Of a DNA stretch of 64,000 nt, positions 1 to 64,000 are shown piece by piece. The stretch spans positions 9,562,532-9,626,531 of the forward strand of contig OY979724.1 of the NCBI GenBank assembly GCA_963855995.1, written 5' to 3'. This DNA comes from Muricea muricata (taxonomy: Eukaryota > Cnidaria > Anthozoa > Malacalcyonacea > Plexauridae). Made by a program: the position numbers and the translations under genes. The notes beneath the pieces are model-generated. The model did no database searches and was not told the DNA's origin. It saw nothing but the letters and a program-made list of their open reading frames with translations. The stretch's first letter is position 1. The number at the start of each line of letters is the position of its first letter.

Positions 1-191
1 TTGTATCAACTATGCAACGTGCAGACCAACGTGTTTATATTATAAGTGCTCTTTAGCATTTTTTTTTACAAAATATTAAACACTGTAGTTCATTGTCGTA
101 ACAAAAGGTAAGACAGCTTACATTGTATACAAAATATTAATTAACTTGTCAACAGTTTTAAACTTTCATCCCTTTTCAATCCTAGTAGCAC

Positions 192-3100
192 ATGGAAAAG
201 ATGATTTGGTTTTGTATTGTCGAGCTTCTCGTGGTTTTTGTTTCATGGGCGAGTAGTTCCATCGATATCAACAGTAAGTTTATATTGCGTAAATTTTAAT
301 TAACTGTAAAAACGCCCGTTGCTTGTGCAGTTGTGTTAAAACTTTTAGATGTAGATTTTACTTTGTTATAATTTAGTAGTTACTGTTCAGCCAGTCTTAT
401 TTCAAACTTCCAATAAATTGCAAGCGAATTTTATGTTCCTCGTTTTCAATGAAAAGGCGATACATGAAGTGTTACATAATTTAAGTTCTAGTTCACACGC
501 GCTGCAGTTATAAAGTATGACTGACTTGATTTTTGTAAATACTCGAATTGAAATTAACTACAGTAAGAAATGTAGTCGTGCACACTCCAGCAAGAGCCGG
601 GCGTAATTTGATCGTACTGTGCATAGCTGCACGGACGACAATGTTTTGTCAGTATGTGGTAAACATTTTGCCGAATTCTAAACATTATACCACATTTCTA
701 CCAATAAAAATACAGTTACAATCTACAGAAAAAAATAAGCTACGTATGTATATCAGATGGAGAAATAACAGTGAAATAATTCAATACTATCAGACAATTA
801 AGAGTTCATCTTTGGCTTGGCTAAATTTTGGTTTCCATATTGATTTCTTGAAAAGTACTTTTCATGAAATTAATAATAAGAAGTCCTCACGTCAGATACC
901 ATAAATGTATTGTCAAAAACATGGCCATATTGATAAGTGTTTCGTAAGGCTAGCCTTCTTGGAATGCAACTCTTGTTTCTGAAATTCCAAACATAAGGGG
1001 ACATTGATATTATTGTCATGCAAAATTAATGTAACTTTTAGGCGAGGCAAACTTTCATTCACTATACTGTATGTAAACATAGTATCCGTCTCATTGTAGC
1101 TTGTTGTGTGAGGCTTTACAAATTCTTTGTGATGTACTATCAGTTTCAAAAGTTCTTAGTATATCTACGACTTATAGATAATTGGCTGTTTTGTAACAGA
1201 AATGGGGGGGGGGGGGGGGGGGGCACAGGAGTTCAATTTTTTGATAATTTTAAGCTTCAGGACTGCATGTCTACCCCAATATAGTTTTGGAAATAATTGT
1301 AGTTATTTACTCCAGGCTAGATAGCTATTAGATAGAAGTTAATTTTTTGTAGAGTTCAGTACGTGCTAAATGGCATAAGCAATGGGAACCACTTCAAAGT
1401 ACATTTCCTACTTGAGACAAAATCAAAAGATGTGTGATGACAGCTGGTGTTATTATAGAATTAGGCATTTCCCAATTTAGAACTCTAAAGCACAGGGCCT
1501 TTTTTAACTATTTATGTGGGGGGGGGGCAAGGACCTCCCACCCCCTCCTTTGGCCCCCCCACTGATGGATTTTAGCCCCCCACTAAGTTGTCATGTTGTT
1601 ACTTTAGCACATAGCATGAAATAAAAATGTATGTACTGCTCTTGGCAGTGGGTGGGGACAGTTAAATTTCTCACCATTTAAATTAATAATAACCGAATAA
1701 TACAGTTTATTCAGGTCAGTGGTCTACTTTATATCTGTGTAAAACGACATACATCTACATCAATCAGTTCATAACGCAGGCGCATTGCAATTGACCTAGT
1801 CGAAGAGCCTATGATTGAAGTTTAACTTCAACAAATAAGATAAAATGTTCAATCCATTCATACTGTCATTCTAAGACATTACACATCATATAAAATCTCT
1901 TAGCCTTAGCCTAAGTCCCAATTTACTATCATTGTATAAGTTGAAAGAGTTCATATTTTGTATAGATTGAGATTTAAGCATGTTTTGCTTACACAAAAAA
2001 ACAGTGCGTTGATGAGCAAAAATGTTAACTAATAATAACTGATCGTAACATTTTAAAAATATTTTTCATTCAATAATAAATATAGAAACTATGTCAGCAT
2101 ATCCCACAATTTTCTGGTCCCTTCGGTCATAACCAAAAGGTCCCTTATGTACACACACCCCCACGGGCAATTTCTTAAAAAAGGCCCTGCTAAAGCATCT
2201 CATTCTATGGGTTGTTTAAACTTTAAAGGGACTAAATGAAGTGATTTTTAGAAACTTTGAAAGTTGAAATTATGAGGGGTATAATTATCTCACGAAAAGC
2301 CACTAAGGTTGTTTCATAGGCAGCCCAATTCAGTGTGTAGTTTCATATAGAGATCAGTGCTTTGCTTCATACATTATTATAATAATGTATGAAGTGTGTG
2401 CGCACTGATCTCTATATGAAACTACACACTGAATTGGGTTGCCTATGGTTGTTCTTGCACAATTTGTGCTGTGTCTCATCATGGCTTAAGCAGTGGGACA
2501 ATGAATGCATTTCTTTACAAAAGCTTCTTAAATCTGATTTGACCACCTCTCTGGTTCCAAATGTTGCAGTTATTTAAAGCAGGGGGGGGTATCCAAGCCA
2601 TTCTAACAGGATCTGGTAAAAATATTACCACATCTGGTCTTGCTCATGACTTGTCCTCCCCTTCAAACAATCCATGCATGCTTTGCGGTCTTGATTAGGA
2701 ACAGGTTCATTTGTGCTCAACATGTAAGTTTATGCTATTTCTCTTTAAGACTGAGATTTTCCCACCACCACAGCAGAATAACTTACCATAAACTTCTCCT
2801 TGGCTATAAATTGGTTTGCCAACCAAGCCCATGCTTAGCCTGCAGGAGTCTGGGCTTACTCTGGATGTAAACACCAACAAAGCATGCCAATTTTAAAACT
2901 ACTTTTGGCACATGAGAAGTATTTTGCATCTTGAACAAGTCTATTTTTGATTGGTCAAATGACAACAAGGGAGAAGGGTGGAGGTTGTAAATTATTAAAA
3001 GATTTTTTTTGTTTCTAAGCAAGGTGCTTGAGGCCTTCAGGATACTAAATCCAGGAAACCTAACCCCCCCCCCCCCCTCCCCTAGGTGCTCAGCCATAGC

Positions 3101-6100
3101 ACATCCACGTTAAATCATACTCTGCTGTCCCTTATGTGGAAAATGGCCTGCCCAGAAGCATGAGAACAAAATAGCGAATGTGAACATCTTCAAATAGATG
3201 CCTCCCTCGAATAAACGCTGCCAAAAAAAGCGTAGAGCGCTAGTGCACTTTTTTGCGTCGATGTGCTTTTATTCAGAGCAATAATAATTTCTGAGCAGGT
3301 AAACTTCATGGTTACGTTTTAAAATTAAAAAAAAAATAAATCCAATCACAGTTGATGTTACAAAAATCACAAAGTCAATATAAGTAAACGCGGTCTCCCA
3401 ATGGAAAAAGCTACTAAATGCTGCCTTGTTTGTTCAAGGTAATTATAAAACAGTGTTTAAAAATTGATCTAAAAATTCGAATCACTTCTCAAAACACTCA
3501 ATACATTCTCAACCTTCGCGCTGTCCATTTGAATCCACTTTCGAGATTCAATTCGATATGGTTGGTTTCTCCTCTTTTGCCTTGGCAACTGTTTCTTTGG
3601 TGTTTTTAAACGTTGTCACAAAAACATCGTCTTCAACAAATGGTATGCTTCATTTTTAGTATTTTTACCGCTTTTTTCTCGCCAATTGTAGAGCACCGTG
3701 TTGGTATGTTTTCTGTGGAAAGGTTTTGTACATTGACTTATAAATGCCGTTCATTTTAACATTTCTGGAATTTTTTCAAACGGCACATCGAATTTCAGGT
3801 TTTCTAAGATATAGTATTATAAACAGGGGAATGGACTGGATAATGCGAGCTAAAGCGCTGTAATGTTGATGACGCGACATCCATGAAGCGGCCAGTTACG
3901 CTTTGCTTTGGAACCCTGTAACTTCTCTTTACAAATGTTCCAGTACTTTGTATTTACGTATTTTAAACAAGAACAGCAATGCCTTAGTATGGAACTATCG
4001 CTTTTAAAAGCAAAATCAGCCTACGCTGAATTTGTGCCTTTTAGTTGAGTGCCGAGAAGTTTCGCCACCGATGTTGTTAAAAACGTTTTACGAAAGCATT
4101 TAATTGTGATTTTCGGCCTGTTTTTTAGATGTTGTGAACATCGAATATTAATTGTGGACCGAAATATGTTTTATGATTTACTTTATTAAATATTCGTTCA
4201 CAAGATTTAAAAGATACCGATTAAAAAGTGCGGAAAAGTTACACAAACAGTGCAATTTTTGTAGCTGTAGATAAGAGCGGTAATTAGTTTTACTGATCTC
4301 TTTTTTATTAAATTTTAATTACATTTGAATGAGAAAGTACATATTATTATGATGGCTGTTCACATAGTTCTCAGATACAATCTTCGTGTAATTATGTTGC
4401 AATTGCGTCCTTTAATGTCTTTTCAATAAAAGAGCTGATATTATCATGATGGCTGTTTAAATAGTTCTTAAATACAATCTTTGTATAATTACATTGCAAT
4501 TGTCTTCTTTACTTCGTTTTAATAAGAAATTAATATTACAGAGATGGCTGTTTAAACAGATCTTAAATACAGTTTTCGTATTATTACATCAGTGGAGAAA
4601 TGTTACCAAACCTTGAACCCAGGGCATTTTTTGTAAATGTTACACCGCTCAGGGACTGGTCATAGTTCAGGGGGAGGTGGGGAGCTGGAAAGAGTGGGGA
4701 CTCGGCCCCTGGGTCGCATATTTTAACTAGTGAAAAGGGGTGTCTATAAAATATTAGACAGTTTATAGAGGGGTACCCTCCTGTTTCTGCATAGCAAATT
4801 CTTTTATGCATGCCTTCTGAGATTTTGTTTGAAAAATTGCACAAAAATCTATGCTTAGAATGTTAGACAAAATTGATTGCAAAATATAAATTAAAACGTA
4901 TATAAAGTCATATTTATCATCTCCCCACCTCTCCTACTAAATTATGACCACTCCCTTACAGGGTAGAGTTTCCGGGCCCGGCTGTGAAGTTGATTTTGTA
5001 AGGCGATCAATTAAAAAGTTAGTATAAGCAGGGCCGCCGAAAAGGGGGGCAACTTGCCCCGGGCCCCCAACCTCTTAGGAGCCCCAGTTTCAGAATTAGC
5101 CTAATATTGAGAAAGATCTCATCAAAATCGGGGCGAGTGTAAAGGGCCCCGTTTAGAGAACTGTCCACCTGCTATTAGTCTTCGTTTGAAAATAATGACG
5201 TCGCAGAGATACGTTGTACTCAGGCTTTCATACGATTTGGTAGAGGAAGAAACTACAAACTATGACTTTATCAATATTTCCCCGACGCAATATAGTACAT
5301 TAAGGCAAGAGTTTGTCCGAGTCATGTCCGCAACGGTGGTTTGTGGTGAGTGGCGTTTTCGTTAATCGCTAAAACTATTTGCTTACTCATGCATGTAAGC
5401 TATGAGGAATAATGATCTAATTATACTAATATAATAAACCTATAACAAACGTATACTATGATATATTCTCTGAATATATGATATTACATGATTAACAGTC
5501 ATGTAACACTTGTCATTTCTTACTTACAGAGTGCAGGGGACCACTTGGTTTGGCGAATGGTGATATTAAAGACAGTCAGCTATCAGCGTCTTCCCACAAG
5601 CCGTACATGTGGATTTCCCGCTTGCGCCGCACTTACCATCTGAAAGCGAAAGAAGGTCGATTAAACAACAAGCTGGCATGGTGCGGACTCAACCCGTACA
5701 GAAATCGTCGTTCCGTCTCGTATTTCCAGGTTGTTTTGACGTTTGTTATTAAAGGTCACCCTGTCTCCTCTTGAGCGATGTTGTTTTACTCGCTTTTTAC
5801 GCCTTTTTAGTTGGCTGAGTATAATATTTTAGTGAGTACTAGGCGGAACTGCGCGAGGCGGGCGAACGCAAGTTAAATCCGAGAATCAAAAATACCCGCC
5901 TGCTACGTACTAAAATAACTCACTAACCAAAAAAGCCACTGCGGAAAAGTGATGTTATTTTGCAACGACAAAAATCTGGAGACCAAAGTTGAAGTTATTT
6001 TTTACAGTAAAGGGACATTGCATGGCAATATATTTTCTTTTCGTAATATATTATCTTCTTTTTTTCATAATACAGGGTGTCCCAAAAAAGAAGTCCCTTT

Positions 6101-9100
6101 AGAAATCACTCTATTGTTATTAAATGTTGATTATTATGCCTCTGGGGATTTAAACGAATTGTCTACATGAATGGCAGAAGTATTTTCGTTGTTATAATTT
6201 GACGTAATTATTGTGTTAAGGAAGACTGTTTTTGTCTGGGACACACTGTATATGAACCTTTAAACTATTTGCAGCTTTTGTTCATATGTCCTCATTACAA
6301 TGCTCATCTTAATTCGGTCTTCTTCCCCCACCCCCTGGCTACGCGGCAATTATCTGATGGGATCGTATGATTTCGCCACTCTTTGGCTAACCGCTCTTTC
6401 CTATTTAGGTTGATTTCGGAGAAGTCGTTTACATAACTGGTCTGGCCACGCAGGGATTTCGCAATTTGAATGATTTCTACGTCAGCTCTTATAAACTTGC
6501 CTTCAGTTCGGATGGCGTAGATTACAACTCGACTAATAAGGTATGAACAAATTCATCTTCAGGTTTGCGAAGACTCACACAGGCCAGTTACTGTATGTGG
6601 GCTCTTCTACTCATCAGGTTGGAAATATTTTGTGTTAAGCTATGCAGGAAGTGCATCGCTAAAACCTATCGTGTAGACTAAGTAATCACATGTTTATGTC
6701 AGGTTTGGCAAGGAAACTCGAACGCGAACTCCATAAAGAGGAATAATTTTGATAGGATAATCCAGGCAAGATATCTTCGTATTTATCCTCAAGAGTACAG
6801 GACTTATCGATGTCTTCGGGTGGAAGTATTTGGCTGTCGTTTTAGTGATGGTAAGTTAGCTTATCTAATTGTAAAAAGGATTGTTATTTTTGCAATTGCC
6901 AGGAACTTCGCCAGTAGCCATTTGCGACAAGTCTGCTGACATCTTCTGCGACAGACTTGTTGTCAACAAGCCGATATCAAGACGTTCCTATCGCTTGCGA
7001 CAAGTTTATTGTTGACGAGAGGTCTGTCAACAAATCTGTGGCAAGTCGATTGAATGTCATAGCGTGTTGCACACATGCTTGCTGCAAGTCGTATCCTAGT
7101 CTGGGAAGAACGGGTGGCGCAAGCGGTTGGCGCGTTGTGTCTCTCATCGTTGTGAAACCAAGTGTGGTGTACATTTAGTATTCCATGTGAGTCGAGTTCC
7201 CGTCGTTGATCTCTCCTGTGCTTCGAAGGTTTTTGTCCGGGTATTCCGCTCCCCCCCCCCTGCACCCCGCAAAAAATCACCACATTGTAGGTAACATTTG
7301 TGAGAAAATGTGATGAGTGTAATTGGTAAATGTTTGAGAAAATTGTTAATTAGGGTTCGCCTCGCGATTTTCCTCTCAAGAAATGTGTGACTGTTTACCT
7401 TGAATAAATACTTTGAATATAAATCTAATAATCATGTTTTGGCTCGTTAAAGAATCTGATTTCGTTCTCCTTTAAAAAAAAGCTAGGGATTCTCTTTCAA
7501 TTTCATTTTAGCCAAGATCAAACTTTATTAGCTTTCAAGCAATTACTGACAATGAAGAATTCTGTTTACAGCTACAGCGCAGACAAGTTCAGCGTCCACG
7601 ACGACAAAAGTTAATCCAACGACAACAGTACGTGCCTTAACAACAGTGCTTTCCACAGCAACTGTACATGGCTTGCCAGAAGTGGTCGCGACGCCAAGCT
7701 TGCCTTCTTCACCAACTATACCATCCTCATCAACCACGTCCCTTTCTACGTTAACTGTGTCAACGACCACGACAAGTCCTACAAGTTCGCCAGCAACTCT
7801 TCCAGATATTCAAGGTATAGTAAGGTCTTTAAATCGAGGATAAAGACTGTGTCACATGAGGCACTTTTCTTGCAAATCGCGATGCAATTGTGCATAGTAT
7901 AATATAATCCACAGACTTGATGCAAGTTATGCATTTTACCAGCTCGATGCAAACTTGTCATCAAGTTGCGTCCAGCCTGTCAAAATCAAACTTGATGCAA
8001 CTCGATGTTTGCAGAATTGCTGCTCGTTGTTGGAACAACTTGTATCAGGCTTGTAAATGAAAAGTCATCAAGATTCTACTTGCTTCAAGCCTCTGTTGAC
8101 AACTTGCAGTAGACTTGTTATCATCAAACCGAAGAAAGGGATGTGAACGCATCCTGATACCGGTTTGATGACAGCAAGGCAATTACTAAGTCTGCAGCAG
8201 AATAAGAAAATTTTGAAGGCTAATTTTAGTTAAAGTGTTTGACACTAAATTTTTTATCCCCTTGTTATAATTTGTATAACAACCTCTTTTGCAGTTTTTC
8301 ACTTCTTGTGCTATAACTTAAGATGTTGTCTGAAGTTTTATTGCAAACAACGTGACGTATCACAATGCATAATGAGCTCTTGTTTAACCTTATTATATCG
8401 GTTCAGTCCGATACAGCTCACTTTCGGTTATTTGAACTACCTAATAGCTGTTATATTATGAATTTTTGGAAAAACCTTTATGCACTATGATCTCCCTACA
8501 AAAAACCCCTTCATCGCAATATTTTGGTGGTAATATGAAGCTTCGTCGCTAATTATTTAATGTGCGTCATCAGGTCCTTTATTGAGGGTGGTATGGGGAG
8601 GGGGTGGGTGGATCACGTTTTGCTGCAGGAAAAAGGGAGTTTTAAAATTTACTCCGAGGACATGGAAGACTATATGTTTGAAGTGTAACACTAGTCGTAA
8701 CTTACGTTTCAAACTAACTTGTTGTTTTTAATAGTCTCCTGTCCATGTACTGTGTGTGTGTGTGTTATTATAATTGTGTGTATTATTGTGTAAAGAGCCC
8801 ACAGTAATTGGTTTACACTGCTGTGTAAGTTAGTATAAGCAAGGCCGCCGAAAAGGGGGGCAACTTGCCCCCGGCCCCCAACCTCGTACGAGCCCCAGTT
8901 TCAGAATTAGTCTAATATTGAGAAAGATCTCATCAAAATCGGGGCGAGTGTAAGGCATAAAGGGCCCCGTTTAGAGAACTGTCCACCTGCTATTAGTCTT
9001 CGTTTGAAAATAATAACGTCGCAGAGATACGTTGTACTCAGGCTTTCATACGATTTGGTAGAGGAAGAAACTACAAACTATGACTTTATCAATATTTCCA

Positions 9101-12100
9101 CGACGCAATATAGAGTACATTAAGGCAAGAGTTTGTCCGAGTCATGTCCGCAACGGTGGTTTGTGGTGAGTGGCGTTTTCGTTAATCGCTAAAACTATTT
9201 GGAATGCTTACTCATGCATGTAAGCTATGAGGAATAATGATTTAATTATACTAATATAATGAATCTATAATAAACGTATACTATGATATATTCTCTGAAT
9301 ATATGATATTACATGATTAACAGTCATGTAACACTTGTCATTTCTTACTTACAGAGTGCAGGGGACCACTTGGTTTGGCGAATGGTGATATTAAAGACAG
9401 TCAGCTATCAGCGACTTCCTACAAGCCGTACATGTGGATTTCCCGCTTGCGCCGCACTTACAATCTGAAAGCGAAAGAAGGTCGATTAAACAACAAGCTG
9501 GCATGGTGCGGAGTCAACCCGTACAGAAATCGTCGTTCCGTCTCGTATTTCCAGGTTGTTTTGACGTTTGTTATTAAAGGTCACCCTGTCGCCTCACGAG
9601 CGATGTTGTTTTACTCGCTTTTTACGCCTTTTTGGTTGGCTGAGTATAATATTTTAGTGAGTACCTGGCGGAACTGCGCGAGGCGGGCGAACACAAGTTA
9701 AATCCGAGAATGAAAAATACCCGCCTGCTACGTACTAAAATAACTCACTAACCAAAAAAGCCACTGCGGAAAAGTGATGTTATTTTGCAACGACAAAAAT
9801 CTGGAGACCAAAGTTGAAGTTATTTTTTACAGTAAAGGGACATTGCATGGCAATATATTTTCTTTTCGTAATATATTATCTTCTTTTTTTCAATATACAG
9901 GGTGTCCCGAAAAAGAAGTCTCTTTAGAAATCACTCTTTTGTTATTAAATGTTGATTACTATGCCTCTGGGGATTTAAACGAATTGTCTACATGAATGGC
10001 AGAAGTATTTTCGTTGTTATAATTTGACGTAATTATTGTGTTAAGGAAGACTTTTGTCTGGGACACACTGTATATGAACCTTTAAACTATTTGCAGCTTT
10101 TGTTCATATGTCCTCATTACAATGCTCATCTTAATTCGGTCTTCTTCCCCCTCCCCCCGGCTACGCGGCAATTATCTGATGGGATCGTATGATTTCGCCA
10201 CTCTTTGGCTAACCGCTCTTTCCTATTTAGGTTGATTTCGGAGAAGTCGTTTACATAACTGGTGTGGCCACGCAGGGATTTCGCAATTTGAATGATTTCT
10301 ACGTCAGCTCTTATAAACTTGCCTTCAGTTCGGATGGCGTAGATTACAACTCGACTAATAAGGTATGAACAAATTCATCGTCAGGTTTGCGAAGACTCAC
10401 AGAGGCCAGTTACTGCATGTGGGCTCTTTTACTCATCAGGCTGGAAATATTTTGTGTTAAGCTATACAGGAAGTGCATCGCTAAAACCTATCGTGTAGAC
10501 TAAGTAATCACATGTTTATGTCAGGTTTGGCAAGGAAACTCGAACGCGAACTCCATAAAGAGGAATAATTTTGATAGGATAATCCAGGCAAGATATCTTC
10601 GTATTTATCCTCAAGTGTACAGGACTTATCGATGTCTTCGGGTGGAAGTTTTTGGCTGTCGTTTGAGTGATGGTAAGTTAGCTTATCTAAGTGTGAAAAG
10701 GATTGTTATTTTTGCAATTGCTAGGAACTTCGCCAGTAGCCATTTGCGAAAAAGTCTGCTGACATCTTCTGCGACAGACTTGTCAACAAGCCGATATCAA
10801 GACGTTCCTATAGCTTGCGACAAGTTTGTTGTTGACGAGAGGTCTGTCAACAAATCTGTCGCAAGTCGATTGAATGTCATAACGTGTTGCACACAGGCTT
10901 GCTGCAAGTCGTATCCTAGTCTTGGAAGAACGGGTGGCGCAAGCGGTTGGCGCGTTGTGTCTCTCATCGTTGTGAAACCAAGTGTGGTGTACACTTAGTA
11001 TTCCATGTGAGTCGAGTTCCCGTCGTTGATCTCTCCTGTGCTTCGAAGGTTTTTCACCGGGTATTCCGCCCCCCGCAAAAAAAATCACCACATTGTAGGT
11101 AACATTTGTGAGAAAATGTAATGAGTGTAATTGGTAAATGTTTGAGGAAATTGTTAATAAGGGTTCGCCTCGCGATTTTACTCTCAAGAAATGTGTGGCT
11201 GTTTACCTTGAATAAATACTTTGAATATAAATCTAATAATCATGTTTTGGCTCGTTAAAGAATCTGATTTCGTTCTCCTTTAAAAACAAGCAAGGAATTG
11301 TCTTCCAATTTGATTTCAGCCAAGATCAAGCTTTATTAGCTTTCAAGCAATTACTGACAATGAAGAATTCTGTTTACAGCTACAGCGCAGACAAGTTCAG
11401 CGTCCACGACGACAAAAGTTAATCCAACGACAACAGTACGTGCCTTAACAACAGTGCTTTCCACAGCAACTGTACATGGCTTGCCAGAAGTGGTCGCGAC
11501 GCCAAGCTTGCCTTCTTCACCAACTATACCATCCTCATCAACTACGTCCCTTTCTACGTTAACTGTGTCAACGACCACGACAAGTCCTACAAGTTCACCA
11601 ACAACTCTTCCAGATATTCAAGGTATAGTAAGGTCTTTAAATCGAGGATAAAGACTGTGTCACATGAGGCACTTTTCTTGCAAATCGCGATGCAATTGTG
11701 CATAGTATAATATACTCCGCAGACTTGATGCAAGTTATGCATTTTACCAGCTTGATGCAAGCTTGTCATCAAGTTACGTCCAGCCTGTCAAAATCAAACT
11801 TGGTGCAACTCGATGTTTGCAGAATTGCTGCCCGTTGTTGGAACAACTTGTATCAGGCTTGTAAATGAAAAGTCATCAAGATTCTACTTGCTTCAAGCCT
11901 CTGTTGACAACTTGCAGTAGACTTGTTATCATCAAACCGAAGAAAGGGATGTGAACGCATCCTGGTACTGGTTTGATGACAGCAAGGCAATTACTAAGTC
12001 TGCAGCAGAATTAGAAAATTTTGAAGGCTAATTTTAGTTAAAGTGTTTGATACTAAATTTTTTATCCCCTTGTTATAATTTGTATAACAACCTCTTTTGC

Positions 12101-15100
12101 AGTTTTTCACTTCTTGTGCTATAACTTAAGATCTTGTCTGAAGTTTTATTGCAAACAACGTGACGTATCACAATGCATAATGAGCTCTTATTTAACCTTA
12201 TTATACCGGTTCAATCCGATACAGCTTACTTTCGGTTATTTGAACTACCTTTACCTTTATGCACTATGATCTCCCTACAAAAAACCCCTTCATCGCAATA
12301 TTTTGGTGGTAATATGAAGCTTCGTCGCTAATTATTTAATGTGCGTCATCAGGTCCTTTATTGAGGGTGGTATGGGGAGGGGGTGGGTGGATCACGAGAG
12401 GTATGTCTTGTCTCTTTCCTCGTTGTGAAACCAAGTGTGGTGTACATTTAGTATTCCATGTGAGTCGAGTTCCCGTCGTTGATCTCTCCCGTGCTTCGAA
12501 GGTTTTTCTCCGGGTATTCCGCTCCCCCCCCCCCCGCACCCCGCAAAAAAATCACCACATTGTAGGTAACATTTGTGAGAAAATGTGATGAGTGTAATTG
12601 GTAAATGTTTGAGAAAATTGTTAATTAGGGTTCGCCTCTCGATTTTTTTCTCAAGAAATGTGTGACTGTTTACCTTGAATAAATACTTTGAATATAAATC
12701 TAATAATCATGTTTTGGCTCGTTAAAGAATCTGATTTCGTTCTCCTTTAAAAAAAAGCTAGGGATTCTCTTTCAATTTGATTTTAGCCAAGATCAAACTT
12801 TATTAGCTTTCAAGCAATTACTGACCATGAAGAATTCTGTTTACAGCTACAGCGCAGACAAGTTCAGCGTCCACGACGAGAAAAGTTAATCCAACGACAA
12901 CAGTACGTGCCTCAAAAACAGTGCTTTCCACAGCAACTGTACATGGCTTGCCAGAAGTGGTCGCTACGCCAAGCTTGCCTTCTTCACCAACTATACCATC
13001 CTTATCAACCACATCCCTTTCTACATTGACTGTGTCAACGACCACGACAAGTCCTACAAGTTCACCAACAGCGCCTCAAAAGATTCAAGGTACAGGAAGG
13101 TCTTTAAATCGAGAATAACGACCGTGTGACATGAGGCACTTTTCTTGCAACTCGCGATGCAATTGTGCATAGTATAATATACTCCGCAGACTTGATGCAA
13201 GTTATGCATTTTACCAGCTTGATGCAAACTTGTCATCAAGTTACGTCCAGCCTGTCAAAATCAAACTTGATGCAACTCGATGTTTGCAGAATTGCTGCCC
13301 GTTGTTGGAGCAACTTGTATCAGGCTTGTAAATGAAAAGTCATCAAGATTCTACTTCTTCAAGCCTCTGTTGACAACTTGCAGTAGGCTTGTTATCATCA
13401 AACCGAAGCAACGGATGTGATCCATAGATATCTCACATGCACTAGAAACTATTATCATAGGTGTGGAAGGGTAATCATGATGCTAACTCAATATATAAAT
13501 AGAGTTACATTCAGTAGTACAATCAAGGCAAGGTGCTTGCGTATCTATCCTCAGAAGTACAAAACCTACAGATGTCTCCGTGTTGAAGTGTACGGCTGCC
13601 CCATTCAAAATGGTAGGTTAACGGACCCGTGATCTTCTGATACTACACCTCGAAATGTCTATGACACGAAGTGTTGTCCGGCATTTTCTTGATTGCATTG
13701 CCAAGATCGTTGAAAATCACAATATAGCTTCTTTTGGTAGAATTTTTGTTACTGTGTTTTTTGTCGAGATATTCAAATTTATTGGATGTGGAAATACAGC
13801 TAATAATTCAATTACCAGCTGATCTGACCGTGAGTAAAAGGCCTGGAACCAGCTACCGAATGAAAATCTATTGTGCTGTTTTTAATTGCTTATATCTTTT
13901 ATTTTCATCGATGAAACTTGCTGAAACTATGTAATCCACCAGAAATTTGGAACCGAAGTAAATTACACATGATGAGAGATTTGTTAGTTTGGCTCGAAAA
14001 ATGGATTTCCATTTGACAACAGTGTTTTTAGATCTCCTAGAAAGTTGGCATCGACAATAATCAAATGTACACTATGGGTGCCCAAAGAATGATGATAAAA
14101 TTACAGTTTTAAATGTAAGATCAACACGTCACTGGCCCTACGTGAAAACAGCTATAGTATTTGATATGATATTTTAGCATTTGCACGTATCATTCATTTA
14201 TTTGTGATGTCATCCGTAACTGAATCAGCTGTAATACAACGTGTGATATCATATTGTGAAAAACTTCATTTCACATGGGGAGGCGTAGCGATGCACGTGT
14301 ATTGGGTAGCCTAGCGACCAATCGTAGCTTACGCACATGCAATCAAGATAATAGTGGACAAAATTTTGTATCATAGCCACCTATCCTGGCTAATTGCAAG
14401 CGTTTGTGTCCGAACTGACGCTGAATTTAAAAAAAAACGCGCAAAAATTGATCAGTTTGATGCAACGTTGTTCGCTGAACAACGCCTGAACAATATTGTT
14501 GTGATGATTCAACAACACTTGTTGAATTGACGAGTTGGTGAGTATTGTTCGATCAATGGTTGCTCACTGTTGACAAAGAACAATAGTTGTTACACCGTTA
14601 TTGAAACAAGCTTGTTGATGTTTAACAACCTAGCTGATCTGATCGTGAGTAAAAGGCCTGGAACTAGCAACCAAATAGAAATCCATTTTGCTGTTGTTAA
14701 TCACTTATATCTTTTGTTTTCCTTTATTAAACTTCTTGGAACTTAGTAGCTGTCTTTAATAAAGAAAATTATAAGTCTGCCAGAAATTTGGAAACAAAGT
14801 AAAGTATATTTCATGAGAAATTTGATGATTTGGATCGAAAAATGGATTTCTATTTGACAACTAGTGCCAGTACTCTTCCGTGTCTCCAGATCAACTGGAC
14901 ATTGTTGTTCAGTGTTGCTAACAGTGTACAGTGTTCCAACAGCCGTGAACAATGGTGATCAATTTTTGCATGCCATTTCTGGTAATAATTTCATGCTCTC
15001 AGTACGCGATAGTAAATCTTAATCCAAGCTTTAAATCTAATCAAATCTTTAATTCTTTAACCCATCAAAGTTAAAACATGACAAATAAAACGTTGGTTAG

Positions 15101-15487
15101 GGTTAGGGTAAAAGCCAACACGGAATTATTACCCCATTTCTGATCGCCATTCTCGTTACTATAGCTCGCCATACGCCAACCTCGACGACGTCATCCGTAT
15201 ATCACTCCCAATCTGTGATTCATATCAATCCAAGTCCATCACACATACCATCTGTGCACAAGCATAGTGTTGTTTCCGACCGCGCGAAGGGAAACGCTGA
15301 TGCCAAAACGCCATCTCGAATTTTGATTCTTGGCGTATGTGTTGGTATTGGAGTTTTGGTCGTGATCACGGTCCTTGCTGTCGTGATCTTGAGGACCAAC
15401 ACTCGCAAAAGAGCAGGAGAAATAACTCACAGGTATCGTCCGTACTTTAAAGGATTACTGTCACATTATGATATCGCGGGCGTTTAA
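192..15487 (+). CDS. Discoidin (F5/8 type C) single-pass membrane protein with duplicated domain-plus-stalk modules
   Basis: Proposed exons: 192-273, 5530-5729, 6409-6540, 6703-6850, 7572-7814, 9355-9554, 10231-10362, 10525-10672, 11380-11622, 12847-13089, 15165-15487. All have AG/GT borders and matching phases, giving 697 codons plus stop. Exon 1 encodes a hydrophobic signal peptide (MEKMIWFCIVELLVVF). Exons 2-4 and 6-8 each encode one F5/8C domain, running from a CRGPLG start cysteine to a VEVFGC end cysteine, as is usual for the fold. Exons 5, 9 and 10 are Thr/Ser/Pro-rich, probably O-glycosylated stalks. The last exon has a juxtamembrane stretch, a helix (LILGVCVGIGVLVVITVL), a basic stop-transfer RTNTRKR and a tail of about 30 residues. 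Every module is bounded by phase-1 introns, so copies can be added without breaking frame. The family usually binds glycans or lipids at the cell surface; the ligand here is unknown. Joining exon 1 across a 5.2 kb intron is an inference from phase and topology. A possible poly(A) signal lies at 16530-16535. Confidence 0.78.
1204..1223. repeat. Poly-G tract, 20 bases
   Basis: An uninterrupted run of 20 G. Similar runs recur at about 37426-37437, 51521-51531 and 52359-52371, mostly next to small inverted-repeat elements. Confidence 0.9.
2315..2447. mobile_element. Palindromic MITE-like element
   Basis: Two arms of about 55 bases match as an inverted repeat (CATAGGCAGCCCAATTC at the left, its complement ending GCCTATG at the right), around a short AT-rich centre. 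The flanks GTTGTTT and GTTGTTC could be a target-site duplication. There is no coding capacity. Confidence 0.7.
4340..4590. repeat. Tandem repeat, about 96-base unit, 2.5 copies
   Basis: GATGGCTGTT recurs at 4351, 4448 and 4543. Each is followed by a similar stretch reading AGTTCTTAAATACAATCTT and a TTGCAATTG motif. The units are diverged by several substitutions. Confidence 0.7.
5017..8617 (+). repeat. Tandem duplication unit A (discoidin domain plus stalk exons)
   Basis: This block matches 8829-12395 through exons and introns alike, differing by scattered substitutions and small indels. It carries exons 5530-5729, 6409-6540, 6703-6850 and 7572-7814. Inside are an imperfect hairpin element (about 5780-5955, with ACTAAAATAACTCACTAACC matching an arm near 5815-5850) and clusters of a CTTGTTGACAA-like motif. 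The spacing from A to B is 3825 bases at the first exon and 3808 at the stalk exon. Confidence 0.88.
5195..5345 (+). other. Candidate alternative first exon
   Basis: An ATG at 5195 opens 50 codons (MTSQRYVVLRLSYDLVEEET at the start) ending in phase 1 at a good donor, GTGAGT at 5346. It could therefore splice in frame to the discoidin exon at 5530, giving a product with no signal peptide. It cannot be an internal exon, because the preceding in-frame codons include a stop. The homologous spot in unit B has ATA instead of ATG and a 2-base insertion that shifts the frame. I do not recognise the peptide. Confidence 0.3.
8829..12395 (+). repeat. Tandem duplication unit B (discoidin domain plus stalk exons)
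   Basis: Second copy of unit A, holding exons 9355-9554, 10231-10362, 10525-10672 and 11380-11622 with identical lengths and splice sites. It lacks about 30 bases present in A near 8443-8473. All four exons are open, so both modules look usable. It ends within a G-rich stretch that joins directly to unit C. Confidence 0.88.
12396..13423 (+). repeat. Truncated duplication unit C (stalk exon only)
   Basis: Matches the 3' part of unit A (about 7134-8131). The join at about 12395 links the G-rich end of unit B to the middle of a unit, so it arose by an uneven break. It carries one intact stalk exon, 12847-13089, of the same 243-base length and phase. That exon is more diverged from A and B than they are from each other. 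Similarity stops near 13423. Confidence 0.85.
13461..13612 (+). pseudogene. Decayed third discoidin exon (C-terminal part of an F5/8C domain)
   Basis: After an acceptor ATCATAG the sequence reads like the last discoidin exon (VWKGNHDANSIY, then in another frame TIKARCLRIYPQKYKTYRCL and VEVYGC) and ends at a donor GTAGGT. It is 152 bases against 148 in the live exons. The frame is lost near 13492-13503, so it cannot be used. It is much more diverged than units A and B, so it is an older domain copy. Confidence 0.75.
13817..14032 (+). repeat. Dispersed repeat family R1, copy 1
   Basis: Starts near AGCTGATCTGACCGTGAG and shares landmarks AAAAGGCCTGGAAC, AGAAATTTGGAA and GAAAAATGGATTT with copies at 14632-14877 (same strand) and 39997-40238 and 57897-58073 (opposite strand). 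It is non-coding and about 180-245 bases long. Confidence 0.75.
14632..14877 (+). repeat. Dispersed repeat family R1, copy 2
   Basis: Best-preserved direct copy of R1: starts AGCTGATCTGATCGTGAG, contains ATAAGTCTGCCAGAAATTTG and ends near TTTGACAACTAGTGCCAG. Confidence 0.8.
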
Positions 15488-15743
15488 GACCTTTTACACC
15501 CTGTTTCACTTTTTCGAAAACTAAAAATAATGTCAAAAACAACTTGCTTTGTTGTATGACAAATTGGAAAACATTTTATCGTGATGTATCAGACAAAATG
15601 GCCGCCAGCAGCAAGTTGAGCCCGCAATACCACGGTGTAACAGTAGTATTAGATTTCCGCTTAATTCATGCGTGGTGCCTGTTACGAGTTTGGATATACG
15701 GGTCCAAGTTGTTGAAACAAGTTTGGAACAAGCTGTTAATAGC

Positions 15744-16035
15744 TTTTATAATATAGCATTTGTGAATCCTGAACGCTGATTGGTTAAGAGCCGTGTTTAC
15801 ATAACTCAATGTAAACACGGAAAATTTGCCGCCACTTGTAAACACGGAAATTTTTCGTATCCTTCGGGCTTTTGACATTGCTATATTATAAAACAAATAT
15901 AAAACATTTTTTCCGTATTGATATACAGTTATATCAACACTCGTGGAAGTCGGGAAAACTCGAAATTGTATGAAAACAATTCCACTCGTGTTGATATAAC
16001 TATATATCAACACGGAAAATGTTTTATATTTGTTA
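15744..16035. mobile_element. MITE-like family R3, copy 1
   Basis: AT-rich unit with internal inverted repeats around TGTAAACACGG and GTTGATATA. Its first half (GAATCCTGAACGCTGATTGG to TTTTGACATTGCTATATTAT) reappears reverse-complemented in both tropomyosin-like introns at about 24870-25040 and 32960-33128. A fragment lies near 19970-20012. Confidence 0.75.
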
Positions 16036-16910
16036 AGAAAGAAAGCCTGATGGGACTATCAGACTTGTGACAAGGTTGTTCCAACAGGGCTGGTGCAGAC
16101 ATGATATCAACAATATTATTCACGTCTTGTGTTGTCAACTTTGTAACAATCATGTTGCAACAGGTCCGTGTAAGAGTTGCTCGGAGAACCTTGGAACAAG
16201 TCTATTATTTCCGTCAAGCTTGCTACAAATTGTCAACGAATTGTTTTAAACTCGTTGACGACTTGAGACAAGCAGTAAGAACACAGCTTGTTGGCAGACT
16301 TGCTACAGGTTGGGAGATTTTTACGTGCATAGTGGTCGAGAGTCGAATCTACGTCTGAAGATTAGCACATGTTATACAGTGTCGTTTTCCATGGGGCAGA
16401 GAGAGAACGACAAATATCATGTTGTGTAATGTATGCTATTAATAGTGATCCTCTTGTCTCATTGGGTCGCCACCAACACCAACTTATACTAACAGGCTTT
16501 GTGAGTCGTTGGTTGTAACAATGAAAGACAATAAACTATATAAATTGGTTTTCTAAAAAACGAATCACGAAAGTCTAATAAACAAAGTATTATTTACCCG
16601 TCTTATTTTTTGTTACCAGTCTAATGCAGAAAGGACTGAAGTAGAATCTTGGGATCCTCGATCCTGGGGAATGTTTAGGAACATTGTGAATTTTCCACAA
16701 GAACATTTATCAACACACTTTTCGGTGTTTTATACGCCGGTAATAAACGCTCTCTCGTTTATTATATATTACATATCAGTTTGAGAGCACTTTCGAGCAG
16801 TTTTGCAAAATTTCATTGCAAAAATCCTTACATCATATGTTCGTTATTTTAGAAGCTTGGAATTAGAAGTTGCCATGGAAGAAAAATATATCGAAAGGTA
16901 AACTTTTTCT

Positions 16911-17222
16911 TGTCAGATTTATGAGTTTCTTGTTCATTTTAGAGCACTGCCGATGTATAAGAGATAGGTGGGAAGATTGGAGGGGTGGATGTTTAGCCAC
17001 ACTCCGTTGAGAGGGGGCTTATATACCTCCTCTGAGTTGGGTGAGAAGTTAGGTGAGAGAGTGGGGAGGGTCTTGTCAGTTTCATGATTTTCATCTTAAT
17101 TGGAGAGCACTGTTCTGATATATGAGACAGGTAAGGAGATGATTGGCGAGTGGGGCTGTTTAGCCACTGTCTATTTAGTGGAAGCTTACCCCTCTACGTT
17201 GGTTGAGAGAGGTTAGGGGGTG
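16911..17222. repeat. Diverged direct duplication, two units of about 155 bases
   Basis: The units begin with TGTCAGATTTATGAG at 16911 and TGTCAGTTTCATGA at 17074. Both contain GAGAGCACT/GAGCACTG, TGTTTAGCCAC and a G-rich end. Confidence 0.65.
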
Positions 17223-17584
17223 TTCTTCCACACAGTTAGAGTTTGGACACACTCAAAATACCTGATATTCTTCGGTTCATTTAGCTATGCCAAGCGAGAA
17301 GTTGTGTAATCGTGGTCGCCAGCTGGTCAATAATCAGGCTTGTAGAATTTTCTTCACTATATAAAACGTAAATTATAGCTGAGTAATGTTTAATTTGGTT
17401 GTAGTTTTTCCTCAGTTCAAACGCTGATTAAGACAATTCCACGATATGACTGCCGAATGACTGTCTTGCCAAATCAAATTCTCTGTTTGGAAGAGGCTCT
17501 TGCATTCTCGCAGGCCCTTCGTAGGACCTTGAACCACAGCTGGTTTTACGTAAAGTAGATTGCGCTACCACCGGTATTATCTCT

Positions 17585-17765
17585 TTTAACTTTCTAAACA
17601 TGTTCAGTAACTTGTAACACTGATGTTAACGTTTCATCATTTTCGTGTTAAAGTCACTTTTTATCACTTGCGAGTTTAATATCCCTGGTGTCATTGCTTT
17701 TTATACGTTTCTGCGGCAGTTGACAATTCACTATCCGGTGGATAACGCTATTCACCTTTCGAACA
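17585..17765. repeat. Dispersed repeat family R4, copy 1
   Basis: Shares CTTTCTAAACATGTTCA and a CACTATCC-TGGATA-CGCTATTCACC end with copies at 31905-31995 and 57660-57870. A truncated relative lies in the first tropomyosin-like intron near 24330-24385. Confidence 0.65.
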
Positions 17766-20700
17766 ACTGACCCCAGTCTGTAGCTCTATGGGATAAATAC
17801 ATTACACAGAGCTATGTTACAGCCCGACCCTGTACAGTCATATCGTGCGCATTGGAAGCAGATATAGTTCATTTACTCGCGGTGCCTGTGGGACCACATG
17901 TAGGGCCCAAATTTCTTTTGTTCTACGAAATCGCATGAAACCGCCATATGTTGCTTATCAGATCAGTTTGAATTGAGGTCGTCGAATAAAGTTTATTTAA
18001 ATCTGTACGTAGGTCATGTTTTTGTTCAACATGCAACGGGATTTCCGGAGTAGAGCGATGCTATCTAAAATGTAATCCTTGGCAATTTTCCCAACTAATG
18101 TTGCCAGTGGGGTGGGGGTCCAGTTAAAACCACAAGGTCTTTCACTACACGAAAACGGACGTAATTGGACGCTTTGAGCGAAGCCTCTTACGTCAGGAAG
18201 TTAGTAATTTCTAACTTCTTAACAAAGAGTCTTCGTTTGAAACGTCGGAGTTGCGCTTGTATCGTTGGTTGTAGGTGGTACTAAACTCTTTGTGGGGGCT
18301 AGTTAATGCTTTTTAGATAATGTCGCCCACCCTCTGCATGTCAGATGAGTTGAAAGTTAATTTTTTTTTATTTTCACTGAAAGGTACATTTTTTTTATTT
18401 ATCTGTTGGATGTTTTCACTGAGCTGAAAACTATAACTGGATAGAGCGCCCGTTTGGATCCTTCAGTCAGTTTTGTGCTCATAATGAGCTCATGGCGGCC
18501 TTCTTTTAATGACCTCATCAGTTTATTCATAGGTTAACTTTTAGGGGAGAAGCGGCCATTTTGAAAAATTTTCATTCCGACAATATTCATTAATGATCAC
18601 CTGAAATTGTAAGAACCTATTCTACTATATCAGAAACATCACTGTCACTCGTCGCTTTCTAATATGGCTGTCACTGGCTTCATTTATGCATCGTCGAAGC
18701 TCTATCCAGATAAAATTTTCAGATCAGTGGGTATATTTCACAAACGTTTACATATTATGAGTTCCGTTTGACGTCTCCGAACACGTTCCATAAAAGCAAA
18801 TTTGACGATAGGCTGAATATTTGCATAATGCAATGTACGAAAATTATATTAAAGTTGCTTTTTATGGGCTATATATTTATATTTGAATGCATACATCAGT
18901 ACAATATCAAGTTATTTATTTTTTATGAAATTTTGTATAGAACTTCAGGGAAAGTTTGTGCAGGTTTCGCGATAAAAGTATCGCTTAGCCGAACTTAAAT
19001 TTCCGTGGTATTTGGTACGGGCCATTTCGGAATTCTTGTTGTACGATTTTTGGATAAGATCACTGAAATTAACGAGGCATCGGCTTATGATGAATGAATG
19101 CATGATTTGGAGACATGGCGAAAATGTAATACTGTTTATTAGCTGTACAATGTGTCAGAAAATGCTATCTTCAAGGAACTCAAGGGCGCATGTTCGAATA
19201 TGAATGCTTTAACTCACTAACGATCCTATAAGAACGCGTAATATCGGAAATTTTTTGAATGTAAGTTGGGAACAATAAAAATAAATGCGTAATAGTTTGA
19301 CTTTTCCTTTGATAAAAGAAGCTTTTCAAAAGTCATTCTGCAATGTGATGTCACATGCTGTATTATTTGCATATCCTATAAAGTTGAATATCGCGACAAA
19401 GAACACAGTGACAAAAAAATTATGTTGTGATTTCAAGTGATCTTTGCTATGCAATCAACGAAATTCTGTACAAAATGAAGAGGTAGAAATGCCGCGGGAA
19501 TTTACGTATCGGCTAGGTATACTTCATATAGGAACTATTCAAATTGATGTAATTTGTCGTGTTCTGTAACCCCTGCTCGGAAGCTCTTTTCTAATTGGAC
19601 GACGTTTTTCCAAAGAACGACGAGTTCTCGATGTTCATTGGTCAAACGAGAACAGTGAGAATCCATCTCCGAACAGGCGCTACATAACTCGTTTTTTTAA
19701 AAATTGTGCAGAACGTCAGTGCATGTTTGTACGTTCTCCTAGGATATTATTAAGAAATGCCATGAATCCTCTATTACCCCCTATATTAACCCTCTTTATT
19801 ATCCCCATCCTTCTCGCGAAAGAGTTAAAGATGGTGCATTGTCCTTTCTGCCCATTGGTTCTGCTCATAATAATGAGAGCTTCGAAGATTTTATGTTAAT
19901 TTATACACATAGCAAATCATAACAGTGTTATGACCTGTATTGGACAGCAATTTCTCGTTTTCCAATTTCCATTCGTGTTGCTATATATCAACACGGAAAA
20001 TGTTTTACAATTCTTAAATATCATATTTTGCAAACCTTGAAGTGCAAAATGAAAACAGAGCGTTTATTTACATAACGGTCTGTAAACCATCTTTAACGAA
20101 GTTCCCCGGCTCAAGGGTTAATTTAGGGCTTGATAGAAGATCGTGGTAATATGAAATACACCTTAAAAAGCACACATATAAGATGTAAAGAGTTACGCCA
20201 ACGTAAGCACCCAGGGTACAGAATTCCAGTGTGGATTTGTACATATTTTAATTGTCTGCCATTTTGTACCCAACGTTAGTTTATACGATAGAAATAAGAG
20301 AGATAGAATGCGTACATGGTCACGAATTATTTTTAGTCACTGAGCATGTCCTTTTAAATCCACCATATTGGATATGCTCCTCGCGCAATAAGCTCTTGAC
20401 CGCGCACATTTTTTGCCTCTGGAGATTAGGACGAGCCAAAAAGCCCTTCGAAATGCGCCATATTCTACATACTCTGTGTCTATTGTTTCTATGGTTTAAA
20501 CTCGAAAGAAAATCTTGTAAAATAGTTTGTATATAGTGCTCCAGTGAGAGTATATGTGCGACCAAGTCTAGATTAATATAATAAATTTTTAGTAATACCT
20601 AAAGTCTTGTTTACACTTGCGATGTTCTTTTGATTGATGTGAAAGAGTGAATTAGTTAGAAATGTTCAGGTGAAAAAAACGTACACTCAAAGCATTCCTT

Positions 20701-21248
20701 ATTAATCTACTCGTTCACATCCGTCAGATGGAGAAAATCGAACGAGAAATCGCAAAGTTCCAAAGCGGGTTTCATTAAGCAGTATAGTGCAGCAGTTGGT
20801 GGTTGACCAGCAGAAAGTTTCGAGGGAGAGAAAATGTTGTATTGTTTCTGTTGTCGGATTTCCCCGTCCGTTTATTCAGAACAGTAATATAGAGCATGCG
20901 ATGGGAAAGCAATCAGATATTGGCTTTTGGTAGCACTACTAGACTTACCCAACCAAGTTCAGCACCATACTGATTAGCCTGTAATGTTTAATGAAACCCG
21001 CCAAATGAGGTTTATTTAATGCAGAATGCCAGTGTGTATTTGTATTGTGTCACCAACTTTTCAACCAGCAACAAAGTTGTGTCTGTTGAGCTTTAACAAT
21101 TTAATATGAATTATTGTGATGTATTGTAATGATTGTGTCTGTTGGTCTTTGTTATAGTAGATGTGATATTGATGTATTATTGTGCTGGCACCATTTATTA
21201 AATAACCATTAACTAAAACGTCGTCTGTGTCGTTTGTGAAAACATGTA

Positions 21249-21342
21249 AGGCCTGTTTCAGATGTGGAACATTTGTCGAACCAATGTAAATGAGCTAAAA
21301 CAAACTCGGCACATGAAAAGTTCGACGTCTGAAACAGGCCTA
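21249..21342. repeat. Short hairpin repeat
   Basis: AGGCCTGTTTCAGA at the left is matched by TCTGAAACAGGCCT at the right. The inner segments GGAACATTTGTCGAA and TTCGACGT pair less well. Confidence 0.6.
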
Positions 21343-22323
21343 AGAGACCTGGGTGCGTTATCCCTGGGTTGAAGTTTAACCCACGTTTTTACACCTCCGT
21401 TTCTTTCAAAACTTCAGGAACTAAGACTACTATTGATCCAGACAAGATTAGTGAAGAAATATTTTCAAGTTTTTAAGCAAGCTGCTGGAGAATTTCTTTT
21501 GAATTATACGTTAACCCAGAGTTGAGCTATATAACCGGCTTTTGAACAACTGGCCCTGCAACAACGAACTCCATAATAGATTGGAACGTGATCTTGGCCG
21601 CCATGTTTGGGTCCAATTTTAAAAGGCTTTCAAGTTCAGTCCCCTTCTATTGTTTTTATCGGCGCGGTTTACACTGTTTTGCCAGAAATGTATCGATATT
21701 TAATGTTTTCATGCACTTTGATTAAAAGTATCATAAACTTGGTTATAAAACTTGGATTTTCGATACTGCATGTCCTTTTACAGAAGGTTAAATAGCTTGG
21801 GATTATGTAACAAATTAATTTCCGCCATCTTTGCTTCACGTAAACATCGTAATTAGATGCTGATTTAAAAATTGATTTTAAAGTTAATGAACTTATAACT
21901 TAGATTTCTGATACATTAGGATACCAAAGAACATTAAGTTCAGCCCAGACCCTTAGATTTATGTTAAAATAATTACAGTTTACTTCAGGTCAGGGTCCTA
22001 AAGGCGGGGGGGGGGGCTGTCCCATTTCCAATCCTAAAGTTTAACTGAATCCGATTGTCCAAATGTGAAAATCTCTCAGTCCTAGCGGCTGTCTTGCTCG
22101 AATCGCATTCTCATTCCCATTTTCTGTTTGTTTTTTTTGCCAATGATTCCCAGTTCCAGTGCATGAATCCCATTTTCTGAGCAAAAATAGCAGCCGATCA
22201 GACAAAATTACTTGTTACAACGTTTAACAATTCCAATAAGTAATACTTATTGGAATTGTAATTTCCTGCATATAAAATGAACCCTTATCTTATCCCAACA
22301 ACTTATTAGGTAGAATAATCCTG

Positions 22324-22680
22324 GGAAAAAATATTACCACATCGTGAAAGAGCATCCTAAACTTAGTAAAATTGCAAAGTTTAGTTGTGAAATGCTCTAA
22401 AATATGGAAATATAGCCTTGCAAATTTGGCAAATTTTGTATAAATAACATTTGTATTTCGAGTGAAAATAATACGGACTTGATACCCTTGGGTATTTATT
22501 TCTCACGGATAATAGAAAACTACAGAAAATTTGCCAACTTCGCACGGCTATATTTTCCATAGTTTACAACATTTTACAACCAAGCTTTGCAATTTTACTA
22601 TGTTTAGGATGCTCTTTCAAGCTGTGGTAATATTTCTTCCTATTTCGATTTTTTCCAAAATTTCGTCTAAAAGGTTTGAG
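22324..22680. mobile_element. Palindromic MITE family R2, copy 1
   Basis: Long imperfect inverted repeat. The left arm contains GAGCATCCTAAACTTAGT and the right arm TTTAGGATGCTCTTTCAA, with further pairing through TTGCAAAGTTT and GCTATATTTTCC. The same arms appear at 40588-40947, 41000-41125 (half), 43761-44161 and 53335-53475 (half). Confidence 0.8.
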
Positions 22681-22962
22681 GTCCATTCCCAGCTCCATTT
22701 TGCCCCTTCTGCAGGACCGTCTTTATATGTCGTGATTTGGCTACAAGCATGTAGCCCATTAAATATATTATTATCTTTGTTTTTTTTATAGTATAATACA
22801 AAATGTTTGCTACCTGTTGTTGTTTTCATTCAAGGTTGACTTCACTGTCTTTATTGGTCGACAATATTGACGTGCTTTTACGGGTATTGAAGCATGAATA
22901 TTAAAATGTTTAGCTTGCATTATCGAAGCGAGTAAATTTGGGAGTATTTTAGCTTCTGGGCG

Positions 22963-22969
22963 TATAAAT
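22963..22969 (+). promoter_or_regulatory. TATA box of first tropomyosin-like gene
   Basis: TATAAAT lies 44 bases before the ATG at 23013. It sits in a stretch (GTAAATTTGGGAGTATTTTA, then GCGTATAAATTGGCGGC) that is the same in front of the second copy. Confidence 0.6.
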
Positions 22970-23012
22970 TGGCGGCTTTTTTCTCGGTTAACACAGCCAT
23001 TTCTGAAGAACA

Positions 23013-25493
23013 ATGGACGCTATCAAAGCTAAACTGGCTGCGATGCGTGAACAACTTGCTGCTGCAGAAAAGCGCGAAGAAATGGCGAGAATTCAAACGA
23101 GAGCTGCCAAAGAACGAGTCGCACAGGCCGAGAACGCCGCGGCGGCTGAAAAACGTAAAATCATAATGACTGAGCAGGCTATAGAAAGAGCCGAAGACCA
23201 AACTGATTTGAAACTAGACAAACTGGAACGTGTACAAAACCATATTTATGAAAATGCGACATACCGGCGACAACTCGAACGCAAAGAGATGAAAGAGGAC
23301 AACACTTTAGAACATTTGGAATCGAGGCAGAAGTCGCGAAGAATCTTCGCTGATGAAGCCGAGCAAAGATATCGCGAGGCTTATAATAAAATGAGTATGT
23401 TAGAACTGCAGACTGCAAAGGTAGGTTGTGAATAATATACATCAAGAGTTACTTTTTCTACTCTTGAAGGAAACATGGCAGGCGAGGGAGGGCAGGAATT
23501 GGGCAGCGGTTGAATTACTTCTTACGTTTAACAAACCCATTTACTCAAATTATTGCATATTCTATATATTATTTAACAATTATTCGCCCAAGGCGAAGTG
23601 ATTATTGGTGAATATTCACCGAGACGATGTCGAGGTGAATATTTACCATAATGACTTCGCCTTCGGCGAATAATTGTTTTAGTATTAGTATAATTTCTTC
23701 AGTAAAATTTACGTATATAAAATGCACTGTCGTCTTTTATGAATACAGTTTACTTCTGAACATTTCTGAGTAAAGACTAAAGTTTACTTGTAATTTTAAA
23801 ATAGTGAAAAAAGTATTTAATAAGGTATTTGCAGACGATCAATATATTACCTTAAGATAGTTTAACATCAAAGTTTGTTTGTAATCTTTGAGTTTATATT
23901 AATGCAATTTTTCTCCATTTGCTAACTTTGGCAAAAGTATAATACATCAAAACGACTCATTGGCGGCCATTTTGAAAAAAATGCCAACTAGTAAATAATG
24001 CCTCATATTTACTGGTCAGGCAACCAATCAAAATGCTTGAAAACCATTATTTACTAAAGAAATTATAGTAAATTATATTATATTATATATTATAATTATA
24101 TTGCATATCACTTAAACTTTAAAGGGTATACAAGCAAAAACGTAAATGAGTATATTTACTAAGTATATTATTAAGAAATAAGTTGAGCAAGCGATTGATG
24201 CTGACGGCAGGCAATCACCGAAAGAGGACCATTTCTATGTAATGGGAGGAAGAGGAGGACTTCCTGTGTGAATTCTATGTAATACACAACTCAATTCATT
24301 TACATTTTTGCGTCTACGCCCTTTATACGGGCATTACCAGTTGGTGAGCATGTTAACAAACCAGGTTTGAGAAAATCACATGACGAGTAGTATTGCCTGT
24401 CAGAAACTACGAGATACAATGACATTACCGTATTAAACTGGAAAAGAAGTGAAATGGTAACGCGAAGTGGATTGAAACCAGCTAAAGTTACGAGTTGAAC
24501 TGCTTGACGTCAAGATTGGGCCATAAATGAAATTTGTGCTTTTAAGAAGTTTTATATATACATATAAAAGTTGTGTATATAAAGTTCTATTTATTTGTAT
24601 ATATAAAAGTTTTAAGGCTTTGAGTAAAAGAAAAATACTTGAAACTTGTTGGTTGAAATTCTCGGTTGAAATTTATTTTTGTTAACTTTTCAAGTTTTTC
24701 GTAACGAAGTTGTAATCAAATGCGCTGATCAGTATAATTTACAAACCGGATTGCGAATTCTAAAATAAACCAACTTCGCAACGAATTTCCAACTTCGCAA
24801 CAAAGTTCGGAATCTTACAATGAAAAGTAGACTAAACTGGACTGTCTCTATTAAGTTAGCGTTGCAATTAAAACGAGAAAAATGTTTTACAATTTTTTTA
24901 GCAATGTCAAAAGCCCAAAGGATACAAAAAACTTCCTTGTTCACAAGTGGCGGGAAATTTTCCGTGTCTACATTGAGTTATGTAAACACGGCTTTTAACC
25001 AATCAGCGTTCAGGATTCACAAATGCTATATTATAATGAAAAGTAGGCTAAACTGGGCTGCAACGGAGACGGGCTATATTGACTTAGCGTTGCAATTAAT
25101 GCATTCAAATAGTCCAATGAAAATTACCTTAATTTTTCCCTCTAAACTGTTTTCGTCATTTCGTTCAAGGCGGATGCCAAAATCCGGGCGGCAAAATCAA
25201 ACGAAAGATATTTTGAAAGCAAACTAAACGATGCAGGAAGAACAGCCAACAGTCTGGCGAGATCTGGCGAATTCAAGCAAGCGAAATGCGACGAGTATCA
25301 GCAGAAATGTCGACGTCTCAACGACAAAAAGGAACGAGTATTAATCACGGCCGAATGTTTGGAAAGAAAAGCCGCCCAAATGGAAGATCGCGTACGTTCG
25401 TTGCGTGCAGAAACCAAAGAAACGAAAAGATATGAACTTAAAGTGAAGCACGAATTACGTGACATGATGGATGAACTAAACACCTATCCATAA
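23013..25493 (+). CDS. Tropomyosin-like coiled-coil protein, copy 1
   Basis: Two exons, 23013-23420 and 25170-25493, join in phase 0 to give 243 residues. The start MDAIKAKLAAMREQ matches the MDAIKKKM start typical of tropomyosins. The whole protein is rich in Ala, Glu, Lys and Arg with heptad spacing and no Pro until the C-terminal NTYP. The segment AEQRYREAYNKMSMLE resembles the ADRKYEEVARKLVIIE region of tropomyosin. It is about 40 residues shorter than the 284-residue muscle form, so it could be a short cytoskeletal-type form; such proteins dimerise and lie along actin filaments. The start is supported by a TATA box 44 bases upstream. A paralogue lies 8 kb downstream on the same strand. 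Confidence 0.85.
23570..23690. mobile_element. Hairpin element in tropomyosin-like intron
   Basis: The inverted repeat ATTATTCGCCCAAGGCGAAG is matched by CTTCGCCTTCGGCGAATAAT at the right, with an inner pairing of GGTGAATATTCACC. It is absent from the paralogous intron. Confidence 0.7.
24870..25040. mobile_element. MITE-like family R3 copy in tropomyosin-like intron
   Basis: Reverse complement of part of 15744-15900: AGCAATGTCAAAAGCCCAAA through AACCAATCAGCGTTCAGG to ATGCTATATTATAATG. The equivalent intron of the second copy carries the same insertion, so it came before the gene duplication. Confidence 0.75.
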
Positions 25494-25586
25494 CAGTCCT
25501 CTATTTATATATGAGTCAAATTCTTTGAGTCGTTAAAAATGAATTTATCTAGTATCTTTTTGTACATTTTGATATTTTATGTATAC

Positions 25587-25592
25587 AATAAA
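25587..25592 (+). promoter_or_regulatory. Poly(A) signal of first tropomyosin-like gene
   Basis: AATAAA lies 94 bases after the stop at 25493. The second gene copy loses similarity just before this position. Confidence 0.6.
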
Positions 25593-25609
25593 GCTTGTTG
25601 CACTTGCTG

Positions 25610-26630
25610 ACGGAGCGTGTTCCGTCCGCACGAACCAGGGCGCTGTGAAACACGGTTGGTGAAACGCGCTAATAAATGTCCGTGATACGTGTGATGCACA
25701 ATAGGACTGGCGCGAGCGTGCTTTCTTTAAAAAACAAAGCAAAATCTCGTCGAAAGTTGCAACAAAAAAAAACAAAACATTGTCATAAAACAATAGATTT
25801 AAATGGTAGGTAATGAAGTAAAATTGTAATAATATTTTAGCATAATATTTAATTACTTCTATTACACGCAAGGCATTGTGTTTTTTGTCGTTGAATGCTC
25901 GTTAAAGGAAAATATCAGGACAAAAACTTTACTGACACTATAAAAATATCCGCGAAATTTAAAGCGCGGACCAGCTAATAATAGTGTTTTTTTCTCAGTG
26001 AGGTAGGTTGAGATAAATTTGAACAGACCAGACTGTTGTCATTTAACATTTGCGCTTTTTGTATAATAAAACGAGAAAACTGCGATGACGATGCTTGCCT
26101 GTCAATGACACATGCAATGGATGTTAAATTTCAGACATTGTTTCATATTAATCATACATTCACTAAAATTTGGACAAAAGACTGTAAATTGCGAAAATAT
26201 TTCTCCTACCTTTCTGTTCTATGAATTTATCCTTTTACAGCGTTTGTTAAACATCTTTCAAGGTTTATATCCCAATAATCCCACTGAAAAAGCGTTTGCA
26301 TATAGACCCAACGTTCTGTTCGATATGCTCGATACTTCGATTCGTTTGGCGTTTGCAAAACCTTAATTTTGTCCACAATCATGAGATTTTGAAGCTTTTA
26401 TTTACTTTGTCATATATCTTGACTGACTCCAACATCGTACAGCCAAGTATCTGCCTGGACAAAGGACAGCGCCATTCGAAAATCAATTCTTTTCCTTTTA
26501 TTTTTCGGCTCGTTTTCACGTTTTCGTTTTAAGTTCGTGCGGGGGGTACGCGTATCACACATAAATCAGGGGCGTCATAGCCGTTTCACCGCCCGTGTTT
26601 TACAGCGCCCTGCACGAACTAATTACATGC
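25610..26630. mobile_element. Possible non-autonomous transposon with long terminal inverted repeats
   Basis: The segment 25625-25705 (CGAACCAGGGCGCTGTGAAA, GATACGTGTGATGC) pairs as an imperfect inverted repeat with 26530-26625 (GTACGCGTATCACAC, TTACAGCGCCCTGCACGAAC). The roughly 850 bases between are AT-rich and non-coding. The ends are GC-richer than the interior. The right end lies just before the BEL/Pao-like start codon, so part of it could instead be retrotransposon leader. Confidence 0.45.
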
Positions 26631-26872
26631 AGCTATCGTGAGTGTTTGTTACATAAAGTAAATCGTGCCCCGTGCAGAGGGACGGCAGGCGCGTACGTTT
26701 CTACGACGTTTTGTTGTTTTTGCATGTTGTATAAAATATATTCCAGATTTTCACATCAAAACCCTACGTTTGCGTGTGTTTGTACGTCGTCGATTGCGAG
26801 ACAACATTTGTCCTTATTCGAGCCGGATTTGAATCTGTGTAGTTAGTATACGTCTCCTGAAAAGAAGCGAAA

Positions 26873-28655
26873 ATGTCTGCTCACGAAGACAAAGAAGTAA
26901 ACGAAGAAACGAACGGCGAGGATACGCATGCAGAAGGTCAACAGTCGGTTGCCGAAACGTCAAATACGAATATTCAACAGCGTGTACAGATACAAGGCAT
27001 CAAGGGAGAGGAGCGCAAACAAAATCCAGCGTTACGCGCCTCATAACAAAGTTAAATAAATTAATACAAGACCGTGGGAATCGAACTTTATGAACAATCG
27101 ATCTACGTTGAGGAAGCAAGAACCGTTGAGAGACTCATCTTACCGAAAGTCAAAGTTGACATGTCGAAGGAGAAAATGCGATGGCCACATTTAGTTGATC
27201 TCCCCCTACCATCTGTCGATGGCGACTGTGTTACCGTTCTCTTTGGAGCGGACGCGTTCGATCTCATCGTCCCTTTGGAGGTACGCACTGGTCCTAAAGG
27301 TGCCCCTCGAGCAGTACGCACGGCCCTCGGTTGGACAACGTCTTTACACCTACCTAACCAGGGACTGACAGCGCCAGATCATGTAGCGAAGGTTCATGTG
27401 ACAACACCTGATGACGAACTTCGACTTCAAGTTCAAAGTTGGTGGGAAACGGAATCCTTTGGCTGCAAATTCGCCGAGGAGACGGTCCGGACGATCGAAG
27501 ACAAGCGAGCACTTGAAATACTGAGTCTACGACGAAGAAGATTGGGGACCGCTATCAGTCAGGTTTGTTGTGGAAAGATACAAACACAACATTGCCGAAT
27601 AACACTTAGTAGCAGAGAAACAGCTCCGGTCCTTAGAGAAGAGATTTGACAAAAACGAAGATCTCGCCCTCGCCTATCAAGAAACGATCGACAACGACGT
27701 AAAGAAGGGTAATGCAAAGAAACTTACTTCAGAAGAAGCCACTGCCCCGTAAAGCAGCAATGGTTCCTCCTTCACCACCCGGTACTCAACCCGAACAAGC
27801 CAGGCAAGGTACGCCGTGTATTCAATGCCGCCTCCCCTTTCAGAGGCACATCTCTGAATGACCACCTACTGATAGGACCCGCCTCCTTAACTCCCTTGTC
27901 GGGGTGCTGATGCATTTCCGCGAGGAGCAAATCACCTTATCTGCAGACATAGAATCGATGTTTTCCCAAGTGGCTGTCCCTGAACAAGACCAGAGTAATT
28001 CACGCGGAGTGCTAACATGTATTCCCGAAAATGAATTGTCCCCATCCTTGAAAGGATTGGACTTGAACAGCGAACTTCCCGTTGAACGTGCGCTTGGAGT
28101 AGCCTGAAACACAGAATCTGTTTCCTTCGTCTCTAGAAATCGGACCCGGAAGTTAGCTGTCACGCAGAGGATGTTTCTAAGCCTCATTTCTACTATTTAC
28201 GACCCGCTTGGAATGATCGCACCTTACATGCTCAAGGCAAAGGTTCTCCTCCAAACGCTATGGAGCGCAAAGAGAGGTTGAGACGATGAAATAAGCCAAG
28301 AGGAAATTGCCCCCTTTAAAGAATGGCTAAACGAACTGTCAGATTTTGCTGCGTTTGCACAACCGAGGTTTTATCGGGCAGTGTCCAGCTACTCCGCTAC
28401 CATCTAAGTACATGTCTTCGGTGATCCATTCCTCGGTTGACGCCTTCTGTGCCGTAGCCTATTTTAGATTCCTCTATGAAGATGGGTCTGTCCAGTGTTG
28501 CTTCGTAATGGGTAAAACCAGAGTTGCCCTCTCCGACAACTAAGTATTCCCAAGCTCGAGCTACAACCTGCAGTGATGTGCGTTCGATTTTTGGGAGATT
28601 GCCTTTTGAATGAAATCGCGCATAACCAAGATCCTGGAGACCTCAAATAATTTCA
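26873..28655 (+). mobile_element. Decayed BEL/Pao-type retrotransposon
   Basis: A short open frame of 57 codons (26873-27046, acidic and Gln-rich) may be a gag start. It is followed without a gag body by a long frame at 27074-27649 with the aspartic-protease-to-RT linker seen in BEL/Pao elements (PHLVDLPLP, FGADAFDLIVPLEV, TALGWT). After a frameshift comes the start of the RT ([48 protein letters not shown]). The sequence then jumps to the LPVERALGVA region, so the catalytic YxDD segment is missing. A peptidase-A17-like part follows (STIYDPLGMIAP, PKLELQPAV) with several stops. No LTRs were found. It cannot be active. Confidence 0.85.
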
Positions 28656-28739
28656 TGAAAGGTTAAGCCATCAAGTGCGATTGATATAGCAGTTCTATGT
28701 TTTTACTGGTCCTGGGAGGAATATCCGTGGTCATCGAAT

Positions 28740-30470
28740 GTCAGTGATTGACGAGAGTCTAGTGGTGAAGACATGATTGCTTTAATCTTGCTTATATTGT
28801 CAGCATTAATTTGTTGCACGGAATTGAAAGTGTTGCTGTCTTCATTTGTCAAGCTAAGAACAGCAGATTTAGAATCTACAAAGCAAACGCCTTTTCTACC
28901 CCCAAACCACGCGTCAAATCACCAACTAGATTCCCATATTCTGGGCAACACAAATGTTCGGCAGGATTTTTGTCGTTGTGTTTGAAAAACATCCTGCTGC
29001 ATCTCATGTACGCCATCTCCAAACCAAGTTTATTTGAATGTAAAATGTAATTAAGTTCGCGATGCAGCCGCTCGTTTCCACTTGTTCAAAAGGTGGTATG
29101 CCTGATAAACAGCCTTTTTCAATGTGTAGCCGTATATTTCGAGGCGCCTTGCTTGTATTTTTATCAATCACCGGAACACCTCTCCACTTAATATCTGCCC
29201 ACTTCTTTTTGAATCTATCCAGGTTTTTAGCTATGGTAGTAGCGTCTGGAGTGCATTTCATTCGAACATCGCCCAAATCAGACGGTTTTCGAGAAACTAT
29301 TCCACATTCCTTTGGAATTCCTTCGGAAGAGCGCTCAAAAAGCGTTGGACAGCATGAAACTAATCGAGTTTCATTGGGACGTCTGGTAATATTAAAGAAA
29401 ACATGCCTCTCCATTTGCAGCAATTGCCACTGACTATACCTTCCACATTACGTCCAAGAGACTGATAGCGTTAGTCCTAGTCTTTACAGATGTCAGAAGC
29501 TTGATTGAACGATTCTCCACGAATAAATCGCCAGTGTAAGACATCCCCATTATCCTCCAACACACAAAATATAGAGCTGAACAGCCTGACCCAACGGCCA
29601 TCACTCTCCTGAGAGAATCCAATGTTAGCGGCGCTGTTTAAGGTGTGATCGCAACAGATCCAGGAAGAAACACGAGCCGCTATGTTGACATGGAATCTTG
29701 AAAGGAATAGCATTGAGTAGGATGCAAAAACATTTTTTGTTATTTTCTCGTGTGGAAAAGAGTATATCTCCTGCGAAAAAGATGGGAATGGAACTGATGA
29801 TTCTTTCCCGGTTCTTTTTAAATCTTCTTCGTATTGTAAGTGCAAACGCCAATATAGTTGTTCGTACTGCTCTCCAACGATGTCTTCGATACCGTGAAAA
29901 CCGTGATCAACGAGTGTAGTTATTTGGGATAAAAACTCAACTGAAAATCCTGCACGGTTGGTTAAATAAAACGGAGTGCAATGTGATGGTATGCATGACA
30001 ATACGGATGAGTGATGCGCAGGGGCTTGGTGATTTCGGGACAAACATATACAGTAGAAACTAACAGAAAAATACGGCTTGAGTCATATATTAACCGGGGT
30101 CCATAACGACAATTTCCTGCTCCATTACTTCATAATCCAGTATGCCGAAGACTTTGTCTTGTGATCTTCTGCACAAAATGTGCATTGTAACTTTCCGACA
30201 ATAGAGCGGTGACTTCGGAGTAAATCCCAAACCATGACCCCAGGAGTCATGTAATGTTCAATGTTTACATCTACCCGCACGGAGGAATTAAAATGGCCAT
30301 TCACGAACTATTGTTGTTTCAAAATTATCGTCCTTTAGGAACAATGCGATAGCTTTGGCGATTTTTTCATTAGTGTACTTTGAAACGTTAATAGTTTCAC
30401 TGTTATCCCAAACAAAAGAAACTTGAAAGATAGCAATCAACACAATATTAAACATATAATTCATGATAGC
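28740..30470 (-). pseudogene. Decayed transposase-like gene
   Basis: Read on the minus strand, a start near 30469 gives a hydrophobic beginning (MNYMFNIVLIAIFQVSF). A cysteine-containing segment follows (CTFCAEDH), then the frame 30043-29477 (HCTPFYLTNRAGFSVEF, WICCDHTLNSAANIGF, ESDGRWVRLFSSIF) and the frame 29423-29004 (KEIPKE-like region, HIEKGCLSGIPP). Homology-like text continues to about 28740 (HNDKNPAEHLCCPEYGNL). A CDHT aspartate and a late polar block fit a DDE-type transposase family common in cnidarian and fish genomes. At least four frameshifts or stops and a deletion in the middle show it is dead. The family name is not certain. Confidence 0.6.
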
Positions 30471-30564
30471 GTTTTAACTCTTTGGATCTACTTATTTCAT
30501 TAACAACAGAAAACGGTCTGAGAATTACCCGGATGTAGATCTTTATGGTAATTGGTAATTTAGA

Positions 30565-30750
30565 TGACAGCAGATGACACTAGATCACAGTGAATGACGG
30601 TGAATGACGGCAGATGACAGTAAATCACACTGAATGACGGTAGATGACAGTGAGTAACAATAGATGACAGTGATTGACGGTAGATGACAGTGAATGACTG
30701 TAGATGACAGTGAATGACTGTAGATGACAGTGAATGACGGTTCATGACAA
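30565..30750. repeat. Minisatellite, 20-base unit
   Basis: About nine degenerate copies of TGAATGACGGTAGATGACAG, itself two related 10-mers. It lies at the left edge of the second tropomyosin-like block. Confidence 0.85.
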
Positions 30751-30935
30751 TTTTCATTCAAGGTTGATTTCATTCGTTGTTTTCATTCAAGGTTGACTTC
30801 ATTGTCTTTCTGAGTCGACAATATTGGCTCTGTTTTTCAAACCCGTGCTTTTACGGGTACTGAAGCATGAATATTAAAATCTTTATCTTTTATTATCGAA
30901 GCGAGTAAATTTGGGAGTATTTTAGCTTCTGGGCG

Positions 30936-30942
30936 TATAAAT
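30936..30942 (+). promoter_or_regulatory. TATA box of second tropomyosin-like gene
   Basis: TATAAAT lies 44 bases before the ATG at 30986, in the same context as in the first copy. Confidence 0.6.
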
Positions 30943-30985
30943 TGGCGGCTTTTTTCTCGGTTATCACCGCCATTTCTGAACAACA

Positions 30986-33584
30986 ATGGACGCCATTAAA
31001 GCTAAACTGACTGCGATGCGAGAACAACTTGCTGCTGCAGAAAAACGCGAAGAAATGGCGAGAATTCAAACGAGAGCTGCCAAAGAACGAGTCGCACAGG
31101 CCAAGGACGCCGCGGGAGCTCTAAAACGTAAAATCAGAATGGCTGAGCAGGCTTTACAAACAGTCGAATACCAAACTGATTTGAAACTAGACAAACTGGA
31201 ACGTGTACACAAGCATATTTACGAAAATGAGACGTTGCGGCGACAACTCGAACGCAAAGAGATGAAAGAGGACAACACTTTAGAACATTTGGAATCGAGG
31301 CAGAAGTCGCGAAGAATCCTTGCTGAAGAAGCCGAGCAAAGATGTCGCGAGGCTTATAATAAAATGAGTATGTTAGAGCTGCAAACTGCAAAGGTAGGTT
31401 GAATAGTATACACCAAGAGTTACTTTTTCTACTCTTGTAGGGAACATGGCAGGCGAGGGAGGGCAGGAATTGGGCAGCGATAGAATTACTTATGATGTAA
31501 CAAACCATTTACTCAAATTATTACGTATTTAGGAATAACAAATTCTGGCTTATGAGATGTACTAACAGGTTTACAGGATAGTGGCTTTTTGAAACTGGCA
31601 TAAATACCAATGATATTGTTGCTGAATTCACAAGAGATGATGTTTATTCCAAAAATTTATACTTCAAAGGGTGTACAAGCGAAAACGTAAATGAGTATAT
31701 TTACTGGGTATATTAAGAAATAAGTTGAGTAAGCGATTGGTGCAGTCGCTATCAAAGAGGTTGCTGGCGTTCATTGATGCTGACGGCAGGCAAACACGAA
31801 AAGAGGATCATTTCTATGTAATACGAGGAAGAGGATGAATTCCTGTGTGAATTCTTTGTAATAGACAACTCAATTCATTTACATTTTTGCGTCTACGCCC
31901 TTTAATACGGGCTTTACCAGTTAGTGAGCATGTTAAGAAAGTTTAAGAAAATCACTATCCGGTAGATAGCGCTATTCACCAACAGACCTCTGGTTGCTAG
32001 CATATGGCGGGTAGTATTGCCTGTCAGAAATTATGAGATGCAATAACATTACCTTATCTCATGACACACCAACAACTCATTGTTTCCAAACGCATGCTAA
32101 ATGTCATATTCAACGGTATAAAAAACCATCAAGTGGGCAGGGCTTTGAAGTGAGGGAAATTGCGGGATAAAATAGCTCATTATCACACTCTGATAAATAC
32201 TTATTAAGCGCGTTTCTGCATGACCGATTAAATGGTAATTGAATGGTTTATTTTGAATAACATAACAAGCTAGAACAAAAGCAAAGAATGTTTGTAGGCG
32301 CTTTTGCTATCTAAATCGTCATCCAACCGCTAAATTTCATATGTAAAAGTCTCTCATTCGTTGTGGGTGTGTCATGAGACAAGACAGTTAATGAATGGTT
32401 ACTCGTGCGATGTGAGATTCAACATCGCTCGTGACGCTTAATAGCCACGAGGGCTGCGCCCTGGGCTATTAAGTTTCACTCGTGATGTTAAATACTGTAG
32501 CCAGAGACGTGCCAGACGTGTTAAATCTCATACCGTACTCGTATCCATTCATTAACCACTACTTATTAAACTGTAAGAGAAGTGAAATGGTAACGCGAAG
32601 AGAATTGAAACCAGCTAGAGTTATGAGATGAACCACTTGACGCCAAGATTGGGCCGTATATAAAATTTGAGTTTTTAAAACATTGTATATATTTCGTATA
32701 TAAGTTTCAAGACTTTAATTAAGTAAAAGAAAAATACTTAAAATTTTGAGTGGAAATTTATTTTTGTTAAATTTCATGTTTTTATATGTTAAAAGTACAA
32801 CATCAAATTTGAGATACAGCCCAATCTTTAGCATTACGTTTTTCAACTCGTAACTCAGAGAAGTTTAGAAATCGTTGCGAAGTTGTAATAAAATGGGTAG
32901 ATCATGTATAGTTTACAAATCGGCTTGCGAACTCTAAAATGAACACGATTGGAAATTGGGAAAACGAGAAAAATGTTTTACAATTTTTTTAGCAATGTCA
33001 AAAGCCCAAAGGATACAAAAAACTTCCTTGTTCACAAGTGGCGGGAAATTTTCCGTGTCTACATTGAGTTATGTAAACACGGCTTTTAACCAATCAGCGT
33101 TCAGGATTCACAAATGCTATATTATAATGAAAAGTAGGCTAAACTGGGCTGCAACGGAGACGGGCTATATTGACTTAGCGTTGCAATTAATGCATTCAAA
33201 TAGTCCAATGAAAATTACCTTAATTTTTCCCTCTAAACTGTTTTCGTCATTTTGTTCAAGGCGGATGCCAAAATCCGGGCGGCAAAATCAAACGAAAGAT
33301 ATTTTGAAGGTAAACTAAACGATGCAGGAAGAACAGCCAACAGTCTGGCCAGATCTGGCGAGTTCAAGGAAGCGAAATGCGACGAGTATCAGGAGAAATG
33401 TCGACGTCTCAACGACAAAAAGAAACAAGTTTTAATCACGACCGAATGTTTGGAAAGAAAAGCTACCCAAATGGAAGATCGCGTACGTTCGTTGCGTGCA
33501 GAAACCAAAGAAACGAAAAGATTTCAACTTGAAGTGAAGCGCGAATTACGTGACATGATGGATGAACTAAACACCTATCCATAA
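30986..33584 (+). CDS. Tropomyosin-like coiled-coil protein, copy 2
   Basis: Exons 30986-31393 and 33261-33584, phase 0, 243 residues, same length and splice sites as the copy at 23013. It is intact. Differences from copy 1 cluster at residues about 47-62 (LKRKIRMAEQALQTVEYQ against EKRKIIMTEQAIERAEDQ) and near 78-86, with EEAEQRCREAY for DEAEQRYREAY. The conserved core and C-terminus MMDELNTYP are kept. Role as for copy 1: a coiled-coil dimer expected to bind actin filaments. The promoter is duplicated too, so both copies are probably expressed, but the 3' end has a new downstream sequence and I see no AATAAA at the matching position. Confidence 0.85.
32054..32383. mobile_element. MITE-like insertion in second tropomyosin-like intron
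   Basis: Terminal inverted repeats TTATCTCATGACACACC at the left and GGTGTGTCATGAGACAA at the right bound about 330 bases that are absent from the paralogous intron. Confidence 0.7.
32387..32556. mobile_element. Second MITE-like insertion, adjacent
   Basis: Perfect 12-base ends GTTAATGAATGG and CCATTCATTAAC continue as an imperfect inverted repeat (GATGTGAGATT against AATCTCATAC). An inner hairpin is centred on GGCTGCGCCC. Absent from the paralogous intron. Confidence 0.7.
32960..33128. mobile_element. MITE-like family R3 copy in second tropomyosin-like intron
   Basis: Same sequence as 24870-25040 with hardly any difference. It is carried along by the segmental duplication. Confidence 0.75.
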
Positions 33585-34161
33585 CAGTCCTCTATTTATA
33601 TATGAGTCAAATTCTTTGAGTCGGTAAAAATGAATTTATCTATCTTTTTTACATATCGATGAGAGCAATGGTTTTTAGTCAGGGCAGTAAAGCTAGAGTC
33701 GTCCAGTTATATTGATGAAAGACCTTAAAAATGGCGAATTTCGAAGGGCATATGGCTCGTCTCAATCTCTTGTGGCAAAGGAATTTCGCTCAGTCAAAAG
33801 ATTGATTTTTGTGCACATTTTCTATGTAGATTCTTTAATTTCTTCTACCATCAACATAAACGTTATACAACAATTTATAATAGACAATAGACAGCCTTAG
33901 ACAAGACAATGTATTTCCCTAGCATATCCAGAAACAACTTGTTTTTGTTTTCATCAGTCATGGTTTGATTTTGTGCACAGTCATTATGTAAATTCTTCTG
34001 AAGACACGCCAAATATATATAGTATCTACCTATCATTTTTTACTATTTCATATATGCAGAACATTGGTCATAATTACACGTACTTAGTAAGCAAAACTTG
34101 CCAATCTTCTGATAAGAAACTACCTACATGAAACCCAATGTGCGTCTAAACTATGGATTGT
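33585..34161. other. Intergenic, no gene seen
   Basis: Shared 3' UTR sequence runs to about 33655. Beyond that it is AT-rich and unique, with no element recognised. Confidence 0.5.
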
Positions 34162-34608
34162 TTACGGAACAGGTGATTCAGGCGATTGATCAGTATTCTT
34201 CCCTTTACGAAATCGAAATCTTGGTTCTTTTCCACTTTTCTCCGATTTTCCCTCGCCGGAGTCCACCGGACTACGAGCTCCCGTCTTCTTCGCCTTGGTT
34301 CCATCGTCAAACACCTTACTACTTCGCTCTCCGCCGCTTTTCTCGCTCCCGGAAGTTGCGACAGGCGTCTCCTGCCTTCTTGATTCCTCCGTTGGCTTGT
34401 ACACTTCGTAGTCCTGCTTCGGCTTGTCCAAGAACCACAGGGCACACTCGACGGCGAGAACTATGCACACAATATAAGTGAAGTAATATGGCGTCAGCCA
34501 ACCGCCAATGTTTATGCTCCAAACTGAAACCAAAATACCGAAACCCATCGCATTAATCGGTCCCTTGAGCGTGCCTTCGATAACTGGAGGCGGTGGAACT
34601 TTAGGCAT
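34162..34608 (-). CDS. Small two-helix membrane protein with charged tail, unrecognised
   Basis: Intronless frame of 148 residues with a good start context (A at -3). The N-terminus is proline-rich (MPKVPPPPVIEGTLKG). Two hydrophobic stretches follow: residues about 20-38 (AMGFGILVSVWSINIGGW) and 41-60 (YYFTYIVCIVLAVECALWF). The remaining 90 residues are polar and probably disordered, rich in Lys, Ser, Glu and Arg (GSEKSGGERSS, RFRFRKGKN), ending PESPVP. Codon use is even and GC-richer than the flanks, as in the other real exons here. It points away from the MFSD11-like gene, with 1.3 kb between the two starts. I do not recognise the family and assign no function. Confidence 0.6.
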   Translation of the reverse strand: MPKVPPPPVIEGTLKGPINAMGFGILVSVWSINIGGWLTPYYFTYIVCIVLAVECALWFLDKPKQDYEVYKPTEESRRQETPVATSGSEKSGGERSSKVFDDGTKAKKTGARSPVDSGEGKSEKSGKEPRFRFRKGKNTDQSPESPVP

Positions 34609-35949
34609 CGTGTAATTTTTCCCTTAATGCGTTTATCTCTGAATGTTTATGAGAAACGTTTGCGTTCTATATCAATATCTGGACGTTTTGACAATTAATA
34701 GCCGAGTGTTTTCACCTTTGCTTGCGAGCTGCAATGCTCATTTAGTCGCAAAAACAAGCCGAACGCTAAAATTTCTTTCTTATGCTCATTCGTGATTGGT
34801 CAAAGGGATTTTAAAAACCGGTGGCTGCAGCAAACTGTCACTCTAACGACTGGTGTTTTGTATTTTTTTCCGAACATTGTGCTTGAAAAATGCTTCAGTT
34901 ATATATACGAAAAGGTCGGTTTCATAATTTTTTGCAAAACATTTTATAAGTGTCCATGCACTATTATATAATACATAGATGTATGATCTTTATGGCTCTA
35001 ATAATGGCCGTTGACCAGTAGTTGTAATTTTGTAATTACATCTACGCTTTTATTCAAGTATAAGAGCATGTTTTTCCCCAGCTGTCTCTCATTTTGAATA
35101 AATCAATAACCCTGACCTCTTATTGATGTTATGTTTAATGCTGTACTAGTATATGAACGACTGAAGTAGTATATGGTCGTAATTGTATGAAACTGAGGCG
35201 GGTGCGAGGGAAATACAGCCAGCCGAAAAAGTATAATATTTTATATTGCTCAGTAGCCTACGAGACGCAAAATTCCTGCTGGTTAAGATACAATTTGATT
35301 GACAACTTTAAAATGGCAGACGGTGCTATGTCAGTATCATCACACATTGAGATTCCCATATAAAACTGATGTGCGAATAACACAGCTTAAATAATTAAAA
35401 TTGATATTATCACTGAGTTGACGGGTAGCTAAGATAAATCAGCAGAGGGGGGGGGGTTGCCTTCCAATCAGGGGGCGCTCTGAGCGCCCTGCTTCCAATA
35501 GACGACCAACTTACGCCACTATTTTCAGATCAATGTCTGCCACCACCACCAGTGCCACAGAGGATAGAGAGGTTCAACTTCTGATAGCTTAGCCAGTGCG
35601 CTAAGGAGAGGCCTTCTCCCCCCTGAAAACTTTAAGACGCACTATTGATTAGTCTCAGGGGGGTGAAGGCCTCTCTTTAGCGCACTGGCTAAGCAGGGGT
35701 ACGCATAATGAGAAGTTGAACCTCTGTATGCTCTGTGCCAGTGCCACTACCTGGCCGCTAACCTCTGCATGCGCCACTAACAAAACAGTTCGTGGAAACA
35801 CTCGCGTGTGGAACACGCGCACGCGAGAAGCAGAATGTCAAAATGAAACTTGCTCGTAGTGTATTTTGAATTTAACTATTTAAAAATTGTTTTTAAAATT
35901 GAAATAGTCCTTAAAAGTCTCTTAAACGGCTCTTCAGAAGCAGCTCAAA
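34609..35949. other. Shared upstream region of two divergent genes
   Basis: Between the start at 34608 (minus) and the ATG at 35950 (plus). It contains the palindromic element 35558-35737. No TATA box is evident near either start. The last 150 bases before 35950 include CG-rich words such as ACGCGCACGCGAG and may hold the MFSD11-like promoter. Confidence 0.4.
35558..35737. mobile_element. Palindromic MITE with 9-base target duplication
   Basis: The arms pair over about 75 bases (AGAGGTTCAACTTCT, GCTTAGCCAGTGCGCTAA, AGAGGCCTTC and CCCCCCTGA on the left; complements on the right). CCAGTGCCA is repeated exactly at 35549-35557 and 35738-35746. Confidence 0.8.
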
Positions 35950-38900
35950 ATGGTCGATGTGAAGGATTATAACGTGGTTATATTGGGCTTGTCTTTCATG
36001 TTCATATTCACAGCGTTTCAAACAACTTCTATGATAGAGGTATCTTTGTTATTTGATACATTCCTTAATTTTCTGTAAAATAGAACGAATGCTGACTGCC
36101 TGGAAGGTTCTCTAGGTTCGTGTATTCGTGCAGGATAGTACTTGATAATTTTTTTGCTGTTAAAGATCGTGAACCTTAACATTCATTAGCCCCCCACCTG
36201 AAGTCACGAGCTAGTCACAAGACTTTGGTCTTGTAAGGTCTGCTTTGTGGATTGTACTGGGAGGGGACCAGAAGGGGATGTGAAAACCACACAGAAAAAC
36301 GTAAACACACCCGCATTACCGTTAAAAAAGTGTGAAAAGTTGAAACCACAGTTTCAAAATTGAACGATATTGTCATCAGCAAGTGATTTTTGCTGCAATT
36401 TCCTGCTTTCGAAGGATGTGAAAAAGTCAATGCGTTACAAATGTCACAGTATAAGGTACTAAGAGTAGGTCCCAATAAACAGTAGGGTCACTCAGCAGTG
36501 TGACATGCCCCCTATTTTTATAGAACAGCGTTGTAAGCGTTTCTATCGGCCAGAAAAGGCAATTGAGTGGCCAGAACCTGCATAATAAACATGTGTAATG
36601 CGACATGTATAGGGACAAAAACTTCAAAGGTTCCGACTCACTGGCCCTTCTTTTTATTTTCTATTCTGTGCAAATGATTAAGTATTCCACTCTTTCACAT
36701 ACCCCAAAAGGAGAAAAATTGGGACAAATTTGCACTAATTAATTCCCCATGTAAATGGGCCTTCACGGTTGCTGCAATAGAAGCGTTCTGAAAATATTTG
36801 ACCTATTCATTTCCTCAAGTTTAGCAGTTCCTCTGATCAATTCCTTAAAATTTTGAAGAAGTTCCTTAGAAATCACAACTTCCTGTTAACCAATCACAAT
36901 GCTATATCTCATTCGTGAGCATCCTGATTGGTTAATATGGTCAATAAGCAGGAACTTGTGAACATTTAAATGAACTTTTCAAAATTTGAGGAATCACGGG
37001 AGAATTTGATCAGAGGAACTTCTGAACTTGAGCCCAGAGAGAGGTCAAATATTTTTCAAACATTTCTATTGCTGTGACTGTAATAATGGTTTGAATGAAT
37101 TATATATTTTGCGTAACATGGAAAAACAATGACAAATACATCCGAACCCAAACAATATTTTATAAGGTCTTTACAAAATGCTCAATTTTTTGTATGGCAT
37201 CAATAATACAAGCACCTTTTGTTTAGTGTATTTATGGTCTAACAACAGTGTGTTTACAACTGAACCAATGAATAAACTAATATAATGTCTCCCAATAGTT
37301 TTAGCCTCCCAGTATGGATTCCACAAATATTTTTTAAACCTGATTCAGTCAAATTAATACTGAAATTAACATGTTTGGGCATTGTCAACATTAACATTTG
37401 GGTTTTGTTGGCCTGTATTTACTGGGGGGGGGGGGGGCAAAGAAGGAAAAAGACATGATATGATATTATTATGATATTTAGACATGTATGATATTATTAT
37501 CATATTTAGACAGTATGATATTTAGCAATGGCATTCTTAAAGCATGCTAAAGCTGAAGTAGTTAAAACCTTCCATCTATGTATTTTTAACAGGAAAGTAT
37601 ATTGAAGAGTGCAAAAAATGATAGTATTATGTTGGAGAGTGCAAAAAATGATAGTAGTACATTTAAAGGTAGGTAGATCAACCAATTGCTAATTGGTATT
37701 TGATTTACTAGATACCGTACCGTATATATGTTGTAAGTATTCTGACACAGTATAAGCCAGCAAGCAGACCATAATTACTTTAAAACTGGGGTGAATGGAG
37801 GGAAATATGGCCATGTGAAAAAACTATGCTATTTTAAGGCTGTTTTCCACTAGGCGGAATTTTCCGTGCGCAACGCAATTTTTCTTTGTCTTTTTTCGAT
37901 TAGTCCTGCCTGAGAGCTCACAAACAAAGAAAAATTGCGCTGCGTGCGGAAAATTCCGCCTAGTGGAAAACAGCCTTAATGGAATGTAAAATTCCTATTA
38001 TCATTACTTTTTCTAATGCTTTTGACTGCTGTGTGTAAAGAAACAAAATTGACCTAGTATTTGTAACAACGTATTTGTTCTTGTCATAATTAAGAATACC
38101 TTAAGTTTTATTTTTATCTTGCATTGGAATTGGTTTTGTTTAAATAGCAACAATGCAGGATGTAATACAAAATGGCATATTCGTTTTTCAGGAGGGTTCC
38201 CTTTCATTTGCCATAGTTTTAGAGAAATACGGCCAGCTCATTGGCATGAGCAGCATTCTCTAAGACCCTTGAGTAGAGGGAAGAGTTTAGAAAACCATAT
38301 AAAATGTCATCATGATGACCAGTGTATAATAACTTATTAAGAGTGTGAGTGTGTTCTCCATGCAGTAAGTAAATGTGTTGTGCACTGTTGTTGCTAGAAA
38401 TCATGCACTGACATACAATAATGAACTTTGTATGCTAGCCATTTTTAAACTTTTCTTTGAGTGCAGCCCTCCCCCCTGCCATTATACAGGCTGTAGAAAA
38501 TACACCTCTAATATTTCTGTATTAAAGTTCAGATGCACTTGTATGTGCAACACCCAGGTACTGTACATGTACCAAATATCACATCACATGGGTGGATTTT
38601 CTGAGGGGCTGGGGGGTTAACCCCCTAAATTTATCCCTTCCAGAAAATGTTCTAGAATGTTGTTTGCTCCCCCTCCCCACTTGGCAGACTTTGCTTTGCA
38701 ATTTTATTCCCCTCCTGAAGCATCAATGGCATATTGCATAGCTTGCACCCCGGCTAAAATTTCTCCACCCTTCCTGTTAAAACAATATCATTCTGTCCTA
38801 TCTGTCCATTATATCCAAAGTGTGAATGTTCTGAGATGCCTATAATTTCCACTTAAAATTAATACACATTTTTATCATTTTATTTCTAGCAAGTGGATAC

Positions 38901-41900
38901 ACCAGGTAGTGTGTGTTTCCTTTTTTCCCATGAACCATTTTATTGTATTCCTGAATAATGAAGTTTTATCCTATCATTGAAATTTCCTATTTCAATTTCA
39001 GCTTGTGCATCATCTATGCTAGCTTTTCATTGTTTAACTGGCTTGCCCCTCCTATTATTGCTTTCATTGGTTCGAAATTTTCCATGATGCTTGGAGGATT
39101 TTGCTACTGGCAAGTGTTTTTATATTGTACAATGTGTTTTTCTTTCTACTTTTGTATGTATTCCTCTCCCCTCCCCCCCCCCCCCACTCACACGTTCTCG
39201 CAGTAGCATACCTGGCCTGATGATGTAGTCCTGCTATGCATATATTTTGTGTTCAATAACTGTAAAGACAACAAATTTTCACTGAAGAAATCAATTATGA
39301 TCTATCACTGGTTAATCATTAATTTGAACAAAAACAAGAGTTCACAAATGGAAAGCAAACACAATGTCACAATGGATATGTACAGTACATGCAGAAAAAG
39401 TACAGATTAGATTTAGAAATGATTGTTAATATTGATCAGAATTAAACGTTTAACATATTACTGGCTGTTAGTTCTTGGTTTCAACTTTAAAGCCTGATTT
39501 TGATCAGAAAGACCATGGACTTGAGACCACAAACAATTATATTTAATTAAGTTAAAATATAATTTTGTGGAAACACCACATAAATTTACTATTGCAAAGC
39601 TTACGATTTGTAAGCTCCGATCTTCGTCAGCCCTAATAATGATGATGCTAGTGCATCACCATTGATGTTCACCATGCAAACATACAAGAAATGTATATGT
39701 AATTATTTTAAAAATTGAAATTTCATGATCAGAGATGTGCAACGTTTCTTGCAAATTGTGTCGCAATCTTTTTAATATTAAGTTGAGCCCGGAAACCCTT
39801 TTCAAGTAGTGAGTTTTTATTGCCTGCACGACAGAAACCGGTATTGCGAGACAAGTTGCAAGAGGGCCAAGAACGAACAGTCAAAAACGAGTGGATCTCG
39901 ATAATGTGCAAAGTGCAGTCGGTCACCTCTCTCGGACGAGATATCTGCTTAATTGCTCTCTTCCAACTTTTTTCCCCGTTGATCTGAATACACGTAAAAG
40001 TACTGGCACTATAGTTGTCAAATATAAATCCATTTTTCGATCCAAATGATCAAATTTTTCATGAAATACAATTTGCTTTGTTTCTAAATTTCTGGCAGAC
40101 TTATAATTTTCTTTAAACAGTTACTAAGTTTCAAAAAGTTTAACAAAGGAAAACAAAAGATATAAGAGATTAACAACAGCAAAATGGATTTCTATTTGGT
40201 AGCTAGTTCCAGACCTTTTACTCACGGTTAGATGAGCTAATTGCTATCATACTGTTGTGTGAGGTACCTCCATCAAGTAACAAAATTATTAAAAATAGAA
40301 AAATTGGACCGTCTATCATTTTTCAAGTTTTATTAATTTTTCATTCTATTTCACAGGTTGTTTATACTTAGTTTATACTTCGTGTCGAAGTATGTACACA
40401 CGGATCTATCTAGCCTGTTGTATATTGCATCAGTTGTCGTTGGATTTGGCGCTGCAGGTACTGCATTCACATGTATATACTTTGTCATGTGACCAGGGTT
40501 GAAAATAATAGTCCATGTGAATACGGTCATGATGACCAGTGAGTTCCTTCAGTGACCATGTGCACAGTCGAATGCAATGGGCGAATTCCCTATTAAACAA
40601 ACTTTTGAGATAGGCAAATCTATTAGCTTAGCTGGAAAGAGCATTCTAATTTTAGTAAAACCGCGAAGTTTGGTTACAAAATATTGTAAAATCGCAAAAA
40701 TATAGTCCTGTGAAGTTTGCGAACTTTGTATACTTTTGCATTGCGTGCTAGAAAGTGATACCACTACACTGAAACGTGCTTTGCCGCGCGTAATGCAACT
40801 AAAGTATACAACATTCGCAAACTTCACAGGGTTATATTTTACGCATTTCACAATAGTCTACGACCACACTTTACATTTTACTAAATTTAGGATGCTCTTT
40901 TCACCTGTGTTTATAGATTATCTTAATTCAAGTGTTTGTCTAATAGGGACTTGTTCCATGAACCATTCCTCTAAGACAAACGTTTGAAATAGGAAAATTT
41001 GTTCGTGCAGTTGGAAAAAGCATCATGAATTTAGTAAAATTGTGAAATTTGGTTGGAAAATGTAGTAAAGTAAGGAAAATGGAGTCCCGTGAAGTTTGCA
41101 AATTTCATATTACTGCTTTTGCATTATAAGTGGAAAAGGCTAATACTGGAATGGTCTATTCTGGACCGTTCAAATTCCACCACAATGCAGAATGCAGCAA
41201 AGTAAAGATAACGCCGTCATCACATTCTGTGCCATTAACCCTGTTACTGATACATGAAGTGTACTTCAATTGAATGACACGTAATTCGATTTCGTTCATG
41301 TACGGAGTCGAAAACGAGCAACCTAGCTGTTCGGGCCTGATGAAAACAGACATGAACAATGTTGTGCTGCCCACATTGTTCAATGTTGTCAACAATACTG
41401 AACAAGTTGATGAGCCTGAATTAGCCTGCAATCAGGTGTAACAATGTTGAACAATATTGTTGACAACCTTGAACAGTGTGGGCAGCAAAACATTGTTCAA
41501 TGCTGTTTTCATCAGGCCAGAACAGGTTGTTCGTTTTTTGCTGTCCTCGCAGCCGCAGGTGCTGTGTGGTTTGATTTCATAGCTTTTCACATGCCCGGTT
41601 TTTCCGCCATTTTCGGGTACTGCGACTTCTTGGACTGCCCGTGGCAATATATACAATGCAATTTAAGCGCGGTCAATTTCATGTTCCTGTGTTCACATTG
41701 AACGAAATACCATTCTCTTTTCTATAGTTATCTGGACTGCACAGGGGAGTTGCTTGACTGTGAACTCTTCAGATGAAACGATGGGCAGAAACAGTGGAAT
41801 ATTTTGGGCGTTCTTACAATGCAGGTGTTGACTTAATTTCTATAGTTGAAAGTATTAGACAAACTTAAAGTCAACACTTTTCACATTGCGAGGTTTATGT

Positions 41901-44900
41901 TTCTTTACCATCATCGGTTGCCACCGGTATTTTTATTAAATTTGTTTGTAGCCAAGAATCAAATACATAGCCACGATACTAGAAATGCAAACTCTTATCA
42001 CCTCATACTTGTCGTACCAACATAAAGAAATTTACGATTCTTTACCATGGCCCAAAAATTTGTCACTCTTTACCTTCCAGGATAAAAAGTACCCATATAG
42101 TCTAAATTTATTTAAAATATTTGGGGAAGAAAAACAACCCTTGTTTGATGTCCATATACATACACTGTATTTTTTCACATATTGTATGACTGTACTATTT
42201 ACAGTATGAGTGGCCGTGTTGTATCAGCATATGCAAATTCGAGGCAAAGTCACGAGTTTGTACTCTATATCTGATACAACACGGACGAAAATGTTGTAAA
42301 CTATCCAATTTTATCGATCTATTTGCGAAGTAATTTTAAAAATACATCGTTTATAAGGCGGGAAAATCAAAGTTAAATTTTGTGAAAATCAACAGAATTC
42401 TGTATCGGGATAGGCAGTCTCCTTCACCGTCATGATTTCTTATTTTCTCTTCGTGAGTTGTTATTATGATTTATCACATGACGTTTTGACACTTTTATAA
42501 TGTTCTAACACACCTTGTGTTTTACAGTCTCCTCTTCGGAAGTCTCATTGTTTACTTCGTTTTTAAACCAACAAATGGCTCAACAACGATAAGTGAGTAT
42601 ACAAACAAACAATTTTTAGGATTTTCGTTTATAAAGTTGTCTGTATCAAAGAGACGCCTGCATTAGAGAGGAATTCTGCACCATGGGTGGTATTAGCCCG
42701 TAACGAAGTAAAGTACTCCCTAATCAGTACTTTCTTCGCAACCAGTATTCACTTGAATGTCAAAAAATCGAAATGAAAATCGACGTTTATCTTTCAGCAA
42801 AGTCCGCGGTGAGCTTGGCTCGACCAAACTTAAGCTTGGTTTTGCTACCGCCCAAATAAATGTTTCATTAAGTTCTGTTTCATGGGGTACTCTCACTCGA
42901 GTATATTTTCTTACTTGAACAAAACTTTTAGTCAGCACTTTTTTATACTTGAATAAACGCACTGACAGAGATTTCTGTATTTGCTGTGTTTTCGAATATT
43001 CAATAGAGATTTCTCTAGTCAGTGCATGAAGTGTAATAATAATCTCTTTCATTGGTTTTAGGTCTTGATCAAAGGTCAAATGTGCTCTATGTGTTTATTG
43101 CTTTATCAGCATTTGGGACATTATTCTTCTCCTTACTGCGAAGTGCACGGGCCAGAAAGAATGTAAGAACAAAAACTATAGGAGGTTTTCACTACAGTAT
43201 AGAGAATGGAGAATACGCATGTCATTAACATTATCCCAGCCAGTCAATTGCATCATCTGGACGCTGAACTCGCTTGTCGCATCCAGTAAACTGCATAAAA
43301 ATCGGGCGACACATTGCACTGCTGAGTGCTCCTACCCTCCATGTATATTGTGGTTTTCCTATGCTAGTTTTATTGCCAGGACAAGGCGGGATACAGTGAG
43401 ACAATGCTATAAAATACAAATGTTATGGACGTGAAAATTTCTAAAATTTATATACTGTTCTAACGGAGGAAGTTGAACTCCCACTTTTTCTTGAAATGGC
43501 TGACATTTAGCGTGTGTCATGGCAAGAATGAATGAAATCTACAAAATTTACATGGCCGTAATTTCCTGGTATTATAATATTTCTCAATAAAACTTTGCAG
43601 TTATAATTTTGGAGCTTTCTTTTCAACTGGGACGTAGATTTTTGTTTCTTCGCCTATGTTAAAATTTTCGAGATCGCTAAACTTGTCTATAGCCCCTTAG
43701 GGGATTAGTAGAGGGTTTTTGAAGTGCTATACAGGGAGAATGAAAAAGCTGAACCCTTTCAAATGGACCGATTGCATTATGGACAGAATTTTGAAAAACG
43801 TTCAAATGGGAAAATGCATTACCACAGCATTGAAGAGCATCCTAAAATTAGTAAAATTGCAAAGTTTGGTCGCGAAATGTTGTAAAATGAGGAAAATATA
43901 GCCCTGCAAAGTTTGCGAATTTTGTACTCTTTTGTATTACGCACGGAAAATTGATGCCGTTTTCTCGATGTTGGTATCAATTTTCCGTGCGTAATACAAA
44001 AATATACAAAATTTGCAATCTTCACAGGCTTACATTTTACAACGTTTTGCAACAAAACTTTGCAATTTTACTAATTTTAGGATGCTCTTCAATGCTGTGG
44101 TGATAAATTTTCCTATTTCAACTTTTTTCAAAATTTTGTCCACAATGCAATCGGTCCATTTAGGTTACGTAGAACGTATTGTAGTAATTCGACAACTCTA
44201 GTTGCTTTGAGGTAATGGTTGGTAAGAACACAAGGTCTTGCACTCATGGAACAAAACTGTGTGAAAGAACTTGAGAGTTGTGTTTTAATTTACGCTGGTT
44301 AACTTGACGAGAGATAGAGCTGTCAAATGACTACAATAAGTATTCATTTGAATTTGAAGGGTTCAGTTGATACACCCTGGATAACTCGGTCACTCATTTA
44401 CTTGAAAGTCCAGTAAGGCGAATACTGGTATAATCATTTACGTATCCTGAATCTTTCAGACGGGCAGCAGCGAGGACCTTATAGTAAATCTTCAAAAGTA
44501 AGTTATTAATGATTGATAAGTGCCCGTGCTACATTTTTTGCACCTAAAAAGTTCATGTCTATATATGTCCTGATCATATCTAGGGTATATCATATTTTGC
44601 GACTAATTTGGTTTTTTTAGTTCTGAAAACAGAGTCGAAACAAGTAGTAGCCCATGGGAATCGTTTTGTAAGTTTTCAGTAGCAAGTTTTTTTTCTGTGC
44701 TTCTTTATTTCTGTTCATCGCTTCTGCTAATAAAAAAGAGACTGTCTGATTTACAAGCGTCCATTTATGATTCCAGTTCAAGTTCGAGTTGAACTACGTT
44801 GCTTCTCGCTTATTTTTTTCTACTGTTTTCTTCGATAATTTTCCGTTCTGTAACGCACTACTCGTTCTTAAAAATATTTTTAAAAGCTTAAATTCACAAT

Positions 44901-47900
44901 ACGTTCGTATCACTACTCACTAACAATTTAATATTCCAACTCGAACTTGAACTCGTATCCAACTCGACTTCCCATACCACTTTGGAACATCGAAGGGTAG
45001 CTAGTTATTAGTCGAGTTTCTGTTAACATTGTGTTTTTTTTTTATTTTAGTAAGTTCTCTAAGGTTGTTCATCACGAAACCAATGTTCTTTTTAAACATC
45101 GTCTTCGTTTACACAGGTAAATCTTTTTACACATCTCACCAAATTTTGTGGAAATAATAGGTATGGATAAAACGTTACCTTCTTTCAAAGCGCAAAGGGA
45201 TGAATGATATTTGTTGAGAAAATCAGACATATAAAGTTTATGTATATCAGCGAATCGAAAAATCTTTATCCGATTTGCAAATATTGATCTCATTAAACAT
45301 GTATTTCTTTCGTTTTTCCTTCATGAATTATTAAATAAATGACTAGCTTACACGAAATAGGATGAACTGACATTTTGGGGAAATTTCATCGATTCTCTTT
45401 TTTTTTAGGATTGGAATTGACATTCTTTAGTGGAGTATATGGTACCAGCATAGGTATGCATTACGTGTGATAATTAGGAAACAGGCCTGGTAACTCCCAT
45501 GATGCATTTTAACGCCATTTTTAATATCTTGGTGTTTTAGGAAATACACTGCGTTTCTCGGAACCGAAAAGGTTGATTGGTCTTTCTGGAGTCTTTATAG
45601 GAATCGGAGAAATTTTAGGTAAGATTAGGTTGATGAGCCTGCGTTTTTGCGTTCGATATCAATTCTGATGTGTGTCTTGATAATTTTAGGAGGTGGAGTG
45701 TTTGGGATATTTGGTAAACGAATAACGGAGAGAGGGAGAGATTCTGTCGTACTGCTTGGAATGCTCGTTCATTTTGTCACGTTCTTTTTGATTTTATTAA
45801 ACATGCCAGACAAATCTCCGAATAATGCCAGTCATGACATGGGGTATCTGTTTCATCCAAGGTATGGTAACAACTTGATGCTTGTATCGTGCTTCATAGC
45901 ATGGCATCGCACAGCCCAACACAGCGTAGCGTAGTGCAGCATAGCAAAGAATAGCATGGAATAGCATGGCATAGCATAGCATGGCACAGCACCATACAAT
46001 AGCATACCATATCAAACAGTACCATGTCATGCCATGCTATGCCATGCGAGGCTATACTATGCCATGCCATACTATGTCATGCCATACTATACCATACCAT
46101 ACCATACCATGCCATGCCATGCCATGCCATGCCATGCCATGCCATGCCATACCATACCATACCATACCATACCATACCATACCATACCATACCGTAACAT
46201 TCATTTCATGATATATTTATGTCACTTTGCAGTGTGCCAGTAGCAATGGTGTGTGCATTTCTCCTTGGATTTGGTGACAGTTGTTTCAACACTCAGGTAA
46301 TTGAGCTTTGACTCGAATTCACGTGACTTCAATACAGAAGAAACTCTGACCTGTTTAGTATAAATATTCCCTGCACAACCTGTTTATTTTTCAGGTTATA
46401 TCTTTACTGGGCAATTTCTACGCTGACAATAGTGCTTCTGCGTTTGCAATATTCAAATTTTCTCAGGTAAGAACAACTCAAGTAAAATAAAACGTCTATA
46501 AGTCTTTTTTAATAAAAAATGCAACGTAACATTACGTTTAAGTGAACTTGATCTAAGCACATATACTTCAACTTTCCTTTATGTTAACAAGTTTTAAAAA
46601 TGGAGGGCTCTCTGTTTTTTAGTCTGTCGCTGCCGCTGTTGGGTTTTTCTACAGCAGTCATCTTGGACTGAGGAATCAACTGTATATTTTAGTAAGTGTG
46701 TATTTAAATATTTTAACGCGTCGCTTTTGGGATATGATAAATTGTGCTCATGTCAATCGGTGCCAAGTTCTTACCCCGTTTTGTTTTCCTTGAAAGTTTA
46801 AATTGAGTATTAAAGATGGTGAGTTACATTTGGAACTTCAAGATTTGTGAAATATGATGTAGTGACTGTCTTCACTGTCTAAACTACCTTTGAAGAAACT
46901 ATTTGTTATGTAGAGGCAGGGCCGCCGAGACAATGCGTGGGGCCCGGGGCAAAAATTTTGAGTGGAACCTTATGACGTCACCGCGTAAAACGTTCATGTC
47001 ATTTTACCACAGACTTTAAGTGGGGCCCGGGGCAAATTGCCCCCCTGCCTCCCTGTCGGCGGGCCTGGGTAGAGGGGAGGGGGGAAGGTTCAATCCCTGC
47101 TCAGTTAAATAAGTGGGGGAGTGGTTATCCCCACAGCGCCTTCCTCATCTACAGCACTAATTAGTAGGGGCGCAGCTGGGCTTTAATTGGGAAGGACGGG
47201 GGGAGGGGATAAATAACGTGAACTTTAAAACAATGTCAATCAGCGGTCACATGTTCAAAGCTTGACTAGCGCAGCGCCATTGAACTGTAATACAACTGGA
47301 ACGCTAACTCGTACATAACGTTCAGGTAATAGATGAAGCCAAGTTAGTTTTTTCTGAGTTTTGAGACGAAATACTTAACACCAAAGATCGGACCGTATAT
47401 CAAATTGAAGCTATTAAAAAGTTTAAACATTTAATATAAAAAATTCAAAGAAGTGCCTAAAAAATATGAAAACAACTGCAATTTTAAAAAATTCAGCAAA
47501 TTTCCATTCAAAGTTGATGGTGTTTGTCTTTCACGTAAAGCCTCAAAATGTTTACACTAGTTGCAACTTTTTAATAGCCTTCATTCGATCGATATACGGC
47601 CCATTTTGTGACGTTTAGTATTTCAGCTCAAAACTCAGAAAATTGAATCAAATTGGCTGCAATTTCCCCCCTGACTAATCACTCCAGTTTACTTACAGTT
47701 CAATAAGTAGCGCTAAACCTGGGTATATAGTATAACCCACTGTTTAAAGAGGGGTTACAATCCGTTCTGCGCATCGGTTCTACTCATAACAAAGGTGGGC
47801 CACCAAATATAAACATTGTCCAAATTTCACATTTCTCGAACTCTTTTTGAATTGAAACTCTGGTTTACATTCATGTATAAGCATAGCAAACCTGAAAAGT

Positions 47901-48337
47901 GTCAGATATTCATTAGTAAGTCATATTTTACGAATATAGAATTTCAAAATGTAAACAAAGCGTTTGTTTACATTATGGACTGTAACCCCTCTTTAAGTTT
48001 CACTGTTTCTGCGCATCCGGTTTATTTCAAACCTTCACAAACTAAAACTACTATTGATCCAGACAAGATTTCTGGAGAAATATTTCTAAGATTATAAACA
48101 AGCTACTGGGATAATGTACTTGGAATTTAACGCTAGAACAAGGCAACCGCTATTACGCAGCTTTGAATAACTAACCCCAGATGGGGGTGAAAGTCACGAT
48201 GTTCGTTGCTTTAGATTGTCATGGCCTTTCTTGGTACCCTGTCCTTCTTTGCTGTGGAACGGATTGCAAGATTGAAAGCAAAAGCGCAGGCGAGAGGACC
48301 AGAAATCGTATCGAGTTCAGAGCATCACTACCCCTGA
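35950..48337 (+). CDS. MFSD11: UNC93-like protein MFSD11 (major facilitator family)
   Basis: Proposed exons: 35950-36039, 37593-37668, 38890-38905, 39002-39109, 40357-40457, 41728-41824, 42528-42592, 43062-43162, 44460-44497, 44621-44667, 45051-45116, 45409-45453, 45541-45618, 45690-45861, 46233-46296, 46395-46466, 46623-46691, 48215-48337. The phases agree throughout and sum to 475 codons plus stop, close to the 449 residues of human MFSD11. Matching landmarks in order: NVVILGLSFMFIFTAFQT, IIYASFSLFNWLAPP, WTAQGSCLTVNS, GRNSGIFWAFLQ, YTGLELTFFSGVYGTSIG, IGLSGVFIGIGEILGGG, VVLLGMLVHFVTFFLILLNM, GFGDSCFNTQ and FAIFKFSQSVAAAVGFFYS. These make up a 12-helix membrane protein. Substrate is unknown for the family. 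Oddities: a 16-base microexon, one GC-AG intron, a 10-residue duplication in exon 2 and a weakly conserved, polar central loop (about residues 215-250). Confidence 0.93.
36764..37081. mobile_element. MITE-like palindrome in MFSD11-like intron 1
   Basis: Ends ACGGTTGCTGCAATAGAAG and CATTTCTATTGCTGTGACTGT pair, as do AAAATATTTGACCT and AGGTCAAATATTTTT. The centre contains AACCAATCACAATG and GATTGGTTAATATGG. Confidence 0.7.
37834..37979. mobile_element. MITE flanked by TTAA, piggyBac-like
   Basis: TTAA then GGCTGTTTTCCACTAGGCGG at the left is mirrored exactly by CCGCCTAGTGGAAAACAGCC then TTAA at the right. The arms stay paired for about 50 bases. TTAA target sites are the mark of piggyBac-type elements. 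Confidence 0.75.
38890..38905 (+). other. MFSD11: 16-base microexon of the MFSD11-like gene
   Basis: CAAGTGGATACACCAG lies between an AG acceptor (38888-38889) and a GT donor (38906-38907). It completes a split codon at both ends, giving A-S-G-Y-T-S, which fits the GSGYTS segment of human MFSD11 exactly. Without it the flanking exons are out of frame. Confidence 0.88.
39110..39115 (+). other. MFSD11: GC donor site (GC-AG intron) in the MFSD11-like gene
   Basis: Exon 39002-39109 must end in phase 2 to meet the exon at 40357. The only junction that fits is followed by GCAAGT, the standard non-canonical GC donor, and it makes TG+G (Trp). The GT four bases later would give a phase that leads straight to a stop in the next exon. 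Confidence 0.75.
39997..40238 (-). repeat. Dispersed repeat family R1, copy 3 (inverted)
   Basis: Reverse complement of 14632-14877: AGTACTGGCACTATAGTTG, ATCCATTTTTCGATCC, then CCAGACCTTTTACTCACGG. Confidence 0.8.
40588..40947. mobile_element. Palindromic MITE family R2, copy 2
   Basis: CCCTATTAAACAAAC at the left end pairs with GTTTGTCTAATAGGG at the right end. The arms contain the R2 landmarks GAGCATTCTAATTTTAGT and AAATTTAGGATGCTCTTTT. A further half copy follows at about 41000-41125. Confidence 0.8.
41327..41525. mobile_element. Hairpin rich in ACAATGTTG motifs
   Basis: The arms CTGTTCGGGCCTGATGAAAA and TTTTCATCAGGCCAGAACAG pair, and the interior pairs through ACATTGTTCAATGTTGTC. Many short self-complementary words (TTGAACAATATTG, AACAATGTTG) lie inside. 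Confidence 0.75.
43761..44161. mobile_element. Palindromic MITE family R2, copy 3 (near complete)
   Basis: A 401-base inverted repeat. Ends AAATGGACCGATTGCAT and ATGCAATCGGTCCATTT, arms with GAGCATCCTAAAATTAGT and CTAATTTTAGGATGCTC, and a centre flanked by CGCACGGAAAATTGAT and ATCAATTTTCCGTGCG. This is the best reference copy of R2 in the window. Confidence 0.85.
45890..46198. repeat. Pentanucleotide satellite with strand switch, in the MFSD11-like intron before 46233
   Basis: The left part (about 45890-46010) reads as AGCAT/GGCAT units. The right part (about 46020-46198) reads as CCATG and then CCATA units, the reverse complement of the left. The array ends 35 bases before the next exon. 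The open frames across it are repeat artefacts. Confidence 0.9.
46915..47067. mobile_element. Inverted repeat rich in GGGCCC
   Basis: GGCAGGGCCGCCGAGAC at the left pairs with GTCGGCGGGCCTG at the right, and GTGGGGCCCGGGGCAAA appears twice inside. Related GGGCCGCCGAAAAGGGGG text opens duplication units A and B near 5030 and 8850. Confidence 0.65.
47735..48105. repeat. Dispersed repeat just before the last MFSD11-like exon
   Basis: Contains GAGGGGTTACAATCCG and an inverted GGACTGTAACCCCTCTTT. Its right part (AAACTACTATTGATCCAGAC, then AAGATT and GAAATATTT) recurs at 21366-21480 and, more diverged, at 49115-49200. Confidence 0.65.
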
Positions 48338-48409
48338 TACCGATAGATCTGGACGACGCATCAAAGTCTCTCTAGCACTTGCCAAAACGCTGTTTTGTGT
48401 TAAAGACAT

Positions 48410-48735
48410 TTAGAGCCAAACCGGTTGTTCTTTTGAGAGCAATATTGTTGCAATATTGATGTGCAAGTTGATCGGAGGAATTCGCAATAGTTTGACAAGT
48501 TGCTGATCCAACATTACCCTACTTTCAATGATTATTACAAAATTTATGGTAAATTTGGTCCACAAACCTGCAATATATGTCAAAATTATTCCGAACTCTA
48601 TCTCGCCTGTGAGCCGAACGGAACACGATCTTGCTTTCAATTATGACTGCAAACTTTTCCGAGCAACTTGCTCATCAGTATTGCAACATTGCATTGCAAT
48701 TTTCCTCGAAAAAGAACATCCGGTTTGGCCGTAAA
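48410..48735. mobile_element. MITE-like element downstream of the MFSD11-like stop
   Basis: Terminal inverted repeats of about 60 bases: GAGCCAAACCGGTTGTTCTT through CAATATTGATG to GCAAGTTG at the left, and GCAACTTGCTCATCAGTATT through AAAGAACATCCGGTTTGGCC at the right. It probably lies within the 3' UTR. Confidence 0.75.
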
Positions 48736-49806
48736 AGAATGTAGGAACGATGCTAAAACCTACTCTTACACCCGCAAAGAACACTGGGATTGTTGAACAA
48801 AGATAGCGGTGATGAGCTTCATGATGCGCTCTATCCAGGGTTTAGTCAGATCAGTGGCTTACTAATTTCATTTCACCATTAGGTCATTTGTTTGAAAATT
48901 TAAATTTTTTTGTATAATTTGTAAACGTCCTGTTATTCTCCGTCACCTCTTGTTTGGGTGAAAATTGACCTATAATTGATTGATTATTGCATAGCAAATT
49001 GTAGATGTTGTTTAAATTGTAATTTGTCCTAAATGATAATATAAACAAACAATTTAAGGCCGTGTTAAGCACGACAATTTTTACTGTGAACTTCGACACT
49101 GAGCTTTGTAATGTAGAATGCCTACACCACTGTTTATTTCAAAACTTCAGAATTCAAAACTACTATGAAAAATATTTCCATGTTTATAAACAGTTCATGG
49201 GTATTTTCCTTTGATACTTTGCACTTTAATACTTTTCCGTTTTCAAAAGGCTATGTATGTATAAGGCATGCCTTAGTAACATTGGTTCCACCCATAGCAG
49301 CATGAATGTTTTGGCCAATATACATCAAGTTTCATAATACGAAACAAACACGTGAAAAACGCACGGCGCAAATGGCGGTTCAAAGTTATTTAAACTTTGT
49401 GTATGAAAAATTTATTAAGTAATTATGCGTATTTGTTAAGTCCTGTAATATGAACAATGACCAACAATGCTTGACTGCAAATTAACTGTAAGTTGGTGTT
49501 TTTACTCCTTATTATTTTGCTTTTGAATCAGTCTTCTTCAATGTACCACGGTCAATAACTTGTTTTTTTTAAAAAAAATCAGATGAAACTTGTGAAAAAA
49601 ATCTTAAAAATCTTGAATTAAAGTCTATTTAAAGCCCTGCTGTTCCTCGGAGCAATATATCAGTTATTGTCTTCTCTTATTTAAAAGTATAGTTTTTCTA
49701 TTAGCAGTACCTAATTATATAATAATTAATCTCAACGTTAACTTATAATATACAGGTATCCTCATTTCCAAAACAGTTTTTTTGTCATCATTCTCTCTCT
49801 CTCTGG
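48736..49806. other. Intergenic between convergent MFSD11-like and PLD6-like genes
   Basis: AT-rich, with a diverged repeat at 49115-49200. No gene seen. Both 3' UTRs must lie here. Confidence 0.5.
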
Positions 49807-50466
49807 TCATTGTCTTTTCACAGGTTTGTACAATTTCCAAAGCTTCTCGTACTCCAGAACGTAGGGTCCTACTATTTCAGGATTATTTGTTACCAGCACA
49901 TTTTCCCGATTTCCTATCACGGCTTGCCGTGTCCAGTTAAAGGATCCTGTTATCAGCAAGGAGCCATCGACAACCACGAACTTATGATGCATATAAAACG
50001 ATGTTTTGTCGTGTCGCACTTGAATCCCTTCGCGTTGAAATCTTTCAATTTGTGACCCACTTAGCGATTCGTGCTCTTCGTTTGTTATTATTCGCACTGC
50101 AAGCCCGTTTTCGTGCAGTTTCAAAGCGGCATTCGCGAGCTCGTGGCACGATATCGTTAACACGCAAATGTCCAAGTGCGTCTTCGCATTGTTCAGAAAG
50201 TCTAGGAGTTCGCCAAGCGAGGTTCTATAATGTGCATTTCGGCACTTTGTAAAGTGACAGCCTTGAGGTGAAAAGAAATCGCGGCAAATTAAGCGGCTAT
50301 CTGGAAAGAATAAAACCTTATGAAAAACTTTGGGATGCTGTATGGCTTGTTTAGAACCTGACCAAGTACTGCAGCAGCTTTTAAGGCATTTGCTGAAGAG
50401 ATAAACAGTCTGAAATACAACGCTTGTCGACCAAGTGAACAAAAATAGCTCCATTGCGTACGCCAT
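49807..50466 (-). CDS. PLD6: Mitochondrial cardiolipin hydrolase / Zucchini-type phospholipase D (PLD6-like)
   Basis: Intronless, 219 residues. A hydrophobic N-terminus (residues about 5-24, MELFLFTWSTSVVFQTVYLF) fits the outer-mitochondrial-membrane anchor of the family. Then VLFFPD, a CCCH cluster (C61, C70, C75, H79) at the place of the family's zinc finger, and the single HKD motif HxKxxxxD at H160/K162/D167 within YMHHKFVVVDGS. LLITGSFNWTRQA and NRENVLV follow. Text such as GSQIERFQREGIQVRHD matches human PLD6 closely. One HKD per chain means it acts as a dimer. Family members process piRNA precursors as an endonuclease and have been reported to hydrolyse cardiolipin; which applies here is not shown. 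All catalytic residues are present. Confidence 0.93.
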   Translation of the reverse strand: MAYAMELFLFTWSTSVVFQTVYLFSKCLKSCCSTWSGSKQAIQHPKVFHKVLFFPDSRLICRDFFSPQGCHFTKCRNAHYRTSLGELLDFLNNAKTHLDICVLTISCHELANAALKLHENGLAVRIITNEEHESLSGSQIERFQREGIQVRHDKTSFYMHHKFVVVDGSLLITGSFNWTRQAVIGNRENVLVTNNPEIVGPYVLEYEKLWKLYKPVKRQ

Positions 50467-51294
50467 ATTGGATTTTTTGCTATTAATTTAAAAATTCCTT
50501 AGAATTTTTCCCGAAATTCCTTAGAGAGCACAAACAATATGACTCCAAGCAATATTTCAAGCATAATTTTTAAAAGCACATTTTGTGGATGGTATCTTCT
50601 TGATAAATTTTTATAATTCCAGTTTTTAAACTCTAGAATAAACTAGATTTTACTTTTCACCACAATATTTGAATAGAAAATAATAAGTCTCAACAGTGGA
50701 GCATGTCACCCCTATAGTTATACATGATGTTGACTGTGATTGGCCAGCTAAGCATTCTTACTGTATATATAATGCAATGATGAAGTCCTAAGAAAGTCCT
50801 TGAAATTAAATTTTTTGGAAAAACTCAATGGAAAACCTTTACTAGTAAAGATTCCTATTTTCAAGGAAAATGCTTTGAAGTGAGAGAGATTCGTGCCAGT
50901 CTTCAGGGCCCTGAACCTGCGCATTTTTCCATGGCGGGAAAAAATAAAATTCTGCTCAGCTATTAAAACTGCAAACTGCGAAGCAACCTTTAAAATGCAA
51001 AGTTTTTGTATTAATTCGTCAATGTTTAAAGATTATAACGGTAAGTCTTTAAAGTATATCGCTTTTTGTTTAGTGTGGCTTTTTGATTCCTTAAAAAGCG
51101 CTTTGAAAGCAACGTTGTAGCGATTTAAAAACACGTGCATCAAATGTCAACTGAATATAGCGGTTCTTGTTTGTTCAATTGTTTGGTAAACATGCCTTAT
51201 TTTATAACAAATTGAAGAGGATTTCAGGTTTAGTTGTACAGAATATACAGTATAAATGTAGTTTACTTCAGATTCTGTGTTGGTAAATTAGTAG

Positions 51295-51453
51295 CAGTAG
51301 CGTATCCAGCCGGACGATTTGGTTCTGCTATGCAAATATTTCCACGTTCATCATTCATTGAGTGCGAAAACAATCAGTTTCTAAAGAAATTAATAATGAT
51401 AATACCTTGAAATTGCATAGCAGGACTAAATTTTCAGGCTGGTTATGCCACGG
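51295..51453. mobile_element. hAT-like MITE, 159 bases
   Basis: Ends CAGTAGCGTATCCAGCC and the complement of CCGTGGCATAACCAGCC. The arms continue through CTGCTATGCAAATATTTC and GAAATTGCATAGCAG. The flanking ATTAGTAG and ATTAATAA may be a worn 8-base target duplication. Confidence 0.65.
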
Positions 51454-51484
51454 ATTAATAACTGAGTTTGTGTATTGTATTTAC

Positions 51485-51658
51485 AAGGCCATGCATAGGC
51501 ATAACAAGCTGGGATGGGGTGGGGGGGGGGAGGGTATTATTCATATGTTCACAGGCCATAAAAAAAATCCATTCGAAAGACGTTTGATTGTGCAGAATAC
51601 AAATATATGAATAACATTAATATCCCCCTGCCAAGTATTGAGCTTGCTATGGCCTTGG
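51485..51658. mobile_element. MITE-like inverted repeat with poly-G
   Basis: AAGGCCATGCATAGGCATAA with AGCTGG pairs loosely with ATTGAGCTTGCTATGGCCTT, and TATTCATATG with CATATATTTG-like words inside. An 11-base G run follows the left end. Confidence 0.5.
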
Positions 51659-52717
51659 ATAACACTTGCTGAAATACATAATACAATTACACATTCTGTA
51701 CAACTGATGCATGAAGGGAATAGTTAACTAAGCATTTCTTGACAGTAGCGTTGCCAGCCCAACAATTTAGTGCTGCTATGCAAATATTTTCATGTTATTT
51801 CTGCAATAACTATTGTTAAAGATGTTGGTAACAATAGAAAGTTTATGGTATTTATCCTTTTTTTTTCCAATTACAGATTTTCAATTGCAAACAGTTGACA
51901 ATTAAAGGTGAGCTAATCACCACAGATCTCAACATGTTGTAAAGTCTGCTTGTCACATGTTAAAACCAGGCTTTCTCAGCCTGGCATTTTTCCATATGCA
52001 TTTCATGGATTTGAAGGATTTATAAAATCAATTGTTGTGCTCAGTTCTTTCAAGTAATGATTGGTAAAATGTTCAAGGTTGGTAGAAAAAATTGTTAAGT
52101 TTATGTTGATCATACACTATGGGGTGGGGGTGGGTGTGTTTGAGGGAGTTGGTAGACTGGGTATGAATGAATTTAAATCATAGGGAAAATCCTTATAGAA
52201 ATTGAAGGAGGCCCGGGAGCTGCCACCCATTGCCGCCAAAACATACAATAACCCTTGTCAATACAGCATTGATATAGTCAGTTTAACTACATTTTATTTC
52301 ACTTAAAGCTTGTTTCTTTAACAATGATTAACATGGCCATAGCTAGAATGTTAACATGGGGGGGGGGGGGGTGTACATTCATATATTCATGTTCTGCCCA
52401 ACAAGTTTCTTTTCAAATCAAATTCAAGAAACTTGTTGTGCAGAACATGAACAGTGGCATAGTTAAGGGGGGGCGAGGGTGGGTGACCGCCCCCCCTAAA
52501 TTGTGTTCAAGACCATTCTAAAAGTCTAAATCCGTGTAGAAATTGGGGTGCGGACCTCCTAAAATGCCTTCACCGCTCGCTACTTCCCCCCCCCCCAAAC
52601 AATGACCCTGGCTACGCCACTGAACATAAATATCCACCCCCTGCTATGAACGTTTCTGATGATTATCAAACTAAGAGTCAAAATACCTTGGACTATAAAT
52701 TTTGCCTGTGTAAGTAG

Positions 52718-52920
52718 CAGTAGCGGATCTAGCGTAAGTCAAAATAAATTACCACAGCTCATTGTAGGATATATTTACATTTTAGAATACCTTCAAAGCA
52801 ACTTCGTTGGTTAGATTTTATTCTTTTGAAATTCATAACCTATGACATTGTTATAAAGTTATTTTGAATTTAAAATTGAGCTGCTATAATTTATTTTGAC
52901 TTACCCTGGATCCGCCACTG
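52718..52920. mobile_element. hAT-type MITE with exact 8-base target duplication
   Basis: Left end CAGTAGCGGATCTAGCGTAA; right end, read as complement, CAGTGGCGGATCCAGGGTAA. The arms pair over about 35 bases to TAATTTATTTTGACTTAC. GTAAGTAG is repeated exactly at 52710-52717 and 52921-52928, the 8-base length expected of hAT elements. Confidence 0.85.
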
Positions 52921-53334
52921 GTAAGTAGTGCAGTTAATAGAAATGTGCAGGTTCTATCATTACCCAAGTGCAAGGCTGAGTTGCCAAATTTTCATTAAAC
53001 TTAACCAAATAAAGAAAAGGTAAAAGAAAAGCAAACAAACACGCACAATCAGAATTCAAAACAAGGCAAAATCTTTGCATTTTGATTGTCTACTGCACAC
53101 ATTACCCTGCTGCCTCGCCTGCTCGCTTGCGGTATGCTCATTCTCTCTGTAGTAATTAGATTGCACAGTATGACAATTGATGACGCTTTAATAAGAAATG
53201 CTTGACAATATTTAGTTAGTATGGCCGAAAATTACATAATTGTTGTTAATATATACCGTCAATGTATTGTTTGGGACGTTACGCGCGTCTGTCGGTAAAC
53301 AAGAATTTCTCTAAATGGACAGTTTTCATGTGAG

Positions 53335-53475
53335 ACTAAATTTTGATCTAGAAAAGAAAGAAGAAATCTCTCCCCAGAGCTGGAAAGGGCCCCTTAAGAT
53401 TAATAAAATTGCAAAGTTTGGTAGAGAAATGTCGTAAAATACGGCGGATGTACTGTAGTCATGTAAAGTTTCTAA
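53335..53475. mobile_element. R2 half copy
   Basis: TTAATAAAATTGCAAAGTTT, GTAGAGAAATGTCGTAAAAT and TTTGTACTAGTCGTACGCAC follow the left arm of R2. The right arm is absent. Confidence 0.6.
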
Positions 53476-54566
53476 ATTTTGTACTAGTCGTACGCACGGC
53501 GGAAAAAAGATATACCACCCGCGAAAATGGTAACTTTTCGCGCGCAGAGTTTGCAAGTGTAGGGCTTGCTAAAAAAAGTCTCTATTGTCCCTTTTGTAGA
53601 TGAGCTAAGAAAGAGGTTTTATTATTATAATAAAAACGAGCATTCAATTTACATCACACCTGTTCGGCACTATATGTAACAGGTGTAATTTTTGGAGCAT
53701 GCATCGCAACCAATCAAAATCGTTCTTGCGCTACAATTATGTTATTATACTTCTAATTACATTATAAACATACTTGCAAAACTGCATTGAATCGAAATTT
53801 TGTAATAATTCGAGTACTACCCTCAGTTTATGAATTTGGAACTTGATCTGATGTGCAATATATGACGTTAATTGCTGTTATCTAGAACTAATTGATTTCA
53901 ACTCTGCTTACAACTCTGCCTACAATTGGTTTCAAACTCCTTGCCTACAAATATATACTGTATGTTGCTCGCTGACATTGTCTAAGTGCCTTTCAGAACT
54001 GCAGTCTTTCTACTTTTTTATCACTAATACAAAATTAGAAATATTAATTTATAATTAAGTTGTTATCAAGTTGTGTCCTGTGTTAATTAAAATATATATG
54101 ATAACGTCATATTAAATTAAAACTACTAAAAAGTTTAAAACGACAAGTCACACTTGGACAAATTCACTTGGACAGTTAAAAATCAAGTGACAATCAAAAT
54201 AAATTTTGGTATTGCTCTCAGTTTTATATCCTGAATAATGGCGGGAATCGAACCTACGACCTCTGGAGTTTGAACTTCCTGAGGAACTTCGCAACGAAGT
54301 CCGGCATATTGCAGTGAAAAGTGACCTGAAATGGACGATAAGTGCAATGCATCATTAAGATACAAAAAATCATGGTTTACTTTGAAAATAATTCGCAAAA
54401 ATTCATGCATAAAAATACGTCAATGTAAGTTTATGTTCACATTTAAAAAACCAAACTTTTTTAAAGCATTGTTTCACACTTCAAAATGCTGCCCACACTT
54501 CACTCTTGTGTGTTTTCGCGCTTCCCACACAACGCGTGCCCTTGACAGACGCATTTCTTCAACATT

Positions 54567-54575
54567 TATAATATA
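54567..54575 (+). promoter_or_regulatory. TATA-like box of the EF-hand gene
   Basis: TATAATATA lies 45 bases before the first in-frame ATG at 54620 and 132 bases before the ATG at 54707. Confidence 0.4.
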
Positions 54576-54619
54576 ACGGGTCATACTGTTGTCCACCTGT
54601 TTGTGCGGTGGGTTTATCT

Positions 54620-56168
54620 ATGGCAACCGTGAAAATAAGCACAACAACGTCGAAACTGCAATACAAACACTTCATTGAATCGCACACAAGGCACAGCTCT
54701 TCGAAAATGTCGCGTTACTATCAGTCCCGAAGTTACAATCAAGCGCCAGCCAAAAAACAAAGCTATGGCGGTGGTAACTACAACACGACCAGCAGTTCGC
54801 AAAACTACGGGACGTCGCGAAATTACGGTTCCACTGGACGTCACGAAAACGATGAAGAAACGATGATGAGGAACCTTTTCAACAGTTTCGATAACGACAA
54901 GGACGGGAATATTTCCCAGCCAGAGTTTTTGAAAATGCTCAGCTCCCTCGGGTATACAATTTCCTATGAAGAGGTCACGCAAATGGTGAACGCGTTCGAC
55001 CAGAACGGTGATGGGGAAATGGATTTTCAGGAGTTTATGAACATGGTGAAGTATTTGAAAGGCAAAGGTTATCAGTACGGAAAGGAGGCATTGGAAAATA
55101 AAATCAGAAAAGCGTTCAGGTATTGAAATAATGACGTTGAAAAATTGCATAACATAGCGCCAAAAAGTCAAAAATAAAGAACGGTTCTAAAATGACCGTT
55201 AGTCAATTAAGTAATAGTTTCTACCAGTCGTTCAGAACTTTTCAGTAACTTTTTGTGTGAAGATTGATTTTTAGGTTGTAACTTTGAAAAGCCATTTTGA
55301 AAACTTGTTACTGACTTAATATCTAGAAGTTCTGATCCAAATTTAAGCCACTCGCAGCTTGTGGAAACCCTCGAGCATGGTTTAAAACCATGCCGTTTTT
55401 GAGGACCTTTTTGATGCCTAATAGTGCAAACTAGCCTTAATTAAGAGTGGCATTGATAATCAAAATACCAAATGGTTACATTTTGTAACCAAAAGACAAA
55501 CTTGTGGGATTCTCTCCAGACATTTTTTCTTGGCCCCTTTCATGCGAAATAAGATTTCCCTAGCGATGATGAACGATACTAGCGTAAAGGAGACTGATAA
55601 GCCGCTATGGATTTTCAAGAGGGAGAGTAGCAGCAAATTTAAAAGTTAAAATTCCAGATGCTCCAAGGGAGGGACGTGGGAGAAGTGGCAGGGGGCGGGC
55701 ACGGTGCAAACCAGCAATTATGTTAGCCAAAGAGCCTCATGCCCAGTACAACATGCGCAGCGACGAACACCTCACGCTATTTCCTATCTACCTGTCTCTC
55801 TTTGTAGTCTCTATACTTTGTCGTAGGTGAATACCTAACTAATATGAGCACATCTTGTGATTGGCTGTCTGAAATGATACCGAACGTAAAAGAAAGTGTA
55901 GATTGGAACTCGATGATTCGTTTACTGACTTTGTTATTTTCTCCCTAGCATCTTAGACGCAAACCAAGACGGCTACCTAAGTCGCGCAGAATTACGTTAT
56001 GTTCTGTGTAACACTGGCAACAGACTAACTCCAAGCGAATTCGAAGATTTTCTCAAGACATTCGACCTCGACAATGACGGTCATGTGAGCTGTGAAGAAT
56101 ACATACAGATCGCTTGTTCCTCTCTCATTGATTACATGGATGAAATTGTACGCACGAAAACACGATAA
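54620..56168 (+). CDS. Calmodulin-like protein with four EF-hands and a low-complexity N-terminus
   Basis: Exons 54620-55119 and 55949-56168 join in phase 2 (AG+C, Ser) to give 239 residues. The alternative start at 54707 (MSRYYQSRS, A at -3, better context) gives 210 residues. The N-terminal region is Tyr/Ser/Gly/Gln/Asn-rich (GGGNYNTTSSSQNYG) and probably disordered. Four EF-hand loops follow with all usual Ca ligands: DNDKDGNISQPE, DQNGDGEMDFQE, DANQDGYLSRAE and DLDNDGHVSCEE. The first pair is in exon 1 and the second pair in exon 2, with a linker KYLKGKGYQYGKEALENK. It is expected to be a calcium sensor; partner and pathway are unknown. The C-terminus is EIVRTKTR. A possible ATTAAA poly(A) signal is at 56246-56251. 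Confidence 0.9.
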
Positions 56169-56204
56169 ATTTCTAATTGGACTAATGAACAGGATTTACA
56201 TTTG

Positions 56205-56350
56205 CTATGCTTATTGATAATACTTTGTATAACTTGGTGTGCAAAATTAAATTCACGTACAATAGCAATTTACATTCTCCATGATTCTTGTTAATACTTT
56301 TTATAACTTGGTGTACAAAATTAGGTTCACGTACAAAAGCGAAATTCAAA
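56205..56350. repeat. Direct repeat in the 3' flank of the EF-hand gene
   Basis: Two units of about 72 bases share TAATACTTT, then TATAACTTGGTG, then CAAAATTA and TTCACGTACAA. The only poly(A)-like ATTAAA is in the first unit; the second has ATTAGG. Confidence 0.7.
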
Positions 56351-56588
56351 CAAATTCATCCTGATTCAAATTATGTTTTTCCAAACCTTGCTTCATGTAA
56401 ATTTATACTTTGTTCCATGTATTTGTAATTGAATCATATAGCATTTACGCATTTATATGATCGCAATCTTGATATTTGTATGGTATGATTTTTAAAATAG
56501 TGGAAGCCGGAATCGTAGAAATAAGAGAAAAAAAACACATCTGCTTATGTTCTGCTTATTGCCATTCATAACAGAAATACTAGCGGTA

Positions 56589-56748
56589 TAGACCTTATGC
56601 ATAAATTGTGATTGGGTGCGTGTATCCTAGGAAATGGGAATTTACGCATTGTTATTGGTCACTCGTCGCAAACAGTGACCAATAACAATACATAAATTCC
56701 TGTTTCCTAAGATACACGGTCCGGATCACGATTTATGCGTAAGGTCTA
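56589..56748. mobile_element. Palindromic MITE with TA ends
   Basis: TAGACCTTATGCATAAAT at the left mirrors ATTTATGCGTAAGGTCTA at the right. The arms run to GTGACCAATAACAAT around a short centre. TA at both ends fits a Tc1/mariner-like target site. Confidence 0.75.
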
Positions 56749-57659
56749 GAAATCTATCATGAGACATATTAAAGGAGCAGTGTCACATTTCACGCAAATT
56801 TTATTTCTTTATTTTCTTGCTATTTTACGAATTTCTTGTAGATTCAGCTTGATTAAAGCACATAAATTGCATTATTTTTACCTTCTTCTGTATGCAAGAG
56901 CAACAGATGTGCGGTGAAATCACTGCAAATCCAACGGTTACATCCCGCCTCGATTTTTGCATTTTCCATGCTTTAAATAGATTGCACACCGAATAAATTC
57001 TTTAGCGTTGATTTTCGTATAATTTCCTTCGAAGTTTGTCATTCTGTTGCTTTTTTATCATCCGGAAATATCGAATTTCAGACCATGCTCGCCCTCCTTT
57101 GAGGACGCCATCTTGGATTCCGAACTTGAAAACGTTGGCCCAACGCTTTCAAGTTTATTATGCGCAGAAGCATATGCGTGAAATATGACACTGCTCCTTT
57201 AATATTTATAAACTTGTTAACCTATAACTTTTTACTTAGATTGAGAATAGCGTGCACCCATGTTAATCCTTAAATAGAGGAAACTGCACCTCAGAATTAA
57301 TTTCCCGTTTTAATGATCGGCATGCTTGTAGGCAATATTTAGAATTAGAAAGGGAATTCCCCGATTTCCCTGCCGATCAATCTCGTCCCCCGAGCCTGCG
57401 ATGCTCTAGCTCTTCTATGACTGGCGATTAATGAGGTGACGTTACCGGATAGTTCCTGAGCAATATACTGAAGATTGATTGAACCAGAATGTGGACGATG
57501 TTTTCCCCATTTAAATTTGATACTTATTAAAAGGCATTCTCGAAACGAGTGGAATGTATATATAATGACAAGGCTAGTTTTGATTAACTACTGTAGAGTC
57601 TTTGAGTCTTGTTTCTTTTTCGCCGGTCTCTAGCACACTACAATTCAGGGCTGGGTGGT

Positions 57660-57870
57660 ACGAAAAGTGGACAGCGCTATCCACCAGATAGTGATTTTCT
57701 CAAACTTTCTAAACATGTTCATTAACTGGTAAAACCTACATTAAAGTTCACCAAAAAAGCGAGTTACTTTTTATCTTTTGCAATATCAGTATCACCGCTG
57801 TTATTGATTCTTATGCCTTTCTGTAGAAGTTAAAAAAATAACTATCCGATGAATATGCTGTCCTTTCGTA
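57660..57870. repeat. Dispersed repeat family R4, copy (inverted relative to 17585)
   Basis: GTGGACAGCGCTATCCACC and AGATAGTGATTTTCTCAAAC with CTTTCTAAACATGTTCATTA; shared with 17585-17765 and 31905-31995. Confidence 0.65.
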
Positions 57871-57896
57871 CACCAGATCTAAGGTGAATTCCAAAC

Positions 57897-58073
57897 AAAA
57901 AAGTACTAAATCCTCATGAAATATAATTTACATCGGTTTCAAATGTCTGGTAGATTTGTAATTTCCCTTACTAAACATGGTTACTTAGTACCAAGTTTCA
58001 TCAAGGATTGTTTATATTATAGATTTCTGTTCAGTAGTTAGTTTCAGGCCTTTCATTACGGTCAGATCAGCTA
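57897..58073 (-). repeat. Dispersed repeat family R1, copy 4 (inverted, diverged)
   Basis: AAAAAGTACTAAATCC, TCATGAAATATAATTTAC and CATTACGGTCAGATCAGCT match the reverse complement of R1. It lacks the middle part with the GATCGAAAAATGG word. Confidence 0.65.
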
Positions 58074-58358
58074 GTTATTATGAAACTCGGGCAATTACAG
58101 TAACATATTTATATAGCTACGATCTGAAATTATTTGATTAATAAATCGTTTGTCCGCATCCCCGTGGTTTCTAGGAAGGTTTTCTAATTCAAGGGCACAT
58201 AAACCCAGAATATCTACTTGTTCATTTCGACTAATTAATATGTTGTGATATAACATTAATTAAATATTATCGGACACAACTAAACTCAAAAGTATGAAGA
58301 GGGCTTAAAACAAGTGTTGCATGATTATAAATAAACATTTTAGCATGTTGTGTCCAAC

Positions 58359-60089
58359 TTACACATATTTTTTTGTGGAAGGAAAAACTTCAGCAACTGC
58401 TCTATGCCTGTCTTTATTCATAGCAGGAAGATATTCCCATGCAGAACCTCCCATCGTAAAACACTCCACAGAACAGAGTGATTCATTTTTCTCATTGACA
58501 CCTCCCATCACCACAATGGTATCTCCAGTAATAACTGCACAGCATGCATATCTCTTCTCCAGCATGGGTGGTAAAGCTGTGATCTTGCCTGTCTTGCAGT
58601 CATACATGAAAACATCATTCAAAGCTTTCTGTCTTTTATTACGTCCTCCAAGCACAACAACTTGATCTCTCCAGCAAACTGTTGCCATTCTTGACAAGGG
58701 ATGTGGTAAAGGTGGCATCTTCTTACACTCATTTTTGTTGACATCAAACTCCAACACAGTATTGAGACAACCTTGATCACCTTTTCCTCCCAAAATCATC
58801 ACTTTATCTTCAAAAATCTGAGCACCATGGCAACTCCATGGTTGAGGCATTCGACACAATTTTTTCATGGTGCAAGGTGAGGTGAGTTGCAGTTCACTAA
58901 TCATATCAGACCGTCTTCTTTGATTATATCCACCAATGTAAATGATATGCTGCTGGTAAACAACAGTTTGATGATCACGGCAACTATAAGGAAGTTCTCC
59001 AGGACATTCCGTCCATTTCAAAGGTAATTCATTCAGATCCAATGTCTCTAGTGTCTTACTATACCATCCCGCAACAACAAATAACTGATCATTATACATA
59101 AATGATGAACTATAACAATGTTCTTCATTCATTTCTGACACCTCAAACCAACCATTCTTCTCCCAGGAAAATATTTCTGTACTTTTGCCAACTTTCCCCC
59201 ATCCACCAGCAACTAAAATATCTTCTTTTGGTGTATCGAATATTCCTGCAGTTGAAGATGACACTTTGTTATGCTGCTCAAGCATGTTAAACTTCTCTAA
59301 CACTTGAATCATCATGACTTTGACTTCGTCCACATCTTTGTTCACTTTTGAAAGACTTTCCTTTACATCTTTGACTTCTTTCTTAATTTGTTGGACTTCT
59401 TGTTTAACTTGTTGTTCATCTTGCTTGATTTGATCAGAATTTTGGTCTTGACTAGTTTTTAATGCTTCTACTTTCGCATCTAGTTCCACTAAACGTCGTT
59501 CTAATTTTCCCACAGTCTGCTTCACTTCAACGCGAATGTTCGCTGTCCTTTTATTGGCTGCTTCCACTTTCTCATCATGTTGTAATAAACTTCTTTTCAA
59601 TGTTTCAACATCTTCCTGTATCTGTCCACAGTCATGACATTTCACTCTCCTATATTCACATACTTCAGTCTCATGACGGACCTTATCTTGCTTGTTAATC
59701 TCCATACCACACTCTGCGTTTGAACACAACACAGGCGCATAGCCACAAGTAACAACGTGAGTTTTGAGTCCTTCTAGACAAGTAAACTCAGGGCATCCTC
59801 GACTGGCATGATCACAATTTATCTTTAGTTTAGACAAATATTTATTCGCTAAACGTGCTCTGCGAAGCGTATCAACGCTCAAATGTTCGTTGCATTCGGG
59901 ACAAGTTTGAGAATTGACACGGAGATGCTCAGTGATACAATCTAGGCAAAAGAGATGTTCATTATTTCTGCACATTCTTGGTTCTTTAAGAACGTTGTAG
60001 CAGATAGAGCAGTGCAAATTTTCGTCGACATCTTTCTCAAACCGACAATCTTCGTAGCCATATTTCACAACTGAAGAACAAAAAGCCAT
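58359..60089 (-). CDS. RING finger / TRAF-type zinc finger / coiled-coil / kelch protein (NRDP1-like N-terminus)
   Basis: Intronless, 576 residues. A C3HC4 RING at residues 27-66 (C27, C30, C40, H45, C48, C51, C63, C66) follows GYEDCRFEKDVDENL, very like the start of RNF41/NRDP1. A cysteine- and histidine-rich zinc-finger block (about 90-155, CDHASRGCPEF, CGYAPVLCSNAECGMEI) follows, as in NRDP1 and SIAH-type proteins. Then a long coiled coil (about 160-275, repeated QQVKQEVQQIKKEVKDVKE) and kelch repeats (about 290-570, with GG pairs such as LVAGGW, IYIGGYN, VMILGGKG, VVVLGGR and VVMGGV). It is expected to be an E3 ubiquitin ligase in which the kelch propeller binds the substrate. All zinc ligands of the RING are present. 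A paralogue lies 3 kb away on the same strand. Confidence 0.92.
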   Translation of the reverse strand: MAFCSSVVKYGYEDCRFEKDVDENLHCSICYNVLKEPRMCRNNEHLFCLDCITEHLRVNSQTCPECNEHLSVDTLRRARLANKYLSKLKINCDHASRGCPEFTCLEGLKTHVVTCGYAPVLCSNAECGMEINKQDKVRHETEVCEYRRVKCHDCGQIQEDVETLKRSLLQHDEKVEAANKRTANIRVEVKQTVGKLERRLVELDAKVEALKTSQDQNSDQIKQDEQQVKQEVQQIKKEVKDVKESLSKVNKDVDEVKVMMIQVLEKFNMLEQHNKVSSSTAGIFDTPKEDILVAGGWGKVGKSTEIFSWEKNGWFEVSEMNEEHCYSSSFMYNDQLFVVAGWYSKTLETLDLNELPLKWTECPGELPYSCRDHQTVVYQQHIIYIGGYNQRRRSDMISELQLTSPCTMKKLCRMPQPWSCHGAQIFEDKVMILGGKGDQGCLNTVLEFDVNKNECKKMPPLPHPLSRMATVCWRDQVVVLGGRNKRQKALNDVFMYDCKTGKITALPPMLEKRYACCAVITGDTIVVMGGVNEKNESLCSVECFTMGGSAWEYLPAMNKDRHRAVAEVFPSTKKYV

Positions 60090-63000
60090 TCTTTACCGTT
60101 CATTCAACATTGCTTTACTTTCCAATGTAGTAAGAACAGAATACGAAGGCATGGTCTTCGTTTATAAGATTTATCTTACATTTTGCAGTCCATAAATCGC
60201 CAACAAAAGCAAGACTTTTTGAAACAGTTCCGCTTTCGCTTTGCTTTGATTTTCCAATAACAAAATATTACTCAAATTAGGGATCAGATTTCAAAATACT
60301 TGGAAATGGGAAGTCATATGATATCGAAGGAATAATGTATACCGGTGATAACTCTTACATTTATCACTATGTATAATGAATATTACTTCATTGGATATAT
60401 CTGTTTTGCTAAAATATGAGATGTGCAGAACCAGTACAATTTTATGCACAAAGATGAAATTAATGGAGAATATATATTGTTTTGAAAATTCTCATAATTT
60501 AAACTGAAGGAAAACATGACTGTTAAACATACATATCTAATATCTAAATCCTGCTTATTTCGGGGCATTTGTTAACTATATAACTAGTGGGACATTTAAT
60601 ACATAACATTTGTCATGTAAGAAGACGAAATGAGTCTTCTGAGCAAAATTCCACAAGCATACACATAACACGTTTCAAAACAAATTGTCTACCACAACAT
60701 TTTTGTTAAGCTAGGGTGTCCATAGGTCAGCTCATCTTCTAAGTTGCATTACCGAAGTGTTACTGCATGAACAAGTGGCGCATGCTCAGTGGGCGCGTAT
60801 GTAAGGAGCATGGGTACGAGGTGACAAGCTAAGGCTTTCTGAACACTTTGTCCCAACTGTCGAAATCGTTTTAAAATCGCCCGGCTTATTTGCATACTGA
60901 CCTTTTACTTTGTGGTGTTTGTACTTCAAAGTGTTTCACCCAATCTTTACTCGTAAACAGGGCGATGGGAAGGCCCTGTATTTTGGGGAAGAGGGAATGG
61001 TGCAGGGGTCGAACTGCCGGATTTTCTATATAAGCAAGCGAATTTCATTCCTGAGTTTTGGACCTTGATTCTAACTACGTTTGGTAGAATCATACTAGCA
61101 TACTAATGTAAGCGCTGTAATATGATTTTCAACTCCAATCACTGTCTATTGCTGGATAGATAGCGAGTAGCAAAACAGTAATTTTTCTTGTGTATTTTTT
61201 TAAACTATCACCGCATAGAAATCTCGAGCTCGTAATCTAATAATGACACTCGTAATCGTCATCATGACACTTTATATTGTCACAAGTCCTTGCTTATTGT
61301 ACCCAGCAATGAAGGTCCGCTTGAGGAATCCAGAGAGCGACTTATGTCACTTGCAAGCGTGCAAAATTTGGTTTGATTTTTGTTGGTCTATTAAAGTCTT
61401 TCACCCAAGTCTTTCAATTGTTTGATTATGCAATAATAAAATTAAATTAATTAAGGGGATGTAACCTAAAATCATGCTCAATTTACAATTGGACATGAAA
61501 GTAAAAGTATTAATGTGAACAATATAAGACCATTTAATCGACGATTTAATCTTGTGTTTTAATACAGCTAGTATACGTAATATTTACTGGCACATTATTG
61601 TAACCTGACATTGAGCTATACATTAAGCTATGTCAGGGTGCACTTGAAAAAAGATATCTGAGTGTAGAATAAATGAAATTACATATTTCAAAAAGAAATC
61701 TGAAATATAGTTTTTGGATCTGTACATAGAACTTTTTAAAGTGTTAACAAGACGTAGCACAGCTTTGAATGACAAGTGTGACAGCTTATTTCGAGTAACT
61801 TTTTGCCACAATTTCCCTTTTAACTTTTTATTTATGCTTCACAAGAAACGTTCTATGTACATATCCAAGTATTCTTTGAGAGCAGTTAGTGTTGAAAATT
61901 TCAAATAATTTCGTAAAGTATAATTACTGTAGATATCCTTTCTCAAACATGAAAAACATACATTTCGAGAAAAATGGACTCCTGCTTCATAGCTAACACC
62001 CATAACAGCCTCCGAAGCGCTTCTTTTACACAACCATTTTTATGGCTTATATAAACAATGTTTATTTTAGATTAAGCAAGAAATTCTTAATGACAATCGT
62101 GGAAATAACATCTGTACATTTTTTTAATACGTTCTGTGTCTTACTACAGGTACTAGTAATCTGATAACATAATGCTCCCCCGCCCCGCACCCCCCTGGCA
62201 CAATGCTGTTCCAAGCATTGATCGTACGATGGTTTGATGTGCAAAACTTAACATAGTAGAGGGTGTAAGTCTATACGAAATTATTTCCGAGATTGAAGAG
62301 TTTTTCTGAGGTAATGTTTGAAATTGCTGCTTGCTGATCTTAGCCGTTTCTTTTCTCATGTACAGTGTTGTGAGAAAATGAAGGAGTAAAGATTGTTGAT
62401 TTGAAGTGTACCACCTGAAATCATGTTGCTAATCGTGAGTAATTACTACTAGCATAACATAATAGCATAAAGCAAAGCATTGAGCTTAATATACGTCTGG
62501 AGTGACAACTTCAGTCATTTGGAGTGTCAATATTTATCTTTCCGTTTTATTACATATAATGTGTTGGACCCAGGCACTTGATCGAGAAATTGAGACTTTA
62601 AATGGAAATTGCGACTGGAAAATTCGCGATCTGACTACGAAAAACTTTTCGATTCTTGAACTATCCATGGTAGCCCATATAATGGAATAATGTTAAATTG
62701 CATTAATGCATTGGCTTCATTGTACAACACATGCAACAACATAATGTACGCAAATATATATTTCATGAAAATTTCTACAAAATCACTAGATCATACAATT
62801 TACAAAATCATACCTCTTTTCATTATAAAAAGTTCAGTCAATATTCATGCTGTTGTCAAACTATCTTGGCGTGGTTAACTGACTTTTGAGTTTTTGCTGC
62901 ATGTGGATCTTCGTCAGTGCAAATAAATGTGAGTAATTAACGAGACTATAAATTTACGTGGTGTTTTCACAAAATTATTCTGATATTCATACTCACCATG

Positions 63001-63202
63001 CAAATTTACATGGAACTTAACCCCTGGTAATACGATGTCAAAAATACCTCGTTCTAAGTTGTAATCTTTACACCGTAATAAGTGCGAAATATTCATAAGA
63101 TCGCAACACCAAATATTGACCAGTTGCTTTGAGGTTAAACTCACTCAATCACATGCATTGAATATCAATATTTTAGCATATTGTGTCCCTTGAGTGTCAA
63201 AC
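60090..63202. other. Intergenic between the two RING-kelch paralogues
   Basis: The 5' side (60090-60300) should hold the promoter of the gene at 60089; no TATA box is evident. No coding signal is seen from 60300 to 63140. A stretch at 62900-62985 (GATCTTCGTCAG, TAAATTTACGTGGTGTTTTC) is related, in inverted form, to 39545-39635. The last 60 bases resemble the 3' flank of the first paralogue (ATTTTAGCATATTGTGTCC). Confidence 0.55.
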
Positions 63203-64000
63203 TTACACATATTTTCTTGTGGAAGGTAAAACTTCAGCAACTGCTGCATACCTGGCTTTATTCATAGCAGGAAGATATTCCCATGCAGAACCTCCCATTG
63301 TAAAACACTCTACAGAACTGAGTGATTTACCTTTCTCATTGTCACCTCCCATCACCACAATGGTATCTCCAGTAATAACTGCACAGCATCCACATCTCTC
63401 CTCCAACATGGATGGTAAAGCTGTGATCTTGCCTGTCTTGCAGTCATACATGAAAACATCATTCAAAGCATTCTTTCTTTCATTACTTCCTCCAAGCACA
63501 ACAACTTGATCCCTCCAGCAAACTGTTGCCATTCTTGACAAGGGATGTGGTAAAGGTGGCATATTCTTACACTCATTTTTGTTGACATCAAACTCCAACA
63601 CAGTATTGAGCTGACCTTGAGCACTTTCTCCTCCCAAAATCATCACTTTATCTTCAAAAATCTCAGCACCATGACAACTCCGTGGTTCAGGCATTTGACA
63701 CAACTTTTTCATGGTGCAAGGTGAGGTGAGTTGCAGTTCACTAATCATGTCAGACGTTCCTTCTTGGTCATGGTTATATCCACCAATGTGAATGATACGC
63801 TGCTGATGAACAACAGTTTGATGATCATGACAACTATAAGGAAATTTTCCAGGATATTTCATCCATTTCAAAGGTAATTCATTGAGATCCAATGTCTCTA
63901 TTGTCTTACTACAAAATCCTCCAACAACAAATAACTGATCATTACAAATACATGATGAACTATAACAATGTTCTTCATTCATTTCTGACACCTCAAACCA
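63203..64000 (-). CDS. Second kelch-repeat paralogue, 5' part beyond the window
   Basis: Open through the window edge in the frame WFEVSEMNEEHCYSSS, so it is a fragment of 265 codons plus stop of a longer minus-strand gene. It aligns residue by residue with the kelch part of the gene at 58359-60089, including LNELPLKWMKYPGKFPYSCH, HIGGYNHDQEGTSDM, VMILGGESAQG and the end YLPAMNKARYAAVAEVLPS. It has a 2-residue insertion in the HDQEGTS loop. By analogy the missing part should carry RING, zinc fingers and coiled coil, but that is not visible here. Differences are spread through the blades, with the structural GG pairs kept. Confidence 0.9.
   Translation of the reverse strand, partial: WFEVSEMNEEHCYSSSCICNDQLFVVGGFCSKTIETLDLNELPLKWMKYPGKFPYSCHDHQTVVHQQRIIHIGGYNHDQEGTSDMISELQLTSPCTMKKLCQMPEPRSCHGAEIFEDKVMILGGESAQGQLNTVLEFDVNKNECKNMPPLPHPLSRMATVCWRDQVVVLGGSNERKNALNDVFMYDCKTGKITALPSMLEERCGCCAVITGDTIVVMGGDNEKGKSLSSVECFTMGGSAWEYLPAMNKARYAAVAEVLPSTRKYV

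Follow-up and report, generated by a model that had tools for sequence, protein, structure and literature searches.

Do the two discoidin (F5/8C) domains that lie side by side at this Muricea muricata locus differ almost only at amino-acid-changing sites because selection has diversified them, or is such a pattern near what mutation leaves between two young copies? The preliminary description had supposed a surface receptor with fast-changing binding domains, as might suit self/non-self or microbe recognition, and the answer depends on the gene model, on the rate and kind of differences between the copies, and on related F5/8C clusters elsewhere in the genome.

Gene model and domain family

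Self-comparison of the window, the 64,000-nucleotide stretch analysed here, reveals two tandem units, A (5016-8617) and B (8827-12396), which share 96.5% identity over an aligned 3.4 kb; all features given here are on the forward strand. Each unit contains three F5/8C domain exons (5530-5729, 6409-6540 and 6703-6850 in A; 9355-9554, 10231-10362 and 10525-10672 in B) and one Ser/Thr/Pro-rich stalk exon (7572-7814 in A, 60% Ser/Thr/Pro; 11380-11622 in B). Domain exons of unit A were assigned by the Pfam profile PF00754 across the spliced domain together with splice sites and frame, and its stalk by frame and splice sites; those of unit B were assigned by comparison between the copies and by frame, with PF00754 in addition for the domain exons. 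A partial unit C (12408-13420) contains a third stalk exon (12847-13089, from self-comparison and frame) without intact domain exons, and beyond it, at 13461-13612, lies a relict of domain exon 3 that has diverged and changes frame internally; tblastn reports it as two matches in different frames. Upstream of unit A, a possible first exon encoding a signal peptide (3558-3642) has an ATG open frame, a hydrophobic start, a GT donor and an in-frame join, and ends in phase 1; a possible alternative (192-273), likewise an ATG-initiated open frame with a hydrophobic start and a GT donor, also ends in phase 1. An exon at 15165-15432, bounded by an AG acceptor and a GT donor and joined in frame, encodes a membrane-proximal stalk, a transmembrane helix (19-residue hydropathy up to 3.2) and the start of a cytoplasmic tail.

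In the predicted gene model 680 codons are open from the signal exon through the whole transmembrane exon, all internal exons being flanked by AG/GT and read in one frame, in the order signal peptide, two cassettes of F5/8C domain plus stalk, third stalk without a domain, transmembrane exon. The locus thus reads as one transmembrane receptor gene with a predicted splicing order, and the proposal of a surface receptor holds in this model, where a signal-peptide exon, F5/8C domains, a Ser/Thr/Pro-rich stalk and a transmembrane exon are all present and the signal peptide and helix are in frame with the domains, as in a single-pass receptor. Splice sites and frames are intact in both A and B, whose alignment has no indels in exons and eight gap runs outside them. 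Because each cassette begins and ends in phase 1, a copy can be gained or skipped without a break in frame.

The spliced domains of A and B score 77.1 and 75.3 bits against PF00754, for which the curated cut-off is 28.2, and among solved structures they most closely match domains of neuropilin and of factors V and VIII. Residues C2 and C156 line up with the cysteines at either end of factor V/VIII C domains and are predicted to form the closing pair. Profile and sequence therefore place the receptor in the same family as factors V/VIII and the neuropilins, from which it differs in carrying two cassettes with mucin-like stalks on a single membrane-spanning helix; the modelled exons showed no kinase, CUB or A domains.

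Divergence between units A and B

The domain exons of A and B differ at 8 of 480 bases (4, 1 and 3 in exons 1 to 3), of which 7 are replacements (S21T, H23Y, H37N, L54V, L79V, E142V, F158L) and 1 is silent (GTA/GTT at residue 153), and the stalk exons differ at 3 of 243 bases with 1 replacement (A75T), in exact agreement with the counts made beforehand. Outside the exons, 81 of 2832 aligned sites differ, as 46 transitions and 35 transversions. Under this non-coding spectrum, and considering non-stop changes, the expected replacement fraction in the domain is 0.73, and at least 7 replacements among 8 changes are obtained with a probability of 0.32. The observed ratio is near what mutation without detectable selection gives at such low counts. 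Even 8 of 8 would have given p=0.08, which upholds the earlier warning that a count of this size is insufficient. Transversions make up 7 of the 8 domain changes and 35 of the 81 outside (p=0.024, uncorrected).

Expressed as rates, domain dN is 0.019-0.020 and dS 0.008-0.009, giving an omega of 2.2-2.7 for two values of kappa. This high ratio arises because there is one silent change, not because there are many replacements: dN (0.020) shows no excess over the non-coding divergence (0.029; p=0.49), and a domain diverging as fast as the non-coding sequence would be expected to carry 13.6 differences, against the 8 observed. Across all exons the divergence is lower than in non-coding sequence (11/723 versus 81/2832; p=0.048, a weak result drawn from 11 changes). 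Domain and stalk taken together have an omega of 0.93-1.08, and the stalk of unit C compared with those of A and B one of 0.65-0.80. A similar mix of changes is found in a duplicated gene in the same window (tropomyosin-like by eye), two exons of which show replacement-to-silent counts of 21:10 and 11:5, with omega of 0.73 and 0.78. The excess of replacement changes suggested beforehand is therefore not upheld, and diversifying selection is not detected in this pair, in which dN is not significantly greater than dS (Fisher p=0.46 or 0.69 for the two kappa values) nor greater than the non-coding rate. Positive selection argued from the A/B pair alone was accordingly rejected as unsupported, 7 or more replacements among 8 changes being expected 32% of the time with dN below the non-coding value.

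The positions of the seven changed residues were considered relative to the ligand-binding loops, provisionally placed in A and B by sequence homology to neuropilin-1. In neuropilin-1 these loops are L1 (296-300), L2 (310-313), L3 (347-350), L4 (411-416) and L5 (317-322), as given in an excerpt of PMC10385628; an excerpt of PMC4361576 places factor VIII C2 hairpins 2197-2202 and 2249-2254, along with the 2213-2216 loop, near the membrane-binding region. By this placement H23 would lie in L1 and L54 in L5, with S21, H37 and E142 no more than two residues from a loop, while L79 occupies a conserved hydrophobic strand position and F158 directly follows the last cysteine. Strictly inside loops there are thus 2 of 7 changes (P=0.46), and within two residues 5 of 7 (P=0.048, with a margin chosen post hoc).

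Related clusters elsewhere in the genome

We searched the genome (453 Mb in 74 contigs) for a third close copy and found none: at the DNA level exon 1 matches only A and B, in a search that passes over very common words; at the protein level the best match outside the locus, among the 150 of 288 candidates scored, covers part of the domain at 53% identity; and tblastn found none in the 20 kb that precede the window. Lacking a third close copy, the A/B pair cannot settle the question of selection. The relict of exon 3 was considered as a third copy with which to polarise the A/B changes and was set aside as too diverged. An exact 34-base pattern had 0 matches in viral_contigs.

More distant relatives are numerous. 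Scoring 150 of 288 candidates gave at least 115 matches to F5/8C exons with E<=0.001, the A/B locus included, and many of them stand in tandem clusters. Pairwise comparison of 112 distinct exon segments, from 74 loci (246 kb) and the window, yielded 193 pairs at least 80% identical over at least 35 codons. Pairwise omega on C4 and on C1 (110-111 Mb) was mostly below 1, save in pairs with very few changes, and on C12 it spanned 0.2 to 2.9 and often exceeded 1. Because such pairs are not independent, codon models were used. These were fitted with our own GY94 code, which reproduces the IQ-TREE likelihood (-2127.06), to 15 first-exon sequences of 104 codons, 13 of them from C12 (12.01-12.47 Mb) and 2 from C3; branch lengths under the site models were scaled, not re-estimated, and one sequence (L047) was truncated ahead of a stop.

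Over the whole C12 set the M0 omega is 0.64, below 1 (LRT 11.9), and is unevenly distributed: the 35 codons in loops placed from neuropilin have an omega of 1.17 compared with 0.41 elsewhere (LRT 64.8), and protein variability is higher there (mean entropy 1.02 versus 0.46; p=4e-5). As a whole, the loop value of 1.17 is not significantly above 1 (p=0.25). Models with a selected class fit better, M2a over M1a with an LRT of 57.7 and M8 over M8a with an LRT of 48.7 (p=3e-12), the latter driven by codon 41, at which nine residues (F, T, Q, S, D, A, R, G, H) occur among the 15 copies. With all codons included the selected class is essentially this codon (1% of sites), the sole one with a posterior above 0.8. 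Without it M8 is still preferred (LRT 15.2, p=1e-4); omega is then 2.1 at 23% of sites, and posteriors exceed 0.85 at codons 49, 25, 68, 87, 85, 30 and 55. Seven of these eight selected codons, 41 included, are in the loops; codon 68 is outside.

In five of six robustness runs M8 was significantly better than M8a. On a third-position tree the LRT was 61.1 with all sites and 38.3 without codon 41; it was 12.5 (p=4e-4) for codons 46-104 on their own tree, 29.3 with one outlier dropped and 9.6 (p=0.002) with four sequences dropped, and not significant (1.5, p=0.22) for codons 1-45 on their own tree without codon 41. The a-priori loop omega ranged from 0.83 to 1.31 in the six runs and was never significantly above 1. 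Support for the C12 tree is poor, and site models can be inflated by gene conversion between tandem copies.

The last domain exon of the C12 cluster (14 sequences, 46 codons) has an overall omega of 0.60, with M8 preferred over M8a at p=0.023; its six L4 codons have an omega of 1.85 against 0.46 elsewhere, above 1 by an LRT of 6.46 (approximately p=0.011). Positive selection was not found in the C4 cluster (8 copies), where omega is 0.40 and 0.16 in two exons. Two C12 loci that were inspected each contain two domain exons, with no other domain or membrane helix identified. Site models thus favour positive selection in the C12 cluster, mostly in codons that match the ligand-binding loops of neuropilin. 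The idea of fast-changing discoidin loops is in this respect supported for the C12 relatives, and for A and B it is unproven.

Origin and meaning of the duplicated cassettes

We consider it probable (roughly 65%) that A and B arose by recent tandem duplication of a cassette in one single-pass receptor gene, and that they have diverged in a near-neutral, mildly constrained manner. A phase-1 cassette of three F5/8C exons and one mucin-like stalk exon would have been duplicated in tandem within the gene, the copies may be spliced in series or as alternatives, and the domains would bind ligand through their top loops while the cassettes diverged at near-neutral, mildly constrained rates. This interpretation must be tempered by the domain omega point estimate of 2.2-2.7, the transversion excess, and the 5 of 7 changes near putative binding loops (post hoc). 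The omega estimate and the near-loop changes are also what would be expected had positive selection driven the cassettes apart towards different ligands, in the manner of C12, with few changes hiding the signal; the M8 result (p=3e-12) and the L4 omega of 1.85 on C12 likewise point that way. We nevertheless regard such divergence as rather unlikely, since dN is not above the non-coding divergence, only 2 of 7 changes are strictly inside loops, and the A/B changes adjoin but do not coincide with the fast C12 codons (by eye); moreover, A and B are related only distantly to the C12 members, and the C4 cluster is without such selection.

Relaxed constraint, in which a redundant cassette, or both of them, would be drifting to loss, would account for a dN near the non-coding rate, and the loss of intact domain exons from unit C, together with the broken exon 3 relict beside it, indicates that decay happens at this locus. 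The intact frames and splice sites of A and B, the absence of exon indels and the lower total divergence in exons than in non-coding sequence (p=0.048), all of them weak at 11 changes, argue against it and make it distinctly unlikely. That the tandem units are two haplotypes of a single unit misplaced by the assembly, as a divergence of about 3% could suggest in an outbred animal, we judge highly improbable: the third, partial copy has its own breakpoints and a stalk that diverges from both A and B, approximately 210 bases between A and B are absent from the flank of B, and the contig is long (14.3 Mb).

The equivalent loops, which excerpts of PMC10385628 and PMC4361576 discuss as ligand- or membrane-binding, bind growth factors in neuropilin and membranes in clotting factors. 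In oyster sperm bindin, an F-lectin whose repeats of the same fold stand in tandem within one gene, positive selection is reported around the binding pocket (PMC5712786, in excerpt). It resembles the C12 cluster as a set of tandem copies diversified by selection, and differs in being an F-type lectin, not F5/8C by sequence, and a secreted sperm protein; selection around its pocket has no demonstrated counterpart in the A/B pair. Coral tachylectin-2, a putative cnidarian recognition protein with an excess of replacement change across 244 alleles (PMC2880987, in excerpt), offers an earlier case of selection acting on a putative recognition protein of a coral, although it belongs to another protein family and its evidence comes from 244 alleles as opposed to two paralogues here. 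Among the open-access papers listed, screened by title and start of abstract, none on selection in the loops of cnidarian F5/8C clusters was found, a screen that leaves absence unproven; PMC8260672 mentions discoidin once, in its reference list.

An immune or self-recognition function of the discoidin receptor is putative. Somewhat speculatively, and with more doubt than confidence, the large F5/8C set could be a germline-encoded recognition repertoire built by tandem duplication and positive selection on the ligand-binding loops, of which C12 would be a mature form and A/B a recent two-cassette start. The A/B result itself is a caution, in that 7 of 8 replacements look striking and sit near the neutral expectation, and the C12 cluster, set beside a C4 cluster in which no positive selection was found, is a concrete candidate, open to testing, for a recognition system that evolves fast.

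Differences between units A and B

Transversions account for seven of the eight differences between the domain exons of tandem units A and B (5530-6850 versus 9355-10672), whereas 46 of the 81 differences outside exons are transitions (p=0.024, uncorrected, for the transversion share in domain versus non-exon sequence). The two units are identical over a 144-base stretch (8474-8617 and 12253-12396) that adjoins a 29-base gap; either local conversion or chance could have produced this identity.

Candidate starts, a partial third unit and other duplicated sequences

Two signal-peptide-like exons (192-273 and 3558-3642) each end in phase 1 and fit the same first domain exon, and are possibly, from their sequence, alternative starts of this putative surface receptor gene. 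The partial third unit (12408-13612) contains a stalk exon without intact domain exons, followed downstream by a broken and diverged relict of domain exon 3. Elsewhere in the window, a duplicated gene that appears tropomyosin-like by eye (22819-25567 and 30776-33654) has dN/dS (omega) of 0.73-0.78 in two exons, and a 577-codon frame with a 92% identical partial copy (58359-60092 and 63194-64000, both on the reverse strand) resembles, on visual inspection, a RING plus kelch-repeat protein.

Tests for selection in F5/8C clusters elsewhere in the genome

An F5/8C tandem cluster of 8 copies on C4 (12.31, 12.55 and 12.89 Mb; loci L035-L037) has omega values of 0.40 and 0.16, and these 8 copies give no sign of positive selection. 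Site models favour diversifying selection in another tandem cluster of F5/8C domain exons, on C12 (12.01-12.47 Mb) and C3 (21.86 and 16.1 Mb; loci L012, L015, L028, L031 and L038-L048). This signal falls mostly in loops that match, by sequence, the ligand-binding loops of neuropilin, and codon 41 of the first-exon alignment encodes nine different residues across the 15 copies.
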